Origin: Rhizocola hellebori | GTDB lineage: Bacteria > Actinomycetota > Actinomycetes > Mycobacteriales > Micromonosporaceae | Assembly (NCBI RefSeq): GCF_016862955.1 | Contig: NZ_BONY01000001.1 | Span: 1 to 64,000, forward strand | DNA length: 64,000 nucleotides | Direction of reading: 5' to 3' | Shown here: positions 1-64,000 of the stretch, one piece after another | How positions within the stretch are numbered: position 1 is the first letter of the stretch | Layout of the letters: each line of letters begins with the position of its first letter | Translations under genes and position numbers: made by a program | Notes under the pieces: generated by a model | Told to the model about the DNA's origin: nothing | Databases searched by the model: none | What the model saw: only the letters and a program-made list of their open reading frames with translations

Positions 1-376
1 CGTACGGGTCCGCACCGAGCAGCTCGCACAGGTCCATGAACTCGTGCGTGCCGAACGCGTTGTCCTCCACCACGTCGCCCCAGTGCGAGTTGACCATCCG
101 CGGGCGGTTCTCGCGCGGGCCGATGCCGTCACGCCAGTGGTAATCGTCGGCGAAGCAGCCGCCCGGCCAACGCAGGTTCGGGATCGAAATCGCCCGCAAC
201 GCCTCGACCACGTCCGACCGGATGCCCCGCACGTTCGCGATCGGCGAGTCCTCACCCACCCAGAACCCGCCGTAGATGCAGCGCCCCAGGTGCTCGGCGA
301 AGTGCCCGTACAAATGCCGGCTGATCGTGGCGCCGGGGAGGTCGAGATCGATCACTGCGGTCGTGGTTGTCGTCAT
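1..376 (-). CDS. alpha-L-arabinofuranosidase, GH51 (N-terminal part, runs off window)
   Basis: The 125 visible residues match the start of GH51 alpha-L-arabinofuranosidases, which release terminal arabinofuranosyl side chains from arabinoxylan or arabinan oligomers. Seen: the segment [20 protein letters not shown], then [19 protein letters not shown], both typical of the GH51 barrel N-terminus. The catalytic glutamates lie beyond the window. The ATG at 374-376 is preceded by GGAAGA on the minus strand. There is no signal peptide, so the enzyme is probably intracellular and acts on imported oligosaccharides. It lies 10 bp downstream of the GH127 remnant and in the same direction as the LacI gene, so these three probably formed one transcript. 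Confidence 0.9.
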
Positions 377-386
377 TGTCTTCCCA

Positions 387-681
387 TCAATTGCGTGTTC
401 CGTCATTGCAGGCCTCCAAGTACCTGCGCTCTCCCGTCAGCCGGTACAGCTCCACCAGGGCCGTTTCGATCTCGGAGCTGGCGGAAGTTGTCGAGGGCAC
501 CGGAGACCTCCAGCTGCTCGATGCAGTGCGGAATGGTGGCCTCGCCGTTGCGCTGCTGCCAGGCTGCCGGCGGACCACCGACAAGGCTCACGGACGGGAT
601 CGGCAGCGGCCGTGCCCGCATCCCGGCGATCGGGGATGCGGGCACGGCCCGCAAGGCGGACGTGCGCGCAGGGGCGTTCAC
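387..681 (-). pseudogene. remnant of GH127 beta-L-arabinofuranosidase
   Basis: Two short pieces of a GH127 enzyme survive in different frames. From 681 (GTG, with AAGGAG upstream) one frame reads through WQQRNGEATIPHCIEQLEV and LDNFR, the family's N-terminal region. The next frame then gives [20 protein letters not shown], which in intact proteins lies well over a hundred residues further on, and stops at 387-389. The rest of the enzyme (more than 400 residues) is absent. An internal deletion with a frameshift plus loss of the 3' end explains this. The surviving ribosome binding site and the position between LacI and GH51 genes suggest an ancestral operon of two arabinofuranosidases. It cannot encode a working enzyme. 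Confidence 0.8.
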
Positions 682-746
682 AGCGTGGTCTCCTTCGACC
701 GATTCGGGCTGGAGGGGCGCGGCGTTCCGCGCGCGAGCGCACGGCC

Positions 747-1751
747 CTACGCGCCACCGCGGGTGGAGCCACGCACCACGAGACGGACGGGCGCGACGAC
801 GTGCTCGGCCGGGCCTGTCCAGCCCTCCATCTGCCGGCGCAGCAGACCCACCGCGGTCTCGGCGACACCTTCATGGTTCGCATCAACGGAGGTGAGGCCG
901 GGCGGGACGAAGCTCGCCATGTCGAGGTTGTCGAACCCGGCGAGCTGGACATCGACGGGCACACGAAGCCCGCTCTCTGCCAGGGCCGCGACGGCGCCGA
1001 GCGCGATGATGTCGGTGACGGCGAAGACGCCGTCGAAGGGCAGACCGGACGCGATGACGTCGAGCAGGGCATAGCGTGCATCCGCCGACGTGTAGTCGGA
1101 GACGGGCACCACATAGCGTGCGTCGACGTCTAGGCCGGCATCGCGAAGTGCGCGCTCCCAGCCAATGCGGCGGTCCGACGTCATCATGTGCGCGGTGTCG
1201 AACGTGCAGCCCAGCGCAAGGATGCGCCGCGAGCCGTGCTCGATCATGTGCGCCGTCGCGAGGCGGGCGCCCTCTTCGTTCGCCAGCCGCACATGGTTGA
1301 AGCGGTCGGGCACGTCACGCTCGCCGAGCAGCACGATCGGCTTGGACGTGCGCACGCGGTCCAGCTGGTCGCGGTCGAGGCCGGCGACCGACAGCAGGAC
1401 GCCGTCGTAGAACCGGAGTCGCGCGACGCTCAGCGCCGCCATCTCATTCTCCGGGCTGGCGCTCGTCCGCTCAAGGACGAGGTGCCGCCCCCCGGCCTCG
1501 ATCAGCGGCGCGATCTTGTCGGCGATCTCACCGAAGTAGTCGTGGAAGCTGGGCACGATGAAGGCGACGGTGTCGGTCCGTCCCGCGCGCAGGTGTCGCG
1601 CAGCTAGGTTGACCTCGTACCCCAGAGCCTCGACGGCGGCCATGACACGGGCACGCGTCGGTTTGCCGACCGGGAGGCGCTCGTTGAGGACGTTCGACAC
1701 GGTCATGACCGAGACGCCCGCCTCACGGGCGACGTCCGCCATCGTCACCAT
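747..1751 (-). CDS. LacI-family transcriptional repressor of the arabinoxylan locus
   Basis: A 334-residue LacI/GalR protein. The N-terminal helix-turn-helix is MADVAREAGVSVMTVSNVLN (residues 4-23), with the hinge motif AARHLRAGRTDTVAFIVP after it and a periplasmic-binding-like ligand domain up to the C-terminus. Starts at 1760, 1757, 1751 and 1742 are all in frame; 1751 is chosen because GGAAAGG lies nine bases upstream. The gene is divergent from the importer operon and co-directional with the GH127 remnant and GH51 gene. Operators of TTATCGATAA type sit at its own promoter and at the importer promoter, so autoregulation and repression of both arms are likely. The inducer is probably an arabinose- or xylose-containing oligosaccharide (inference from neighbours). 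Confidence 0.93.
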   Translation of the reverse strand: MVTMADVAREAGVSVMTVSNVLNERLPVGKPTRARVMAAVEALGYEVNLAARHLRAGRTDTVAFIVPSFHDYFGEIADKIAPLIEAGGRHLVLERTSASPENEMAALSVARLRFYDGVLLSVAGLDRDQLDRVRTSKPIVLLGERDVPDRFNHVRLANEEGARLATAHMIEHGSRRILALGCTFDTAHMMTSDRRIGWERALRDAGLDVDARYVVPVSDYTSADARYALLDVIASGLPFDGVFAVTDIIALGAVAALAESGLRVPVDVQLAGFDNLDMASFVPPGLTSVDANHEGVAETAVGLLRRQMEGWTGPAEHVVAPVRLVVRGSTRGGA

Positions 1752-1836
1752 GTGCATCATCCTTTCCGCGAGGTTCTGCCAGCCCAGCAACCTCTGACTA
1801 GAGGCTCGCGGCCAGGCCACACCGCGGGGTGCCGTC

Positions 1837-1864
1837 ATATTATCGATAAAATACGGCTTGGCAA
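1837..1864 (-). promoter_or_regulatory. LacI gene promoter with palindromic operator
   Basis: Reading the minus strand, TTGCCA (1864-1859) and TAATAT (1842-1837) are separated by 16 bases. The perfect palindrome TTATCGATAA (1840-1849) lies in the spacer and overlaps the -10 element. This is the layout expected for an autorepressed LacI-family gene. The same core recurs, slightly altered, at the importer promoter. Confidence 0.65.
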
Positions 1865-2381
1865 GTGAGGCCAACCAGCCTGACGGGGCGAGCGAAGGTA
1901 CCCAGCCGGGTACGGCTGAACGTACCCAGCTTCTGCATGATCCAGAGTCGACTGCCGTGACGCTGGGTGGGGCATGCCCGCCTGTCGGCGTCGGGTAGCT
2001 CGTCGTCCGTCGGAAGAGTCGGGCGGCGGGCTCGAACCAGCGCGGCTGGCCGGCCGCTTCGCGCACGCCGCGCCGGGCAGCTGTCAGGTCCCTGGACCTG
2101 GCCGCCATCGAGGTACGGCCCGGGGGCCTGCTGTCACCGGCTGACTATGCCCGCTCTGGAAGGCCGACGACGGCGTATCCCTCGATCGAGCCCATCCCCT
2201 TTCGCCGTGACCTCGGCCTACCACCGCCACCGCCGAAGTGGCCAAAGTGAACGGGCAGTCACGCAGCGTGTCCACGCCAACCTGTACGCCGACAGGGCGT
2301 CGTTCTGGAGGGTGTGGGCGCATGCGGCTCCTTGCGTGTGGACCGGGACGTCACGGCGGAGTCTCGGTTCGTGCGCGGGGC
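1865..2381. other. long divergent intergenic region, no gene recognised
   Basis: About 500 bases between the two operator-bearing promoters. The short open frames here have no recognisable protein signature and no convincing ribosome binding site. I see no riboswitch or strong hairpin. It may hold upstream control elements or decayed sequence. Confidence 0.5.
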
Positions 2382-2434
2382 TTGACGGAACCCGATCGCC
2401 TCTTTATTTTATCGCTAAAATTTATCGCTAAAAT
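2382..2434 (+). promoter_or_regulatory. importer operon promoter with tandem LacI operators
   Basis: TTGACG (2382-2387) and TATTTT (2405-2410) are 17 bases apart, a good vegetative-type promoter. Directly overlapping and downstream are two copies of TTTATCGCTAAAAT (about 2408-2421 and 2421-2434, 13 bp apart). They match the TTATCGATAA operator at the LacI promoter except for one asymmetric base. Repressor bound here would cover the -10 element and start site. The leader to the first gene is about 140 nt. Confidence 0.7.
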
Positions 2435-2553
2435 CACGCCGGGATTAAGACGTGAGCCGAATTCGCGTCCGCAGCGCACAGCTTCCGGTCAAACATTCGC
2501 CCGGACAGTTTTCTCACAGCAGAGACGTCCGGACAGGTCTCGTAAGGAGATAC

Positions 2554-4245
2554 ATGAAGCGCACCCTTAGACTCGGCGACCTGCGCCGGGCCGGGCGGCG
2601 GCTCACCGTGGCCGCCACGGCCATGGCACTGATCGCCCTGGCTGCCTGCACGGAGACCGAGAGCGCGGACAAGTCGGACCCGCTGAGCCCCAGCAACCCG
2701 ACGACGCTCTCGGTCTGGATCACGTCGGCCCAGCAGGCCCCGGCACCCGACAACAAGATCACCAAGCTGCTCAAGGACAAGCTTGGTGTCACCCTCACGT
2801 ACGAGATCGTCACGCCGGACAACGAGGACCAGAAGATCGGTGTCATGCTCGCGGGCGGTCAGTACCCCGACCTCATCGGCACCGGCGACCTGAAGCAGCG
2901 TTTCCTGGAGGGCGGCGCTCTCCGGCGCTTGGACGACATGCTGAAGACTGGGGCCTACCCCAACCTCGCCGCGCACGTCAAGGACGACATCAAGAAGATG
3001 AGTTACTCGGGCGATGAGGTGGACAAGGGCCTGTACATCTTCCCGAACTACAACCGCTTCTACGGCGACGTCACCGGCGGCACCTACTACGGTCCCGCGT
3101 TCTGGATCCAGAAGCGTGTGCTCGCGGACGCCGGCTACCCGGACCTCGGCAACATGACGCTCGACCGCTACTTCCAGCTCATTTCGAACTACAAGGCGAA
3201 GTACCCCCAGACCAACGGCGCCCCGACCGTCGGCTTCGAGATTCTGGCGTCCAAGGGCCGTGAGTGGGGCATGACCAACCCGCCGGCGCTGCTGGCAGGC
3301 TCCCCGAACAACGGTGGCGTCATCGTCGACGGCAACAACCACGCGTCGATCTACGCCGACAAGGACATATCGAAGAACTTCTACAAGGTCCTCAACCAGC
3401 AGTACAACGCAGGTCTCGTCGACCCCGAGTCCTTCACCCTGACGTACGACCAGTACACCGCGAAGCTGGCCGGCGGCGCCGTCCTCGGCATGCACGACCA
3501 GGGCTGGGACTTCGGGACCGCCACCCAGTCGCTCCAGAGCGCCCACAAGGACGAGCACACCTACGTGCCCGTCATGCCCGTCTACGACGGGGTGACGGCC
3601 TGGTTCGCCGACCGCCCCGTCATGAACATCAACCAGGGGTTTGGCGTCTCGGTCTCCAGCAAGCAGCCGCAGAAGGCACTGAAGTTCCTCGACACCATGC
3701 TCAGCGAGGAGTGGCAGAAGACGCTCTCCTGGGGCATCGCCGGCGAGGACTACCAGGTCGGCGCCGACGGCGTCTTCTCCCGCACGGATGAGCAGCGCAA
3801 GAACTACAAGGACATCACCTGGCGTTCCCACAACCGTCTCGACGCGCTGCTCGACATGCTGCCCAAGCACCAGGGCAAGTTCTCCGACGGCAACGCCTAC
3901 AGCCCCGACGACCAGCCCGCCGAGTTCTACGCGACGCTGAGCGACTACGACAAGAACTTCATGGCGAAGTACGGCAAGAAGACCTGGCTTGACTTCATGA
4001 ACAAGGCGCCGGAGAACCCCAAGTACTACCCGGCGTGGAACATCAAGCTCTCCGACAACGCCAGCCAGGTCAACCAGCAGCTGACCGACACCAGCGTGCA
4101 GAACCTGCCGAAGATCATCGCCGGCAAGCCCGCCGACTTCGACAAGAACTGGCAGGCCTACGTCGACTCCATCCACAAGGTCGACGTCAAGGTGTACGAG
4201 GACGCAGTCAACGCTGGCGTCAAGAACCGTCTGGCCAACTGGTAA
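2554..4245 (+). CDS. ABC sugar importer, solute-binding lipoprotein
   Basis: A 563-residue extracellular binding protein of the long YtcQ/LipO type used by CUT1 oligosaccharide importers. The signal peptide ends in lipobox LAAC with the lipidated Cys at residue 32, so the mature protein is anchored outside the membrane. The start at 2554 is preceded by AAGGAGA; the upstream in-frame extension lacks such a site and would bury the signal peptide. Two permease genes follow. The neighbouring GH51 and GH120 enzymes suggest arabinoxylo- or xylo-oligosaccharides as ligand. It is probably controlled by the tandem LacI operators. A hairpin after the gene may keep its mRNA more abundant than the permease part. 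Confidence 0.92.
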   Translation: MKRTLRLGDLRRAGRRLTVAATAMALIALAACTETESADKSDPLSPSNPTTLSVWITSAQQAPAPDNKITKLLKDKLGVTLTYEIVTPDNEDQKIGVMLAGGQYPDLIGTGDLKQRFLEGGALRRLDDMLKTGAYPNLAAHVKDDIKKMSYSGDEVDKGLYIFPNYNRFYGDVTGGTYYGPAFWIQKRVLADAGYPDLGNMTLDRYFQLISNYKAKYPQTNGAPTVGFEILASKGREWGMTNPPALLAGSPNNGGVIVDGNNHASIYADKDISKNFYKVLNQQYNAGLVDPESFTLTYDQYTAKLAGGAVLGMHDQGWDFGTATQSLQSAHKDEHTYVPVMPVYDGVTAWFADRPVMNINQGFGVSVSSKQPQKALKFLDTMLSEEWQKTLSWGIAGEDYQVGADGVFSRTDEQRKNYKDITWRSHNRLDALLDMLPKHQGKFSDGNAYSPDDQPAEFYATLSDYDKNFMAKYGKKTWLDFMNKAPENPKYYPAWNIKLSDNASQVNQQLTDTSVQNLPKIIAGKPADFDKNWQAYVDSIHKVDVKVYEDAVNAGVKNRLANW

Positions 4246-4258
4246 CAGTCTGCGAGCA

Positions 4259-4292
4259 GTCGTGGTGGGCGGCGTGCGCCCCCCACCACGAC
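4259..4292 (+). terminator. intercistronic hairpin after the binding-protein gene
   Basis: An 11-bp perfect inverted repeat (GTCGTGGTGGG at 4259-4269 with CCCACCACGAC at 4282-4292) has a 12-base loop and no U tract. It lies between the binding-protein stop and the first permease. Such hairpins commonly allow partial readthrough or stabilise the upstream mRNA, giving excess binding protein. Confidence 0.6.
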
Positions 4293-4335
4293 GCGTTCTC
4301 GATTACCACCCACTGCTCCTGACGAGGTTGGACAG

Positions 4336-5388
4336 ATGACGGACACCACGGTCAGCACCCCTGTGACCGCCACCGGGCTCGAACCGGCCCTGGAGCCCGC
4401 GAGCAGCTCGCGTGCCCAGAAGCGCAAGGCCCGAAAGAAGGCGGCGAAGGATCCCAAGCGCAAGATCACCTGGGACAGGGTCTGGGCGCAGCGAGCCCTG
4501 CTCGCGATGTCCGTCCCGCTGCTGATGTACCAGATCCTGTTCAAGTACGTCCCGGTCTACGGCTGGGCGATCGCCTTCCAGCGCTACAAGCCGGGTCGCG
4601 GCAGCATCTGGAACCAGCAGTGGGTGGGCCTCCAAAACTTCCACAACCTGTTCACCGGTGTGAACGGTGAGCGGTTCCGCCAGGTCGTGGTCAACACGAT
4701 GGGACAGTCGGTCCTGACCCTGATCGTCGGGACCTTCGGGGCCATCGTCCTGGCGCTGCTGCTGAACGAGGTCAAGAACCTGCCGTTCAAGCGGATCCTG
4801 CAGAACATCACGTACATGCCCCACTTCCTCAGCTGGGTGATCGTGGCGAGCCTGGCATCGGTGGCGCTCTCGCTGCCCTCCTCCGGCGGGTTCATCAACC
4901 AGGGCCTCATGAGCCTGCACCTCGTCGACCATCCGGTCCTGTTCCTGACCCAGCCGAACTACTTCTGGGAGATCGTCGCCGGGACGAACCTGTGGAAGGA
5001 GCTGGGCTGGAACACCATCCTCTACCTGGCCGCGATCACTGCTATCGACCCGGGCCTGTACGAGGCCGCCGAGGTCGACGGAGCAGGCCGCTATCGCAAG
5101 ATGTTCAGCATCACGCTCCCGAGCATCAAGCCCACGATCGTCGTGCTGCTCATCATCAACAGCGGCTGGATCCTGTCCACGAACTTCGAGCTGCCGTACT
5201 TCCTCGGCAACGGCCTGGTGTCCGAGAAGTCCGAGACCATCGACGTCTTCGTGCTGCGCTATGGCTACCAGCTGGGCAACTACAGCCTCGCCGTCGTCGC
5301 GGGCATCTTCAAGACCATCGTCGCCGTCATCCTGGTGGGCTCGGCGAACCTAGCGGCCAAGCGCCTCAACCAAGAGACGCTGGTCTAG
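4336..5388 (+). CDS. ABC sugar importer permease, LplB type
   Basis: A 350-residue inner-membrane permease (binding-protein-dependent transport family). After a charged Lys/Arg-rich N-terminus it has about six hydrophobic segments. The EAA loop that contacts the ATPase is seen as EAAEVDGAGRYRKMF followed by TLPSIKP, starting near residue 243. It pairs with the downstream permease to form the channel for the lipoprotein's sugar. No ATP-binding gene occurs in the operon. In actinomycetes such importers normally share a distant MsiK-type ATPase (established for the group, inferred here). Confidence 0.93.
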   Translation: MTDTTVSTPVTATGLEPALEPASSSRAQKRKARKKAAKDPKRKITWDRVWAQRALLAMSVPLLMYQILFKYVPVYGWAIAFQRYKPGRGSIWNQQWVGLQNFHNLFTGVNGERFRQVVVNTMGQSVLTLIVGTFGAIVLALLLNEVKNLPFKRILQNITYMPHFLSWVIVASLASVALSLPSSGGFINQGLMSLHLVDHPVLFLTQPNYFWEIVAGTNLWKELGWNTILYLAAITAIDPGLYEAAEVDGAGRYRKMFSITLPSIKPTIVVLLIINSGWILSTNFELPYFLGNGLVSEKSETIDVFVLRYGYQLGNYSLAVVAGIFKTIVAVILVGSANLAAKRLNQETLV

Positions 5389-5397
5389 GAGGACTTC

Positions 5398-6351
5398 ATG
5401 TCACTCACCACTGTCGCGAAGCCTCTGGCGCGGCGCGCATCACGAGGCGGGTCACGGCGTCGCAAGCGGACGGTCGAGCAGATCATCTTCACGACGCTCA
5501 ACACGACCTTCCTGCTGGCCCTCGCGGCGCTCATGATCTACCCGCTGCTGAACACGCTCGCCATCTCCCTGAACGACGGCAACGACGCCGTCCGTGGCGG
5601 GATCGGCATCTGGCCTCGGGTCTTCTCGCTGCAGAACTACAACGTCGTGTTCAACATGACCACGATCTACCAGGCGTTCTTCATGAGCGTCCTGAAGACG
5701 GTAGTGGTGGTGGCGACAAACCTGTTCTTCACCTCAATGCTCGCCTACGTGCTCAGCCGCAATGAGTTCATCTTCCGCCGCTCGATCACCCTGATCTTCG
5801 TGCTGACGCTGTACTTCGACGCCGGGCTGATCCCCAACTACCTGCTCATCAGGGACCTGGGCATGCTGAACAGCTTCCAGGCCTACTGGGTGCCGACGAT
5901 CATCAGCGCGTTCAACCTGATCGTCCTGCGCACGTACATGAAGTCGATCCCCGACGAGATCATCGAGTCGGCACGGACCGACGGCGCGGGCGACTTCCGC
6001 ATGTGGTGGCAGATCGTGATGCCGCTGTGCAAGCCCGCGCTGGCCGTGGTGGGTCTGTTCGTGGCCGTGGGCAGCTGGAACTCCTGGCTGGACACCCTGC
6101 TCTACAACTCGGGCGATCAGGCGTTGTCCACCCTGCAGTACGAGTTGCAGAAGCTACTGGCGAGCTCGATGAACGCCGGCATGAACTCCGTGGCCGCCAC
6201 GGGCAACGCGCAGTCTGGCGGGCAGGTCACCACACCGATCGCGCTGCGGTCGACGATCACCATGGTGGCGGCCGTCCCCATCCTGTTCGTCTACCCGTTC
6301 CTGCAGAAGCACTTCGTGTCCGGTCTCGTGATCGGCTCCGTGAAGGGCTGA
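5398..6351 (+). CDS. ABC sugar importer permease, LplC/YtcP type
   Basis: A 317-residue second permease, beginning 9 bp after the first one's stop with TAGGAGG as ribosome binding site. It has about six membrane segments, an EAA-like loop (ESARTDGAGDFRMWW, near residue 190, then VMPLCKP) and the characteristic C-terminal end YPFLQKHFVSGLVIGSVKG. The same C-terminal signature reappears in a gene fragment at 7106-7186, so a second permease of this kind once stood nearby. Confidence 0.93.
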   Translation: MSLTTVAKPLARRASRGGSRRRKRTVEQIIFTTLNTTFLLALAALMIYPLLNTLAISLNDGNDAVRGGIGIWPRVFSLQNYNVVFNMTTIYQAFFMSVLKTVVVVATNLFFTSMLAYVLSRNEFIFRRSITLIFVLTLYFDAGLIPNYLLIRDLGMLNSFQAYWVPTIISAFNLIVLRTYMKSIPDEIIESARTDGAGDFRMWWQIVMPLCKPALAVVGLFVAVGSWNSWLDTLLYNSGDQALSTLQYELQKLLASSMNAGMNSVAATGNAQSGGQVTTPIALRSTITMVAAVPILFVYPFLQKHFVSGLVIGSVKG

Positions 6352-6432
6352 TGGCGCCGACCTCCCGCCCACCGCGGCAGGCCGACCCCGTCCTCAGCGA
6401 CCCACAACTCCGCACACTGAAAGGGCCCGACC

Positions 6433-7050
6433 ATCTTCCGTTACAACCCCGCGTCGCAACTGTGGCGCATCCTGGACTCGCTCGGCTCCGTCATCTTGAT
6501 CAGCCTGTTCTGGCTCGTGAGCCTCGGCCTTGTCGTGACGGCGGGAGCGGGAACGGTGGTCGCCTACGAGGTGTGCCGCCGGTACGTCCTGGGCAAGGAC
6601 GCGGGCCCCTGGGCCATCGCCACGAAGGCCTTGCGGCAGAGCTGGAGGCAGGCGACCGTCATCGGCCTGCTGGCCGTCCCGGTCGCGGCCGTGGGCATCC
6701 TCACGCTCTCCTACCTGCCCACTCTCGGGCTGGCCGAGGTCTGGGTGCCGCTCATTGTCGTCGGACTTTTCCTCCTGCTCCTGGTCTTCTGGTGCCTCCC
6801 CCTCGCAGCCCGCTTCACCAACCCCACCTGGCGCCAGGTGCGCAACGGGCTCACGTTGGGGCTGACGACGCCCAGCCTGACGTTCCTGCTCGGGATCGCC
6901 GTAGTCCTCGGGGGCGTCGCCATCTGGAACTTCATGCCCGCGGTGTTCGTGGCGCCCGGCCTGATCCTCCTGTGGTGGTGCTACCTGCTCGAGCGGTTCT
7001 TCGTCGCCCGGGGGTACGTGCAACCGGAGCCGAAGGAGGCGGAGGTCTGA
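6433..7050 (+). CDS. YesL-like DUF624 membrane protein with no standard start codon
   Basis: The frame opens after the stop at 6418-6420 and encodes about 205 residues with four to five membrane segments. It matches DUF624/YesL proteins, which accompany CUT1 oligosaccharide importers but have no established function. The conserved start region FRYNPASQLWRILDSLGSVI is intact, yet no ATG, GTG or TTG precedes it. ATC (6433-6435) stands where ATG is expected, eight bases after GAAAGG. The first normal start is TTG at 6496, which would cut into the conserved N-terminus. Either ATC is used inefficiently, translation starts at 6496, or the gene is newly disabled. Confidence 0.75.
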   Translation: MFRYNPASQLWRILDSLGSVILISLFWLVSLGLVVTAGAGTVVAYEVCRRYVLGKDAGPWAIATKALRQSWRQATVIGLLAVPVAAVGILTLSYLPTLGLAEVWVPLIVVGLFLLLLVFWCLPLAARFTNPTWRQVRNGLTLGLTTPSLTFLLGIAVVLGGVAIWNFMPAVFVAPGLILLWWCYLLERFFVARGYVQPEPKEAEV

Positions 7051-7105
7051 CGCTCTCCAGCCATGGACCTAAGTTGTCTCGGGGCGAGGCTCCGTCCTCT
7101 TCCCG

Positions 7106-7186
7106 CAGTCGCACTTCCTGTTCATCTACCCGTTCGTGCACCGGCACTTCGTGTCGGGAGTGATGCTCGGCTCCGTCAAGGGGTAA
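7106..7186 (+). pseudogene. C-terminal fragment of a second importer permease
   Basis: The frame ending in TAA at 7184-7186 reads FLFIYPFVHRHFVSGVMLGS followed by VKG. This mirrors the C-terminus of the LplC-type permease at 5398-6351 (FVYPFLQKHFVSG...GSVKG). There is no upstream coding sequence for the remaining part and no start signal, so it is the tail of a deleted permease gene. It points to a deletion between the YesL-like gene and the GH120 gene, or to a duplication later lost. Confidence 0.75.
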
Positions 7187-7290
7187 CCGTAGGCGCGGAC
7201 AGCCGTGCGGCAGTCCGTCGTTGGCCTTCGTGCGCTCAATCGCGGCCACCGCTGGGTGCTACTTCGACAGGGTCTTTGAAAGGAGTAGTT

Positions 7291-7356
7291 GTGGAGGTCC
7301 TGAAGGATTACGTCCAGCGGAACGGAGGCACTGTCGCCACGCTCACCCTCCGATAG
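7291..7356 (+). CDS. possible 21-residue small ORF upstream of GH120 gene
   Basis: GTG at 7291 follows a strong AAAGGAG ribosome binding site by five bases and opens a 21-codon frame ending at TAG 7354-7356. The product (VEVLKDYVQRNGG...TLTLR) has no recognised domain. It ends 25 bp before the GH120 start and could be a leader peptide, a remnant start of a lost gene, or chance. Only the ribosome binding site and the spacing support it. Confidence 0.35.
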   Translation: MEVLKDYVQRNGGTVATLTLR

Positions 7357-7381
7357 AAACCTTTAGAAATCGAGATCATCA

Positions 7382-9460
7382 ATGGCCAGCAGCGCTCTTA
7401 CTCTCCCCGTCCCCGAGGCTGAGGTTACCGGCGTGGAGCTGCACGTCGCGAAGTCTGGTTCCGACACCGCCGCCGGAACCGCGCGGGCCCCCCTGCTCAC
7501 GATCGGTGCTGCCGCGGCGCTGGCTCAGCCGGGGGACACCGTCGTCGTGCACGAAGGCGTGTACCGCGAGTGGGTGAACCCGCCGCGCGGCGGTACGGCT
7601 GCTGCGCCGATCACCTACCAGGCTGCGCTGGGCGCGGATGGCCTGTTCGAGAAGGTGACGATCTCGGGTGCTGAGGTGATCGCCGACTGGCATCCGCACG
7701 CCGGCTCGGCTGGCCGGGTCTGGGTGGCGACAGTGCCGAACTCCCTGTTCGGGTCGCGCAACCCCTACCTCGAGCGCATCGGTGGGGACTGGTTCTTCGA
7801 CCAGGTCAACACCTGGCACACGGGCGAGGTGTATCTCGACGGCAAGTCGTTGTACGAGTCGCTGACCATGGCCGGCGTCGAGCACCCCGAGGTCACCGTG
7901 GACTCGTTCGACCAGGCGGGCTCGCTGCTGACCTGGTACTGCGAGGTGGGCGACGACGTCACCACGATCTGGGCGAACTTCGGGGGCGCCGACCCGGCGG
8001 GGCACCAGATCGAGATCAACGCGCGCAAGTTCGTCTTCTGGCCCGCCGCCACGGGCATTGACTACATTACGGTGCGCGGCTTCACCTTGACGAAGGCCGC
8101 CACACAGTGGGCCCCGCCCACGGCGCTGCAAGAGGGCCTGATCGGCCCGCACTGGTCGAAGGGCTGGGTGATCGAGGACAACACGATCACCGACTCGAAG
8201 AACGTCGGCGTCTCGCTGGGCAAAGAGGCCAGCACCGGGCAGAACGAGGCCGCCGCAGGGCCGAAGGGCGCCAAGGGCGGCACACAGCGCGAGCGCGAGG
8301 TGATCCAGCGGGCGCTCGCCCTGCGCGGACCCGCCGCGGGCGAGCCGCACCCGTGGGACCGGGATCACGTCGGCTCCCACACGGTGCGCCGCAACACGAT
8401 CCGGGACTGCGAGCAGGCCGGCATCGTCGGGCACCTGGGGGCGGCGTTCTCGACCATCAGCGACAACCACATCTCCCGCATCCACGTGAAGCGTCAGTGG
8501 CACGGCGCCGAGGTGGCCGGCATCAAGCTGCATGCCGCGATCGACACCGTGATCAGCGGGAACACCATCCATCACACGCACCGTGCCCTGTGGCTCGACT
8601 GGCAGGCCCAGGGCACCCTGGTGCGGCGCAATGTCTTCTACGCCTCCACCGCCGAAGACTTCATGGTCGAGGTCTGCCACGGCCCGTACCTCGTGGACTC
8701 GAACCTGTTCCTGTCACCGTGGGCGGTCAAGGACATGTCCAGCGGCGGCGCCTACGTGCACAACTACATCGCCGGTCGCATCGCGAACTGTACCGAGCAC
8801 CAGCGGTACACCCCGTACCACCTCCCGCACTCCACGGCCGTCTACGGAGTCTCGAACATCCTCGGTGGAGACAACCGGTTCTACAACAACGTCTTCGTCG
8901 GCGACGGCGCGTGCGCCGAGCACACCGAACCGCAGTCGGAACCGACGCTCGCGAGCTTCTGGTCCGGCGCGATCGACATGGACGGCGTGCCCGGGCAGGC
9001 CACCTTCATGCCCACCCCGGTGGGCACCTCGCAGTACGACGCCTACCCGACGGCGCAGGAGTACCCGAACGAGCACGGCAGCGCGCTGGCCGGGCCACGC
9101 CTCCCGGTCTGGATCGAGGGCAACCTCTACGCGGAGGGCGCCGAGCCGTTCCGCGCGGAACCCACGGCCATCATCACAGGCGCATCACCCGTGCGAGTCG
9201 AGGTGCTCGACACCGCAGCCGGCACCCTCCGCGTCGAGGTGACCCACCCGGGCACCCACGTGGTCGCCCCGGTGACCAGCGAGCGCCTCGGGACCAGCTA
9301 CCAAGCCGAGATGGGCTATACCAACCCCGACGGGTCTGACCTGGACCTGAGCGCCGACCTCTGTGGGATCCTCCGAGGTGAGGTTGTGCCCGGGCCTTTC
9401 GCCGCATCGGCGCCCGTCACCCGGATACTCGCCGCGCCAGAACCGGCGGGCCGGCGCTAG
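7382..9460 (+). CDS. beta-xylosidase, GH120 (right-handed beta-helix)
   Basis: A 692-residue enzyme that closely follows the Thermoanaerobacterium GH120 beta-xylosidase sequence as I recall it: HVAKSGSDTAAGTARAP, GDTVVVHEGVYREWVNPPRG, GIDYITVRGF, QWAPPTALQEGLIGPHWSKG and LPHSTAVYG. The fold is a parallel beta-helix with added domains. By that alignment Asp406 (in LWLDWQAQG) is the nucleophile and Glu430 (in VEVCHGPYLVD) the acid/base. There is no signal peptide, so it would hydrolyse imported xylo-oligosaccharides in the cytoplasm. It is the last gene of the importer operon and is followed by a terminator-like hairpin. It is often annotated only as a beta-helix or pectate-lyase-like protein. 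Confidence 0.88.
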   Translation: MASSALTLPVPEAEVTGVELHVAKSGSDTAAGTARAPLLTIGAAAALAQPGDTVVVHEGVYREWVNPPRGGTAAAPITYQAALGADGLFEKVTISGAEVIADWHPHAGSAGRVWVATVPNSLFGSRNPYLERIGGDWFFDQVNTWHTGEVYLDGKSLYESLTMAGVEHPEVTVDSFDQAGSLLTWYCEVGDDVTTIWANFGGADPAGHQIEINARKFVFWPAATGIDYITVRGFTLTKAATQWAPPTALQEGLIGPHWSKGWVIEDNTITDSKNVGVSLGKEASTGQNEAAAGPKGAKGGTQREREVIQRALALRGPAAGEPHPWDRDHVGSHTVRRNTIRDCEQAGIVGHLGAAFSTISDNHISRIHVKRQWHGAEVAGIKLHAAIDTVISGNTIHHTHRALWLDWQAQGTLVRRNVFYASTAEDFMVEVCHGPYLVDSNLFLSPWAVKDMSSGGAYVHNYIAGRIANCTEHQRYTPYHLPHSTAVYGVSNILGGDNRFYNNVFVGDGACAEHTEPQSEPTLASFWSGAIDMDGVPGQATFMPTPVGTSQYDAYPTAQEYPNEHGSALAGPRLPVWIEGNLYAEGAEPFRAEPTAIITGASPVRVEVLDTAAGTLRVEVTHPGTHVVAPVTSERLGTSYQAEMGYTNPDGSDLDLSADLCGILRGEVVPGPFAASAPVTRILAAPEPAGRR

Positions 9461-9480
9461 GCAGGTCAGAGCTGCTGTGT

Positions 9481-9515
9481 GGCGCCTCTCGCGGCTGGTT
9501 CGAGCGAGGGGCGCC
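9481..9515 (+). terminator. hairpin terminator after GH120 gene
   Basis: GGCGCCTCTCGC (9481-9492) pairs with GCGAGGGGCGCC (9504-9515) over 12 bp with one G-T type mismatch and an 11-base loop. It lies 20 bp after the GH120 stop. No long T run follows, as is usual in high-GC actinomycetes. Confidence 0.65.
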
Positions 9516-10017
9516 CTTGCTCGATGGCGCACCCTGTGGCGTGAGCTGCATGCTCGGGCGGTGGCGCCAGCCGATGTGGACTTCCGTTGGGACGGCCGAC
9601 CGGGCGAGGTGTGGGCCGAGACCTCGGTGGTAGCCGAACGACAGGATCATGACCGAAGGCATGCCGCCAGCCATCGATCTCAGGCCGGACAAAGACGACA
9701 CATCAGCACCTGTAACCGAGTTTCGGAACGGTACATGGCCGATCGTCAGATCGACGCGGCGGGACCCGGCAGCGGAGCGAGGATGAATTGCATTCTCTTT
9801 ACCCAGACAATTGAGATCCTCCAGGTCAGTTCTCGAACCCGGAATGGAAATCCAACTCTTCTTCTGGGACGTCGAGACCTCGCAGCTCGAACTCGGCCAA
9901 CGCGGTTCCAGCGAGGCGTGGAAGAAATTCGCCATTGACATTCCCCGTGACGGCGGAATCGCCGACCTCCTTGCTGGGCATACCGCTGATCGCCGCCGAT
10001 GAACCCATCATCCGCTC
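9516..10017. other. gene-free stretch before the integrase remnant
   Basis: About 500 bases without a recognisable gene. The part from about 9780 to 9960 is visibly less GC-rich than its surroundings, in keeping with decayed mobile-element DNA. The integrase's missing catalytic domain should lie here but no resolvase-like motif is readable in any frame. Confidence 0.5.
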
Positions 10018-11121
10018 CGGTCGGACCGGCAAGATTGAGCGGAACGCTGCCCTGACACTGTTGCGGCGGACGAAGCAGGGCGTCGCCGAGTGTTACGTGC
10101 TGGAAATGCTGGAGAAGTCCCGCAACGGCATAGAGATTCATACCGGCCAAGGATTCAACGTTGGCAAGCCTTGCTACGGCTACATCGCCGAGAAAATCAA
10201 GCATCCCGTCCCGGCGAAGCGGGCACAAGGCAAGCACAAGACAAAGCTGACCCCCGACCCGATCCGCTGGCGAACCGTGCCCCAGATCTTCGACCTGCGA
10301 TTGAAGGACGTCCTGTCGTACCGAGCCATCGCCGGATACCTGAACCAGGACTTGGAAACTTGGCCACCACCACAGCCGGTCGATCCCGAGCGCGCCGTCG
10401 GACGCTGGACACCTGGTGCTGTACGCGAAATCCTTGTAAACCCCAAATACACCGGCTTTATGGTCTGGAACCGCCGTGCTACCAAAGATAAACGCCACCC
10501 CGGCAAGAACAATCCCAAAGACCAATGGGTCATCTCAGGTGTTCCTACACATCCAGCCCGCGTGAACGTGGCACCTTCCGCGCCGCGCAGGAACTCATGG
10601 CAAGACGCATAGCCGCAGGCATCAGGGAACGGCACCGCTCTGACCTTGACGTCATGGCACCCAACCCGCGGCTCGCCCTTGCCAAGGCCAGCCTGCCCAA
10701 TGCGAACGACTTCGTCCGCGCCGAGCACCTCAAAGCCGAAGCCGAGATCCGGCGCGAGCTGACCGAGCTCGACAAAAACATGGACAACCTCATGCGAGTG
10801 CTGCAACGCGACAACGACCCTCAGGGTCAGCTCTACCGGCGTGCCAAGAAGCGGATGCTCGAACTCGAGCAGAGCTACGCCGCAGTCGAGGCCTGGCTAC
10901 GGCGTCATGCGGCTTCTACGCCACCAGAGCAAGAAGGCAACGCCGGCCTGCTCGACCATCTTCCGATGATGGCGGTAGACCTCAATATGCTGCCTGCGGA
11001 TCGGCTACGACGGTTCCTGGAGGCGTTCCGAGTAGAGATCCACTACGACATCCGGACAGGACGCGCCACCTTCAAGGCACACATCAGTGGAGAAACCTGC
11101 GCTAAACCGCCCGCAACGTGA
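10018..11121 (+). pseudogene. large serine recombinase (integrase), frameshifted and truncated
   Basis: Frame one (to about 10567) carries the recombinase domain that follows the catalytic domain: GVAECYVLEMLEKSRNG, NVGKPCYGYIAEKI, then WTPGAVREILVNPKYTGFMV. The reading then shifts frame near 10567 and continues as TFRAAQELMARR, a coiled coil (EAEIRRELTELDKNMDNLMR...) and the C-terminal LPADRLRRFLEAFRVEIHYD to the stop at 11121. The resolvase catalytic N-terminus is missing and the Cys-rich zinc ribbon expected after AAQEL is absent. So there are three lesions: N-terminal loss, a frameshift and an internal deletion. Its 3' end overlaps the converging phosphoesterase gene by 20 bp. It marks a former integrative element or its boundary. 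Confidence 0.85.
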
Positions 11122-12280
11122 TCTCGGTGATCTCACTGGGCGCGAAGACGCGCAGCGGCGGGCCCCAGAAACCCGTTCCCCGGCTGGTGTAGAGCTGGGT
11201 GCGCGCGCCGTGGCGGCTCAGCCCTTGCACCACCGGCTGGTCGATCCGGACCAGGAAATTGAACGGCCAGATCTGCCCGCCGTGGGTGTGCCCGGAGATC
11301 TGCAGGTCGACCCCGGCCGCGACCGCGGCATCGATCTGCTTGGGCTGGTGGGCCAGCAGCAGCACGGGCAGCTTCGGGTCGGCTCCGGCCAGTGCGGTGT
11401 CCAGGTCGGCGCGGTGCGCGGGCAGTCCGGAGTGGGCCGCCGTGGCGTCGTCGACCCCGGCCAGCACCAGCTGGTCGCCGCCACGCTGCACGATCAGGTG
11501 GCGATTGTGCAGCGGCTCCCAGCCCAGCCGCTGCATGTGGTCGAGCCAGCCCTGGGCCTCGCCGAAGTATTCGTGGTTGCCGGTCACATAGGTGCGGGCC
11601 AGCTTGGCTCGGATGTCGCCGAGCGGGGCGGCCTGTTCCCGGCGCTGCGCCACCGTTCCGTCGGCGATGTCGCCGGTGTGGCAGACGATGTCGGGCGAAA
11701 GCTCGTTGACCGCCTCGGTGACCCGAGCCGACCAGCGAGCCCGGTCGATCGGGCCGTAGTGGGTGTCGGTCAGCAGCACCACCCGCAGCCCGTCGAGCCC
11801 CCGGCCCAGTCGCGGGATGGTGACCTGGACCCGCCTGACCCGCGGCACCCGCATGGCCTCGTAGTAGCCCCAGACAACCAGGACCGCCGACACCCCGAGC
11901 ACGCTGAGCGCGACGACCCGTGAGCGCAGCGGGTCTGCCACCCCGGCGACGCTCAGGCCCAGGCGCAGGACGTTGCCCAGGATCGCCCAGACGAACAGCA
12001 CCCAGATGACGCCGAGCATGGTGTCGCCGGAGCGGGCGGCCCAGTCCATGCGCCGGCCGTGACCGAGGTACATCAGCACCGGGAAGGCGAGCAACGCTGC
12101 CACGATCAGCACCGTGCCGACGGCCACCACCGGGGAAGGCCATTGCGCCGCGCTCGTGGTCAGCGTCCACCACGGCACCCCGAACAGCAGCGCCAGCACC
12201 ATCATCAGGGTGATGCTGAAGAACACCGGGCGCAGCGATCGCCTCGCCGGCTTCGCTTGCACCGCCTCGCCAACCGACAT
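11102..12280 (-). CDS. membrane-bound metallophosphoesterase (YkuE-like)
   Basis: A 392-residue protein with about four hydrophobic segments in residues 18-140, then a calcineurin-like phosphoesterase domain. Metal-binding motifs are visible: TDTHYGP (Asp172, His174), HTGDIADG, GNHEYF and SGHTHGGQ. The start at 12280 is chosen because GAAGAGGAG lies nine bases upstream; a GTG at 12316 is also in frame. The YkuE-like arrangement suggests a membrane-anchored phosphohydrolase, possibly acting on lipid or cell-surface phosphate esters (family inference). It begins about 40 bp after the SDR gene on the same strand. Confidence 0.88.
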   Translation of the reverse strand: MSVGEAVQAKPARRSLRPVFFSITLMMVLALLFGVPWWTLTTSAAQWPSPVVAVGTVLIVAALLAFPVLMYLGHGRRMDWAARSGDTMLGVIWVLFVWAILGNVLRLGLSVAGVADPLRSRVVALSVLGVSAVLVVWGYYEAMRVPRVRRVQVTIPRLGRGLDGLRVVLLTDTHYGPIDRARWSARVTEAVNELSPDIVCHTGDIADGTVAQRREQAAPLGDIRAKLARTYVTGNHEYFGEAQGWLDHMQRLGWEPLHNRHLIVQRGGDQLVLAGVDDATAAHSGLPAHRADLDTALAGADPKLPVLLLAHQPKQIDAAVAAGVDLQISGHTHGGQIWPFNFLVRIDQPVVQGLSRHGARTQLYTSRGTGFWGPPLRVFAPSEITEITLRAV

Positions 12281-12321
12281 ATCTACGGGCTCCTCTTCGA
12301 CGATCAGGCCAGTCACCGTTG

Positions 12322-13248
12322 TCAGCTCGTGGCCGGGAGCGGGTATTCCACCCCGGTGATTTCTTCAGACAACTTCCAGAGTCGCGCGGCGGTCTGGGGG
12401 TCCTTGGCCGATTCGACCGGCTGCACCACCTTCGGATAGCCCTTCTGCTCGCCCATGCCGTCGGGGCCGTAGAACTCGCCGCTGCGCGCGGCGGGATCGG
12501 TCGCGGCGTAGAGCTGTGGCAGCGCGCCCATCTCCATGCTCTGCGCGAACAGGCTGTTGCCGAAGCGCATCAGGAAGGCCAGCACTCCGGTCGGGCCGGT
12601 GCTCTGCAGGTTGGTGGCGGCGTAGCCGGGATGGGCCAGCAGGCTGCGCACGGGCAGCCCGGCGGCACGCAACCGGCGGTCGAGCTCTAGTCCAAATAGG
12701 ACATTGGCGAACTTGGACTGCGAGTAGTAACCGGTCGGCGAGTATTTGCGCTCGCCGGTCAGGTCGTCGAAGTGGATCCGGCCGCGCTTGTGCAGGCCCG
12801 AGCTGACGGTCACCACCCGCGGGTCCTCACCCTTGGCGATGATGGGAAACAGCAGACCGGTCAGGGCGAAATGCCCGAGATGATTGGCGGCGAACTGGCT
12901 CTCGTGCCCCTGCGGGCTCAGCGAACGCGGCGGCATCATGATGCCCGCGTTGTTCACCAGCACATCGACCGGAACTCCCTCACCGGCGATGCCGTCGGCA
13001 AGACGGTGCACCGACTCGAGATCGCCGAGATCTACCCGGCGCAGCTCGAGGCTGGCCTGCGGCAGCTCGGCCTGGATCGTCTTGAGGGCGGCGTGCCCCT
13101 TCTGCTCGTTGCGCACCGCCATGATCACGTGAGCGCCATGCCGCGCCAGCTCACGGGAGGTCACATAGCCAAGGCCGCTGTTGGCGCCGGTGACCAGGAA
13201 GGTCTTACCGGTCTGAGCGGGAATCCGCTCGGAGGTCCATCGATCCAT
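12322..13248 (-). CDS. short-chain dehydrogenase/reductase (retinol dehydrogenase-like)
   Basis: A 308-residue Rossmann oxidoreductase. The cofactor motif TGANSGLG is at residues 20-27, NNAG follows, and the catalytic serine/tyrosine/lysine set is visible as VSSGLHKRG and YYSQSKFAN. The Arg in AVRNEQKG after the second strand suggests NADP(H). The ATG at 13248 is preferred over an upstream in-frame start at 13284, which adds 12 residues of poor quality before the fold. It is divergent from a TetR regulator, a common pairing in which the TetR protein controls the dehydrogenase. The substrate is unknown. Confidence 0.88.
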   Translation of the reverse strand: MDRWTSERIPAQTGKTFLVTGANSGLGYVTSRELARHGAHVIMAVRNEQKGHAALKTIQAELPQASLELRRVDLGDLESVHRLADGIAGEGVPVDVLVNNAGIMMPPRSLSPQGHESQFAANHLGHFALTGLLFPIIAKGEDPRVVTVSSGLHKRGRIHFDDLTGERKYSPTGYYSQSKFANVLFGLELDRRLRAAGLPVRSLLAHPGYAATNLQSTGPTGVLAFLMRFGNSLFAQSMEMGALPQLYAATDPAARSGEFYGPDGMGEQKGYPKVVQPVESAKDPQTAARLWKLSEEITGVEYPLPATS

Positions 13249-13321
13249 ACAACACAGCATGCCTCCGATGGCACTGAGTGTCAAACATGACCTCGTGTGA
13301 TGAAAACGGCACCGGGCGGGG

Positions 13322-13336
13322 TATGATCCTCAAATG
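13322..13336 (+). promoter_or_regulatory. -10 element for probable leaderless TetR mRNA
   Basis: TATGAT at 13322-13327 ends seven bases before the ATG at 13334, so transcription would begin at or next to the start codon. No ribosome binding site is present. Leaderless mRNAs are common in actinomycetes. Confidence 0.5.
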
Positions 13337-13918
13337 ACCCTGGCCGAGCGCAAACGACAGCTGGTCCGCGATGAGCTGACCGAAGCTGCGCTCAAACTAC
13401 TCGCCTCGCAGGGTTTTGAAGAGACCACCATCGATCAGATCGTCGCCGCGGCGGGCGTGTCCCGGCGCACCTTCTTCCGCTACTTCCGGTCGAAGGAAGA
13501 CGTCATCATCGAGTTCCTGGGGCACCTGGGCACCAAGCTCCGCGATGCCCTGGCCGCCCGGCCCGCCGCCGAGACCCCCGCCCGGGCGCTGCGCGAGGCG
13601 TTCGCGGTGTTCACCGACACTTACCACCACAACCCCGAAAAATCGATCCGGCTGGCCCGGCTGACCCTGGGCAGCCCCGCGCTGATGGCGCGCTACCTGG
13701 AACGGCAGACCCAATGGCGGGCCGACGCGGGCGCCGAGCTGGCCCGGCGGATGAAGGTCGACCCGGCCACCGACCTGCGGCCGCGATTGACCGCCGCGGT
13801 CGGCTTCGCCGCCTTCGACACCGCGCTGACCTGCTGGGTCGACGGCGACGGCGACCAGGACCTCAACACCTGGCTGGACAAGGCTTTCCGCATCGTGTTC
13901 GGCGAGACGGGTCTTTAG
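13334..13918 (+). CDS. TetR-family transcriptional regulator
   Basis: A 194-residue TetR protein. The N-terminal DNA-binding domain is clear: AALKLLASQGFEETTIDQIV, AAAGVSRRTFFRYF, RSKEDVI (about residues 17-53). The C-terminal helical domain is of the MftR-like type seen in many actinobacterial regulators. The gene is divergent from the SDR dehydrogenase with an 85-bp shared promoter region, so it probably represses that gene and itself. The ligand cannot be told from sequence. Confidence 0.92.
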   Translation: MTLAERKRQLVRDELTEAALKLLASQGFEETTIDQIVAAAGVSRRTFFRYFRSKEDVIIEFLGHLGTKLRDALAARPAAETPARALREAFAVFTDTYHHNPEKSIRLARLTLGSPALMARYLERQTQWRADAGAELARRMKVDPATDLRPRLTAAVGFAAFDTALTCWVDGDGDQDLNTWLDKAFRIVFGETGL

Positions 13919-13980
13919 TCCCGCCGGGTTCGGGTCCGCCGGTCCTGGCGCCGACTGGGTAGGCCAGGTGCACTAAGGAC

Positions 13981-14442
13981 ATGCGAGAGACGCGCACCTG
14001 CCTTGTCCTCAACCAGCTGCACGAATACCCGTTCCTGGACGAGCTGCCCGACCCGTGGCTCGATCTCCTCGCCGATCTGGGGCAGCCCGTCGAGTACCCA
14101 GCAAAGCATCGGATCTTCTCCGAAGGAGACCGCGCCGAGCACTTCTGGCTGATCGGCGACGGAGCGGTGACCCTCGATGTGCACGACCCGGAACGCGGCG
14201 ACATCGCCATCGAGACCATCGCCGCCGGTTCCGCGCTGGGCTGGTCCTGGATGTTCCCGCCCTATCGCTGGCATTTCGGCGCGGTCACCACCCGGGCCAC
14301 CCGCGCGCTGCGCTTCCGTGGCCGCGATGTCCTGCTGATGTGCCGGGCCAACCCGGTCGCCGGGATGGATCTGATGCAGCGCTTCGTGGGGGTGACCCTG
14401 GAACGCTTGCAGGCCACGCGTTTCCGCCTGCTCAACCGGTAA
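13981..14442 (+). CDS. cyclic-nucleotide-binding domain protein without DNA-binding domain
   Basis: A 153-residue protein made almost wholly of a Crp/Fnr-type cNMP-binding beta-barrel: FSEGDRAEHFWLIGDGAVTL, then ETIAAGSALGWSWMF and a C-terminal helix. The usual Crp helix-turn-helix is absent and the protein ends soon after the dimerisation-type helix, so it is not a typical transcription factor. It could be a stand-alone sensor or regulator of a partner protein. The phosphate-cassette arginine is not obvious, so nucleotide binding is uncertain. The SARP gene starts 17 bp downstream. Confidence 0.8.
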   Translation: MRETRTCLVLNQLHEYPFLDELPDPWLDLLADLGQPVEYPAKHRIFSEGDRAEHFWLIGDGAVTLDVHDPERGDIAIETIAAGSALGWSWMFPPYRWHFGAVTTRATRALRFRGRDVLLMCRANPVAGMDLMQRFVGVTLERLQATRFRLLNR

Positions 14443-14459
14443 CCAGCCTGCACTCATAC

Positions 14460-17396
14460 ATGTACCATTCGGAATCAATCGCCGAATGGGAGCCCGACTT
14501 GGCCGAGCCGATCGTTGTGCGCCTCCTGGGCCCGATCGAGGTGATCGGGCCGCAGGGCGCGGCGATTCTCGTCGGTGCGCGGCAGCGAAGCCTGGTGGCG
14601 TTGCTGGCGCTGCAACCGGGCAAGGCGATGGGTTCCGAGCGGATCATCGACGGGCTCTGGGGCGAAGAGGCGCCGCGCACCGCTTTGCGCACCCTGCAGA
14701 GCCATCTCGCCCGCATCCGCCATGCGCTGGCGCAGGCGGGTTTGCCCAACGTGCTCCTCAGCGGCCCGGCCGGACACGTGTTACAGCTGCCTGCGCTGGC
14801 CGTCGATGCACACGTCTTCGCGGACCGGGTGCGGCACGCTCGGGCGTGCCTGGCGGCCGGCGCGCTGCACGAAGCGGTGACCGCGTTTCAGGAGGGGCTT
14901 GGCCTGTGGCGTGGCGAAGCCTTCCAGGACGGTGAGGCCAACGGGCAAGCCAGCGCGGAAGTTGGTGTGCTGCATGACATGCGATCGTCGGCTGTGGAGG
15001 ACCTCGGCGACGCACGGCTCAGGCTGGGCGATCATGCCAGGGTCATCGGGGATCTGCAGCAGCTGCTGGCCGAGCACCCGTACCGGGAAAAGCCGGCCGG
15101 GCTGCTGATGCTGGCCCTTTACCGGGCGGGCCGCGGCGCCGAGGCGCTCACCATCTACCAGCGGCTGCGCGCCGACCTGGCCGAGGGGCTCGGGGCGGAC
15201 CCGGGTCCGGAGCTGCAGCAGCTGCACGCGGCGATCCTGCGCCAGGACCCGGCCCTGGAAATCAAGGCGGCGCAACCGATCAGCGGGCCGGCCGAGCTGC
15301 CGCCGCGGGTCGGCTATTTCACCGGGCGGGTCGACGAGTTCGCCGATCTGGACAAGCTCCTCGCGGTCAGGGAGGTCGAGACCGACCACAAGATCGTCCT
15401 CGTCTCCGGCGCGGCGGGGATGGGCAAATCCGCGCTCGCCGTGGAGTGGGCGCACCATGTGGCGCGCAGGTTTCCCGACGGCCAGCTCTTCGTCGATCTG
15501 CTCGGGCACGATCCACAAACGACATTGGGCCCGGCCGCTGTGGTCAGCCGCCTGCTGCGCGGGCTCGGGGTGCCGGCCGAACGCGTTCCGGACGAGCTCA
15601 GCGAGCAGGCCAGCCTCTACCGTTCCCTGATCCACGATCGCCGGTACCTGATCCTGCTCGACAATGCCCGCAGCGTCGAGCAGCTCCTGCCCGCTGTTCC
15701 AGCCACCCGGACCAGCCTGCTCGTCATCACCAGCCGCCAGGAGCTGTCGGCGCTCGCGGTAAGGCAACCGGTCCACTTCGTCCAGATGGGTGCCCTCGAC
15801 CGTGACACCGGGCTCAGCCTGCTGCGGCGCGCTGTCGACACGGAGCGGATAGAGGGCGACCGCGCGGCAGCCGCCGAGCTGGTCGACTTCTGCGGCGGGA
15901 TGCCGCTGGCGATCCGGATCACGGCGGCCAGGCTGGCCAGCCGCCCCGCCCTGACCATCGCCGATCTGGTCGGTGACATCAGGCTGCGCGAGCTCGACGC
16001 GCTCGCGGTGCCCGGCGACGCGGCGGGCATCCGGGCCGTCTTCGCCAGCGCCTACCAGAGCCTGAGCGCACCGGTCCGGCGTACCTTCGCGCTGCTGTCG
16101 CTGCATCCGGGCCCGTCGTTCTCGGTGCATCTCGCCGCGGCGGCCACCGGCGGCACCACGGCCCAGACCGAAGCCCATCTGGCCGAGCTGGCCGGGACGA
16201 GCCTGGTCATCCAGGAGGGCGACCGGTACAGGTTCCACGATCTCATCCGGCTCTACGCGGCCGAGTGCGCCAAGGCACAGGAGGCGGCAGCCGGCGCGCA
16301 AGCGCGGATCTGCGACTGGTACCTGGGTATAGCCCACGCCGCCAACCGTGTGCTCGATCCCGGGCGCAACCGGGTCGCCATCGCCGCCGAGCCCGCGCAG
16401 GTGCCGTTCGGGCTGACCCATCAGGAGACCATCGAGTTCCTCGAAGGCGAACAGCCGAGCCTGGGTCCGGTGGTGCGCTGGGCCGCCGCGACCGATCACA
16501 ACGTCGCCGCGTGGCAGCTCACCTACCTGGTCGCCGGTTTCTACGACTCCCGCGGCCGGCACGATCGCCTGGAGATGTGCGGCGCGGGCTTGCGGGCCGC
16601 GCAGGAGCTGGGCCACGCCGAGGCAGAGGTCTTGATGCGCAACCTTTACGCCGCGACCTGTGTCCAGATGAGACGGTTCACCGAGGCGCTGGAGCAGCTC
16701 GACGCGGCACTCAACCTGGCGCTTCGGTTGCCCGACGCGTGGTACAGGGCGACGACCTACACCAACAAAGCCGTGGCCAACACCTGGTTGCGGCGTTTCG
16801 ACGCGGCGCAGGACGCCTTCGAGCGTGCGCTGGAAATCCACGCCACCATCAGCAAGCCGCACGACATCGCGCTGTGCCTGAACAACCTCGGCGATGTGCA
16901 ACGGCGAGCGGGCAAGGGTGATGAGGCGCTGGCCTACCTGCAACGGGCGCTCGACATCGCCGCCACGTTGGCGATGCCCCGGCTGGAGGCGATCATCCGG
17001 CACAGCAAAGGCCAAGCGCACCAAGCACTCGGCGCGCACGCCCTGGCGCTCGCCGAGTTCGGCCAGGCGCTCGTGTTGCGACGCCAGATCGGGGATCGGC
17101 GCGGCGAGGCGAGCGCGCTTGAGGATATCGGCGCGATTCACTTTGAGCTGCAGCAGACCTCGCAGGCCATCGCCGCCTACCAGGAGGCGCTTGAGCTGAG
17201 CCGCCTGCTCGAAAACACCCATCTGGAAAGCGTGCTGCTGGACCGGATAGGAGAAGCGCTTCTGCAGGAGGGCGACCTGCCCGCTGCCGCGACAGCGCTT
17301 CAGCACAGTCTTCGATTGCGCCGTCAGATACCCGATCTCCACGAGGAGGAGCGCCTGCAGCGCAATCTGGACAAGCTCGGCCAACCGCGAGGCTAG
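14460..17396 (+). CDS. AfsR/SARP-type regulator with NB-ARC and TPR domains
   Basis: A 978-residue regulator. Domains in order: OmpR-like winged helix (VRLLGPIEVIGPQG... to GHVLQLP, residues about 18-110), bacterial transcriptional activator domain (about 115-260), NTPase with Walker A GAAGMGKSALAVEW from residue 317 and Walker B-like YLILLDNA, a winged linker, and TPR repeats from about 620 to the end. These proteins activate exported-enzyme or secondary-metabolite genes when the NTPase is engaged. The ATG at 14460 leaves the SARP domain intact; a long upstream extension overlaps the cNMP gene and is rejected. Its stop overlaps that of the converging gene (17393) by two bases. The target genes are unknown. 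Confidence 0.9.
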   Translation: MYHSESIAEWEPDLAEPIVVRLLGPIEVIGPQGAAILVGARQRSLVALLALQPGKAMGSERIIDGLWGEEAPRTALRTLQSHLARIRHALAQAGLPNVLLSGPAGHVLQLPALAVDAHVFADRVRHARACLAAGALHEAVTAFQEGLGLWRGEAFQDGEANGQASAEVGVLHDMRSSAVEDLGDARLRLGDHARVIGDLQQLLAEHPYREKPAGLLMLALYRAGRGAEALTIYQRLRADLAEGLGADPGPELQQLHAAILRQDPALEIKAAQPISGPAELPPRVGYFTGRVDEFADLDKLLAVREVETDHKIVLVSGAAGMGKSALAVEWAHHVARRFPDGQLFVDLLGHDPQTTLGPAAVVSRLLRGLGVPAERVPDELSEQASLYRSLIHDRRYLILLDNARSVEQLLPAVPATRTSLLVITSRQELSALAVRQPVHFVQMGALDRDTGLSLLRRAVDTERIEGDRAAAAELVDFCGGMPLAIRITAARLASRPALTIADLVGDIRLRELDALAVPGDAAGIRAVFASAYQSLSAPVRRTFALLSLHPGPSFSVHLAAAATGGTTAQTEAHLAELAGTSLVIQEGDRYRFHDLIRLYAAECAKAQEAAAGAQARICDWYLGIAHAANRVLDPGRNRVAIAAEPAQVPFGLTHQETIEFLEGEQPSLGPVVRWAAATDHNVAAWQLTYLVAGFYDSRGRHDRLEMCGAGLRAAQELGHAEAEVLMRNLYAATCVQMRRFTEALEQLDAALNLALRLPDAWYRATTYTNKAVANTWLRRFDAAQDAFERALEIHATISKPHDIALCLNNLGDVQRRAGKGDEALAYLQRALDIAATLAMPRLEAIIRHSKGQAHQALGAHALALAEFGQALVLRRQIGDRRGEASALEDIGAIHFELQQTSQAIAAYQEALELSRLLENTHLESVLLDRIGEALLQEGDLPAAATALQHSLRLRRQIPDLHEEERLQRNLDKLGQPRG

Positions 17397-18166
17397 GATC
17401 TGGCCAGGGTGTAGTTGCCGGAAGCGGCGTTGTTGACCACCACCACACCGAAGGTCCGTCCGGGTTCGGCCGACCCAACCGTGATGGCGACCGTCTCCGG
17501 GGTCAGGCCCGGATTGTTCGACTGGGCAATCGATTGGCTCCGGGACCGGGCCGCTGTGTTCGGCGCCGCGCCCAGCGAGTCGACGACCGCCAGATCGGCG
17601 TCCCCAGCGGTCAGCCGCAACGTGATGACGGCAGTGGTGCCGCTGGCCACATAGACGTCGCGGACGACGGCCGGGGTGTCCCGCAGGTTCAGCGACTCCG
17701 GGAATCCAACGCGCAGCGGCAGACCGCCGGTCGAATACTCGAGGGCGAACTGGCCGGTGACACTTCCCGCCCGCGTGACGGTGGCGTAGAGCGTACGGCT
17801 TGTTCCCGGCGGCGCTGTCCACGCCGCGTTGCCGTCCACCGCCACAAAGTCGACCGCCGCCCCGGATTGCGTGCTGGTCACCAGCGGCTCATCCTCACAC
17901 CGCCCAAGCGCCAGGTCGTAGTCGACGCCGGGCCCGCCCTTCACCGCGATCGCTGACCACTTCGGCTTTGCCACCTCCAGCGATAGCCGTAGCGGGTTCG
18001 CCGGGCCGATGTCGTCCCTCTTGTATGTCACGTTGGGAAGCATCAGCGGAGGCGGTGAGGCGATCGAGTAGCGGCACTCGACGTTGGCCAACGCCTGCGT
18101 CGGCAAACCCAGGCCCGCCACGGTTGTCGATACAGCAATCAGCAGAGCCAACACGTTTCGTTTCAT
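17393..18166 (-). CDS. exported protein repeating the C-terminal domain of the 26527-28431 product
   Basis: A 257-residue protein with a Sec signal peptide (MKRNVLALLIAVSTTVAGLG, cleavage near ALA-NV). The mature part has no named domain I can assign with certainty and resembles PPC-like beta-sandwiches. It aligns by eye with the last 220 residues of the first gene of this cluster: WSAIAVKG/WSVMAIRP, VDYDLALG/ADYDLKLF, PLVTSTQSGAAVDFVAVD/PLVTSAAGSAASDFIVID and VVVVNNAASGNYTLARS/AIVLINKLGSGAYTVTRKS. Its ATG overlaps the regulator's TGA (ATGA), so it is translationally coupled. It may bind the same partner or carbohydrate as its larger relative (inference). Confidence 0.8.
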   Translation of the reverse strand: MKRNVLALLIAVSTTVAGLGLPTQALANVECRYSIASPPPLMLPNVTYKRDDIGPANPLRLSLEVAKPKWSAIAVKGGPGVDYDLALGRCEDEPLVTSTQSGAAVDFVAVDGNAAWTAPPGTSRTLYATVTRAGSVTGQFALEYSTGGLPLRVGFPESLNLRDTPAVVRDVYVASGTTAVITLRLTAGDADLAVVDSLGAAPNTAARSRSQSIAQSNNPGLTPETVAITVGSAEPGRTFGVVVVNNAASGNYTLARS

Positions 18167-19446
18167 GACCTCTCCTCGATCCGGTCCAGCAGGTGTTCGA
18201 TCGCTTTGCGGAGCAACTTGTCGCGAAGGTGCCCGAAGCCGAGCACCAGAGCCGGCGGCTCGCTGACGCCGTAGCAGCCGAGCGTTTCGACCCTGATTCC
18301 GTTGTCGTGCAACCGGTTGGCGATCGCTTCGGCGTCCGGGTGTCGCATCAGGACGGTCCCCGCCTCGGCCGGGGCGAAGCGCGCCGCGGGCAGCAGAGCC
18401 CGTTTTGACGCGTAGAGATGGGTCAGCCGGTGCATCTGGCGCACCATGGTTCCGTCGTTGAGCAGCCGGGCGACGGCGAGCTGGGTGAGATCGGGCGGCT
18501 GCAGCCCGCGCTCGTGCACGAGCTGGCCGATCCGTGCCGCCAAGTCCTTGGGCACCACCGCATAGCCGAGCTTGAGGGTGGGCGTCAGCACCTCGCCGAA
18601 GCCGCCGACAAGGACCGTCTGCGCTCCCGGCTCCAGCAGCCGCGGCAACCCGGCCACCTCCGGCCTGAAGACGGCATCGCGATTGAGCGAGATGAGCGTC
18701 CCGCCGCAGCGCGCCCACGCCAGCGCCTCAGCCCGCCGCTGCGCGGACATCACCATGCCCAGCGGACGGTTGCCGTCCGGGCACACCACCGCTATCGGGA
18801 CGTCGCTGGGAAAGCCGTTCAGGGGGTCGGTCGCCAGCCGCAGCAACGCCGGCGGCATGGGCCGCTCCATCGCCACCCGGTGCCCGGCCATCGCTTCCAG
18901 CACCAGCCGCAGCCCGGCCACGGTGCCCGAGGTGATCACCACCTCGTGCTCGGCGGCCACGATCCCGCGGGTCTGGGCAAGGTGATCGGCTATCGCCCGG
19001 CGCAGCTCCGGCATCCCGAGCGCGGGCGGGTCGGCCGCTGCCGGCACCTCGTAGCTGGCATGCCGCCAGGCAGCCCGCCAAGCCCGGATCGGAAAGGCCT
19101 CGCCGCAGAGCTGGCCGGGCCTGAAATCAAATATCCATCGCCTGGTACCAGAGACAGCCCCCCGCGGCCGAGAAGCCACCGGCTCCTCGGGCCGCACGAA
19201 GGTCCCCGACCCGGGCCGGACCGTCAGGTAACCGCGGGAGTGCAGTATGTCGTAGGCCTCGTCGACCACTCCCCGGGAAACCCCGAGCAGGTCGGCGAGA
19301 GTTCGGGTGGACGGGATCCGTGCTCCCCGCCGCGCTGTGCCAGTCTCGACCGCGGCTGCGATCTGGTCGGCGATCTGCTCGTGCAGTGGCTGTGCCGCTT
19401 CCCGTCGCAGGGCGATCGGGAAGGTGAGGATCTCCCGATAACGCAT
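18163..19446 (-). CDS. MocR-like regulator (GntR helix-turn-helix plus aminotransferase fold) lacking the PLP lysine
   Basis: A 427-residue protein. Residues 18-85 are a GntR winged helix (PLHEQIADQIAAAVETG, IPSTRTLADLLGVSRG, YLTVRPGSGTFV). A linker and a fold-type I aminotransferase-like domain follow. In MocR proteins the PLP-binding lysine sits in FSK before a TLxPxLRLGY stretch. Here that segment reads FGEVLTPTLKLGYAVVP, with Glu285 in place of Lys. The PLP-contact segments (HQxPxG and DxxY types) are also altered (GNRPLG, NRDAVF). It therefore probably cannot form a PLP aldimine and may sense something else. It is coupled to the exported protein downstream, and direct repeats upstream suggest autoregulation. 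Confidence 0.85.
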   Translation of the reverse strand: MRYREILTFPIALRREAAQPLHEQIADQIAAAVETGTARRGARIPSTRTLADLLGVSRGVVDEAYDILHSRGYLTVRPGSGTFVRPEEPVASRPRGAVSGTRRWIFDFRPGQLCGEAFPIRAWRAAWRHASYEVPAAADPPALGMPELRRAIADHLAQTRGIVAAEHEVVITSGTVAGLRLVLEAMAGHRVAMERPMPPALLRLATDPLNGFPSDVPIAVVCPDGNRPLGMVMSAQRRAEALAWARCGGTLISLNRDAVFRPEVAGLPRLLEPGAQTVLVGGFGEVLTPTLKLGYAVVPKDLAARIGQLVHERGLQPPDLTQLAVARLLNDGTMVRQMHRLTHLYASKRALLPAARFAPAEAGTVLMRHPDAEAIANRLHDNGIRVETLGCYGVSEPPALVLGFGHLRDKLLRKAIEHLLDRIEERS

Positions 19447-19494
19447 GCCTTCTTTGTACGGCCCACGCGTTGTGGAGATGTTGTGGAGCCGCTG
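19447..19494 (-). promoter_or_regulatory. regulator promoter with direct-repeat operator
   Basis: On the plus strand GTTGTGGAG occurs at 19469-19477 and again at 19480-19488, an 11-bp phased direct repeat. On the minus strand it sits upstream of a TACAAA element (19457-19452) and a GAAGG ribosome binding site. MocR regulators often bind direct repeats, so this is a plausible self-operator. Confidence 0.5.
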
Positions 19495-22400
19495 TCACGA
19501 CAGTGCGATGACGTCGGTGAAGACGTGGCGCTCCCCGCCGGGCCAGCGCTCGCTTTCCTGGATGACCAGGCGAAACTCTGACGAGTGGGGTGCCGGGAGG
19601 CTGACCTTCCCGGTCCACATTGTCTTATTTCCGTCTTTGACCCAGGCCACGCCGGGGGTCAGCTGGGTGGTGCCGGCCGCCGACCAGCCCAGCTCCGCCG
19701 AGTCGATGCCAGGGTCGCGGCGCTCCACGGTCACCACCACGTTGCCGCCTCTCATTGAGCTGCTGTAGGTACCCAGATAGGAATGACCGACAACGGTCAC
19801 GTCGACCTCGGTGGGGCTCGGATAGGCAAGGCTGACCCAGCGGTCGGGTGCGAGCTGAGCGAAGTCGGCCAGCCGCACCGGCGACATCTCTATCCCGGCC
19901 ATCGAGTGAGGCTGGTATCGGCACAGGGCCAGCCGGATGAACGGGAAGTAGGCGCTGCCGGAGGCGAATTCGATGTCGCTGTAGTAAAGCTGACGCTGCC
20001 CGTCCCAGAGGGGCGTGAGCTGAACGACCCGCACCTGCTTGCTCGCCGGGGCCATCCCCGGCAGCTCAGCCAGCACCACCGGCCCGGACACGACCGGGTT
20101 GGACAGCACGTGGAAGGGTTGGGGAACTGGGGCCGGCAGCGAGCCGTCGGCGACCGCCGGATCGCCGGCCCAGGCGGTCACGTAGGGACGCAGGTGTTCG
20201 AGGATGCCCGGGGCGTTGGCGAAGACGACACCGAGCTTCTCGCCTTCGCCGCTGGAGTGCCAAGGCGGCGCGTAGTAGATCCGCAAGCCGTTGCCGCTGC
20301 GCCGGGAGAGCACCGCGCCCGGGAGATCGGGATCGCTCGATGGGGTCTGTGTCTGCCAGCCGAAGGTGGGCAGCACCTGCACCGGGACCGGCGCGGCCGG
20401 CCGGGAACGGGAGTTCACCCAGGTGGAGAGGGTGTCGCTGCGCGTGATGCTGGGCAGGAAGTCGACGTTGACCTGGCCCGAGATCGGGCTGCCCGGCTTG
20501 CGAGCGAGGGTGCCGGTCTCGTAGTTCACGACGTAGTCCTGATTCCTCACGAAGGTCGTGCCGCCATTGGGCGCAGTCACGATCTCCGAGTCTTCGGCGA
20601 TGCCCCGCGAGTTGACGACGATCGGGGTCTCGCCGACCGGCGTCACCTCTTTGGCGGCTCGCTCGGTAAAGTATTCGGCGAAGCGGCTCTTGGCCCGGGT
20701 CCGGTAGGCGACCCAGTGCGCCTTGGTGTCGTGGAAGTCCGAGCGCACTCCCCCACCGGCCAATGTGGACAGATCCAGCTCTCCCTCGGGCTGTGCCGGA
20801 TCGACCGGCACCTCCCCCAGATCGGCGCTCTTCGCTGTGATCTGGGTTTCCCACTTGGTGCCTGTCCACACGTCGGCGATGTCCGACCACGACGCCGTCA
20901 TGTCCAGCGACACAGTGCTTTTGCGGCTGCACGCCACCTTCCAGGCAAGCGTCACGTGGTTCTGGCCTTGCTGGTGAACGATGTCGGCGCTGCCCAAGCT
21001 CGCGGGCGCCAGCAGCGGCTGCCGCACCGCGCAGATCAGGCGCAGCAACCGTTTCGGGGTGAGCATGGCGATCAGACCAGCCTTTGCCCAGTCCACGTAA
21101 TAGCCGTAGGGGTCCGTCGCGCTCTTCTTGTGTTGAGGATTGCCCGCGGTGATTTCCTTGAACCAGCGCCAGATCTGCAGGTTGTCCAGATGGTCGGCGG
21201 ACAGGCAAGAACTAAGCGGGAACTCGACCACGTCACCCTTGCCGAGCTTGAGCAGCAGCCCGTTCACGCCAGGCAGCGGCTCCGGAAGGCCGCTGCCCTC
21301 GATCAGTCTGATTTGGACACCCTTGACGGTTTGCCAGTTCTCCGAGTCCGCGGCGTAACCGAAGTCGATGGTGTGGAACCCGCTGAGCGACACGCCACGG
21401 GCGTAGACGTCCGGAAGCCATGGCACGTCGAGGTTGGTGTCGCTGGGATAGGTCTGCTGCGACAGCACCCCATTGGCGCGCTGCGCCAGGATCGGGTAGA
21501 TATTGGGTTTGAAACCGGTGTCGGTGTCGAACATGCCCAGCTGCTCGGCGAAAAGCTGAGCTGCCTTGGGCGGCAACAGATGCCGCGCGCAGACCTGGGC
21601 GGGGTCGGGCGCGCTGTCGTATTCGGTGCGGATGACCAGATCGGTGATGGTCTCCCCCGGGGTCGGTGGCGCGCACATCACCACCTCCGGCGCTGGGACA
21701 GGCTCAGCCCGCGCATACCGGCCCACGCCTGTGGCGTAGGTGAAATCCGACGAGGTGTCGCCGCGCTGGAAGGGCACCCCCGCGCCGCCGAGGTAGCTGG
21801 CGAGCGCCCGGAGCCGGTAGTCGCGCCCGAATCTGAGCACCGGCAGCCCTTGCGACGCGGGCCGGGTGGTGACTTTGAGCTGCGGGTCGGTCGGCTTCTG
21901 CGGACCCGGGTCGGGATCGCCGAGCGGCTGTCCCGGCTCCAGCAGGGACAGCCCGGGGCGCGGCGCGGCCAGGTTCTCGCCGTGCCAGCGCGCGAGATAC
22001 TCCGCCAGATACAGGTCGTCGGTGCCGTCGTTGACGCGCTGGGTCGTGGCCGCGGTGACCGCGCCCTCTTCACGCAACGTGCTGTCCTTCGCCGGGACAT
22101 ACGCGCCTGGTGTGTCGCCCAGGGCCAGGAAGTGGTACATGACATCGCGTTCGCAGAGCGAGAACCAGCGCTGGGCGGCCACGTCATAGGCCTGCCAGCG
22201 CAGCCCGTGCAGCAGCGAGGCGGCGTTGAGCACCACGTTGCCGCCGCCGACGATGGTGGCGTTGTCCTGCTTGGCCTGGCCGAATTTGGTGTTGTAGAGC
22301 CAGGCGTTGCCCTTTCTCGCCACGGCCAGCCCGGCCGAACGCAGTGACGGCAGGAACTGCTCGTCGCCGGTCTGCACGTGTTTCATGTTGTCGGCGAACT

Positions 22401-23340
22401 GGCGCAGCTTGATGGCCGCGCCGTCGACGTCGATCGTCACCACGGAGAAAGCCGCGCCCGATAGGGCCAGCCGGTTGTCGGCAATGTCCCCGGCCGCCTT
22501 CGGCCAGAACGAGCCCGTGCCGAAGGTGGCGGCCGTGGTCGGGGTGAGATGACCGGCGCTGGGCGGCACCACTTTCACGGTGGTGTCTCCGGGCAGGAGG
22601 CTTCCCACCGGTACCAAGAAATCCAGAACCAGACCAAGGTGCCGTTGCAGAATCGGGTACTCCATGAGCAGCGACACCACCTGGTGGAAGTCAAGCGTGT
22701 CGTCGGCGAAGGCCTTCTGCGGCACGGCTTGCGCGGCTGCGGGCGTCCAGTGGAAGCGAAGCACCTGAAGGAAATCGGTCAGCGGCTGCGGCGCGGCGGG
22801 CGGCAAAGCCCTCTTGCCGCCGGCATAGAGCCCGTTGACCGTGGCGAGAATCGTCCGCTCGCTGTTGCGCGGCAGCTGCAGATCGCGCACCAGGCTTCGA
22901 TTCTCCGACCACGCCCGCCCGTGCGGGCCTTGGTCTTCGGGCCGCTCATTGGTCATGTCCGAGTAGAGCTTGCGGATCGCCTCGACGACATTGCCCACCG
23001 GGTACGACCGGATCAGCTTGCCGGTCAGGTCCGCCACCTTGAACGGCCGCACCAGCATGCTTCCCGGAAACAAGGCAGGCCAAAGATTTGGCTTCAACAC
23101 CGTTTTGTCGGGTACCAGATTCGCGTGCGTAACCCCGCCAACCTGAAGGGACAGGGCGAAGGCGGGGGCCGCCACATACGCCGTCCACTGTGGCCAGTTG
23201 GCGTAAACGCCAAGGGTTTGATTGGTTTCGGGAAGGCTCGACAGCCGCGGTGAGACCACGCAGCGCACCTTCAGCTTGCCGGTCGCGGTGTCGATGCCGT
23301 TGGGGACCGCGGTCCACATCACGGTCTGCACGATGGCCAT
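19495..23340 (-). CDS. 1,281-residue protein of unknown function
   Basis: A very large protein that I cannot assign to a named family. It begins MAIVQTVMWTAVPNGIDTAT and continues as a mostly beta-rich, Trp- and Pro-rich chain without signal peptide, membrane segment, P-loop or obvious catalytic motif. Features seen: a clear start with CAGGAG seven bases upstream, even codon use throughout, and a C-terminus with repeated beta-strand pattern (SLPAPHSSEFRLVIQESERW). It begins 27 bp after the 1,047-residue gene, so the two are probably co-translated and may form one complex. An N-terminal pattern of WTAxPNG followed by VSPRL looks familiar from other large bacterial proteins, but I cannot name the family. 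Its cellular location is unclear. Confidence 0.75.
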   Translation of the reverse strand: MAIVQTVMWTAVPNGIDTATGKLKVRCVVSPRLSSLPETNQTLGVYANWPQWTAYVAAPAFALSLQVGGVTHANLVPDKTVLKPNLWPALFPGSMLVRPFKVADLTGKLIRSYPVGNVVEAIRKLYSDMTNERPEDQGPHGRAWSENRSLVRDLQLPRNSERTILATVNGLYAGGKRALPPAAPQPLTDFLQVLRFHWTPAAAQAVPQKAFADDTLDFHQVVSLLMEYPILQRHLGLVLDFLVPVGSLLPGDTTVKVVPPSAGHLTPTTAATFGTGSFWPKAAGDIADNRLALSGAAFSVVTIDVDGAAIKLRQFADNMKHVQTGDEQFLPSLRSAGLAVARKGNAWLYNTKFGQAKQDNATIVGGGNVVLNAASLLHGLRWQAYDVAAQRWFSLCERDVMYHFLALGDTPGAYVPAKDSTLREEGAVTAATTQRVNDGTDDLYLAEYLARWHGENLAAPRPGLSLLEPGQPLGDPDPGPQKPTDPQLKVTTRPASQGLPVLRFGRDYRLRALASYLGGAGVPFQRGDTSSDFTYATGVGRYARAEPVPAPEVVMCAPPTPGETITDLVIRTEYDSAPDPAQVCARHLLPPKAAQLFAEQLGMFDTDTGFKPNIYPILAQRANGVLSQQTYPSDTNLDVPWLPDVYARGVSLSGFHTIDFGYAADSENWQTVKGVQIRLIEGSGLPEPLPGVNGLLLKLGKGDVVEFPLSSCLSADHLDNLQIWRWFKEITAGNPQHKKSATDPYGYYVDWAKAGLIAMLTPKRLLRLICAVRQPLLAPASLGSADIVHQQGQNHVTLAWKVACSRKSTVSLDMTASWSDIADVWTGTKWETQITAKSADLGEVPVDPAQPEGELDLSTLAGGGVRSDFHDTKAHWVAYRTRAKSRFAEYFTERAAKEVTPVGETPIVVNSRGIAEDSEIVTAPNGGTTFVRNQDYVVNYETGTLARKPGSPISGQVNVDFLPSITRSDTLSTWVNSRSRPAAPVPVQVLPTFGWQTQTPSSDPDLPGAVLSRRSGNGLRIYYAPPWHSSGEGEKLGVVFANAPGILEHLRPYVTAWAGDPAVADGSLPAPVPQPFHVLSNPVVSGPVVLAELPGMAPASKQVRVVQLTPLWDGQRQLYYSDIEFASGSAYFPFIRLALCRYQPHSMAGIEMSPVRLADFAQLAPDRWVSLAYPSPTEVDVTVVGHSYLGTYSSSMRGGNVVVTVERRDPGIDSAELGWSAAGTTQLTPGVAWVKDGNKTMWTGKVSLPAPHSSEFRLVIQESERWPGGERHVFTDVIALS

Positions 23341-23367
23341 TGGTCTGCTCCTGAGGCGAAAATGTCG

Positions 23368-26300
23368 TTAGAAGGCTGCGGTGTCATACAGGTCGGCATA
23401 CTGCGCCCACTGGGTGAGCGAGGTCATTTCGGCGAAGGTCTTGGGGGTGCTGCTCATGAGCGCCATGCCTTGGTTGTCGCCACCACCTGCGAAGGTCTTC
23501 TTGATAGGCCCGAGGGTCACCGAGGCGCTGAAGAACAGCACCTCGATCTCCACGGTCACCTTCGCCTCGCCGTAGCAGGACTCCGGGCTTTCGATATAGG
23601 TGAAGGCCAAATAGAACTCGATCGCCATCGAGACGATGCCGAGGATGTCCAGTTCCCCGTTGAGGCGCAGGTAGCCGGTGAGCCGGGCGCCGTCGTCGTT
23701 GCCGTCCCCGTCGTTGTCCCCGATGGCCAGGTAGATGCCGGCCATCGCGCTGATGCTGCCGCTGGCCACCCCGATGTCCAGGGCCAGCTTGGCCCCGAAT
23801 TCGAGGGTCATCTCGAACAGCTCGAAGTCATCGAGCCCGAGCGTGACGGCGACCGAGCCGCCGCCGCCGAAACACATCACGGTCAGCACGAAGGGGCGGT
23901 TACGGTCGGCGAAGTTGAAGCGCATCCGCATCGGGCGGCCGTCGAAGAACAGGTCCACCCGAGCGCCGAAGCTGATGTTTTCCAGCAGCAGCACGCCGCA
24001 CGGCACCGGCGGCAGGGTCAGGTTGTAGCCGGCCGCCACCCCGGACGGGCTGACATTGACGTAGCCGCCGTTGGCCGGTGCTTCACTGATGGACAGCCCT
24101 TGGGCCCCGCTGCCACCCATGAATTTGCGAAGCACGTTGACGAATTCGAGTGCCCCGACGAACACAACGTCATCGATGCTCACTTGAATGTCGGGTTTGC
24201 TGCCGGGCTTGGAAACGAAGCCGAACTTGTCGAACAGAATGTTCATCACCTTCAGCGGCCCGACCGCGGCCACGGTGAAGTTGGTCAGCTCGCCCGCCAC
24301 CTGTCCGGCTTCGGCCCGCAGCATGAGCTTCGCGGGAGTGCCGTTCTTGTTGTCCAGGAACAGGTCCGGGATGCTGACCACGCCGGTCTCCCAGACGAGC
24401 GCGGTGTGCGGGCCGTCCGGTTCCTGGGTCGTCACCAGGCGCGGGATGGGGCTGAGCGCGGCGGTGGACATCGCCCCCGGGCCGGGAAAGTCGACCTCGG
24501 CAAGAATGTCGGTGAGGCTGATGCTGCCGAGCACCTTGGCACTGGTGACGTCGAAGAAGTCCAGCGGCTTGAATTTGGTCGGCACTATCGTGCCGATGTT
24601 CGGCGCGTCGATCGGTCCGGTGCTCGCCGAAAGCGCGCTGATCGCCATGTTCGGGGTGGCCACCCCGCCGGAAGCATTGGCGGCATAGGAGAGGCTCACC
24701 GGCGTCTTCAGCGCGGCGAAGACACGTCCCGGGTTCACCGCGCCGGAGTCGCCGTCGGAAATCCACTGTGGATGCAGCTTGATCTCCTGCGGCGATCCGG
24801 CCGCACCCCCACGGATGCGGTCCACCGCGTCGAGCCGCGCGGAGGCGGCCTTCAGGTACGGGGTGAAGTCCCAGGGGGCATGCTGTCCGGGCAGTGGCAC
24901 GGCGGCCTCGAACACGTTCACGCCGAACTCGAACACCGTCAAGGGATACGTGGTCTCGCCCGGTTTACCTCCCCCGAACTTCGCCAGCGCCACCCGCTGG
25001 CCGCCCAGATCGGCCTGGCGTCGTGCTTGCAGCGGATCGCTTTCGTAGTAGTCCTTCAGGTAGTCCACGGTCGGTGACGCGCCGAAGGTTTCTGACACGT
25101 AGATCAGCGGCATCTGGAAACGGGTCTTCCGGCCCTCGTAGTCCTCGGCTTCCAGATCCCAGAGAAAGTCCGCCCAGTTGCTGGGCGCGCCCACCCGGGG
25201 CCAGAAGGCCTCCTTGCCGAAGTAGCCGCTGTTGTCGGGATACGGGACCTTGGTTTCCGGCTCGGCCCCGGCTTCGTAGGGCGCGAGATTCGGCGTCACC
25301 GGCGTCAGCACCCGGATCTTCTTGAACGGCAGGTCCCGCAAACCGTTGGGTGCGAAGGGAATGTCCCCGTCCTGGTAGGTGCGCACCCGCTCGCGTGGCA
25401 CGATGAACTTCCGCTGGCGCAGCACCGCCATCGGTTTGCCGTTGACGATTTCGAACTTGCGCTCGGAGATCTTTATCAGGTCGACCCGGTGTCCGATTCC
25501 CCAGAGCCGCCCGGCATCGACGGTCATCACGAAATGGTCCCGGCCCATCGTGGCCAGGTGCACCCACTGCTTGAGGTCCACGCCGTCCGGGCGCACGTTC
25601 CAGATCTTGGATGCCTTCAGCCATGCGCCCAGCGAGCTGAGCGCAAGCTGGTCCACGTCGACCGGTTGCGGGACATAGTTCTGCCCGCCTGAGGACTGGT
25701 CCCATCGTGCGGTCAGCTTGACGAGCTTGTTGCGCTCAACCGGGGTCAGCGACGTGACACCCGGAGGGGTCGGGTCAATCGCGTTCGGGACATCCGGGTC
25801 AGGCGTCCAGACCACCCGCACCTTCGCGTCGTTGTCGAGCCTGGCGTGCCAAAGGGGATGACGATCCGCCGATCCCGTCGTCACCTCCATCGCGTGGCTC
25901 CACCCGGCGGTCTGACCCGGCGACAGCACCACCTTCCACGGCACCTCGATCGAGGTCTCGGTCGGCAGCGGCGCACGCACCGTCGCGTTGCCGATCGCGT
26001 GCGGGACGAGACTGGGCTGGAAATCCTTCCACGCCATGAGGGTGCCGAAGCTGTAGAGGATCGGCGTCGCCGGCGCCTTGAACGCCAGCCTGCTCGCACC
26101 GGCCAGCATCGACGCGATGGGAGCGGCGGTGACCGGCTCCGGCGGAGTCTCCTGATAGGCGTGCTCGGCCAGATGCTGCGGCCCGAAGTCGACGACGATG
26201 AAGGCGTCGATGGCGGGATCCACTTTGACCAGCCGTGCCGTTTGCCCATCGCCGGGGCCGGACTGGCCCTTCTTGAGCAGCTTGAGGTTGTAGAACTCAA

Positions 26301-26511
26301 GCCGCACCGAAAGCTGATCGGCGCGCCGGTAAATAGCTTTGGTGAAGGTGGGTGTCGGGCGCACGGTGAGCTTCGGGTTTCCGGCTACCGGCTCTGCGTC
26401 CCAGGGCAGAACGGTCTGCGCGTCCTCCAGCCCCAGCACGAGGCCGACGGCCCCGGCGAGCGCGCCCGCCCGCAGGATGGCCCGGCGGCTGACCTTCGGC
26501 TGCTCTCCCAT
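23368..26511 (-). CDS. 1,047-residue Tat-exported protein of unknown function
   Basis: The N-terminus MGEQPKVSRRAILRAGALAG carries a twin-arginine motif (SRRAIL) followed by a hydrophobic stretch, so it is exported folded or membrane-anchored. The rest is long and beta-rich. The C-terminal 250 residues alternate hydrophobic and polar residues (LFFDGRPMRMRFNF, VAVTLGLDDFELFEMTLEFG, AKLALDIGVASGS), with an acidic calcium-type loop GDNDGDGNDDGA between strands. No catalytic motif is recognised. It is 15 bp from the upstream gene's stop and 27 bp from the 1,281-residue gene's start. A structural or binding role in a surface complex is possible (inference only). Confidence 0.75.
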   Translation of the reverse strand: MGEQPKVSRRAILRAGALAGAVGLVLGLEDAQTVLPWDAEPVAGNPKLTVRPTPTFTKAIYRRADQLSVRLEFYNLKLLKKGQSGPGDGQTARLVKVDPAIDAFIVVDFGPQHLAEHAYQETPPEPVTAAPIASMLAGASRLAFKAPATPILYSFGTLMAWKDFQPSLVPHAIGNATVRAPLPTETSIEVPWKVVLSPGQTAGWSHAMEVTTGSADRHPLWHARLDNDAKVRVVWTPDPDVPNAIDPTPPGVTSLTPVERNKLVKLTARWDQSSGGQNYVPQPVDVDQLALSSLGAWLKASKIWNVRPDGVDLKQWVHLATMGRDHFVMTVDAGRLWGIGHRVDLIKISERKFEIVNGKPMAVLRQRKFIVPRERVRTYQDGDIPFAPNGLRDLPFKKIRVLTPVTPNLAPYEAGAEPETKVPYPDNSGYFGKEAFWPRVGAPSNWADFLWDLEAEDYEGRKTRFQMPLIYVSETFGASPTVDYLKDYYESDPLQARRQADLGGQRVALAKFGGGKPGETTYPLTVFEFGVNVFEAAVPLPGQHAPWDFTPYLKAASARLDAVDRIRGGAAGSPQEIKLHPQWISDGDSGAVNPGRVFAALKTPVSLSYAANASGGVATPNMAISALSASTGPIDAPNIGTIVPTKFKPLDFFDVTSAKVLGSISLTDILAEVDFPGPGAMSTAALSPIPRLVTTQEPDGPHTALVWETGVVSIPDLFLDNKNGTPAKLMLRAEAGQVAGELTNFTVAAVGPLKVMNILFDKFGFVSKPGSKPDIQVSIDDVVFVGALEFVNVLRKFMGGSGAQGLSISEAPANGGYVNVSPSGVAAGYNLTLPPVPCGVLLLENISFGARVDLFFDGRPMRMRFNFADRNRPFVLTVMCFGGGGSVAVTLGLDDFELFEMTLEFGAKLALDIGVASGSISAMAGIYLAIGDNDGDGNDDGARLTGYLRLNGELDILGIVSMAIEFYLAFTYIESPESCYGEAKVTVEIEVLFFSASVTLGPIKKTFAGGGDNQGMALMSSTPKTFAEMTSLTQWAQYADLYDTAAF

Positions 26512-26526
26512 GGTCGCTACCTCTTC

Positions 26527-28431
26527 CTAAGACTTGCGGGTCACGGTGTAGGCGCCGCTACCCAACTTGTTGATCAGGACGATCGCGCAGTAGCCGGGCG
26601 CGATGGCGGGGGCGGTCCACAGCAGCGTTTCCGTCCCGCCGGCGAGCGCGGGAGCCGTCGCGGAGGCGGCGCTGCGGCTGCGTACCCAGCTCGACGCTGA
26701 GGTGGTGGAGCAGAAGAGGAAAAGCTCGGCGTCCTGCCCCGCAGCCTGGGTGACCTCGATCTTCACCTGGGCGCTGGCGGCGACCGTGGTCTCCCAGATC
26801 GAGACCGGGACGGCCGAACTGCTCACCGACTGTCCGATCGCGACATTGCTGGAAGCCTGCACGAACCTGGCGTCGTACTGGCCGGACCCGGTGCTCGCGG
26901 AATAGCGGTAAACCTGCGGATAGTAGGTGCCCAATGGGTGCTTGCTCAGATTGGAGTCGATGACGATGAAGTCGGAAGCGGCGCTGCCGGCGGCACTGGT
27001 CACCAGCGGGCTGCCGGCCATGGCCTCGTCGGCGAAGAGCTTCAGGTCGTAGTCGGCTGTCGGCGCGGCGGCCTGCGGCGGCCGGATCGCCATCACCGAC
27101 CAGTAGCGGGTCGTCGTCGAGTACCGGAAGTTGTGTGGTGGCAACGGAGTGCGCCGGACGACGGCCGCGCCGTTGCTCAGCGGGTCGCGCAACCCATAGT
27201 CGATGGTGTTCTGGTAGAGGGTGGCCAAAGCGTTGTCGCCGCTGAATCCGAGGTCGGCCAGAGCCCGATAGCGCTGACCGGGGGTCCACGAGTGAGTGAG
27301 CACCTTGCTCCACAGCGGAGTCGGGCCTTGGGCGAGCCGGTCCCACGGCGTCTCATTCGTGGCATCCGACAGATCGATCAGCGCGCCGGCCACCCGCGCT
27401 TCGACCGCGTCGCCGTAGCCCCAGCCGGGGGTCTCCCAGCCCGGCGTCTCCAGATTCTCGTGGAAGACCTGCGCACCGATCTGCCAGTCGAGCACCGGAT
27501 CCGCGTAGACCTGAGTGGCGACCCAGTCGGCGAACCCCTCCGCCCACGCGCAGGACGCCGAGGTCACCTTGCCGATCAAGGTGCGATCGCCACACGCCGA
27601 CGGGTCCGGGTAGTCGTCCTCGAAAATGTCATCCATGACGGCCTTGGCTGCCTCTCGTACGACCGAGTCGCGCCACTTGAAGTCCACGGCCGCCAGATGG
27701 ACACGGTTGAGCGCGGAGTCGTAGAAGCCTCGCGTCGACGAGTCCGGCCGCCACTCGATGGCCACCTGGCGACATTTGCTGTAGTCGCTGGGCTGCTTGT
27801 CCGCGCTGTCCCAGCAGTCGTTGGCCTGTTGCGCTCCGGTCCACGCCCACAGCCGATCCACCGCGTTGAAGATTTGCAGCGCGCCGGCCTGCGGCGTGCC
27901 CGCGCCGGGCTTGGTCGCTCCATAGTGGACGGTTGTCCCCGCTGCCACGTTGGGCCACAAGGCAAGGCTGAACTGATAGGCCTGGACGTCGTCCACCCGC
28001 CAGAAGCCGTTCTCGGTGACCACGCGAACGTAGATGTCCAGGCCATTGTTGGCGCTGTCATCCAAGTCGTCTGTGGCCGAGCAGAGCAGGAACGCCCCAG
28101 AGGCCGCGGTCAGATTGGCGTCGAGCAGATCGTCGGCGGAGCTGCTGTCCTGATCCCAGAGCTGCACCTGCAGGTTCCCAAGCGCTACACCGGCCGCGCC
28201 ACCGACCTCGTCGTGCGACAGCGTCCCATCGGCACACGTCTGCGCAACCATGGGCGCAACGGCTTGCTGGGCCACCACGCTGACCGGAAGCGTCGCGGGC
28301 CGGTGAACATGGTGCGCCGGGCCGGATCCCTCACCCAGGTCGCTGTTTTCCGTGGCCGTGGTCTGCGGCGTGACCGGCGTCGAGGTGACCGCCAGGCCCA
28401 ACACCACCAGCAGGATCAGTCGTCGAAGCAT
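26527..28431 (-). CDS. exported protein with degenerate metalloprotease motif and PPC-like C-terminal domain
   Basis: A 634-residue protein with a Sec signal (MLRRLILLVVLGLAVTSTP). The ATG at 28431 is chosen because the longer frame puts extra residues before the signal. Residues about 60-190 are a beta-rich domain. Residues about 240-400 look like a zincin-type peptidase: VVREAAKAVMDDIFED aligns with a helix that should carry HExxH but reads REAAK (residues 259-263), followed by CAWAEGFADWVATQVY and ALIDLSDATNETPWD. Loss of both zinc histidines suggests an inactive homologue. The last 220 residues form the domain shared with the 17393-18166 product. First gene of the five-gene cluster. Confidence 0.8.
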   Translation of the reverse strand: MLRRLILLVVLGLAVTSTPVTPQTTATENSDLGEGSGPAHHVHRPATLPVSVVAQQAVAPMVAQTCADGTLSHDEVGGAAGVALGNLQVQLWDQDSSSADDLLDANLTAASGAFLLCSATDDLDDSANNGLDIYVRVVTENGFWRVDDVQAYQFSLALWPNVAAGTTVHYGATKPGAGTPQAGALQIFNAVDRLWAWTGAQQANDCWDSADKQPSDYSKCRQVAIEWRPDSSTRGFYDSALNRVHLAAVDFKWRDSVVREAAKAVMDDIFEDDYPDPSACGDRTLIGKVTSASCAWAEGFADWVATQVYADPVLDWQIGAQVFHENLETPGWETPGWGYGDAVEARVAGALIDLSDATNETPWDRLAQGPTPLWSKVLTHSWTPGQRYRALADLGFSGDNALATLYQNTIDYGLRDPLSNGAAVVRRTPLPPHNFRYSTTTRYWSVMAIRPPQAAAPTADYDLKLFADEAMAGSPLVTSAAGSAASDFIVIDSNLSKHPLGTYYPQVYRYSASTGSGQYDARFVQASSNVAIGQSVSSSAVPVSIWETTVAASAQVKIEVTQAAGQDAELFLFCSTTSASSWVRSRSAASATAPALAGGTETLLWTAPAIAPGYCAIVLINKLGSGAYTVTRKS

Positions 28432-28655
28432 GCCCGTAGCATCGGCGCGGGCACCGCGCCGCGGACAGAGCCACATTGGTCCGGTTTTCACGCGATAGCG
28501 GCCCTGTGCCGAGGCGATGTTGACCATGCTTGGTGGCGGCGGGCCGACCTGCGGCGTCGGGAGCGCTGCCAAACAGTCACGTCCGCGCCATAGTCACACC
28601 GAGCATGCGAGGCGTAGCGTTGGGTCTCCGGGCGTGCGCAAAGGTGAGGTGTACG

Positions 28656-29141
28656 GTGGTGATCAATCCCGTTCTGCAGCAAGCTACAGCGGCCCTACGT
28701 CGCGCAAACAGCCTTGAACAGGTCCATGAGGTGGTGTGCATGAGCGCCCGCCAGCTGGTGGAGGCCGACGGCGCCACCTTCGTGGCGCTGGACGGCGAGA
28801 AGTGCTTCTACGCCGACGAAGACTCGATCAGTCCGCTTTGGAAGGGCGAGCGTTTCCCCGTCGAGCACTGCATCGGCGGCTGGGCGATGACGCACCAGCA
28901 GACCGCGGTCGTCCCCGACATCCGCCTCGACGATCGCATCACCCAATCGTTCTACGCCCGCACCTTCGTGCGCAGTCTGGTCATGGTGCCGATCGACGTG
29001 CCGGCCCCGGTCAGCGCCGTCGGCGTCTACTGGTCTCGGGTGCGCCGGGCCACTGACGAGGAGGTCACCAGGCTGATCCGGCTGGCCGAGGCCGCCGGCC
29101 AAGCCCTGCACCGGATTGCGCCTCCTCGGGAGGGTTCATAG
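28656..29141 (+). CDS. GAF-domain protein
   Basis: A 161-residue protein consisting of one GAF domain, a small-molecule or redox sensor fold. Seen: EQVHEVVCMSARQLVEADGA, FPVEHCIGGWAMTHQQTAVV, PDIRLDDR and SLVMVPIDVP. The GTG at 28656 is selected because AAAGGTGAGG lies just upstream; longer in-frame starts have no such site and add non-homologous residues. No output domain follows, so it probably acts on a partner. The next gene (CBS-MgtE) starts 16 bp downstream. Confidence 0.82.
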   Translation: MVINPVLQQATAALRRANSLEQVHEVVCMSARQLVEADGATFVALDGEKCFYADEDSISPLWKGERFPVEHCIGGWAMTHQQTAVVPDIRLDDRITQSFYARTFVRSLVMVPIDVPAPVSAVGVYWSRVRRATDEEVTRLIRLAEAAGQALHRIAPPREGS

Positions 29142-29157
29142 ATCTCCAAGCCCCGAT

Positions 29158-30144
29158 ATGATCCGCGGCGTGACCCCGACCAAGCCCACGGCGCTGCTGG
29201 ATACGGCTGCCGCCCACGCCACGGCGGCCGTGCCGATCGCGCGGCCCGACGACACCGCCGACATGGTTCTCAAAGCCATGCAGGGCAAGACTTTTGACTG
29301 CGCCTCGGTGATCGCGGTATGCAACGCCGATCGGCTGGCGGGCCTGGTCACCGTGGAAAGGCTGCTGGCGGCCGATCCGCAGACCCCGGTGCGCCGGATC
29401 ATGGATGCCAAGCCGCCGAAGGTCTCGTCCGGCACAGACCAGGAGCATGCGGCCTGGCTGGCGGTTCAGCACGGCGAGCCGGGCCTGGCCGTCGTCGACG
29501 CGCGGGGCCGGTTCGTCGGCGTGATCCCGCCCCAGCAGCTGCTGCGGGTCCTGCTCGAGGAACACGACGAGGACATGGCCCGCCTCGGCGGCTACCTGCG
29601 CCGCAGTGCGATGGCGCGGGAGGCCAGCGAGGAGAACGTGCCCGCCCGGCTGTGGCACCGCCTGCCCTGGCTGGGCATTGGCCTGCTCGGCGTGCTGGGA
29701 TCGGCGGGCTTGCTCGCCGCCTCCGAGGCGCGTCTGAGCGCCAACCTCGCGGTGGCCTTCTTCCTGCCGGGCATCGTCTACCTGGCGGCGGCGGTGGGCA
29801 ACCAGACTCAGACCCTGGTGATCCGCGGGCTCTCGGTGGGCGTGGGCATCCGGCGCGTCGCCGGGCGGGAGGCGCTGACCGGTCTGCTGGTGGGCGCGCT
29901 GCTGGCGGTCGCCATGTATGGCGTCGTCGCCGTCGGCTGGCGTGACCTGACCCTGGCCACCGCGGTCGGCCTGGCCGTGGTCGCCGCCAGCACGGTGGCC
30001 ACCCTGGTCGCGATGGCGCTGCCGTGGCTGCTGCAACGGGCCGGCAAGGACCCCGCCTTCGGTTCCGGCCCGGTCGCCACGATCATCCAGGATCTCATGT
30101 CCATATCCATTTATCTGGGTACCGTGACACTGCTGCTCTCCTAG
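29158..30144 (+). CDS. CBS-domain MgtE-like divalent cation transporter
   Basis: About 328 residues. The N-terminal half holds two CBS motifs (VPIARPDDTADMVLKAMQG and PGLAVVDARGRFVGVIPPQQ). The C-terminal half has five membrane segments of the MgtE transport domain, with GNQTQTLVIRGL matching the conserved pore helix GNxGxQ/QxxxxxxR region. The cytoplasmic N domain of full MgtE is missing. A TATGAT element at 29156-29161 lies so close that a leaderless GTG start at 29170 is as likely as ATG 29158. Substrate by family: Mg2+ or related divalent ions. Confidence 0.85.
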   Translation: MIRGVTPTKPTALLDTAAAHATAAVPIARPDDTADMVLKAMQGKTFDCASVIAVCNADRLAGLVTVERLLAADPQTPVRRIMDAKPPKVSSGTDQEHAAWLAVQHGEPGLAVVDARGRFVGVIPPQQLLRVLLEEHDEDMARLGGYLRRSAMAREASEENVPARLWHRLPWLGIGLLGVLGSAGLLAASEARLSANLAVAFFLPGIVYLAAAVGNQTQTLVIRGLSVGVGIRRVAGREALTGLLVGALLAVAMYGVVAVGWRDLTLATAVGLAVVAASTVATLVAMALPWLLQRAGKDPAFGSGPVATIIQDLMSISIYLGTVTLLLS

Positions 30145-30174
30145 GCTAGAGGCGATGCAGACGGGGGGCAGGTG

Positions 30175-30864
30175 ATGGCGGAAGAGGCTGCGCAAAACCC
30201 ACCCTCGAGCGCCCGCATGGAGCTCATCCTCACCGTGATCATGGCGTTCGCCGCGGTGGGCACGGCCTGGGCCGGTTTCCAGAGCACCAAGTGGAGCGGC
30301 GTGCAGGCCGACTCGTACGCGGTCGCCTCGGCCAAGCGCGTGCAGTCGACCCAGCAGGCGACCCTGGCCGGACAGCAGCGAATCGTAGACATAGTCAGCT
30401 TCACCCAGTGGCTCGATGCCCTCAACGAGGAAAGCGACGTCGACGAGTCCGGTCAGCTGACCAGCGCCTACCAGCCCACGAAGGACACCCTCTCCGGCTT
30501 CCTGTTCGAGCGTTTCCGGGCCGAGTTCGAGCCAGCGGTCTACGCCTGGCTCAAGACCGACCCGGTGAACAATCCCGATGCCCCGCCCACGCCCTTCGCC
30601 ATGCCCGAATATCAGATCGCCGCACAAGCCGAGTCGGACCGGCTGGCCACGATGGCCGACGACGCCGTCGCGGAGGCCCGCGACGCCAACCAGCTGGCCG
30701 ACAACTACGTGTTCGTGGCCGTCTTCTTCGCCCTCGTGCTCTTCTTCGCCGCGGTGGCCGGGCGCACCAACCGCCCGCTGGCCCGCAACCTGCTGCTGTG
30801 GCTGGCGGTGATCGGGGTGTTGGCGGCCACGATTCTCATGGCCACCTTCCCCATCGAGCTCTAG
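30175..30864 (+). CDS. hypothetical membrane protein
   Basis: A 229-residue protein with one membrane segment near the N-terminus (ELILTVIMAFAAVGTAWAGF), a soluble stretch of about 130 residues, and two hydrophobic segments at the C-terminus (VFVAVFFALVLFFAAVAG and LLLWLAVIGVLAATILMATF). The layout and the motif FQSTKWSGVQADSYAVAS recall DUF4337-like proteins, but I do not assign it. The start is ATG 30175 (GTG 30172 is adjacent) after a GGGGGGCAGG ribosome binding site. The stop overlaps that of the converging gene (CTAG). Function unknown. Confidence 0.8.
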   Translation: MAEEAAQNPPSSARMELILTVIMAFAAVGTAWAGFQSTKWSGVQADSYAVASAKRVQSTQQATLAGQQRIVDIVSFTQWLDALNEESDVDESGQLTSAYQPTKDTLSGFLFERFRAEFEPAVYAWLKTDPVNNPDAPPTPFAMPEYQIAAQAESDRLATMADDAVAEARDANQLADNYVFVAVFFALVLFFAAVAGRTNRPLARNLLLWLAVIGVLAATILMATFPIEL

Positions 30865-31883
30865 CGCAGATGCTGGACCCGCTCCAGACCGGGGTCATGC
30901 CCGACGTCGACGCCCGCCTGGCCCTCGGCCCATCGCGGCGCCAGCGCTTTGATCCGGTCGGCGGCATCGCTGTGTGAGTCGGCGTAGAAGTGCAGGGTGC
31001 GCCGGCCCTTGACGGTCTCGTGCGCGACCAGGGCCGCGTCTGCCCCGGCCGCCTCGGTCAGGCTGTCCTCCAACGCGCGCAACGCTTGCAGCGATTCGTC
31101 GGCCGGCAGACCCACCTCGGTCAGGCGCTGGTAGGGCAAGGTGACTGCGACATGCTGATCGAAGCGCGGCCACCGCGCCGAACGCAGCGGCTGGCTGACC
31201 AAAGCCATGTGCGGCAGACCATCACGCCCCTGCGCGCTCATCACCGCCCAGCTGTCATCGGCTGTTATGGCGTCCACCGCGTACCGAAGATCGCTGGGCG
31301 TGCGCGGCGCGAAGAGCGCGGCCGCGCTCCACTCGATCGTCCCCAGCCAGATCTCGACCTGCTCCTCGCCGAGCAGCCAGTCCAGTGACAGGAAGGAAAC
31401 CTGGCCCTGCACCTCATCGGGCAGGTTCACGAATTCGGGATGGTGGCAGACCACGTTGACGCAGCGGCGGTCCTTTTCCACGGTGACGGCATAGACCATC
31501 TGCTCCATGTCCAGCATTGCCCCGCCGATGCCGAGCTTGCTGGAGAACACCGCCGGGCTGGCCGGGCGCGCCGCGTGGTATTCCCAGGTGCCGTCGGCGG
31601 GAGGCGCCGCCGCGAGCCATCGGTAGGCGGCCGCCCGCAGCTTCGGGTCACCGGCCGCGGTGACGACCAGGCCGTGGCTGGCGGCCGTGCCCTTGGTCAG
31701 CTCCCACGACAGGTCACGGTGGATCGCCGCCACGCGGGGGCTGATCGCCCGGGCCTGCTGCTCCGCTTTCCCGTTGGAGATCGACGCCGTGATCTCACCT
31801 CTGGCCTGGCTCCACCACTGCCAGAAGTCCGCGATCGCGCCAGCCTGCTGAGCCTTCGGATCGCTCTTGCGAAATAGCCCCAT
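30861..31883 (-). CDS. DUF695-like protein
   Basis: A 340-residue soluble protein. The C-terminal third (SQPLRSARWPRFDQHVAVTL, then LPADESLQALRALEDSL, and GRRTLHFYADS) matches the DUF695 pattern of unknown function. The N-terminal part (ADFWQWWSQARGEI) is typical of its actinobacterial relatives. Start at ATG 31883 (MGLFRKSDPK), a better beginning than the upstream in-frame ATG. No motif suggests catalysis. It shares overlapping stop codons with the membrane-protein gene to its left. Confidence 0.75.
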   Translation of the reverse strand: MGLFRKSDPKAQQAGAIADFWQWWSQARGEITASISNGKAEQQARAISPRVAAIHRDLSWELTKGTAASHGLVVTAAGDPKLRAAAYRWLAAAPPADGTWEYHAARPASPAVFSSKLGIGGAMLDMEQMVYAVTVEKDRRCVNVVCHHPEFVNLPDEVQGQVSFLSLDWLLGEEQVEIWLGTIEWSAAALFAPRTPSDLRYAVDAITADDSWAVMSAQGRDGLPHMALVSQPLRSARWPRFDQHVAVTLPYQRLTEVGLPADESLQALRALEDSLTEAAGADAALVAHETVKGRRTLHFYADSHSDAADRIKALAPRWAEGQAGVDVGHDPGLERVQHLR

Positions 31884-31948
31884 GGCCGCGCAGTATGCCA
31901 CCGCCGCCGCGGTTTCGTTACCCGCCCGGCTCGGGTAGACAGTGCGCC

Positions 31949-32497
31949 ATGGATCGCCACTTCGCCAAGGCCCTGCTCTTCGCGTGGAACAAGCCCGCCT
32001 TTCGGGAGGGGCTGCAGCACCTGATCGACCTCGACGAGGTGACCTCGCTGCTGGCGACCCTGGCCGGCGACTCCCCGCACGGCGAAGCGCAGCAGCGCGG
32101 GTTGCAGCTGCTGCGATCCGCGCTGGAAAGCGACGAGATCCGGCGGGCCGTGCTCCTGCTCATCGACGACGCTTCGATCAGAGAGGCGATCGGGCAGGGC
32201 CTGTTGGCGGAGATGGCGGACCGGCCCGGCTTGGCCGGCGCCGTTCGCTCCGCATTGGACGACCCCGCGGTGCGGCGGGAAATCCATGCGGCGCTTGAGT
32301 CCCCGCGGGTGCGCTCGATCATCTGGGCGGCCGCCGACAGCCAGCTGCGGGATCGAAAGTGGACACTTGCCCGGTACCTCATCGGGCTGATGCGCCACCG
32401 CAGCTTCCGCCGGCTGGTGCGCGGGGTCGCCCGGCACGGAGTGCTTCGCGAGGCGTGGCGTGATTGGCGCCGAAGCGATTCAGCGCGTAGACATTGA
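31949..32497 (+). CDS. hypothetical all-helical protein
   Basis: A 182-residue protein, Arg- and Leu-rich, predicted by eye as a run of short amphipathic helices (GLQLLRSALESDEIRRAVLL, SALDDPAVRREIHAALESPR), similar in look to armadillo-type repeats. No signal peptide, membrane segment or known motif. It starts 65 bp from the divergent DUF695-like gene and ends 3 bp before the NmrA-like gene, so it is probably co-transcribed with the latter. Function unknown. Confidence 0.7.
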   Translation: MDRHFAKALLFAWNKPAFREGLQHLIDLDEVTSLLATLAGDSPHGEAQQRGLQLLRSALESDEIRRAVLLLIDDASIREAIGQGLLAEMADRPGLAGAVRSALDDPAVRREIHAALESPRVRSIIWAAADSQLRDRKWTLARYLIGLMRHRSFRRLVRGVARHGVLREAWRDWRRSDSARRH

Positions 32498-32500
32498 GTC

Positions 32501-33370
32501 ATGACACCACTGGCCGTGACCGGATCGACCGGTCAGCTCGGCGGCAGGATCGCTCGCCGGCTCGCCGTCGCCGCACTGCCACAGCGCCTGCTGGTGCGCG
32601 ACCCGTCCCGCGCACCGCAATTGGCGCAGGCGACCGTGATGAGGGCCGAGTACGCCGACCTGCAAGCCGTTCGCGATGCCCTAACCGGCGTGCGCACAGC
32701 GCTGATGGTCTCCGCGTCGGAAAGCCTCGATCGCGTGGAGCAGCACCGCACCTTCATCGACGCCGCGGCCGAGGCGGGGGTTCAGCATCTGGTGTACACC
32801 TCGTTCTACGGCGCGGCGCCCGACGCCACCTTCACCCTGGCGCGCGACCACTGGGCCACCGAGCAATACATCCGCGCCAGCGGTTTGGCCTTCACCTTCC
32901 TGCGCGACAATCTCTACGCCGACTTCCTGGCCTTCATGGTCGGCGAGGACGGCGTGATCCGCGGGCCGGCGGGCGGAGGCCGCGTGGCGGCCGTGGCACA
33001 GGACGACATCGCCGACGTGGCCACCGAGGTGTTACGCGCGCCCGATGCGCATGTGGGCCAGACCTACGACCTGACCGGGCCACAGGCGCTGACCCTCGCC
33101 GAGATCGCCGCCACCATCGCGGAGCACACCGGCCGCGCGGTCAGCTATCGGGCGGAAACGCTGGAGGAGGCCTACGCCTCGCGGGCTGGCTACGGCGCTC
33201 CGGATTGGCAGGTGGACGCCTGGGTCTCCACCTATACCGCGATCGCGGCCGGCGAGATGAGCGGGGTGAGCGACGCCGTCGCCCGGGTCACCGGGCATGC
33301 GCCGAGGTCGCTGGCTGAGCTGTTGAGAACGTCGCTGGCTGAGCACTTGAGAGCCCAGCCCGGCTCGTGA
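32501..33370 (+). CDS. NmrA-like NAD(P)H-binding oxidoreductase (quinone reductase type)
   Basis: A 289-residue atypical SDR of the QOR2/NmrA type. The N-terminal glycine motif is VTGSTGQLGGRIARRL (residues 5-20). The next strand has a basic residue (VRDPSR), favouring NADP(H). YTSFYGAAPDATFTLARDHW and FTFLRDNLYADF are typical of the NAD(P)H-quinone reductase branch. The C-terminus has a short in-frame duplication (SLAELLR/SLAEHLR). The stop codon lies within a 12-bp hairpin, the probable shared terminator with the converging cellulase gene. Confidence 0.87.
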   Translation: MTPLAVTGSTGQLGGRIARRLAVAALPQRLLVRDPSRAPQLAQATVMRAEYADLQAVRDALTGVRTALMVSASESLDRVEQHRTFIDAAAEAGVQHLVYTSFYGAAPDATFTLARDHWATEQYIRASGLAFTFLRDNLYADFLAFMVGEDGVIRGPAGGGRVAAVAQDDIADVATEVLRAPDAHVGQTYDLTGPQALTLAEIAATIAEHTGRAVSYRAETLEEAYASRAGYGAPDWQVDAWVSTYTAIAAGEMSGVSDAVARVTGHAPRSLAELLRTSLAEHLRAQPGS

Positions 33371-33393
33371 GGAAGGAAGGCCACGAGCCGGGC
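33358..33393. terminator. bidirectional hairpin terminator
   Basis: GCCCGGCTCGTG (33358-33369) and CACGAGCCGGGC (33382-33393) form a perfect 12-bp stem with a 12-base loop. The left arm includes the NmrA-like stop codon. It sits between two converging genes and can serve both. Confidence 0.75.
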
Positions 33394-33411
33394 CAGGCCG
33401 GTTCCCAGTGG

Positions 33412-35085
33412 TTAAGGACTGGTACAGGTGAAGGCCGTCGGAAGCACGGTGCTGCCGTTGGGCCGGGTTGCCTGGAAGCCCCACGACGCGGTCTGTCCGG
33501 GCGCAAGCGTTCCGTTCCACGCCTGGTTCCGCTCGGTGATGTTCTGCCCGCTGATGGTCGCGGTCGTCGGCCACGAGCCGGTGTGCGAGTGGCCCGAAGG
33601 CAGCGTCACGGTCGACGTCCAGCCGTTCAGGGTGGTGCTGCCGGTGTTGGTGACCGTCATCTGCATGACGTAACCGTTGTTCCACTGGCTCTGCGGCACA
33701 CCTGAGGTGGTGCACGCCGCGCCACCGCCACCACCGGTGGTGGTCGCGTTGACGATGCCCGAGTAGGCGGAGGTGCCGGCCGAGTTGCTGGCCCTGACCC
33801 GATAGCGGTACGTGGTGTTGGCGGCCAGGCCGGAATCGTTGAACGAAGCCGATCCCGACGTCCCGATCTGGCTGAAGGCGGTGCTCGTCGCACCGGTCGC
33901 CCGCTCGATCAGATAGCTGGTCACCGTTCCCGACGACGCGCTCCAGCTAAGCGACAGCGAGCTGGCGGTCACGTTGGAGGCAGTCGGATTGCCCGGGGTG
34001 CCGGGCGGCTGGGTGCCCGTCGACGTCGTGGTGACGTTGACGATGTTCGAATACCCCGAGTTTCCGGCCGAGTTGCTGGCCCTGACCCGATAGCGATACG
34101 TGGTGTTGGCGGCCAGGCCGGAATCGTTGAACGAGGTCGATCCCGACGTCCCGATCTGGCTGAAGCTGGTGCTGGAGGCACCGGTCGCCCGCTCGATCAG
34201 GTAGTTGGAGACCGTCCCTGACGAGGCACTCCAGTTGAGCGACAGCGAGCTGCCCGTCACGTTGGACGCCGACGGGGTGCCCGGGGTGCCGGGCGGCTGG
34301 GTCTGACCGCCGCCGATGGTGGCGGAGAACGAGTTGACCGCTAGGCCGACGCCGCCGATCCAGGGCTCGAATCCGGCTTGCATGCTGGTCAGGAACCAGG
34401 ACGTGTTGCCGTACTGGGAGCCGCGGCTGAACGTGTCGAGAATGAAGTCCCGCGCGTTGAAGCTCAGGCTGGTGAGAGGCGAACCAGACACATAGGACAC
34501 GACATTGTTCTGGCCGTTGTTCCCGGTCCAGACCGCCCAGCTGCGCCCGGCGAGGGTCACGGTGGCGGTCTGCGATCCGATCGGCTGGATGCTTCCTTGG
34601 CGATTCATCCAGATCATGATCTCGGTGTCCTGCACGCCGGTCACATTGGTGTCGGCGTTGAGCCAGATGTCGTACGCGGCGTCATAGGTCCCACTGCCGG
34701 GATAGCTGAGGGTGATGCTGCTGTTGGCGTTGCCCATTGTGCTGATCTGGGCAGGCAGCGGCGAGCCGGGGCTGCAATTGCTGTAGTGGCAGCCGAGGTA
34801 GATGGCCGGATAGGAAACCGGCGCGCCGGACAGGTTCCCCATGCCATCCTGTTGCGTGATGCTGAAGCCGTTACTCGTCGTGCTGATGCATTGCGGCGAG
34901 TTGCTTCCCCAGCGGTTGTTCATGATGACGTAGTTGCCGGCTGTGGTGGTGCCGAATTGCTCGCAGATCACGACCGCACTCGCCGGCTGGGCGGCCAGCA
35001 AACTTGCAGCGGAAGTGCCGATCGTGAGCAACACTGCTGCGACGATCGATGATGGTCGACGGCGTTTGCTCGTCGTGGTGTCCAT
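33412..35085 (-). CDS. secreted endoglucanase: GH12 - Fn3 - Fn3 - CBM2
   Basis: A 557-residue secreted cellulase. Signal peptide to about residue 37 (PASA), then GH12 (about 38-257) with the two catalytic glutamates visible: Glu155 in DTEIMIWMN (nucleophile) and Glu240 in MQAGFEPW (acid/base). Two fibronectin type III linkers follow (about 265-352 and 355-447), almost identical to each other, then a family 2 cellulose-binding module (SGVPQSQWNNGYVMQMTVTN, SWPTTATISGQNITERN, LAPGQTASWGF). It cleaves beta-1,4-glucan outside the cell. Start at 35085 with AAGGAG six bases upstream. A CelR-type operator lies about 50 bp before the start. Confidence 0.95.
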   Translation of the reverse strand: MDTTTSKRRRPSSIVAAVLLTIGTSAASLLAAQPASAVVICEQFGTTTAGNYVIMNNRWGSNSPQCISTTSNGFSITQQDGMGNLSGAPVSYPAIYLGCHYSNCSPGSPLPAQISTMGNANSSITLSYPGSGTYDAAYDIWLNADTNVTGVQDTEIMIWMNRQGSIQPIGSQTATVTLAGRSWAVWTGNNGQNNVVSYVSGSPLTSLSFNARDFILDTFSRGSQYGNTSWFLTSMQAGFEPWIGGVGLAVNSFSATIGGGQTQPPGTPGTPSASNVTGSSLSLNWSASSGTVSNYLIERATGASSTSFSQIGTSGSTSFNDSGLAANTTYRYRVRASNSAGNSGYSNIVNVTTTSTGTQPPGTPGNPTASNVTASSLSLSWSASSGTVTSYLIERATGATSTAFSQIGTSGSASFNDSGLAANTTYRYRVRASNSAGTSAYSGIVNATTTGGGGGAACTTSGVPQSQWNNGYVMQMTVTNTGSTTLNGWTSTVTLPSGHSHTGSWPTTATISGQNITERNQAWNGTLAPGQTASWGFQATRPNGSTVLPTAFTCTSP

Positions 35086-35136
35086 AAATCGCTCCTTGGG
35101 CGTGGAGTGATCGGAAATGGGAGCAGGTACCTTACT

Positions 35137-35150
35137 TGGGAGCGTTCCCA
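35137..35150 (-). promoter_or_regulatory. CelR/CebR-type operator of the cellulase gene
   Basis: TGGGAGCGTTCCCA differs by one base from TGGGAGCGCTCCCA, the operator of the LacI-family cellulose regulator CelR in Thermobifida. It is 52 bp upstream of the GH12 start codon. Cellobiose would lift repression (known for CelR, inferred here). No CelR gene is seen adjacent. Confidence 0.8.
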
Positions 35151-35280
35151 CGAGCAACCATAGGCCACCGTCGAACGGTCTGTAAACAGCAGGAAAAATC
35201 TTGAAACGGTTTGTCGAACCACACCCCGTCCACTCGACGAGTAGTTGAACACGTCGACAAGCAGACAGGGAGCAAGCCGA

Positions 35281-35873
35281 TGAGCAAGGTTTACACCGGT
35301 GCGAGCATGTCGCTGGACGGCTACATTGCCGGCCCGGGCGAATCCGGCTTCGAGCACCTTTTCGAGTGGTACGGCAACGGCGAGGTGGTGATGCCCACCA
35401 AGATGCCCGACCTGACGTTCAAGCTGTCCCCGGTCAGCGCCAAGTATCTGCAGGCCCACCTGGCCCAGACCGGCTCGCTTATCGTGGGGCGCAAGCTTTT
35501 TGACGTCACCAAAGGCTGGGGCGGCGAGCATCCGATGGGCCGCACCGTGGTGGTGCTGACCCACAACCCGCCGCAGGGCTGGGCGGACAACCCCAACTTC
35601 GTCTTCGTCACCGAGGGCATCGAAGCCGCCGTCGACACGGCGAAACAGATCGCGGGCGACCGGATCGTCGGCGTCAACGGTGGTGTCATCGCCCGCCAGT
35701 GCCTCAACGCCGGCCTACTCGACGAGATCTGGGTCGACCTGATCCCGGTGCTGCTCGGCGGGGGGACACCCTTCTTCGACCAGCTGAGCGACGCCCCGGT
35801 TTCGCTGGACGGCCCGCTGTCGGTAGTGGAAGGCGACCGGGTCACCCACCTTCGCTACCGCGTGCGCAAGTAG
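35281..35873 (+). CDS. RibD C-terminal/dihydrofolate-reductase-like protein
   Basis: A 197-residue protein of the bacterial DHFR-fold family called RibD_C (YwjB/YyaP-like). Seen: TGASMSLDGYIAGPGESGFE, GSLIVGRKLFDVTKGWGG, GVNGGVIARQCLNAGLLDEI and DLIPVLLGGGTPFF. These small enzymes reduce unknown substrates with NADPH; they are not true folate reductases. ATG at 35281 follows AGGGAGC. A second member is at 46582-47145. A long perfect hairpin follows the stop by 6 bp. Confidence 0.88.
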
Positions 35874-35879
35874 CACGAT

Positions 35880-35922
35880 GCCGCACAACGGGTTCGGGCT
35901 CGCCGAACCCGTTGTGCGGCAA
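35880..35922. terminator. perfect 19-bp hairpin terminator
   Basis: The arms 35880-35898 and 35904-35922 are exact inverted repeats of 19 bases with a 5-base loop (GCTCG). It lies between the converging DHFR-like and protease genes, 6 bp and 4 bp from their stops, and would end transcription from both sides. Confidence 0.9.
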
Positions 35923-35926
35923 TGGT

Positions 35927-36952
35927 TCAGAGCACAGACATGCCGTAGACGCTCAGCGCCTCGGTCACCGGCTGGTAGAACGTCGTTCCCCCGACCCGGC
36001 AGTCGCCGCTTCCACCGGAGGTCAGCCCGAGCGCGATGCTCGCGTCGTAAAGCGGCCCACCGCTGTCGCCCGGCTCGGCGCAGACGTTGGTACGGATCAT
36101 CCCGGTGACCGTGTCGCCGCCGACATAATGGACGGTGGCGTTCAGACCCGTCACTGTGCCGCTCTTGGTCCCGGTCGTGCTTCCGGTACGGCGCACCGGC
36201 TCCCCGACATAGGCGTCGCCCGCCGACACGATGTCCTGCGCGCCAGCGGTGCCGCTGACGGTGATCGAAGTGTTGGTGTAGGCCACGATGCCGTAATCGT
36301 TTCCAGGGAAACTGGTTCCGGTACGGTTGCCGAGCTTGGTGGCGTGGCCGCTGTCAGCGAACCACTCCGCCGCCTCGTTCGTGCAATGCCCCGCGGTGAG
36401 AAACGAATTCGCGCTTCCGCTGTGCACGTTGAACCCGAGCGAGCACCGGAACTGCCCGCCGTAGATGGCATCGCCACCGCCGATCAGGTCCCGGAAACTA
36501 CCGGCCACGCGCTGGACACGGGCCGCCCCGGCGGCCTTCACCACGGCGGCGTTGACGGTGGCCCAGGCCGAACCGGTGACGGTGGAGTCGACGTCGACCA
36601 CCACCTGGTTGGTGGCAATGTCGACCGACCACGCCGTCCCGGCCACACCCGGGTCGAGAGTGGTCACGACTCCGTTGAGCTGGCGCAGGCTGTGGCGCAC
36701 CAGGCGGGTGGAGGCACCGGCCGCGCGGAACTCGTCCGCGGCGGCTCGGTCAATGACGTTGGCGATGAGGGTGCCGTTGGAGTCAAGGTAGTAGCCGGCG
36801 CTACGGCTGTCGTCATAGGAGGCCGCAAGCGTGGCGACACGGGTGAGCACTTCGGCCGAAGGCGCGGCCTGAGCCGGGGTGACCCAGAAGGCAGTGGCGG
36901 CGACGGCGGTGAGCACGGTGATGAACGGGCGAGCCGATCTGGTGGATAGCAC
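35927..36952 (-). CDS. secreted streptogrisin-type serine protease (S1 family) with prodomain
   Basis: A 341-residue preproprotease. Signal peptide to about residue 29, a prodomain of about 120 residues of the alpha-lytic protease type, then the chymotrypsin-fold domain. The catalytic triad is visible: His189 in LTAGHCTN, Asp219 in PGNDYGIV, Ser297 in PGDSGGPLY. Disulfide cysteines pair in the usual places (170/190, 291 region). The GTG start at 36952 follows GAGAGGAAG. It would degrade extracellular protein. Its 3' end is separated from the DHFR-like gene by a strong bidirectional terminator. Confidence 0.95.
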
Positions 36953-37094
36953 GTCTTCCTCTCGGAGGTTGAGCGCGACCCCCGGGCGAGGTGCGCGCAG
37001 GAAAGCTTGACGTGCCTATTCTTCCGGGCATTTGCCCAGGTCAGCGGCCTTGCGTCAGCGACACTCCGAAGCAGACGATCATCTTTCCGGGCCC

Positions 37095-37355
37095 AGCGCA
37101 AAAAGCGCAGCCCGCTCGCGCCAGCGGCGCGGCCATCGCCGGCAGGTGCCAGCGCACAAAGCGCGACCCCGCTCGCGCCAGCGGCGCGGTCATCGCCGGC
37201 AGGTGCCAGCGCACAAAGCGCGACCCGCTCGCGCCAGCGGCGCGGCCATCTTCTTGTGCGCCGCCGCCCAAAGCGCGACCCGCTCGCGCCAGCGGCGCGG
37301 GCCATCGCCAGCGGGTGCCAGCGCACAAGGGCGCAATCCGCTCGCGATCGCGGTG
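37095..37355. repeat. tandem array of about five 55-58 bp GC-rich hairpin repeats
   Basis: The core CGCTCGCGCCAGCGGCGCGG starts at 37113, 37170, 37226 and 37281, and a diverged copy starts at 37339, a period of 55-58 bases. Within each core CGCGCC-AGC-GGCGCG is a perfect 6-bp stem with a 3-base loop. Between cores lies a less conserved CATCGCCGGCAGGTGCCAGC and AGCGCACAAAGCGCGAC. Because the repeats have no unique spacers it is not a CRISPR. It fills the gap between the protease and a zinc-ribbon gene. Open frames here are a by-product of the repeats. Confidence 0.85.
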
Positions 37356-37374
37356 TGGCCGGCGGGGCCTGTGC

Positions 37375-38157
37375 TTAGGCTGCGGCCTGGTTGCTGCGGG
37401 GGGTGCCGAGGTGGCCGGCTTGGGTCTGCTCGGCCGGACCGCTGGAGGCGACCACGCCGAACTTCGCCTTGTCCAATCGCCGCAACGCCTGCTGCACCTT
37501 GCTTTCCTGTGCCTGCTGCTCGGCCAGAGCCGCGCACAGCGCGGAACTTTCGCGCTGGCGGCCTTCGAGCTTGAGTTGCTTGGCACGCGCGGCGGCCTTG
37601 CGGGCCACCTCGCGGGCGCCGGACACCACCGCGCCGTCGGGGTTGACCTGCCTGGCGTCAATCTCGGCCAGGACCGATCGCGTCGCCTGCTGACGCGAGC
37701 GGGTCTTGCGCCGCCGGGCGGCCGCCAGCTGGGTGGGCGAAGCCAGCGGCTTGCCGCCCTCGTCGCACCAGGACGACAGCATGTTCAGCACCGCGCGCCG
37801 GGTCAGCTCGGGCGGGTCGCTGGTGGACGGGACCGAGCGGAACGCGCTGCCGTCGGGGTCGAAGTCGAGGGCGTGCACGATGTCTTGCGGGGTCCAGCCG
37901 CAGTCGAAGAACGCGCTGGTGCGCCGGCGCAGCTCGGTCATGGGCAGCGTGCGCAGGCTGACCAGCTCATAGACCAGCCAGCGGGTGGCCTGCTCCTGCT
38001 CGGCGCGGCCGGCCGGCGCCCGCGACGGGTCGATCGAGTGATGACCGAAGGCCCAATAGGGATGGCAGTCTGGGCAGCGACGCTCGAGATCGCCAAGGTT
38101 GAAGCGGCGCGTGCGCTCATCACACGCACCGCACCAGGTGGGCATATCCATCGCCAT
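37375..38157 (-). CDS. zinc-ribbon hypothetical protein
   Basis: A 260-residue protein. The N-terminus has two CxxC knuckles: CGAC and CPDC (MPTWCGACDE... ERRCPDCHPYW), a likely zinc ribbon. The middle holds helices rich in Arg/Ala and a Lys/Arg-rich stretch (AAARRRKTRSRQQATRS), then a predicted coiled coil (AKQLKLEGRQRESSALCAAL). The look suggests nucleic acid binding, but no family is assigned. Start taken at ATG 38157; ATG 38151 is also possible. The upstream TATTGT suggests a leaderless transcript. The gene end abuts the tandem hairpin array. Confidence 0.7.
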   Translation of the reverse strand: MAMDMPTWCGACDERTRRFNLGDLERRCPDCHPYWAFGHHSIDPSRAPAGRAEQEQATRWLVYELVSLRTLPMTELRRRTSAFFDCGWTPQDIVHALDFDPDGSAFRSVPSTSDPPELTRRAVLNMLSSWCDEGGKPLASPTQLAAARRRKTRSRQQATRSVLAEIDARQVNPDGAVVSGAREVARKAAARAKQLKLEGRQRESSALCAALAEQQAQESKVQQALRRLDKAKFGVVASSGPAEQTQAGHLGTPRSNQAAA

Positions 38158-38232
38158 GACGACAACAATAGAACCCCTGTACGACAATTTCCGCCGATGC
38201 GTGCGCAGGGGTAGGTCCGGCAGACTGTAGCG

Positions 38233-40191
38233 GTGACGCTCTATATGGTGCTGGCGGCCGGATACGGCGTGCTTCAGCTGGCCGCTTTGGGCTGGCTAGC
38301 TGGGCGTTCGGTCCGGATCAGCACGGCCGCGCTGTGCATCGCGGTGGGCATGTACGGGTGCGGCGTCGCCACCCTCATCCTGCAAGCGATCTACACCAGA
38401 GGCGTGGCGGAGCTTACCGGGGAACGGATGGCCGATGTGGTTCGCGTCGCGAGCTACACGGTGGACCCGTTCTTCGAAGAGATCGTCAAGGTGACCCCGC
38501 TGCTGTTGGTCGGGATGCATTTGCGCACCCGGTTCCAGCTCGGCCTGACCGACTACCTCGTGCTCGGTGGCGCGCTGGGAGCCGGGTTTGGCCTGCTTGA
38601 GGCGATCCTGCGGTTCAGTCATCTGGCCGGGCGGGCGATCGCCGTACCCGACGGATGGATTGTCCCTTCCGGATTGTCGGCGACCTACGTGCCTGACGCA
38701 GGCGCCATAGCCGGATCATGGCTGCCCGCTCCCGCCAGCTCCGGCCTGCTCGTTTTCGTCGGCGGCCCGGACACCTTCCTGCATCTGGCGTGGAGCGCGA
38801 TCGGCGGCCTCGGGGTCGGGGTGCTGCTGCGCGGCCGCGGTCTGGCCCGCGTGGCCGGCCCGTTGGCGATCATCTTCGTCGCGGCCCAGCATGCCGCCGT
38901 CAACTACGACCTGGCCCTGCTCGGCAAGACCGGCTTCGGCGACGCGCTGGCCGCCCCGTTTCTCGCCGCGAACCGGCTGCTGTGGCTGCTTCCCCTGCTC
39001 GGCTTGATGATCGCCGGATTTTTCGATCGGCGCGACGTGACCCGCCTGGGCACGGCGCTGCCCGCCGCCCCGTCCGAATTCGCCCTGCTGGGTCTGCCGT
39101 GGACATTGCTGGTCGCGTTGCGTTTCAGCAGGTTGCGCCGGTCGCTGGCCTACGCCCGGGCGCGCGGGCCGGAGCCGTCCACCGCGGCGCTCTATCACGC
39201 GCTGGCGACTATCCGCTGGCTCATCGACCGGGCCAACTCCCGCACGGCCTGGCGTCACGCCCCCGGCCTCAACGGCGACCCACCGCGACGGCTGATCACG
39301 GCCGCGGTGCGCAATTGGCAGGTCTGGGTATGGCTGGGGCTGCTCCTGCCATCGCTGCTCTACTTCGTGGCTGGCGGGTTCCCCGCCACCGCCTCGCTTC
39401 AAAAGGCGCTGGCCTCCCCCGCGCTGTCCTGGCTGCTCATCGTGTTCCTCGCCGGGGGCCTGCTCTGGCTGATGTGGCAGTCCACGGTGCACCTGCGGCT
39501 GCTTTCCAAAGCGCTGGGCCAGCCCCATGCCGAGTCGGCCACCCGGTCTCGGCTGCAGCTGATGTCGGCGGCGGGAGCCCTGGTGGGCGGCGCGTTCGGG
39601 CTCTACCTGCTGCTCACCGGAACTCCGATGTGGCAACAGGCGATCACCTCGTTCCACGTGCTGGCCGCCCTCGCCGGCGCGATCGTGGCGGTGCTGGTGG
39701 TGCTGACGATCGCGGCCCTGTTCACCATGTTCCCGCCGGGCGGGCTGGCCCTGGCCGGCGGGCTGGGCACACTGGCGCCCGGTTTGGCCATCTCCAGCTC
39801 GATGCTGCTGGAGGCCGGGCTGGTCGGCGCGATCACCGGCGTGGTGCTGATGGAGGCGGCGGACTCCGGGGGCGGCGGGGACGGCGGCGGTAGTGGCAGC
39901 CGCCCGCGCGGGCCCAACGAAGACCGCTTTCCCGAGGACGATTTCGACGGCACCGGCTCGTCAATGGATGAGCTGGCCGAGCTGACCTACCGCCACACCG
40001 GGGCCGGCGACATGCACATCGGCGGCAGCGCGGCCCGGCCGACCCAGGCGGAGATCCTCGATACCCTGGGCAGCGGCACCCGCTCGGAGCTGACGGGACA
40101 GAACGCGGTGCAGTATGTCCGCGATGGCGTCAAGGTCATCATCAACCGGGACATGCCTTGGCGCAGCACGGCTTACTACATCGGAGGATGA
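38233..40191 (+). CDS. PrsW-like membrane peptidase with toxin-like C-terminal domain
   Basis: A 652-residue polytopic protein. The PrsW-type intramembrane protease signature is present: FFEEIVKVTP (Glu82, Glu83), GFGLLEAI (Glu123), HLAWSAIGG (His184) and AAQHAAVNYD (His220). About ten membrane segments extend to residue 560, then a Gly-rich linker (SGGGGDGGGSGSRP). The final 75 residues (TYRHTGAGDMHIGGSAARP, TQAEILDTLGSGTRSELTG, GVKVIINRDMPWRSTAYYIG) resemble BECR/DUF4258-like RNase toxin tips. PrsW domains are known as release modules in polymorphic toxins. The next gene is coupled to it. Both the toxin nature and the release step are inferred. Confidence 0.75.
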   Translation: MTLYMVLAAGYGVLQLAALGWLAGRSVRISTAALCIAVGMYGCGVATLILQAIYTRGVAELTGERMADVVRVASYTVDPFFEEIVKVTPLLLVGMHLRTRFQLGLTDYLVLGGALGAGFGLLEAILRFSHLAGRAIAVPDGWIVPSGLSATYVPDAGAIAGSWLPAPASSGLLVFVGGPDTFLHLAWSAIGGLGVGVLLRGRGLARVAGPLAIIFVAAQHAAVNYDLALLGKTGFGDALAAPFLAANRLLWLLPLLGLMIAGFFDRRDVTRLGTALPAAPSEFALLGLPWTLLVALRFSRLRRSLAYARARGPEPSTAALYHALATIRWLIDRANSRTAWRHAPGLNGDPPRRLITAAVRNWQVWVWLGLLLPSLLYFVAGGFPATASLQKALASPALSWLLIVFLAGGLLWLMWQSTVHLRLLSKALGQPHAESATRSRLQLMSAAGALVGGAFGLYLLLTGTPMWQQAITSFHVLAALAGAIVAVLVVLTIAALFTMFPPGGLALAGGLGTLAPGLAISSSMLLEAGLVGAITGVVLMEAADSGGGGDGGGSGSRPRGPNEDRFPEDDFDGTGSSMDELAELTYRHTGAGDMHIGGSAARPTQAEILDTLGSGTRSELTGQNAVQYVRDGVKVIINRDMPWRSTAYYIGG

Positions 40192-40192
40192 G

Positions 40193-40648
40193 ATGGAAGG
40201 CTACCCGTTCGGGCTCTCCGATGACCTGACCGAGGCCGACACGGCCACCATGGAGGCGACGCCGGTCGATCTCGGCCACGGCCGTTCGCGTTCGGTGGCG
40301 GATCTGGTGGTCAGCTGGGCCGGGCATGTCAACCGGCTGCACGCCGAGCAGTATCTGCGCCCCGGCGAGGACAACGAGGCGTGGACGGCGCACGACTACG
40401 TCGCGGCGCTGATCATCCGCGACTTCGTGGAACGCGCGCTGCGGCTGCTGCCCCGCACCGCCGAGGATCACGCTTTCACCGCTGTCACCAAACACGACGA
40501 GCTGCTTCGCTCGTTCACCGAGCCGGACGCGACAGGGGTTCTGCAACGCTTCGCGCCGGACGAGTGGAACGCCGGCTGGTGGTGGCAACGCCTGCCCCAG
40601 TCCGGGCCGGTGCGCCAGGAGCTCGACGCGTTCGCGGCCCGGACCTAG
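40193..40648 (+). CDS. candidate immunity protein for the PrsW-linked toxin
   Basis: A 151-residue soluble acidic protein with Trp-rich C-terminus (WNAGWWWQRL). The ATG at 40193 is one base after the upstream stop and uses GGAGGA inside the upstream gene's last codons, so it is translated together with it. No named domain is recognised. Position, size and coupling fit an immunity protein. It could also be an unrelated small cytoplasmic partner. Confidence 0.6.
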   Translation: MEGYPFGLSDDLTEADTATMEATPVDLGHGRSRSVADLVVSWAGHVNRLHAEQYLRPGEDNEAWTAHDYVAALIIRDFVERALRLLPRTAEDHAFTAVTKHDELLRSFTEPDATGVLQRFAPDEWNAGWWWQRLPQSGPVRQELDAFAART

Positions 40649-40656
40649 GCATCCGA

Positions 40657-41112
40657 TCAGGGGGTGGGGCTAGGGAAGATCGGGATGGTGCCACAGTTGC
40701 GAAGCCCCGGGATCGGCTGGTAGTTGCCGCCGCCGGAAATCTTCGTCGCGGGGAACCAGCCCCAGCCGTGCTTGGAGTTGGTGCTGGTGTCGGCCTGCGT
40801 GTAGAGCCAGTAGTTGTTGCGGGCGCTGCCGACATGCGGGTTCTCGTAGCCGACCCATTGCTCCTGGCAGACGAACCAGCTGTTGCCGGCGTTGAGGTAG
40901 CCGGAGGAGACCCCGCCGGCCATGACATTTCCACCGGTGTACGCGTTGCACCACGCTGTGCCGTAGGTGTTGCCCAGATAGTCCTGGTGTGCGCCACCGC
41001 TGCCCCAGCAGCCGTCGTAGGCGATTGCGGGCGCCTGTACCGCGGCGGTGATGGCCATCGTCGCCATCAGCGCAGCCGCCGCCAGCCTTGCGGTTGTGCG
41101 TAGTCGAGGCAT
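40657..41112 (-). CDS. small secreted protein, Cys-containing
   Basis: A 151-residue protein. A Sec signal peptide (MPRLRTTARLAAAALMATMA, cleavage after AIA near residue 32) precedes a mature domain rich in Gly, Asn, Trp and Tyr, with four cysteines (GCWG, AWCN, FVCQ, RNCG) that can form two disulfides. ATG 41112 is preferred over ATG 41118 because AAGGAG is eight bases upstream. It is of the type seen in small secreted peptidase-inhibitor-like or surface proteins; no firm family. It converges with the immunity candidate. Confidence 0.75.
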   Translation of the reverse strand: MPRLRTTARLAAAALMATMAITAAVQAPAIAYDGCWGSGGAHQDYLGNTYGTAWCNAYTGGNVMAGGVSSGYLNAGNSWFVCQEQWVGYENPHVGSARNNYWLYTQADTSTNSKHGWGWFPATKISGGGNYQPIPGLRNCGTIPIFPSPTP

Positions 41113-41263
41113 GCACATGCTCCTTCTGCCGCTTTCGCGGCGATGCGGACGTCGCTGGCCGAAACGCTAGGCACCGCCTCTTCCCGCTCGCTTAACGGCA
41201 ACCAACACGGCAACTGCCGCCTGGAGTTGACACCACCTGCCCCATAATCAACCATCGGTCCCC

Positions 41264-42211
41264 ATGGGGGACGTGCACGCTTTTCGATCTTCGAGACTTG
41301 ATCTTGGTTTGTCCCAGGCGACGGTCGCGAAACGTGCCGGGCTCAGCCTTCGCGCGCTGCGCAACATAGAGACGGGAAAATCATCGCCGCGCCGGGGCTC
41401 GGCCGAGCGGATCCTGCGTGCGCTGCGCACCGAGCTTCCCGATCCACCATTGTGGATCGGCGTGCTGGGCCCGCTGAAAGTACGCCGCGGAGCCGACCGC
41501 GTTGAGCTGACCTCCGCGTCACGGCGCAATCTGCTCGGATTCCTTGCCCTTCACTACGATCGGGTGGTCACCAGCTCCGACCTCGCCGACGTGCTGTGGC
41601 CGGGCCGCCCGCCGTCCTCCTGGCGCAACCTCATCCACGTGCACATCAATCGCCTTCGCGCCGTTCTGGAGCCGCACCGGCGGCCCCGCATCCCGAGCGC
41701 CACCATCACCTCCACCGGCGGCGGGTACCAGATGATCGTCGACGAGAACAGCCTCGACCTCGCCAGGTTCGTGAAGCTGACCGACCTGGGCCGGGCCGCG
41801 GCGGCGTCACGCGACCACGCCTTGGCGCAGCGCCACTTCGAGCAGGCGCTGGCCTGCTGGCGCGGCCCCGTCCTGGCCGACAGCGGCGACGCCATCACCC
41901 AGCGCGCCACCGCCTCGTCGTTGCACCACCATCGCCTGTCGATCGCGCTGGCCTACGCCGACCTCGCGCTGGCGGCCGGCAAATTCGAACAGGTCGGATT
42001 GCTGCTCAAGGAAATCGCCGAAGTCGAGCCGTGGCACGAAAGGGTTCACGCGCTGCTGATGCGGGCCCTGGCCGGAAACGGGCAACAGGCGGCCGCGATC
42101 GGCGTCTACCACCGCCTCGCCGGCCGTCTCGCCACCGAGCTGGGCGTCGATCCGGGACCTGCGCTGCGGCAGGCATATCTAGCCACCCTGCAACCGGCCG
42201 CCGCGGGTTAG
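41264..42211 (+). CDS. XRE helix-turn-helix fused to SARP regulator
   Basis: A 315-residue regulator with two DNA-binding domains. Residues 7-55 are a Cro/C1-type helix-turn-helix (GLSQATVAKRAGLSLRALRN, then IETGKSSPRRGSAERIL). Residues about 65-155 are an OmpR-like winged helix (IGVLGPLKVRRGADRVELTS, YDRVVTSSDLADVLWPG), then the bacterial activator domain (ALAQRHFEQALACWRGPVL, ELGVDPGPALRQAYLA) to the end. No NB-ARC or TPR follows, unlike the other two SARPs here. The fusion may let it recognise two sites. Its stop overlaps that of the converging FAD-oxidoreductase gene. The nearest candidate targets are that gene and the lipase. Confidence 0.88.
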   Translation: MGDVHAFRSSRLDLGLSQATVAKRAGLSLRALRNIETGKSSPRRGSAERILRALRTELPDPPLWIGVLGPLKVRRGADRVELTSASRRNLLGFLALHYDRVVTSSDLADVLWPGRPPSSWRNLIHVHINRLRAVLEPHRRPRIPSATITSTGGGYQMIVDENSLDLARFVKLTDLGRAAAASRDHALAQRHFEQALACWRGPVLADSGDAITQRATASSLHHHRLSIALAYADLALAAGKFEQVGLLLKEIAEVEPWHERVHALLMRALAGNGQQAAAIGVYHRLAGRLATELGVDPGPALRQAYLATLQPAAAG

Positions 42212-44208
42212 CCGGCCACGAAACGCACGGCGTCGGCGATCACGTACCCGTTGGTGTTCTCGGTGCGCAGCAGCACGCTGCCCGCGCTGCCGGCCGAGAA
42301 GCTATAGCTGCCAAGGGAAACCCACTGCCCACCGGAGACCCGCTGATCGACTGTACGGGTGGTGATGCCACCGCTGTGCACCACGTCTACGGGAACATTG
42401 CTGGCCCGGTTGGTGTGCGAAGTCCACCGCAGGTAGACCGTATAGGCGCCGGCCGCGGGAAGCGCGGGCGTGAAACGCAACCGGTTGACGCCCTTGGCGG
42501 TGTTGTTGTCGTGCTCATAGTCGGGGCCGTAGAAGCCGCTGATGGACGTGCTGGAAAGCCAAGTGCCGGCCCGGGTCACCCCAGACGAGGCGGCGTTGTC
42601 GAGGATCACCTCGCCCGGCGTGGGAATCGGCCATTGCAGGATCTGCCCGTCGGCGCGCAGCCGGGCCGCCAGCGCGGGATAGCTCAGCTGCTGCAAGGAA
42701 ACCGCCGCGTCGGTGGCGAGGATGGCGGCGGTGGCCGCGGACTGGGCCAGGATCATGAACACCGGTTCCATCCGGATGGAGCCGTAGGCGATGTGGCTGG
42801 CCGACAGGCACACCGGCACCGCCAGGTTGGTGCACTGGCCGGAGCTCGGCACGATCGAGCGGTAGCTGATCGGGTAAGCGCCGGGAATCCCGATCTGCAC
42901 GTCGCCCTCGTTCTTGACCAGGCCGTCGACGACCACGCGCTGACAGTTGTGTGAGTCCATGGTGTAACTGGCCATGCCCACCGGGTCGGCCGCGGTCACG
43001 TTCCGGCGGCAGTCGTGCTCGGTCATCACATAAGCCGACACCATCCTGCGGGCTTCCCTAACGTAGAGCTGTGGCGGCCAGCCGCCGGTGGTGGTGAACT
43101 CGTCGGCAGCCAAACCCCACGACGCGGTCGCGGAACGGATCGCGGCCGGGAGCCGGGAATCGTTGGCCAGGAACCACATCAGGCCCTGCTGATAGCGGCG
43201 GTGCTCGGCGAAGATGGCGTCGCGGGCGGCATAGCTCGCGGTCGGGTAGCTGTAGTTGCCACCGATGTGGTCGGTGGAGAAAGCGCCGTTGTTGTTCGAG
43301 TCGGTCTTGCCGCCGCCCACACTGTGCGTGGTGAAGAACGGCCCGGTGTAGCCGGCCTGGATGTAGCGCCACAACAGCTCGTAGTCGGCAGCGTCGTAAC
43401 CGGCCGGGCGCGGGAACGGGATGCGCCCGGCCGCCTGGGTCAGGCACATCCGGAAGTTGTAGGCCTGGATCCTTGTGTCGGCCGTGCCGTTGGGGGCCAC
43501 CGTGGCCGCGATGCCGGGCAGCAGGCCCGACGCGGGGTCACCGGCCGTGCGGTAGGGCGAGACCGGCAGCGTGAACTGATGCTTGTCGCGCAGCTGCACA
43601 CCGTTGATGGTCTCGCCGTAGGCCGAATTCGCCTCGCGCCCGGAGGTCCAGGCCACCCCGGCCCTGTCCATCAGGTCGCCTTCATAACTGCAGTCCATGA
43701 ACATGGGCGCCCGGAACACCTGGCCGTTGTCGGCGGCGACCTCGGTGATGCGGCTCCCGGCCCGGGTCACCGTGCTCAACCGGATCGAGTAGTAGACCGG
43801 TACCCCGGCGGCTGACAGCAGATCGTCGAAGACCGCCCGGGCGACGTGGGGCTCGAAGGTGAACCGGGCCGGCGAGGTTGGCGTCACCGGGGTTCCGGCG
43901 TATTTCGCGTGGATCCTTCGGTAGAACTCCCCCGCTATCCCGCCAATGCTTTCCTTCACCCCGGAATCGGTCATCCCCAGCCCGCCGGTGCTCAGCCCGC
44001 CCAGATGGGTGCCGGGCTCGATGACGACCGCGGTGCGGCCCATCCGCCGGGCCTGCACCGCCGCGACGATCCCGGCGGAGGTGGCTCCGTAGACGACCAG
44101 ATCCACCTCCACGACGGCGGCGGCATAGCTCGCCGCCGGGATCCCGGTCAGGATCAGGGTGGCCCCGCCCAGACTAAGCACGTGGCGGCGGCTCAACGGA
44201 TGTGCCAT
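42208..44208 (-). CDS. Tat-exported FAD-dependent oxidoreductase with golvesin-like C-terminal domain
   Basis: A 666-residue protein. MAHPLSRRHVLSLGGATLIL is a twin-arginine signal. The FAD domain follows with dinucleotide motif VDLVVYGATSAGIVAAVQAR and the signature GGLSTGGLGMTD of FAD_oxidored-type proteins, which include secreted flavoproteins near glycan-degrading genes. The C-terminal 130 residues (LDNAASSGVTRAGTWLSSTS, GFYGPDYEHD, AGAYTVYLRWTSH, IADAVRFV) match the golvesin C-terminal-like beta-sandwich, a carbohydrate- or ligand-binding module. The start is chosen at ATG 44208 after GGAGAG. The substrate is unknown; oxidation of sugars or glycoconjugates is possible. Confidence 0.88.
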   Translation of the reverse strand: MAHPLSRRHVLSLGGATLILTGIPAASYAAAVVEVDLVVYGATSAGIVAAVQARRMGRTAVVIEPGTHLGGLSTGGLGMTDSGVKESIGGIAGEFYRRIHAKYAGTPVTPTSPARFTFEPHVARAVFDDLLSAAGVPVYYSIRLSTVTRAGSRITEVAADNGQVFRAPMFMDCSYEGDLMDRAGVAWTSGREANSAYGETINGVQLRDKHQFTLPVSPYRTAGDPASGLLPGIAATVAPNGTADTRIQAYNFRMCLTQAAGRIPFPRPAGYDAADYELLWRYIQAGYTGPFFTTHSVGGGKTDSNNNGAFSTDHIGGNYSYPTASYAARDAIFAEHRRYQQGLMWFLANDSRLPAAIRSATASWGLAADEFTTTGGWPPQLYVREARRMVSAYVMTEHDCRRNVTAADPVGMASYTMDSHNCQRVVVDGLVKNEGDVQIGIPGAYPISYRSIVPSSGQCTNLAVPVCLSASHIAYGSIRMEPVFMILAQSAATAAILATDAAVSLQQLSYPALAARLRADGQILQWPIPTPGEVILDNAASSGVTRAGTWLSSTSISGFYGPDYEHDNNTAKGVNRLRFTPALPAAGAYTVYLRWTSHTNRASNVPVDVVHSGGITTRTVDQRVSGGQWVSLGSYSFSAGSAGSVLLRTENTNGYVIADAVRFVAG

Positions 44209-44261
44209 GACCGACTCTCCTTGGCGGGCAACGGAATGAATCGACATATGTCAAGAATAGG

Positions 44262-44293
44262 GGCGGCGGCCCCCTGGGAGTTGGGCCGCCGCC
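44262..44293 (-). terminator. hairpin terminator after the lipase gene
   Basis: GGCGGCGGCCC (44262-44272) and GGGCCGCCGCC (44283-44293) form a perfect 11-bp stem with a 10-base loop. On the minus strand it follows the hydrolase stop by 11 bp and lies upstream of the FAD-oxidoreductase gene, so it separates the two transcription units. Confidence 0.7.
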
Positions 44294-44304
44294 GGCTTGT
44301 GGCA

Positions 44305-45615
44305 CTAGTCGTAGTCGTTGACCTGGATTGTCACCCGATGCTGCGCCGAAGGCCAGTTCGGCACATTGACAAGTTCGAGACCGCCGGTACGCGATTTCAC
44401 CGCAACGAACGCGATCCCCAAGTTAGCGGGCGCGGCCGGCACATAGACGTCCATTCCGGTAATGAAGGTCTGGGCGAAGAACGCTGGAATCGGCGCGGTC
44501 AGATCGGTGGCCCGGTCGACAAAGCGGTCGTAGGCGAAAATCCCGATGGCCCGCTTGACCCGCGGCGTGTTCGCGGCGTTGAGGATGTTCTGGCCGTTGA
44601 CATACAGGGCGTCGCTGCCCTCGCCCTGGTCGCCCCACCATTCCTTGTTGCGCGAGATGACCAGGTTGGTGTGTGCTTCGCTCTTCTCGGTCAGCGCATC
44701 GAGCCCCTGACCGGGGATCCCGGCGAGCAGCCGGATGAGCCGATCCGAGCGCACCGACGGCTGGAAGTAGAAATGGTGGGTGGCCGCGCCTTCACGCACC
44801 AGAGCGAATTCGTAGCGCCGGAAGCCGAGTGCGCGGAACGGCCCGAACGATCCATCTTCAGGCAGCACAAAGGTTTCCAAGGGCGGGCCGGGCCGCCTGG
44901 CCCCGGTCAGCGGATTGATCGCGTAGACCTGAAGGGTGGCCCCGGCCACCCCGACGTTGGTCGGAAAGAGCACCGCCCGCCCGGACAGGGTCAGCCGGCC
45001 CGGCGGCTCGGGCAGCAGCTGTGTCGTACGTGGACCCGCGCCGGTGAAGAAGCGGTAGACCTGGACGAAGGTTTCCGGCGAGGTGACGACCTGGGTGTGC
45101 GACTGGTCGCTGAAGTAGACGTTGGTGGCGCCGATGATGGTGCGCTCGGTACTGCCCTCGCCCCAGACCGCGAGGGTCGGCACGCCTCCAGGAAGCGCGG
45201 TGGCCGTACGGCCGTCCAGGTTGACGTAGTGCGCCACCGTGGCGGCCCGCAGCGGGCTGGCCAGATAGCTCTGTGCCATGAAGGTGCCAAGCGAGTGACC
45301 CAGCAGGTCCACTTTGTCGGCCCCGGTCTGGGCCAGCAGCCGGGCGATGCGCTGGTCCAGCCGGGCGAAGATCTGGTCGGGTGTTTCCGTGGCGAAGGTG
45401 GAGTCGTAGTCGTGCGCCTCGATGATCTCGGCCGGGTAGCCGTTGCTCGCGAGGCGCTTGGCCTGGGTCTGGAATTGCATGGCGGAACCAGCGCTGCCGT
45501 GGACGAAGACCACGGGACGCCTGGCTGGTGTCGAGGGCTCGGCCTGGGCCGAGGAGACCGGGAGGGCGGTCGCTAGAAGCGCTACGGCCGCGAGGACGAA
45601 GACCTTACGTCGCAT
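44305..45615 (-). CDS. secreted alpha/beta-hydrolase (lipase-like)
   Basis: A 436-residue protein. The signal peptide runs from MRRKVFVLAAVALLATALPV to AQA. The alpha/beta-hydrolase core shows VVFVHGSAGSAMQFQ (oxyanion loop) and DLLGHSLGTF, the nucleophile elbow with Ser. The rest has a beta-rich C-terminal half (LVNVPNWPSAQHRVTIQVND), as in larger secreted lipases. The exact His and Asp cannot be pinned. ATG 45615 with GGAGG six bases upstream. A perfect-arm palindrome upstream (45643-45659) suggests control by a TetR-like or similar regulator. The substrate is presumably an ester or lipid. Confidence 0.87.
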   Translation of the reverse strand: MRRKVFVLAAVALLATALPVSSAQAEPSTPARRPVVFVHGSAGSAMQFQTQAKRLASNGYPAEIIEAHDYDSTFATETPDQIFARLDQRIARLLAQTGADKVDLLGHSLGTFMAQSYLASPLRAATVAHYVNLDGRTATALPGGVPTLAVWGEGSTERTIIGATNVYFSDQSHTQVVTSPETFVQVYRFFTGAGPRTTQLLPEPPGRLTLSGRAVLFPTNVGVAGATLQVYAINPLTGARRPGPPLETFVLPEDGSFGPFRALGFRRYEFALVREGAATHHFYFQPSVRSDRLIRLLAGIPGQGLDALTEKSEAHTNLVISRNKEWWGDQGEGSDALYVNGQNILNAANTPRVKRAIGIFAYDRFVDRATDLTAPIPAFFAQTFITGMDVYVPAAPANLGIAFVAVKSRTGGLELVNVPNWPSAQHRVTIQVNDYD

Positions 45616-45642
45616 GCGTTGCCTCCGTGCGGGGGGACGGTT

Positions 45643-45659
45643 AACTACCACTGATAGTT
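45643..45659 (-). promoter_or_regulatory. palindromic operator upstream of the lipase gene
   Basis: AACTACCACTGATAGTT is an inverted repeat with five exact outer pairs (AACTA/TAGTT) and two further pairs around the centre. It lies 27 bp upstream of the hydrolase start codon, a position from which a repressor would block transcription. No regulator is seen next to it except the divergent ArsR gene. Confidence 0.5.
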
Positions 45660-45684
45660 TTCAGCATCGTAGCTCCCCGACACG

Positions 45685-45730
45685 TTGACAACATCACCCG
45701 CGGGCCAATACGTTTAACACATTGGTTAAG
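45685..45730 (+). promoter_or_regulatory. ArsR cassette promoter and operator
   Basis: TTGACA (45685-45690) and ATACGT (45708-45713) are 17 bases apart. The imperfect palindrome TTTAACACATTGGTTAAG (45713-45730) follows at the start site, just before GAAGGGGG. ArsR-type repressors commonly bind such sites, so autoregulation is plausible. Confidence 0.5.
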
Positions 45731-45744
45731 TGAAGGGGGCTTCG

Positions 45745-46119
45745 ATGGCTGGCACCGATCAGCTCAGCGCGGTGTTCTCGGCGCTGGCCGACCCGACTCG
45801 ACGGGGGATCCTCGCCGAGCTGGCTACACGCGACGCCACCGTCACCGAGCTCACCGCTCCTTTGTCGATCTCGATGCCGGCGGTGTCACGGCACCTCAAA
45901 GTGCTCGAGCGCGCCGAGCTCATCTCACGGTCACGGTCGGGCAAGTGGCGCGCGAGCCGCCTCGAAGCTGCCCCGCTGCGCGAGGCGGCGGTCTGGATCG
46001 AGCGCTACCGGCGGTTCTGGGACTCGTCCCTCAGCCGCCTCGATGCCCACCTCGCCGCGGTGCAGGCCGCCGCACGGGCAACGGACCGGATGGCCGGCGA
46101 CCCCAAGGAGCTCGCATGA
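45745..46119 (+). CDS. ArsR-family transcriptional regulator (SdpR-like)
   Basis: A 124-residue winged-helix regulator: FSALADPTRRGILAELATRD, VTELTAPLSISMPAVSRHLK, VLERAELISRSRSGKWRASR. No metal-binding cysteine pair is present in the recognition region, so it belongs with the metal-independent ArsR/SdpR group often paired with AHSA1 proteins. ATG 45745 is chosen because AAGGGGG lies five bases upstream; the upstream start 45730 overlaps the operator. The last codon overlaps the next gene's start (ATGA), making a coupled cassette with the AHSA1 and DHFR-like genes. Confidence 0.92.
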   Translation: MAGTDQLSAVFSALADPTRRGILAELATRDATVTELTAPLSISMPAVSRHLKVLERAELISRSRSGKWRASRLEAAPLREAAVWIERYRRFWDSSLSRLDAHLAAVQAAARATDRMAGDPKELA

Positions 46120-46577
46120 AAACGGAAACTCCGCAGATCGTCATCACGCGTGTGTGCGACGCGCCGCGGGAGCTCGTCTACCGGGCCTTCACCGATCCCG
46201 ACCACCTGGCGTCGTGGTGGGGTCCGATCGGCAACACCATTCCGCGCGACGAGATGGAGTTCGACGTGCGTCCCGGCGGCTTTCAACGGTGGACGGAGGT
46301 CTTTGCGGCGCAACCCGAGCTTCGCGTGCACATCCACGTTGACCTCACCGACGTCGTCGACGGCGAGCTACTCGAAGGCGTCTTTCACGTCAGCGGCCGG
46401 CTGCCGGAGGGCATCGAGCCGCATGCGACGAGGCTGCGGGTCGAGTTCTACGACGAGGCTGATGGACGCACGCGCCTGGAGATCCGCCAGTGGTTCCCCG
46501 AACATCTGGCGCACCACGCCGAGGAGGGCTGGCGCCAAGCGTTCACCAAGCTGGACGCACTAATCATCGAGAGGTAG
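46116..46577 (+). CDS. SRPBCC/AHSA1-domain protein
   Basis: A 153-residue START-like protein: ITRVCDAPRELVYRAFTDPD, HLASWWGPIGN, MEFDVRPGG and the closing helix EEGWRQAFTKLDALI. Such proteins bind hydrophobic ligands or act as chaperone-like partners; those coupled to ArsR regulators are common in actinobacteria and their ligands are mostly unknown. The start codon overlaps the ArsR stop (ATGA). The DHFR-like gene begins 4 bp later. Confidence 0.9.
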   Translation: MKTETPQIVITRVCDAPRELVYRAFTDPDHLASWWGPIGNTIPRDEMEFDVRPGGFQRWTEVFAAQPELRVHIHVDLTDVVDGELLEGVFHVSGRLPEGIEPHATRLRVEFYDEADGRTRLEIRQWFPEHLAHHAEEGWRQAFTKLDALIIER

Positions 46578-46581
46578 AGGT

Positions 46582-47145
46582 ATGGCAAAGCTGATTTACG
46601 CGACGAACGTGTCGCTTGACGGCTACATCGAGGACGAACGCGGCGCGTTCGACTGGTTCCCCATCGGCGACGAGATGTTCGCGTCCTACACCGACCTCCT
46701 GCGGTCTGTGGGCACGTTTCTCTACGGGCGGCGCCTTTACGAGGCGATGGCCGTCTGGGAGACCGATGCCGCTCTGGCCGCGCAGTCCGACCTCATGGCC
46801 GACTTCGCGAGCGCCTGGCAGGCGGCGAGCAAAGTCGTTTACTCCACGACCCTTTCCGCGGTGTCCACTGCCCACACCCGCATCGAACGCCGTTTCGACC
46901 CCGCCGCGGTAAGCGAACTGAAGGCCACGGCCAGCAGTGATCTGACCGTAGGAGGCGCCAGCCTCGCGACGGAGGCTTTCAAGGCCGGGCTGGTCGACGA
47001 GTGCCAGCTGGCCGTCCTGCCCGTTGTCGTCGGCGGGGGCAAGCCAGGGCTGCCGACCGGCATGCGCACCGACCTTGAGCTCATCGATGAGCGCCGGTTC
47101 CGAAACGGCGTCGTACATCTGCGCTACCGCGTTCTCGGGCAGTGA
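46582..47145 (+). CDS. RibD C-terminal/dihydrofolate-reductase-like protein
   Basis: A 187-residue member of the same RibD_C family as the 35281-35873 product: LIYATNVSLDGYIEDERGAF, GTFLYGRRLYEAMAVWE, DLTVGGASLATEAFKAGLVD and LPVVVGGGKPGL. It probably uses NADPH; the substrate is unknown. Third gene of the ArsR-AHSA1-DHFR-like cassette, 4 bp after the previous stop with GAGAGGTAGAGGT as ribosome binding region. Confidence 0.9.
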   Translation: MAKLIYATNVSLDGYIEDERGAFDWFPIGDEMFASYTDLLRSVGTFLYGRRLYEAMAVWETDAALAAQSDLMADFASAWQAASKVVYSTTLSAVSTAHTRIERRFDPAAVSELKATASSDLTVGGASLATEAFKAGLVDECQLAVLPVVVGGGKPGLPTGMRTDLELIDERRFRNGVVHLRYRVLGQ

Positions 47146-47262
47146 ACGGCAGCCCCTCACGGCTCCACTATGGAGATGCCTTCCGCGAAGCGGATCAGGT
47201 CGTCATCGTCAGCCGCGGCCCGTAGGCGAAGCGCAGCAGATCCGGCCGCGGATCTGTTTACG

Positions 47263-47280
47263 GGTTTCGCCGGGCAAACC
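47263..47280 (+). promoter_or_regulatory. possible operator upstream of the GH43 gene
   Basis: GGTTTCGCCGGGCAAACC has exact arms GGTTT/AAACC around a GC centre, 20 bp before the GH43 start. It resembles LacI-family sites in form. The AT-rich GAATATATTC stretch between it and the start may be the -10 region. Confidence 0.4.
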
Positions 47281-47300
47281 ATCGATGCGAATATATTCAA

Positions 47301-48620
47301 ATGCGTTTATTATTTTCAGCGGCCATCGCGATCACGCTACTAACTTTCGCGCCGCCCGCCGCGGCCGACGTCTCGATCATGGCCACCACCGCTCCGGCCC
47401 TGGTCATCGGCAGTGATTTCGCCGACCCCGACATCTCCAAATTCGACGGAACCTACTACGCCTACTCGACCAACAACGGCTTCGGCAACGTACCGGTGGC
47501 GTCGGCCACCTCGATCACCGGGCCGTGGACGCGGCGCGGGAACGCCTTGCCGGCCCTGGGGGCGTGGGCCAGCGGCGGGCTGACCTGGGCGCCCGACGTG
47601 TCGCGTCTTGCCGATGGCCGCTACCTGCTCTACTACACCGCGCGCAGCGTCGCCGCCGGACGGCAGTGCCTCGGCGCGGCCTATGCCACCTCCCCGCTCG
47701 GGCCGTTCACACCCGTTGGCACGCAACCGTTGGTGTGCAACGGCGGCGAGGGCGGCGACATCGACGCGTCAAGCTTTGTCGACAGCACCGGCCTGCGTTA
47801 CCTGCTCTACAAGGACGACGGCAACGCCATCGGGCAGCCGACAAGCCTTTGGCTGCAACAGGTTGCCGCCAACGGCGTGACCCTGGTGGGTGCCCGCGTG
47901 GAGCTGCTGCGCAGCGGAGCGCCCGAGGAAGCGGGCATCATCGAAGCCCCCGTGCTGACCAAATCCGGTTCGCAATACGTGCTTTTCTATTCTCTAGGCG
48001 GGTACGGAGGCGACGGCTACCAAACCAGCTACGCCACCTCGACCGCTCTCACCGGCCCCTACACCAAGGCGTTCCGCTCGCTGATGACCACCGCGAGCGT
48101 CAACAGCGCCGTGCGCGGGCCGGGCGGGGCCGACGTCATCCGCGAGGCCACCGGCGATCACCTCGTCTTCCACGGCTGGATCAACAACTACACCGCCCGC
48201 GGCATGTACGTGGCCGCCCTCGGCTGGGCCGGCAACTTCCCCGTCGTGCGCGGAAGCCGGGTGCGTACCGAACTCGAACGCGGCACCCTCAGCCACTGCT
48301 CGATCCGCAACACCGGCACCGCTTCGCAGGGCCAGGTCGTGGCCTACATCGACTTCGCGGACAGCTGGGTGCAGGTCTCCGTCTTCGCCCCCAGAACCGG
48401 CGGCTACACCGCCTGGATCGCCTACGCCGCAGGCCTTGGCGACGCCCAGCACACGCTGAGCGTGAACGGCGGCGCGGGCATCGTGGTGAACTATCCCAAC
48501 ACCGGCTGGGAAACCTGGCGGCAAGCCGCCGTCAATGTCAACCTCAACGCCGGCTGGAACACCCTGCGCCTCACCTTCCGCACCCGCTGGGCCGAGCTGG
48601 ATTACGTCGAAGTCGCCTGA
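47301..48620 (+). CDS. secreted GH43 glycosidase with C-terminal carbohydrate-binding module
   Basis: A 439-residue secreted enzyme. Signal peptide to about residue 22 (PPAAA), then the five-bladed GH43 propeller. The three catalytic acids are visible: Asp42 in SDFADPDIS (base), Asp155 in GGDIDASSF (pKa modulator) and Glu215 in GIIEAPVLT (acid). Residues about 325-439 are a CBM6/35-like beta-sandwich (YIDFADSWVQVSVFAPRTGG, TLRLTFRTRWAELDYVEVA). GH43 members are arabinofuranosidases, xylosidases or arabinanases; specificity is not clear. Its 3' end overlaps the converging isomerase gene by 19 bp. It may supply sugars to the importer at 50640-53732. Confidence 0.9.
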   Translation: MRLLFSAAIAITLLTFAPPAAADVSIMATTAPALVIGSDFADPDISKFDGTYYAYSTNNGFGNVPVASATSITGPWTRRGNALPALGAWASGGLTWAPDVSRLADGRYLLYYTARSVAAGRQCLGAAYATSPLGPFTPVGTQPLVCNGGEGGDIDASSFVDSTGLRYLLYKDDGNAIGQPTSLWLQQVAANGVTLVGARVELLRSGAPEEAGIIEAPVLTKSGSQYVLFYSLGGYGGDGYQTSYATSTALTGPYTKAFRSLMTTASVNSAVRGPGGADVIREATGDHLVFHGWINNYTARGMYVAALGWAGNFPVVRGSRVRTELERGTLSHCSIRNTGTASQGQVVAYIDFADSWVQVSVFAPRTGGYTAWIAYAAGLGDAQHTLSVNGGAGIVVNYPNTGWETWRQAAVNVNLNAGWNTLRLTFRTRWAELDYVEVA

Positions 48621-49468
48621 GGCGACGTGGCCTGGTGCAGGGAACGCAAGTAGGCCAGGTTGGCCCGGGTGCGTTCGGCGAGCGGCTGGGTGGTGGAGAA
48701 GTCTTCCACGGTCACCCAGCCGTCGTAGCCGTGCGCGATGAGCGCGTGCAGGTAGGCGTCGAGGTCGGCTTGGCCTTCCCAGAGCGGGGCCCAATCCTGC
48801 GCCCAGACCACGGTGCCGCCGGGGGTGGTGCCGGCTGGGCGCCAGGCCACGTTCTTGACATGGACGTGAGCCAGGTAGGGCCCGAGCATCTGGAAGGCGG
48901 CCAGCGGGTCCTCGTGACCCTCGATCACCAGGTTGCCGATGTCGTGGATGACGCCGACCCGGGCCGGGTCGAGCCCGTCGACGAGGCGCATGGCGGCCGA
49001 CGCCGACGCGACGATGGTGCGGTGGTGCAGCTCGACCAGGACGGTGACGCCGTGTTCGGACGCGCGTTGCGCCGCCCACGCCAGATCGTCGCGGGTGCGG
49101 GCCAGCAGGTCGCGATAGTGCCCCTCCCCCAGCGCCGGCATGGTCACCCGCACCCGCCCGGCCCCGAGCGCGGCCGTCGCGGCCAGCATTCGCTCCACAT
49201 TGGACCGATCGTCGGCGCGGGTGTAGCCGCCCAGGCCCGAGAACTGCAGGCCCGCCCCGTGGGTTATCCGGGCGATCTCGGCGAGGTGCTCCTCCAGGCC
49301 GGTCAGCGGCCAGGTGGCGAGATTGCCCGCCCAGAAGCCGGGCTCGGCCGCCTCAGCCTGATCGGTGATGCGCCACTCGATGCCTTCCCAGCCTTGCGCG
49401 GCAAGGGTTTGCGCCGCCTGTGGCGGAGTCCACTGCGGGGTCGAGGCGGTGAATACAGAAAACCTCAT
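48602..49468 (-). CDS. sugar-phosphate isomerase/epimerase-like TIM-barrel protein
   Basis: A 288-residue xylose-isomerase-like (AP endonuclease 2) TIM barrel: MRFSVFTASTPQWTPPQAAQ, GWEGIEWRI, GVTVLVELHHRTIV, VGVIHDIGNLVIEG, LAHVHVKNVAW and DGWVTVEDFS. The Glu/Asp/His metal ligands typical of the family are visible in VELHH, HDIGN and HVHVK. It likely epimerises or isomerises a sugar or sugar acid made by the adjacent Gfo/Idh dehydrogenase. Its ATG overlaps that gene's stop (ATGA), so the two are translated together. Last gene of a six-part catabolic and import operon. Confidence 0.9.
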   Translation of the reverse strand: MRFSVFTASTPQWTPPQAAQTLAAQGWEGIEWRITDQAEAAEPGFWAGNLATWPLTGLEEHLAEIARITHGAGLQFSGLGGYTRADDRSNVERMLAATAALGAGRVRVTMPALGEGHYRDLLARTRDDLAWAAQRASEHGVTVLVELHHRTIVASASAAMRLVDGLDPARVGVIHDIGNLVIEGHEDPLAAFQMLGPYLAHVHVKNVAWRPAGTTPGGTVVWAQDWAPLWEGQADLDAYLHALIAHGYDGWVTVEDFSTTQPLAERTRANLAYLRSLHQATSPQATST

Positions 49469-50643
49469 AGCTCTTCCATCCGAACCGGCCGCCCGAGCTG
49501 CGCCGAGCGGTAGACGCCGACCACCACGGCGAGCGACATCAGGCTTTCCTGCGCGCCTATCGCCGCCGCGCGACCCTCGTCTATCGCGTTGATGATGTCT
49601 TGGTACTGCCGCACGTGCCCCATCAGAAAACCGTCGGCTTCCTTTTCCGCGGGCGGCGCCTGATTCACGCCGCCGGGCGCGCCCGCGACGTGGAGGAATT
49701 CCAGCTGATCGTCCTGGATGATCGCCGAGCCGCGGGAGCCGTGGATCTGCAGCCGGGCCGCCAGCCCCGGATAGGCGGCCGTGCTCGCGTGCAGCACGGC
49801 GAGCGCGCCGGAGCGGAAGCGGACACAGGCCACGGCCACATCTTCGACCTCGACCCGTTCGTGGGCCAGCAAACCCGTGTAGGCGAACACCTCCACCGGC
49901 TCGCCGAGCAGCCAGACAAGCAGGTCGATGGTGTGGATGGCCTGGTTCATGGTCACGCCGCCGTCCAGCGCCTTGGTGCCGCGCCATCCGGCGGAGTCGT
50001 AGTAGGACTGTTCCCGCCACCAGGGCACCGAGGCCACCGCCGAGGTGATCCGGCCCAGCTCGCCCTGTGCCACCGCCCGGTAGACGGCGGCGCTGGCCGG
50101 GTCGAACCGATGCTGGCTGATCACCGAGCAGACCTGCCCGCGTTTTTGCGCCTGCGTCGCCAGCTCGGCCACCTGGCGGGCCCGATCGAGCGAGACGTCG
50201 AGCGGCTTCTCGATGACCACGTGCTTGCCCGCGGCGAGGGCCTCCTGCGCGGCGCCGGCATGCATTCCGCTCGGGGTGCAGATCACCACCAGGTCCAGCT
50301 CCCGGTCGGCGAGCGCCGCCCCCAGCGACTCGTAACAACCCGGCTCGCCCGGCGCTGCGGAAGCCCCCGCCGGTGCCCGGTCTGCCGCGGCCCGATCGGC
50401 CGAAGCCCCCGCCGGTGCCCGGTCTGCCGCGGCCCGATCGGCCGAAGCCCCCGCCGGCGCTCCGTTTGCCGCGCGGGTGCTGGCGATAAGGGCGGCCAGG
50501 GCTTGGGCGGCTTGCGGCACGGCATCGATGACGGCGTCGACGCGCAGCCGGGGCAGCCGCGCCATCGCCTCGCCGTGATGGCGGCCGATGATCCCGCTGC
50601 CCAATATGGCGGCCCGGATGGGTGTTTCGCCCTGCTGTGTCAT
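49465..50643 (-). CDS. Gfo/Idh/MocA-type oxidoreductase with repeat insertion
   Basis: A 392-residue NAD(P)-dependent sugar or inositol dehydrogenase-like protein. Rossmann motif ILGSGIIGRHHGEAMARL, then VVICTPSGMH, the conserved EKP motif in KHVVIEKPLD and the substrate-domain helix MNQAIHTIDLLVWLLGE. Between the second beta strand and CYESLGAAL lies an Ala/Asp/Arg-rich insertion of about 40 residues made of a 14-residue unit repeated two and a half times. It is overlapped on both sides by its operon neighbours (ATGA at 50640-50643 and 49465-49468). The substrate is unknown. Confidence 0.9.
   Translation of the reverse strand: MTQQGETPIRAAILGSGIIGRHHGEAMARLPRLRVDAVIDAVPQAAQALAALIASTRAANGAPAGASADRAAADRAPAGASADRAAADRAPAGASAAPGEPGCYESLGAALADRELDLVVICTPSGMHAGAAQEALAAGKHVVIEKPLDVSLDRARQVAELATQAQKRGQVCSVISQHRFDPASAAVYRAVAQGELGRITSAVASVPWWREQSYYDSAGWRGTKALDGGVTMNQAIHTIDLLVWLLGEPVEVFAYTGLLAHERVEVEDVAVACVRFRSGALAVLHASTAAYPGLAARLQIHGSRGSAIIQDDQLEFLHVAGAPGGVNQAPPAEKEADGFLMGHVRQYQDIINAIDEGRAAAIGAQESLMSLAVVVGVYRSAQLGRPVRMEEL
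50360..50460. repeat. 42-bp in-frame tandem repeat within the Gfo/Idh gene
   Basis: GAAGCCCCCGCCGGTGCCCG begins at 50360 and again at 50402, with a partial third copy from 50444. The period is 42 bases (14 codons), so expansion keeps the reading frame. It encodes the unit ADRAPAGASADRAA in the insertion. Confidence 0.9.
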
Positions 50644-51503
50644 TTGACCCCGCCCGCGGTCAAGCCGCTTATCAGGTACCGCTGAAAAATGAGGTAAAGC
50701 ACCACCACTGGCAGCGCGCAGACCAGGGCGGCCGCCATCATCTGGCCGTAGACGGGGATCGCCCCGCCCTCCTGGGTGGCCCCGAAAACCTGCAGCGCCA
50801 CGGCTGCGGTGCGGCTCTCCGGATTGGTCATGACCGAGGCGAAGAGGACGTCGTTCCAGCCGAGCAGGAAGGCGAAGATTCCCGAGACGATCAGGCCGGG
50901 CCAGCTCAGCGGCACCACGATGCGGGTCAGCACGCCCCACGACGAAGCGCCGTCGATGCGGGCCGCCTCGTCGAGCTCGCGCGGCAGTCCGCGCAGATAG
51001 GTGACCATGACCCAGGTGGAGAAGGGCAGCGCGAAGGTGAGGTAGGTGACCACCAGCGCCCACCGCGTGCCGATCACCTGTACCCCGAAGACCGTGGCCA
51101 GGCTGGCGAAGAGCACGAAGACCGGCAGCAGCATCAGAGTGCCGGGAATGCTTTGCAGCGCAAGCAATCCGCGTAGGAAAGCCAGCCGGCCCAGAAAGCT
51201 GAAGCGCACCAGCACATAGGCCGTCAGGGTGGCTAAGAGGGCGGACGCGACCGCCACCGCGCCCGCCACGATCAAACTGTTGACCAGGCCGCCGCCGAGC
51301 TCGACGGTCGACCAGATCCGCAGATAGTTCCCGAAATCGAGCTGCTGTGGCCAGAACTCGCCCGCCGCCACCGACAGGTCTGAGTTGACCGAGGCGAAGA
51401 ACATGTAGCACAAAGGAATCAGCACCGATGCCAGCAACACCGCGATGACCGCCAGCCGCAGCGGGCGGGGCAGCAGCTGGTGGACTGAGGAGTCGCGTTT
51501 CAC
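50640..51503 (-). CDS. ABC sugar importer permease, MalG type
   Basis: A 287-residue permease with six membrane segments and the EAA loop DEAARIDGASSWGVLTRIV followed by VPLSWPG. The C-terminus FQRYLISGLTAGGVK is the standard MalG-type ending. GTG start overlaps the stop of the upstream permease; its own stop overlaps the Gfo/Idh start. No ATPase gene is present in the operon. Confidence 0.94.
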   Translation of the reverse strand: MKRDSSVHQLLPRPLRLAVIAVLLASVLIPLCYMFFASVNSDLSVAAGEFWPQQLDFGNYLRIWSTVELGGGLVNSLIVAGAVAVASALLATLTAYVLVRFSFLGRLAFLRGLLALQSIPGTLMLLPVFVLFASLATVFGVQVIGTRWALVVTYLTFALPFSTWVMVTYLRGLPRELDEAARIDGASSWGVLTRIVVPLSWPGLIVSGIFAFLLGWNDVLFASVMTNPESRTAAVALQVFGATQEGGAIPVYGQMMAAALVCALPVVVLYLIFQRYLISGLTAGGVK

Positions 51504-52387
51504 GCCTGCCCCACATCCAGCCGCACCGCGCGCAGGTAGGCCGCGAGTGGGATGGCGATGAGCACCACCGAGAACACGGCCATCGCCGCGCTCACCCCGA
51601 AGCGGAAGTTCTGGAAGCCCTCCACGTACGTCAAGACCGGCAGCACCTCCACATCACGTGGGCTGGGCACGCCGAACAGGACGAACGGCAGCGTGAAATT
51701 GTTGACGTTGTGCAGGAAGGCGATCAGCATCGCGAGCGTCACCGGCCCGCGCAGGAACGGGAAGATGACGTAGCGCAGCTTGCTCCACCAGCCGGTGCCG
51801 TCGAGTGCGGCCGCCTCATGCATGGTGTGGTCGATGCTTTGCAGCCCGGCCAGCGCCAGCAGGTAGACCAGCGGCCAGCTGGCCCAGATCTGCACGATGA
51901 CCAGAGCCCAGAAACTTCGCGGGCCGTTGAGCCACAGGTCTTCGCTGACCCCGAAGCGGCTCAGCGTGTGCTCCGCGATGCCGTCGGGCTGCAGGATGAT
52001 CCGCCATACCGTGCCGACCACGAAAGCCGGCAGCACGTAGGGGATCAGGAAGATCGAGCGGACCAGGCCCCGGCCACGGAATCTGTTCTGCGTCGCCAGC
52101 GCGGCGGCCAGCCCGATGGGCAGCGTCGCCAGCGTGACGATGGTGGCATAGCCGACGCTGATCCGGATCGAGTGCAGCAAATTAGATCGCTGGATCGCCT
52201 CGGAGTAGTTGCCGAGCCTGATGAACGGCGCGTGCACCCACTGCCGGAACGTGTACTGGTCGAGGTCGAGCAGGGAGACGTAGAGCGCCACCGCCAGCGG
52301 CACGACGATGACGACGAACATGAGCACACCCCCGGGGGCGAGCATCCACAGTGGACGCCCGCTCCCGGAGGCTTGACGCTTGCTCAC
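51500..52387 (-). CDS. ABC sugar importer permease, MalF type
   Basis: A 295-residue permease with six membrane segments: MLAPGGVLMFVVIVVPLAVA near the start, and the loop MHEAAALDGTGWWSKLRYVI then FPFLRGP, which contacts the ATPase. It forms the heterodimeric channel with the MalG-type partner. Starts 7 bp after the binding-protein stop. Confidence 0.94.
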   Translation of the reverse strand: MSKRQASGSGRPLWMLAPGGVLMFVVIVVPLAVALYVSLLDLDQYTFRQWVHAPFIRLGNYSEAIQRSNLLHSIRISVGYATIVTLATLPIGLAAALATQNRFRGRGLVRSIFLIPYVLPAFVVGTVWRIILQPDGIAEHTLSRFGVSEDLWLNGPRSFWALVIVQIWASWPLVYLLALAGLQSIDHTMHEAAALDGTGWWSKLRYVIFPFLRGPVTLAMLIAFLHNVNNFTLPFVLFGVPSPRDVEVLPVLTYVEGFQNFRFGVSAAMAVFSVVLIAIPLAAYLRAVRLDVGQA

Positions 52388-52394
52388 CCGCTAC

Positions 52395-53732
52395 TCACTT
52401 GGCCTTGTCCAGCGCCGACTGGGCCGCGGTCTGAGCCTGCGCCACCAGGGACTTCAGCTGCGCCTGGTCCACCTTTCCGGCGGCCAGGTTGGGCACCGAC
52501 TGCACCACGACGTTGACCAGCGCCAGCTGAATCTGGCTCCACGCACCGGAAAACGGGGTGCCGGAGGCCTTGCCGGAGGAGTCGACGATCGCCGCCAGCG
52601 CCGGATCGGACTGCAGCGTCTTGGCGTATTCGGCGTTGGTGGGCAGCTCGCCGAAGGTCTTGTAATAGGTCTCCTGCGCCTCCGCGCTGGTGAGCATCTT
52701 CACCAGTGACAGCGCGAGATCCTTGTTCTTGGAATACTTCGCGACGACAAGGTTGTCGCCGGAAAGGATGCTCGTGGCGGCCACTCCCCCGGCGGGCAGC
52801 GAGGTCGCGCCGGGCGGGATGGTCGGCATGATGGCGTAGGAGTATTTACCCGCCACCGACGACTTGTCGAGCGTCACCTTGGAGGTGGCCGAAACCATGG
52901 GCAGGAAGGCCGCCTTGCCCGCCCCGAAGGCGGCGATCGCCTGGGCGTTCTTCCACCCGGCCGCGGCCGGATCGACGACCTTGTCGGTCGCCAGCCAGCC
53001 CAGGTAGGTCTGGTAGGCCTTCAGGGTGCTCTCCTGGTCGAGCTGTGCTTTGCCGCCGTTGACAAGCGGGTTGCCCGCCTGCACGCTCATCGCCCAGATG
53101 AACTTCCACGGGTCGAAGCTGTCGCCGTAGGCCACGGCCAGACCGAAGTTGCCGCCGGTGGTCAGCGTCTTGGCCTGAGCGAGCAGGCCGTCCCAGGTGT
53201 CGGCGGGCTTGGCGATGCCGGCCGCCTTGAGCATCTCGGTGTTGTAGGCCATGACGAACGGGCGGCTGGTGAACGGGATGCCGACCTCGTGTTGCTTGTC
53301 GGGGCCGGAGATGCCCAGCGTCGCGGGCAGGAACCGGTCGCGTCCGCCGACCTTGGCCCAGTCGTCGGCGGTCAGCTCGACGAACGCCCCCGTGGCGTAG
53401 GCCGTCGGGGTGAAGGTGGTGCCCAGCGAGTAGACATCGGGACCCTGGCTCGACAGGACGGAGGTCTGAATCTTTGTCAGCTCATCGTTTGGCGAGGCGA
53501 AGGTCTCGAAGGTGACGCTCGCCCCGGTCTGGGTCTTGAACTTCGCCGAAACGTCGTCGAACCACTGCTTCTGCTGCGTCGGGTAGATGGAGTTGGCCGA
53601 CACCAACACGTTGAGCGTCTTGCCGACCCCGGGCAGGCCGGGCTCGGCCGCCGGCTCGGCGGTGCAGGCCGACAGGGGTGTTGCCATAACAATCGCGCAC
53701 GCCAGCGCGAACAAAAAGCGTTTCGCTGTCAT
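52395..53732 (-). CDS. ABC sugar importer, solute-binding lipoprotein
   Basis: A 445-residue binding protein of the CUT1 type. The lipobox LSAC is at residues about 20-23 (MTAKRFLFALACAIVMATPL then SAC), giving a lipid anchor. The fold is seen in VKTxNxxxW-like positions such as QQKQWFDDVSAKFKTQTGAS and SQGPDVYSLGTTF. GAGGAG stands five bases before ATG 53732. It heads the operon binding protein, permease, permease, Gfo/Idh, isomerase, and is divergent from its LacI regulator. The ligand is unknown; a plant-derived sugar fits the locus. Confidence 0.92.
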   Translation of the reverse strand: MTAKRFLFALACAIVMATPLSACTAEPAAEPGLPGVGKTLNVLVSANSIYPTQQKQWFDDVSAKFKTQTGASVTFETFASPNDELTKIQTSVLSSQGPDVYSLGTTFTPTAYATGAFVELTADDWAKVGGRDRFLPATLGISGPDKQHEVGIPFTSRPFVMAYNTEMLKAAGIAKPADTWDGLLAQAKTLTTGGNFGLAVAYGDSFDPWKFIWAMSVQAGNPLVNGGKAQLDQESTLKAYQTYLGWLATDKVVDPAAAGWKNAQAIAAFGAGKAAFLPMVSATSKVTLDKSSVAGKYSYAIMPTIPPGATSLPAGGVAATSILSGDNLVVAKYSKNKDLALSLVKMLTSAEAQETYYKTFGELPTNAEYAKTLQSDPALAAIVDSSGKASGTPFSGAWSQIQLALVNVVVQSVPNLAAGKVDQAQLKSLVAQAQTAAQSALDKAK

Positions 53733-53787
53733 CTTTACTCCTCTTTGGAGCGATGTGGCGGCCAACGTATCAACGCGGAAATGTGCT

Positions 53788-53824
53788 GGCAACCGTTTGC
53801 CAACTTTTGCCAACTGTGGTTGCC
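53788..53824. promoter_or_regulatory. LacI-type operator region between importer and regulator genes
   Basis: GGCAACCGTTTGCC (53788-53801) has exact GGCAA/TTGCC arms. TTGCCAACTGTGGTTGCC follows (53807-53824) with related half-sites. This pair lies in the 99-bp divergent space, suited to control of both genes by the LacI protein at 53832. Confidence 0.65.
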
Positions 53825-53831
53825 TGGCCCG

Positions 53832-54851
53832 ATGGAAGAGCTCCCTTCCGCCAAGCGGGCCCGCCCGGTCACCATCAATGACATAGCGGCACTGACTGGC
53901 GTAGCCCCGTCCACCGTGTCGCGTGCGCTGAGCAAACCCGGGCGGGTCAACCACGCCACCCGCGAGCGCATCGAGGCCGCCGCCCGCGAGCTGAACTACG
54001 TGCCCAACACCCAGGCGCGGGCGCTGAGCTCGGGCCGCACCGGCACCATCGCGGTGCTCGTTTCCGCGATCACCAACCCGTTCTACTTCGGCATCATCCG
54101 TGGTACCCAGCAACAGCTGAAGGCGGCGGGCTACGCCCAGCTGCTCATCGACACCGAGGACTCCGGCGAGCTGGAAGCGGCCATGCTGCACAAGATGCGC
54201 CGTTCCCTGGACGGCGCGATCCTTGCCGCGTCACGGCTTTCCGACCGGGCCCTGGCCGCGCTGGCCACCGAGATCCCGCTGGTGACCATCAACCGCAACG
54301 TGCGCGGGGTGCAGAGCGTCATCATCGACACGCCCGCCGGGATAGGCCAGGCGGTCGAGCATCTGGTGTCGCTGGGCCACCGCGACCTCATCTACGTCTC
54401 CGGACCCCAGTCGTCGTGGCCCAACGAGGCCCGCTGGCAAGCGCTGCGCAGCAGCGCGGCGCGCCATGGCGTGCAGGCCCGCCGGGCCGGGCCGTTCCCG
54501 GCCGAGCGCCCCTCGGGTTCGGCCGCCGCCGACGCCGTCGTCAACACCAAGGCCACCGCGTGCATCGTCTTCAACGACCTGCTCGCGATCGGCATGCTCA
54601 CCCGGCTGCGCGAGCGTGGGGTCCGGGTACCCGGCGATATCAGCATCGTGGGCTGTGACGACATCTTCGGCGCCGACTTCTGCCACCCCACCCTGACCAC
54701 GCTGACCGCTCCGATCGAGCAGGCCGGCCGGGTGTCGGTGTCGATGTTGCTGTCGCTGCTGACCGACCGGCTGCCCGACCAGAACCAGCGCCGGTGCGTG
54801 GTGCTGCCGACCCACCTCACGGTGAGGGAGTCAAGCGGGCCGATAGCCTAA
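53832..54851 (+). CDS. LacI-family transcriptional regulator of the second sugar operon
   Basis: A 339-residue LacI protein. DNA-binding domain VTINDIAALTGVAPSTVSRA and LSKPGRVNHATRERIEAAAR (residues about 13-55), hinge NTQARALSSGRTGTIAVLVS, then the sugar-binding core with SIVGCDDIFGADF near the end. It is divergent from the importer operon, and operator-like palindromes occupy the space between. The inducer is probably the imported sugar or its phosphorylated form. Confidence 0.94.
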   Translation: MEELPSAKRARPVTINDIAALTGVAPSTVSRALSKPGRVNHATRERIEAAARELNYVPNTQARALSSGRTGTIAVLVSAITNPFYFGIIRGTQQQLKAAGYAQLLIDTEDSGELEAAMLHKMRRSLDGAILAASRLSDRALAALATEIPLVTINRNVRGVQSVIIDTPAGIGQAVEHLVSLGHRDLIYVSGPQSSWPNEARWQALRSSAARHGVQARRAGPFPAERPSGSAAADAVVNTKATACIVFNDLLAIGMLTRLRERGVRVPGDISIVGCDDIFGADFCHPTLTTLTAPIEQAGRVSVSMLLSLLTDRLPDQNQRRCVVLPTHLTVRESSGPIA

Positions 54852-54887
54852 GCATTGACATCCGTCGCCTTCCCGGTCACAGTGATG

Positions 54888-54901
54888 GGAGAGCGCTCTC
54901 C
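54888..54901 (+). promoter_or_regulatory. palindromic operator upstream of the DUF1996 gene
   Basis: GGAGAGCGCTCTCC is a perfect 14-bp palindrome, 81 bp upstream of the DUF1996 start. A TTGACA element lies at 54855-54860. The GAGCGCTC core is typical of LacI-family sites of the CelR kind. The adjacent LacI regulator or a distant CelR-like protein may bind. Confidence 0.6.
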
Positions 54902-54981
54902 GTCAATGTCCTCAAGCGCCCGGCAGCCGTCAACGGCGGCACGGCTTCCGCGCGCACCGCTCCCCTCAGCTAGGAGCCACT

Positions 54982-56265
54982 ATGCAATCAATCCGCCGTA
55001 GACATCGCACCACCGCCCTCGTGGCCGCGATGTTGCTCACCACCACCACCGTGCTCGTCTCGGCCGGCCCGGCCGCGGCGGCCGATGTCAATCTGTCCCA
55101 AGGCCACACGGCCACCGCCTCGTCCACCGAGAACGGCGGCAGCCCGGCTTCCAACGCGGTCGACGGCAACGGCGGCACGCGCTGGTCGAGCCAGTTCAGC
55201 AACCCGCAATGGATTCGGGTCGACCTCGGCGCGACCGCTCAGGTCAACCGCGTCTTCCTCGACTGGGAAGCCGCTTACGCAACCGCCTTCCAGATCCAGA
55301 TCTCCGGCGGCGCCGACGGCCCGTGGACCACCCTCTACTCCACGACGACCGCGACCGGCGTCGACCAGAACCTGACCGTCAACGGCTCCGGACGCTACAT
55401 CCGCCTGAACGCCACCGCCCGCGCCACCCAATACGGTGTCTCGCTGTGGGAGTTCCAGGCTTGGGGCACCGGCGGTGCACCGGGTGGCGGCGGTGGCGGT
55501 GGCGGCCCGATCGTTCGGGTTTCCGAATTCCTGGCCGACTGCCCGCTGTCACACCGGCTTCCCGACGACCCGATCGTCTTCCCCGCCCTGCCCGGCGGGT
55601 CGCACATGCACGACTTCATGGGCAACACGAGCACCAACGCCTTCTCCACGCTCGCCAGCCTGACCGCCGGCGGGACCAACTGCGCGCCCAGCACCGACCT
55701 GTCCTCCTACTGGGTGCCTACCCTGTACGTGAACAACGTCGCGGTAGCGCCATCCATCACCACGTTCTACTACCTCGGTGAGGGCGTGCGCCCGGACATC
55801 ACCGCGGTGATCCAGGCCTTCCCACTCGGTCTTCGCATAGTCGCCGGCAACTCCAAAGCGACCGGGCCGAACGACAGCATCGCGCGCTGGTCCTGCCTGC
55901 ACCACGGCGAGGTCCCACCGGGCAAGGACTTCGTGACCTGCCCGGCCGGCTCGATGATGGAGTCCTATCTGGACTTCCCGCAATGCTGGAACGGCCGTGA
56001 CCTCGACTCGGCAGATCACAAGAGTCACATGGCCTATCCGGTGAACCAGGCCTGCCCGGCCTCGCACCCGGTGCCCGTTCCCAAGCTGCGCCAGGTTTTG
56101 CGCTACCCGGCCAACGGCAACCCGGCCGCGTTCCGGCTCTCCTCAGGTCCCGGCTACACGATGCACGGCGACTTCTTCAACGCCTGGCCCGTCGCCGAGC
56201 TGGAGCGCCGCGTCCGCGACTGTATCCGGCCGATCATCAAGTGCGGAGTGAACGGCACTCCATGA
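54982..56265 (+). CDS. secreted discoidin-DUF1996 protein
   Basis: A 427-residue exported protein. Signal peptide to about residue 35 (AGPAAAA), a discoidin/F5-8C carbohydrate-binding domain (about 38-165: SPASNAVDGNGGTRWSSQFS, WIRVDLGATAQVNRVFLDW), a Gly-rich linker, then DUF1996 (about 178-427: FLADCPLSHRLPDDPIVFP, GGSHMHDFMGNTSTNAFSTL, SSYWVPTLYVNN, MHGDFFNAWP). DUF1996 proteins are secreted and common in fungi and actinomycetes; some are linked to cell-wall or glycan binding, but their activity is unsettled. Its last codon overlaps the next gene (ATGA). Confidence 0.9.
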   Translation: MQSIRRRHRTTALVAAMLLTTTTVLVSAGPAAAADVNLSQGHTATASSTENGGSPASNAVDGNGGTRWSSQFSNPQWIRVDLGATAQVNRVFLDWEAAYATAFQIQISGGADGPWTTLYSTTTATGVDQNLTVNGSGRYIRLNATARATQYGVSLWEFQAWGTGGAPGGGGGGGGPIVRVSEFLADCPLSHRLPDDPIVFPALPGGSHMHDFMGNTSTNAFSTLASLTAGGTNCAPSTDLSSYWVPTLYVNNVAVAPSITTFYYLGEGVRPDITAVIQAFPLGLRIVAGNSKATGPNDSIARWSCLHHGEVPPGKDFVTCPAGSMMESYLDFPQCWNGRDLDSADHKSHMAYPVNQACPASHPVPVPKLRQVLRYPANGNPAAFRLSSGPGYTMHGDFFNAWPVAELERRVRDCIRPIIKCGVNGTP

Positions 56266-56804
56266 GTTATCGCCGAACCATGATGCTGGTGGCCCTGCTG
56301 GCCGGGGGCTGCTCCGCCCCGGCGGCGGCGCCCCCGGTCAGCGCCGGGCCAAGTCCCAGCATCATGGTCGCGGTGACCACCGACGTGGCGTGGACCCAGC
56401 TGGTGCTGGCGCTCGACGAGCGCATCCTCACCGTCCTGGATCTCACGCCCACCCACAGCCGCGATGCCGGCGTAATTGCGCTCTCCGCCGACATCGCGGC
56501 CCAGCACCGCTCCGAGATCGAGCTGCTGCGCGGCAACCTTTTCGCCATGGGCGCCAAGGACGACAACCCGCACGCCGAGCACGAGATGCCGGGCATGGTC
56601 ACCGCCACCACTTTCGCGGAACTGAAGCAGGCCAACGGTTCCAGCTTCGACCAGCTGCTCTCGGCCAGCCTGCGCGCACACCTCACCCAATGCGTATCGC
56701 TCGCCCAATCCGAACTCAAAGCCGGCACCCACGCGGCGACCCGAGCGCTGGCTGCAGCCGTGCAGGAAAGCCGTGAGCGCGACCTCTCCCGCCTGCCCGG
56801 CTAG
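56262..56804 (+). CDS. DUF305-like lipoprotein
   Basis: A 180-residue protein with lipobox GGCS at residue 17 (MLVALLAGGCSAPAAAP). The mature helical part has EHEMPGMVTATTFAELKQAN and FDQLLSASLRAHLTQCVSLA, similar in layout to DUF305 (four-helix, ferritin-like). The paired histidines of DUF305 (HHxxA) are reduced to single ones (RAHL). ATG 56262 overlaps the DUF1996 stop, indicating a shared role at the cell surface. Function unknown. Confidence 0.7.
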   Translation: MSYRRTMMLVALLAGGCSAPAAAPPVSAGPSPSIMVAVTTDVAWTQLVLALDERILTVLDLTPTHSRDAGVIALSADIAAQHRSEIELLRGNLFAMGAKDDNPHAEHEMPGMVTATTFAELKQANGSSFDQLLSASLRAHLTQCVSLAQSELKAGTHAATRALAAAVQESRERDLSRLPG

Positions 56805-56894
56805 CCTGCGGCGCTCGGGACAAGGCTTCCATCAGGGTCAATGGATGGGCGATGGGTGGGGTTCGCATAGCGGTCCCGGGCAGAGTCTGCGCCT

Positions 56895-57737
56895 ATGACG
56901 GATTCCAACGTGGAATTTTCGCGCATCGCTTCACGCCGCGCGCTGCTGGGGGCCGCCGCCATGGGCGCGGTCGGGGCGGTGGTCGGCCAGGGCGCGCCGG
57001 CCGCCGCACACGGGACCACGGTGCACACCAACACCATCACCAGCGTGCTGCCGGTGCCACTGTGGTACGTCGGCAGCTCTGAGCCGGGCACCAACTTCGC
57101 CCAGGACTTCAATGCCACCTACTACGCCCGGCTCCAGAACTGGATCTCCTTCTACTACGCCAACACCCCGTCCAACTGGATCGGGCCGTTGCGCCTCAAC
57201 CACCTTGGCGTGCACGGCGACGACGATTCGACCAGCATGCACTACTACGGCCGTGCCGTTGACATCAGCCGGTTCCTCTTCACCGATGCCAACACCGGAA
57301 GCACCTTCGCGGGGTTCGACACCCGCTACAACATCTGGCGGAGCTGGACAGGTTCGTCGCTGACCACCGTGCGCCAGCGCTACTGGGCAGGGGTGGCCGG
57401 ACTGCAGTACCACCTACAGCACGTGCTGCACTATCTCTTCAACGCCGAGCACTGGAACCACGTGCACGCCGACAACCAGATCTCCGGCAGCGGCAACTCC
57501 ACCTTCAACCAGGCGAGCGCCCAGGTGCACGGAGTCCAGGCCTGCCTCGTCTACATCTGGGGCTTCACCACCACCGAGTGCCCGATCGACGGGCTTTGGG
57601 GTACCAAGACCGACACGTGCTCCCGGAAGGTGCTGACCCGGATCGGGCGCACCGGCGGGCTGACCAGCTCGCAGGCCAACTGGCTTGAGTTCAACAAAGC
57701 CTGTCTACGCAAGGGCACCGGTAAGGAAGCCTATTAG
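56895..57737 (+). CDS. Tat-exported extensin-like/M15-type protein with C-terminal PG-binding-like domain
   Basis: A 280-residue protein. IASRRALLGAAAMGAVGAVV is a twin-arginine signal. The core resembles the extensin-like C-terminal/D,D-carboxypeptidase-type fold: zinc ligands His116 and Asp123 in SMHYYGRAVDISRF and the HWNHVHAD motif (186-193). A C-terminal region (VQACLVYIWGFTTTECPIDG, LWGTKTDTCSRKVL) looks like a peptidoglycan-binding domain with a cysteine pair. A role in cell-wall peptide cleavage or binding is likely. The 3' end overlaps the converging SARP gene by 33 bp. Confidence 0.75.
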   Translation: MTDSNVEFSRIASRRALLGAAAMGAVGAVVGQGAPAAAHGTTVHTNTITSVLPVPLWYVGSSEPGTNFAQDFNATYYARLQNWISFYYANTPSNWIGPLRLNHLGVHGDDDSTSMHYYGRAVDISRFLFTDANTGSTFAGFDTRYNIWRSWTGSSLTTVRQRYWAGVAGLQYHLQHVLHYLFNAEHWNHVHADNQISGSGNSTFNQASAQVHGVQACLVYIWGFTTTECPIDGLWGTKTDTCSRKVLTRIGRTGGLTSSQANWLEFNKACLRKGTGKEAY

Positions 57738-60698
57738 GCCTGAGGCCTGATCGGCCACGGCGGTATAGCCCGCGCCGCTCGCCAGCAGGTGTGCCCGGCG
57801 GGCGGCGGACACGGCCTGCTCCGTCTCGCCCAGCGCTGATTGAACCTCGGCGAGTTCAATCAGCGCACGGGCTTCGGCGTACACGTGCTTCACCTCGCGG
57901 GCCAGCTCGACCGCCCGCGTCGCGATGGGCAGCGCCTCGGCCAGTGAGCCGTTGCTGCGAAGTGCCAGCGCCTGGGCCTGCAGGCAGCTCGCCTGCACCC
58001 AGCGGTCGTCGCTGTCGTTCGCCAGCGCAATCGCCGACTCCATCAGCTCCAGGGCGGCCGCGAAGTTTCCCCGTTTCACCTGCACCTCTGCCAGCACCCG
58101 GGTGGTGACGGCCTGGCCGCACGTGTCAGCAAGCTCCTCGTGCATAGCGAAGCCTTGGCGCACATACTCTTCAGCCGATGACAGCTCACCGCGCCACAAC
58201 GCCAGCTCGCCGAGGCTGGTCAGCAGGAACGCCTCGGCCATCGGGACACCCTTGCCCGAATAGTGGGCCAGCGATCGCTGCAAATGCTCCTGCGCCTTGG
58301 CATAGTCGCCAAGCTCGCCGTAGAGCGCACCGAGGTTGCCGTGGTTGACGCCCTGCCCGTCGAGCCGTCCAATTTCGACGTTCAACGCCAGGCTTCGCTC
58401 CATCAGCTGTGCCGCTTCAGAGGGCCTGCCCTGCAACCGCCACAACCCGCCCTGGCTGCCCATGATGGTGGCCTCCGCCTCGCGCCAGCCGGCTGCCTGC
58501 GCGTGCTCTGCGGCACTGCCGAAAGCGCGGTCGGCCAGATCGTGAAAGCCTTGCCGTCCATAGAAGTCGGCCAGGTTCAGATGTGCCGCCGCCTGCCCGT
58601 GGTGGTCGCCCTGGGCTTGCGCGGCCCGCAGCCCCGCCTCGGCGACGCTCTGCCACTCCACCGGGAACATGCGCAGGAAGAAATACCCGCGCATCCCGTC
58701 GGCCAGCCGCCAGGCGAACTCCGGGTGGCCCTGGTCGGCGAAGGCCACGATGGAAGCAACCAGGCTGGCGCGCTGCGTGTTGAGCCACTCCATCGCCTCG
58801 GGGCGGTCCGCGAAACGGAGCGGCCAGTCGGCCTCATCCGCGGGAAGGCGCAGCAGCTGTGGGTACAGGGCGTGGGCGGCAGCCACGACATGGTGCAGAT
58901 AGTGTTGGGCCAGAGCGGTTTCCGCCGCCTTGCGCGCGTCGCCGCCATCGGTTGCCTCGAGCAGGTGCGCCGCGTACAGACGCAGCAGATCGTGGAAGCC
59001 GAAGCGGCCCGGCGCCCGTTCCTCCACCATATGGTGGTGGGTAAGGGTTTTCAGCAACCGCAAGGCGTGTGGCCCGGGCAGCCCGGCCAGGCTCGCGGCC
59101 TCCTGCGCGCAGAAGTCGGGCCCGGCCACCACGCTCAGCAGCCGGAACATGCGTTGCACCGCAGGCTCCAGCATGGCGTAGGACAGATCGAAGGTCGCCG
59201 CGACCGCGGTGTCGTCGTCACCTTCGACGCCCAGCAGGCTAAGCCGATCGACCGTGCGCAGCCCCGCCACGTATTCCACCCCGTCCTGCGATGTCCCGGT
59301 GGCGATCGCGGCGGCGGCGATCCGCAGCGCCAGCGGGACATAGGCGCACAATCGCGCAAGCTCATGCAGGACAGCCGGGCTCGCCTGCGGCAGCGACCGG
59401 GCAAGCAGCTCAAGCGCCTCCGCTGGGTTGAGCACGCTTAGCCGCAGGCAGTGCGCTCCGTCGCGGGCGACCAGACCGGACAGCTCATGCCGGCTGGTCA
59501 CCAGCGTGCGGCTGGTCAAGCTGTTGGGCAGCAACGGACGCACCTGATCGCAGTCGCGCGCGTTGTCGACCACCACCAGCAGGCGCTTTCCCGCCGCCCG
59601 GGACCGGTAAAGGTCGACGGCAAATCCTTCTTGCGACGGAATCTGTTCCGGTGGCACGCCAAGCTGATACAGCAAACGCGACAGCGCCTGCACCGGGCTG
59701 GACGGCTGCTGACGGCCGAAGCCATGAAGATCAACATAAAGGACTCCATCTGGGTACCGGTCCACCGCGCGATGAGCCCAATGCAAAGCCAGCGCGGTCT
59801 TGCCGATGCCCCCGGATCCGGTGATAGTCACCAATGCGGCTGCCGCAGTGTCGAGATCGGTCAGGTGCGATCGCCGGCCGGAGAACCCGGCTACGTCCGT
59901 GGGCAGCGAGTTGATTCCAGGCCCCGACACGGTGGTGCTGACCGAGCCGATCCGGTCCAGGTGCGGATCGGCGCGCTGGATCGACTGCTCCAGCTCGCAC
60001 GTGGCCGGCGCCGGGTCGGTGCCGAATTCCTCCACAAGGTGTTCGCGCTGCGCCTGAAGCACGGCCAGCGCATCAGCGCGCCGGCCGCATCGGTGAAGCG
60101 CCAGCGCCAGCGAGCGAACCAGGCTTTCGCGGCGCGGGTGCTCCTTGGCCACCGGAGCCAGCTCGACGGCCACCTCCTCATGCCGGCCCATTCGCAGCTG
60201 CAGCTCGGCCAGCCGCTCCACCGCGGTCAGGTATTGTTCCTGCAGACCGGCCCGGGCACTGTCCACAAACGACCCGACGACCTCGCTGAGGGCGGGTCCG
60301 CGCCACAGCAGCAGCGCCTGCTTGATCAGATGGGCCGCCTCGGCCGGGTCTTCCTCCGCCACCCGCCGGGCCTGCTCGATCGTCGTGGTGAACACGATGA
60401 GGTCTGAGTCGGCCGGAGCCACGTCTAACTGGTACCCAGAAAAACTGGTCTTTAGCAGATTTTCACAACCCATGTCGCGCAACGCCTGCCGCACCGCGGA
60501 AACGGCGGTCTGGATCTGGCTCCGCGCGGTCGCCGGCGGGGCCTGCCCCCACAGCGCGTCGACAAGCGACTCCGTGGTGACCAGCCGGTTGGCGGACAAC
60601 AGCAGGCGGGCCAGGACGGCTCGGGTCCGCGGGCGCGCCACGGCGCGCAGCTGACCATCCACTTCGATCGCTAATGAGCCCAGCAACCTGAACTTCAT
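57705..60698 (-). CDS. AfsR/SARP-type regulator with NB-ARC and TPR domains
   Basis: A 997-residue regulator. Winged helix (MKFRLLGSLAIEVDGQLRAV, then LVTTESLVDALWGQ), activator domain (AAHLIKQALLLWRGPALSEV, PRRESLVRSLALALHRCGRR), NTPase with Walker A GSGGIGKTALALHW near residue 293 and LLVVVDNARD, a winged linker (FHDLLRLYAAHLL), and TPR repeats from about 690 (QAAAHLNLADFYGRQGFHDL, NHGNLGALYGELGDYAKAQE). Start at ATG 60698 with GGGAGG four bases upstream; the longer frame is rejected for lack of a site. Its targets are not evident. Its 3' end converges with the extensin-like gene. Confidence 0.92.
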   Translation of the reverse strand: MKFRLLGSLAIEVDGQLRAVARPRTRAVLARLLLSANRLVTTESLVDALWGQAPPATARSQIQTAVSAVRQALRDMGCENLLKTSFSGYQLDVAPADSDLIVFTTTIEQARRVAEEDPAEAAHLIKQALLLWRGPALSEVVGSFVDSARAGLQEQYLTAVERLAELQLRMGRHEEVAVELAPVAKEHPRRESLVRSLALALHRCGRRADALAVLQAQREHLVEEFGTDPAPATCELEQSIQRADPHLDRIGSVSTTVSGPGINSLPTDVAGFSGRRSHLTDLDTAAAALVTITGSGGIGKTALALHWAHRAVDRYPDGVLYVDLHGFGRQQPSSPVQALSRLLYQLGVPPEQIPSQEGFAVDLYRSRAAGKRLLVVVDNARDCDQVRPLLPNSLTSRTLVTSRHELSGLVARDGAHCLRLSVLNPAEALELLARSLPQASPAVLHELARLCAYVPLALRIAAAAIATGTSQDGVEYVAGLRTVDRLSLLGVEGDDDTAVAATFDLSYAMLEPAVQRMFRLLSVVAGPDFCAQEAASLAGLPGPHALRLLKTLTHHHMVEERAPGRFGFHDLLRLYAAHLLEATDGGDARKAAETALAQHYLHHVVAAAHALYPQLLRLPADEADWPLRFADRPEAMEWLNTQRASLVASIVAFADQGHPEFAWRLADGMRGYFFLRMFPVEWQSVAEAGLRAAQAQGDHHGQAAAHLNLADFYGRQGFHDLADRAFGSAAEHAQAAGWREAEATIMGSQGGLWRLQGRPSEAAQLMERSLALNVEIGRLDGQGVNHGNLGALYGELGDYAKAQEHLQRSLAHYSGKGVPMAEAFLLTSLGELALWRGELSSAEEYVRQGFAMHEELADTCGQAVTTRVLAEVQVKRGNFAAALELMESAIALANDSDDRWVQASCLQAQALALRSNGSLAEALPIATRAVELAREVKHVYAEARALIELAEVQSALGETEQAVSAARRAHLLASGAGYTAVADQASGLIGFLTGALA

Positions 60699-60880
60699 CA
60701 AGCCTCCCGTCCCCCGGCCTCGACAATAGGTGACCAGTTTGGCCGTCAGACAAATAGGCGTCGTCGCCTCCACGGCGGCTGTCGTGGTACGGCGCGACGC
60801 GCAGTCGGCGTGATGCCAGATACGTTGGCAGGGCTACAAAGTGTGCCTAGCCGGAGGTCAACGCTGCTGGGTTGATTTGT

Positions 60881-61594
60881 TCAGGCGCGGATCCGGTCGA
60901 CGATCAGCCGATCGAAGAGATCGCCGGGAAGCGCGTCGGAATGTAGCGCCACGGATTGACGGGCGACCTCGACATCGCCGTGCCAGGTGGTGATCACGTC
61001 TGAATTGAACTCGATGAGTTTGAGAACATCCGACGGCGAAAGCTCGGGATGGAACTGGCAACCGAAGACGCGCTTGCCGTAGCTGAACGCCTGGACCGCC
61101 GTGTGCGCGTTATGCAACTCGATGCGGACTTCGGCGTCCTGGTCGATCGCCGGTGAAATCGCCTGGTAGTGAAAGGATGGGACGGCCTGCTCGGCTTGGC
61201 CCGCGTGGGCCGAAGTTACAGGGGTCAGCCCCACTTCGATGGCCCGGGTGGAGATGATCGAGTCTGGCCGCAGCGCCTCGGCGATAATCTGTGACCCCAG
61301 GCAGATCCCGATCACAGACTGTTCCCCGCGCTGGGCGCCGGCGATGAGACGCCGGGTCATGCCGATCGCCGACCGCATCCATGCCGCGTCGGAGTGGACC
61401 GAGGTCTCGCCCCCGGTGAAGACATAGGCAAGCCTCGGGCGGGGGTGCTCAATAGGCAGGCTGGTCAGGTCGCAGCGTAACGAGGTGAGCCCGGCTTGCG
61501 ACAACCGCTCTTCTATCCGCGTGGCGTAGTCGACGCCCTCAAAGAGGATGCCGTCCGCGACGTAAATCAGCACATCCACCGGTAACACCCTCAC
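60881..61594 (-). CDS. class I glutamine amidotransferase-like protein
   Basis: A 237-residue class I GATase. The catalytic triad is visible: Cys98 in GICLGSQII, His182 and Glu184 in GCQFHPELS. YVFTGGETSVHSDAAW provides the oxyanion-side motif. Such stand-alone proteins may cleave gamma-glutamyl amides or act as peptidase-like amidohydrolases; the acceptor cannot be told. It begins 6 bp after the upstream unknown gene's stop on the same strand, so they are co-transcribed. Confidence 0.87.
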   Translation of the reverse strand: MRVLPVDVLIYVADGILFEGVDYATRIEERLSQAGLTSLRCDLTSLPIEHPRPRLAYVFTGGETSVHSDAAWMRSAIGMTRRLIAGAQRGEQSVIGICLGSQIIAEALRPDSIISTRAIEVGLTPVTSAHAGQAEQAVPSFHYQAISPAIDQDAEVRIELHNAHTAVQAFSYGKRVFGCQFHPELSPSDVLKLIEFNSDVITTWHGDVEVARQSVALHSDALPGDLFDRLIVDRIRA

Positions 61595-61600
61595 AACGAC

Positions 61601-62800
61601 TCAGAACCATTTCATCCACAGGTTAACCGCCGCTTCCAAGGACCCGATGAAGCTCAAGATGGCCAAGATCGTCACCACGATGTTCACCCGGGCGACACGG
61701 CGCGCCTGCTCCTGGTCGAGGTTGCGCTGCACAGCCTGCCGGGCCATATCCATCAACGTATCCGCGCGTTCGCGTGTCTTGTCGGTCTCCCAGGCGTGGA
61801 GAATCGCGTCGCGAAGCTTGAGGACATGGAAGTTGTAGCTGAAGGTCGGCCTGACCAGCGCCTGATAGTCGGCGCGCAGGCGGCGTTCCAGCCGGACCAG
61901 CTCCTCCACGTCCAGATCCAGCGTGGACGAGCGAATCAGCCGGTCGGCCGCGGCCGCGCTCTGGTCCATCCGGGCATATTGCACATCCAGGTGCAGCAGC
62001 AGGTGTTCCAGCTGGTCGAGCGTTTGCCCGGGCTCCGCGCTGGCGAGCAGAAGAAAGGCGTACCCGGCGTAGAAGAACTCCTCCAGCCACGTTGAGTCAG
62101 ACGTGATGGGTGCCGGCGAGCGGGGGTAGATGAGCTGCCGAAGGTCATCGGGAAGGGCGCCGCGGCCGGGGCGCGGGTGCGAGGTCTGCGCCACATAGGT
62201 GAGGTTGAAATATGGCAGGAGCGTGCCGCTGGGCGCATGCGGGCGACAGCGAATGACCACCTCGGACAGAGCGGGCAGCAGCACCCCGCGGAGCTGCTCG
62301 GCGACCGAATCCCGGCCCTGCGGACCGAACCCGCGGATGAGCCGCTCGCGTTGGGCGCTTCCCCAGCCATCCGCCACCTCCATCCGCAAAGCCACCGACC
62401 CGAACCCATCGGGAAAGAGAATCCCGGTGACCTCGAGCCGCATCGGCAGCCCCACCGCATCCTGGGCGATCTGTGCCAGCTCGGCATGGAAACGCTCGCC
62501 CCCCTCGAAGTGCGTCAGCACGTCAAGGCTGGGATTTCCGTAGGTGAGCGAGCCGCGCAGGAAAGGATCCGTCGGCCGGTCTGCCCGCACGATCCGGCCT
62601 TGGGGGTCAAGGACCCCGTCAGCAGGGACCTTGTACACCTGCGAATGATCAACGAGCTCCAGGTTGGGAAAGAACGGAGCGGTCAAGAGGAGTTGCGCGT
62701 TGCCGATAAAGTCGACGTTTTCCGGATCCTCCGCCCGCCGCTGCGCCGGAATCACGAGCTCACGTTTTTCGATGCCGCCGCCCAAAGTCACCCTCCTCAT
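61601..62800 (-). CDS. hypothetical protein with C-terminal membrane anchor
   Basis: A 399-residue protein. The bulk is soluble with many charged helices (LDVEELVRLERRLRADYQAL, HVLKLRDAILHAWETDKTRE), ending in one hydrophobic segment (IVVTILAILSFIGSLEAAVN). This is a tail-anchored layout that recalls RMD1/CorA-like proteins, but the link is weak. ATG 62800 is preferred over 62815 because a CATAAT element at 62814-62819 would make a start at 62815 part of the promoter. It is co-transcribed with the amidotransferase. Function unknown. Confidence 0.65.
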   Translation of the reverse strand: MRRVTLGGGIEKRELVIPAQRRAEDPENVDFIGNAQLLLTAPFFPNLELVDHSQVYKVPADGVLDPQGRIVRADRPTDPFLRGSLTYGNPSLDVLTHFEGGERFHAELAQIAQDAVGLPMRLEVTGILFPDGFGSVALRMEVADGWGSAQRERLIRGFGPQGRDSVAEQLRGVLLPALSEVVIRCRPHAPSGTLLPYFNLTYVAQTSHPRPGRGALPDDLRQLIYPRSPAPITSDSTWLEEFFYAGYAFLLLASAEPGQTLDQLEHLLLHLDVQYARMDQSAAAADRLIRSSTLDLDVEELVRLERRLRADYQALVRPTFSYNFHVLKLRDAILHAWETDKTRERADTLMDMARQAVQRNLDQEQARRVARVNIVVTILAILSFIGSLEAAVNLWMKWF

Positions 62801-62923
62801 AGGACTGCCCCACATTATGACCCTGCGCCGTAACGATGGATGGTCGGCGGCCGTGCTGGCCGTCCTTGCCGGACCTCCCTCCACGGCTGCGCGGCTAGGC
62901 GTCTTTAAGGGTAGGGAGGGTGC
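62801..62923. other. divergent promoter region
   Basis: A 123-bp gap between the unknown membrane-anchored protein and the sigma-factor gene. It holds the CATAAT element on the minus strand and GGGAGGG before the sigma-factor start. I see no clear operator. Confidence 0.5.
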
Positions 62924-63445
62924 ATGAACACAGCGGTGGCGCGCGCGGCGTTCGAAGAGTTCGTCGCGGCCCGGTCGGCCGTGCTCATCCACGTCGCCTA
63001 CCTGCTCACCGGCGACCGCCATGACGCCGAGGACCTGCTGCAGGTGGCGCTGGCGCGGGTGGCGCAACGGTGGGGCCGGGTCGAGGACCCGGAGGCCTAT
63101 GTCCGGCGGACCCTGTATACCCAGTCGGTCTCGCGGCTGCGGGCGCTGAGCCGCCGCCCGCGCGAGTCCTTGGGCGTCACCGCGGCCGAGCCCGCCCGCC
63201 ACCCCGACGACCTCGACCTGCGAGTGGCGCTCGACCAGGCCTTGCGCAAGCTGACCAGCCGCCAGCGAGCGGTGCTGATGCTGCGTTTCTACGAGGATCT
63301 CAGCGAGTCGCAGACCGCGCAGATGCTCGGCTGCGCGGTGGGCACCGTCAAAAGCCAGACCCGGCACGCCCTTTCCCGCCTCAAAGCACTCAACCCGCGC
63401 CTTAACGAGCTGTTCGAGGACGCCAAGGAGGTGTCTGTGCCATGA
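62924..63445 (+). CDS. SigE-like ECF sigma factor
   Basis: A 173-residue extracytoplasmic-function sigma factor of the SigE family (ECF type). Region 2: FVAARSAVLIHVAYLLTGDR, HDAEDLLQVALARVAQRWG. Region 4: LTSRQRAVLMLRFYEDLSES, QTAQMLGCAVGTVKSQTRHA. No C-terminal extension. ATG follows GGGAGGG by 6 bases. It is coupled (ATGA) to a membrane protein that may sense or hold it. The target promoters are unknown. Confidence 0.92.
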   Translation: MNTAVARAAFEEFVAARSAVLIHVAYLLTGDRHDAEDLLQVALARVAQRWGRVEDPEAYVRRTLYTQSVSRLRALSRRPRESLGVTAAEPARHPDDLDLRVALDQALRKLTSRQRAVLMLRFYEDLSESQTAQMLGCAVGTVKSQTRHALSRLKALNPRLNELFEDAKEVSVP

Positions 63446-64000
63446 CCACCCGGTTCCGCCAAGTCGCTGATGAGATCACGGTGACCGCACCGGCGCTGCC
63501 GCCGGGCTTCTTCGACCGCGCTCGCCGCACGCGGCGGGTACGCAACGCCCTGACCGCTTGTGCGGCAACGCTTCTGGTCGCGCTGGCCGGTCTGGCTCTG
63601 ATCACCACGCCGGCGCCGAGGCCACCCGAGATCGCCGCCGACCCGCAACGTTTCCCGCTGCCCAGCGAGCTGATAGAGATCCCGGCGTGGCTCGCGGACG
63701 TACGTGACGCGCCCATCGGCCAGGCCCTGATCGTCACCGATCTGGGCGACCGGCTCGTCCTGGTCAGCCCCGACAACAGCTTCCGCGACCTGCCGGTGGG
63801 CCGCGTCGAGCACACGTTCCTCCTGTCACCTGACGGGGGCAGGCTGGCGATGACCGAAGCGGATCGCTCGTATCTGCTTGACCTCACCTCCGGCGCTCAG
63901 CGAGATCTGCCTGGGAAGGCGATCACCTGGTCCAGCGACGGCAAGCAGCTCGCAGTGCGCATAGACGGGGGCTTCTCGGTGCTGGAGGCCGACACGCTGG
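63442..64000 (+). CDS. membrane protein coupled to the sigma factor (partial, runs off window)
   Basis: The visible 186 residues start with a cytoplasmic stretch (MTTRFRQVADEITVTAPALP), one membrane segment at about 36-56 (ALTACAATLLVALAGLALIT), and an exposed part with WD40/TolB-like beta-propeller strands (LVLVSPDNSFRDLPVG, FLLSPDGGRLAMTEADRS, WSSDGKQLAVRIDGG). ATG overlaps the sigma factor stop. Such proteins are often encoded next to SigE-family factors and may act as anti-sigma or surface sensors. The 3' end is beyond the window. Confidence 0.78.
   Translation, partial: MTTRFRQVADEITVTAPALPPGFFDRARRTRRVRNALTACAATLLVALAGLALITTPAPRPPEIAADPQRFPLPSELIEIPAWLADVRDAPIGQALIVTDLGDRLVLVSPDNSFRDLPVGRVEHTFLLSPDGGRLAMTEADRSYLLDLTSGAQRDLPGKAITWSSDGKQLAVRIDGGFSVLEADTL

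Follow-up and report, generated by a model that had tools for sequence, protein, structure and literature searches.

Two co-inherited families of giant proteins with a strict gene order and an export signal on the first partner only, found within a five-gene cluster of Rhizocola hellebori

The first 64,000 nucleotides of contig NZ_BONY01000001.1 of Rhizocola hellebori (the window, meaning the whole stretch of DNA that was analysed, from a genome of 10.8 Mb) contain a compact array of five genes, two of which encode proteins of more than 1,000 residues. On the strength of the DNA alone, it had been suggested that these genes specify a single cell-surface assembly with a dedicated regulator, an assembly that could be placed in no known system. 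The locus therefore raises the question of whether the five genes belong together or whether the array is built around a smaller unit.

We confirmed all five reading frames on the minus strand (G1 to G5 in transcription order; Table 1) and reproduced the coordinates and spacings of the sequence-only reading, with intergenic gaps of 15 bp (G1-G2), 27 bp (G2-G3) and 48 bp (G3-G4) and a 4-bp ATGA overlap between G4 and G5. A scan for promoters and terminators gave no signal exceeding that of shuffled sequences. The G2 and G3 open reading frames are not chance frames, because full-length relatives exist in many genomes. The five-gene order, in contrast, was found in no other genome. Our best reading is that the cluster consists of a conserved two-gene core, G2-G3, with local additions.

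Table 1. Window coordinates of the genes of the cluster and of features within them
Feature	Position	Strand	Remarks
G1, exported pseudo-metalloprotease, 634 aa	26527..28431	-	Sec-like leader MLRRLILLVVLGLAVTSTPVTPQ; relatives with intact HExxH
G1 degenerate zinc site REAAK (HExxH in relatives)	27643..27657	-	Alignment
G1 C-terminal domain, common with G5	26536..27147	-	BLASTP
G2, first giant, 1,047 aa	23368..26511	-	Tat leader MGEQPKVSRRAILRAGALAGAVGLVLG and beta-rich core; relatives upstream of G3 at 73 loci
G2 twin-arginine leader, residues ~1-35	26407..26511	-	SRRAIL and hydrophobic stretch
G3, second giant, 1,281 aa	19495..23340	-	No leader; predicted Fn3-like beta-sandwich domains in a relative
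G4, GntR/MocR-like regulator without PLP lysine, 427 aa	18163..19446	-	
G4 Glu285 codon at the PLP Schiff-base lysine position	18592..18594	-	Alignment with canonical MocRs of the same genome
G5, small exported protein	17393..18166	-	Sec-like leader; ATGA overlap with G4
G5 domain common with the G1 C terminus	17399..18004	-	BLASTP

Searches of Pfam, NCBIfam, PHROGs and PADLOC gave no significant match to either giant, nor did profile searches of PDB sequences made with 5 or with 60+ sequences, and no curated Pfam or NCBIfam domain rose above its cutoff in G2, in G3 or in their long relatives. The ~400-residue N-terminal extension carried by the long forms of G2 had no significant match in the PDB profile search or in NCBIfam. 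We rejected a role of the giants in anti-phage defence on the basis that PADLOC returned nothing for either protein, and homology between G2 and G3 was tested and likewise rejected. The literature that we searched turned up hitchhiker precedents and reviews of MocR regulators and held no description of the G2-G3 pair.

A single-sequence scan of genome contigs with G2 gave no match. A profile of G3, when run against 85,000 species genomes, identified 339 confirmed stretches, the best 80 of which came from Actinomycetota, Chloroflexota, Armatimonadota, Acidobacteriota, Aminicenantota, Pseudomonadota, Myxococcota, Bacteroidota, Balneolota, Bacillota, Cyanobacteriota and Thermodesulfobacteriota. 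The two-gene module is present in at least ten phyla and is also plasmid borne in Streptomyces, Rhizobium and Diaphorobacter, where the sole annotation is "hypothetical protein." In Catelliglobosispora and Catellatospora (loci L012/L067 and L060), G3 is split into two adjacent open reading frames of ~292 and ~1,070 to 1,111 aa; the split point is similar in these two Micromonosporaceae genera, and both parts are retained.

The pairing of the two giants was strict. At every locus with enough upstream sequence (73/73), G2 immediately preceded G3 in the same orientation, with a median gap of 14 bp and a gap of 60 bp or less at 60 of the 73 loci. The loci without G2 were all contig edges, with the contig end within 423 bp. 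Among 101 genomes, the window's own included, G3 was present in 5 and G2 in the same 5, adjacent to it. When a five-sequence G2 alignment was used to search 296 genomes of the window's phylum, G2 was found in 8, all of which also carried G3; a ninth G3 match was borderline at 18 bits. Distances on the G2-core and G3 trees correlated at 0.87, compared with a maximum of 0.31 in 1,000 permutations, an agreement that is owed partly to linkage and shared ancestry. The branching tracks phyla poorly, with phylum labels needing 20 changes where the minimum is 11. Joint transfer of the two genes would fit this picture, which is not proof of transfer. The giants make a stronger case than could be seen from the sequence alone, whereas the five-gene order would be refuted by the criterion set in the sequence-only reading, namely conservation in some other genome.

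AlphaFold2 gave confident, mainly beta models of the giants taken singly, from alignments of 62 sequences for G2 and 66 for G3. The G2 model (mean pLDDT, 80.5; pTM, 0.68) has a C-terminal run of strands of 12 to 18 residues. The G3 fold, modelled on a 1,147-aa relative from locus L015 (mean pLDDT, 84.6; pTM, 0.69), contains helical insertions and matches Fn3 domains locally. Foldseek searches of PDB and viral structures gave no global match to either model (TM of ≤0.13 by query length), and the partial matches were generic: G2 drew outer-membrane barrels, G3 drew Fn3 proteins, and pieces of tail fibres also appeared. No known family or system could be matched to the giants at the sequence or fold level, as had been supposed, and the profile searches returned no well-described family such as a phage tail protein or an adhesin. 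We claim no new transport principle.

Some of these weak likenesses deserve comment. Weak, partial fold matches of G2 to tail proteins, together with a single G3 insert that very weakly matched a tail tube model (E, 0.06) and a tail PHROG (E, 0.33), speak faintly for the giants being parts of a phage tail or of a tail-derived injection device. That reading is close to refuted: the giants have no relative in phage records or viral contigs, genes for a tail, sheath, baseplate or capsid were not noticed among the neighbours examined, no sheath, tube or baseplate genes recurred in the cluster lists or in the neighbours described for 84 loci, and Tat signals, such as that of G2, are not known as a trait of tail proteins. 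For G3, Foldseek also listed alpha-2-macroglobulins and complement C3/C5, and C1, S1, S8, A4, M28 and M23 proteases are found among the hand-picked neighbours of the pair, G1 itself being a pseudo-protease. It is nevertheless highly improbable that G3 is a macroglobulin-like protease trap acting with nearby proteases. Its likeness to macroglobulins and to Fn3-containing extracellular proteins is a local one between beta-sandwich domains; the fold matches are those of generic multi-Fn3 proteins, with a TM of about 0.1 over the whole protein and no sequence-profile match, and the neighbours were hand selected, so that enrichment of proteases is not established. The thioester motif C[GLMA]EQ was present in 0/66 G3 sequences, which is not final, since some alpha-2-macroglobulin members lack the motif.

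The sequence-only reading had spoken of large exported proteins. For G2, this was correct, and its Tat leader was confirmed. G3, however, has no export signal, and export of a giant can therefore be read from the sequence for G2 only. We flagged Tat signals among the relatives as RRx[hydrophobic] with an uncharged hydrophobic stretch; 44 of 70 G2 proteins were flagged and 43 were kept after reading (the flag on L070 was false, while those on L059 and L091 were correct but the motif was earlier than flagged), such that ~27 of the 70 have no Tat signal. The G2 protein of L078 has a Tat lipobox. In contrast to G2, none of 79 true N termini of G3 was Tat- or Sec-like, the single flag lying upstream of the real start. 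G2 itself occurs as a bare core, as a Tat leader plus core and as an N-terminal extension of ~340 to 490 residues plus core, with or without Tat. The extension of the L015 protein matches the lectin-type repeat DUF346 weakly, and an insertion in the G3 protein of L062 has a weak propeller-like match. Since so many G2 proteins are without Tat, the module is not invariably tied to export. Mapped onto the G3 tree, the partner's Tat state switches five or more times and G3 never gains a signal, and the likely compartment of the pair therefore follows the G2 leader alone. G2 and G3 are two undescribed, co-inherited families with a strict order and asymmetric export signals.

From the families, their pairing, their order and the signal asymmetry, we infer a physical complex, its co-export, its location and its function. 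We consider it on balance probable that G2 and G3 form an obligate, beta-rich complex whose members are often exported together by the Tat pathway, with G3 riding on G2. The two proteins would be subunits of one mainly beta-structured complex of about 2,300 residues, and their two genes would make up a self-contained module that passes between unrelated bacteria. Folding and assembly would take place in the cytoplasm, after which both proteins would leave via Tat, the leaderless G3 riding on the signal-bearing G2 as in Tat hitchhiker export; because the signal is only ever on the first giant, export of the two as a single folded assembly is probable. Once across the membrane, the complex would probably have a binding or structural role, either attached to the envelope or secreted, and would sometimes carry additional modules, N-terminal or inserted, with a weak resemblance to lectins or propellers. 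The pseudo-protease G1 and the regulator/exported-protein pair G4-G5 have joined the module in this genome.

HybOC and PaoABC are precedents for Tat co-export (PMC4273604). As proposed for G2-G3, these hitchhikers (HybO-HybC and PaoABC) comprise one subunit with a Tat signal and one or more signal-less partners, encoded by adjacent genes. The known hitchhikers are, however, cofactor-containing redox enzymes (PaoABC is 135 kDa), whereas G2-G3 shows no redox domain and amounts to ~250 kDa; moreover, the Tat signal is missing from about 40% of G2 relatives, and the co-export of G2-G3 is predicted from the genes. The size of Tat cargo is usually quoted as 20 to 70 angstrom (PMC4273604). A pair of ~250 kDa would be a very large Tat cargo, and this is a real objection to co-export.

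The size of the pair also suits an alternative, in which G2 and G3 are functional partners without Tat export of G3, which would either act in the cytoplasm (for example, as a chaperone of G2 or a factor in its assembly) or reach G2 by another route. The absence of a signal from every G3 N terminus is also in keeping with this, as is the fact that the 27 signal-less G2 proteins imply that the pair can work without export. We regard this alternative as rather doubtful: G3 is larger than G2 and equally conserved, its Fn3-like beta-sandwich domains are typical of extracellular or structural proteins and not of a dedicated chaperone, and a propeller-like insertion such as that of L062 would be unusual for one. 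As for the co-exported complex that we prefer, a bolder form of it can be put forward tentatively, at rather less than even confidence: a horizontally mobile, pan-bacterial, extracytoplasmic beta assembly of two giants from unrecorded families that would pass through Tat as a folded cargo of ~250 kDa, its compartment being set solely by exchange of the first subunit's leader or N-terminal module.

The three remaining genes individually matched much of their earlier description. Residues 429 to 632 of G1 and 54 to 255 of G5 are 29% identical over 214 columns (E = 1e-12), bearing out a common domain of ~210 residues in the first and last products. G1 was also rightly called an exported pseudo-protease, in that REAAK stands where relatives of the same family have HEISH, HEIGH, HEWGH, HEFGH or HEAGH; a G1 paralogue in the same genome has RELAN at this position. 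Over the catalytic region and the C-terminal domain, G1 is alignable with the HExxH metalloproteases of this bacterial family, which has the motif CAWxEG, and it differs from them in the zinc motif. The domain that G1 shares with G5 is also found as a stand-alone exported protein in other genomes, and G1-type proteins are present in genomes without giants. G1 and G5 are likely to be lineage-specific accessories.

G4 was likewise confirmed as a PLP-less MocR-like protein. It has the same GntR winged-helix head (PF00392; E, 4.7e-15) and recognisably aminotransferase-like body as the MocR/GabR/PdxR regulators, but in comparison with canonical MocRs of its own genome, the Schiff-base lysine (SK) has become GE and DDYDxEFR has become SLNRDAVFR. 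With both the PLP lysine and the cofactor-binding aspartate motif substituted, G4 would not be expected to perform PLP chemistry. In genome G019, a G4-G5-like pair (L120, 4710-6739; 57% and 48% identical to G4 and G5, respectively) overlaps in the same manner, is located on a contig other than that of the giants and adjoins a pectate-lyase-like gene. In two Lentzea species (L033, 14613-16010; L054, 14511-15926), a PLP-less MocR that is 43 to 45% identical to G4 adjoins the giant pair, on the opposite strand, which hints at a recurring regulatory link; members of this subfamily also occur unlinked to giants. A GntR gene near the pair at L076 was considered as a further MocR and rejected as an ordinary GntR. 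G4 is likely to be a local regulator.

A single dedicated cell-surface assembly made by all five genes, with its own regulator, would account for the tight operon-like array, for the domain common to G1 and G5 and for the Lentzea regulators. We nonetheless judge it unlikely, given that the array was seen in no other genome, that G1-type proteins do without giants, that the G4-G5 pair of G019 stands apart from them, that the Lentzea regulator is on the opposite strand and that giants at other loci lie beside unrelated genes. G1 and G4-G5 are separate modules that have been joined to G2-G3 in this genome. What stands of the proposed cell-surface assembly is a plausible surface or extracytoplasmic role for the giants; the dedicated five-gene system is not supported.

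Elsewhere, no general third partner gene emerged. In seven other actinobacteria, the giant pair is followed by a different exported protein of ~400 aa, and another protein recurs at four loci of Balneolota and Kapabacteria (L080, L085, L095 and L075), where a protein of 616 to 664 aa (cluster c20), outer-membrane-like by eye, is encoded near the pair; the idea of a general partner was rejected. Genes for TatA-like small membrane proteins adjoin the pair at L031 (4859-5062), L055 (13892-14077) and L046, which speaks for the co-export reading. At L014, L015 and L074, a Trypsin_2-type protein (cluster c23) with no visible leader is encoded next to pairs with a Tat-less G2.

In the window, secreted polysaccharide-degradation genes flank the cluster (747-9460 and 33412-56265). 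The flanking genes encode a LacI regulator, ABC permeases, GH120, GH12-CBM2 with Fn3 and GH43-CBM6, as well as a DUF1996 protein with F5/8C and a Golvesin-domain FAD protein. These surroundings fit an extracytoplasmic role of the giants, but they are no test of that role. Two BTAD/NB-ARC/TPR (AfsR-like) regulators, each of >1,000 aa, are encoded at 14055-17396 and 57705-60773, and one of them is convergent with G5, with a 4-bp overlap at the G5 end.

The finding means that a gene pair of 2,300 residues, distributed over at least ten phyla and carried by cultured strains and plasmids, has been missing from the main protein-family libraries. G2-G3 offers a testable case for the limits on the size and complexity of Tat cargo, and its relatives form a natural series of one partner pair with and without a Tat leader. 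Should the complex prove to be a surface or secreted machine, it would be of a kind not previously recorded that many environmental bacteria possess.
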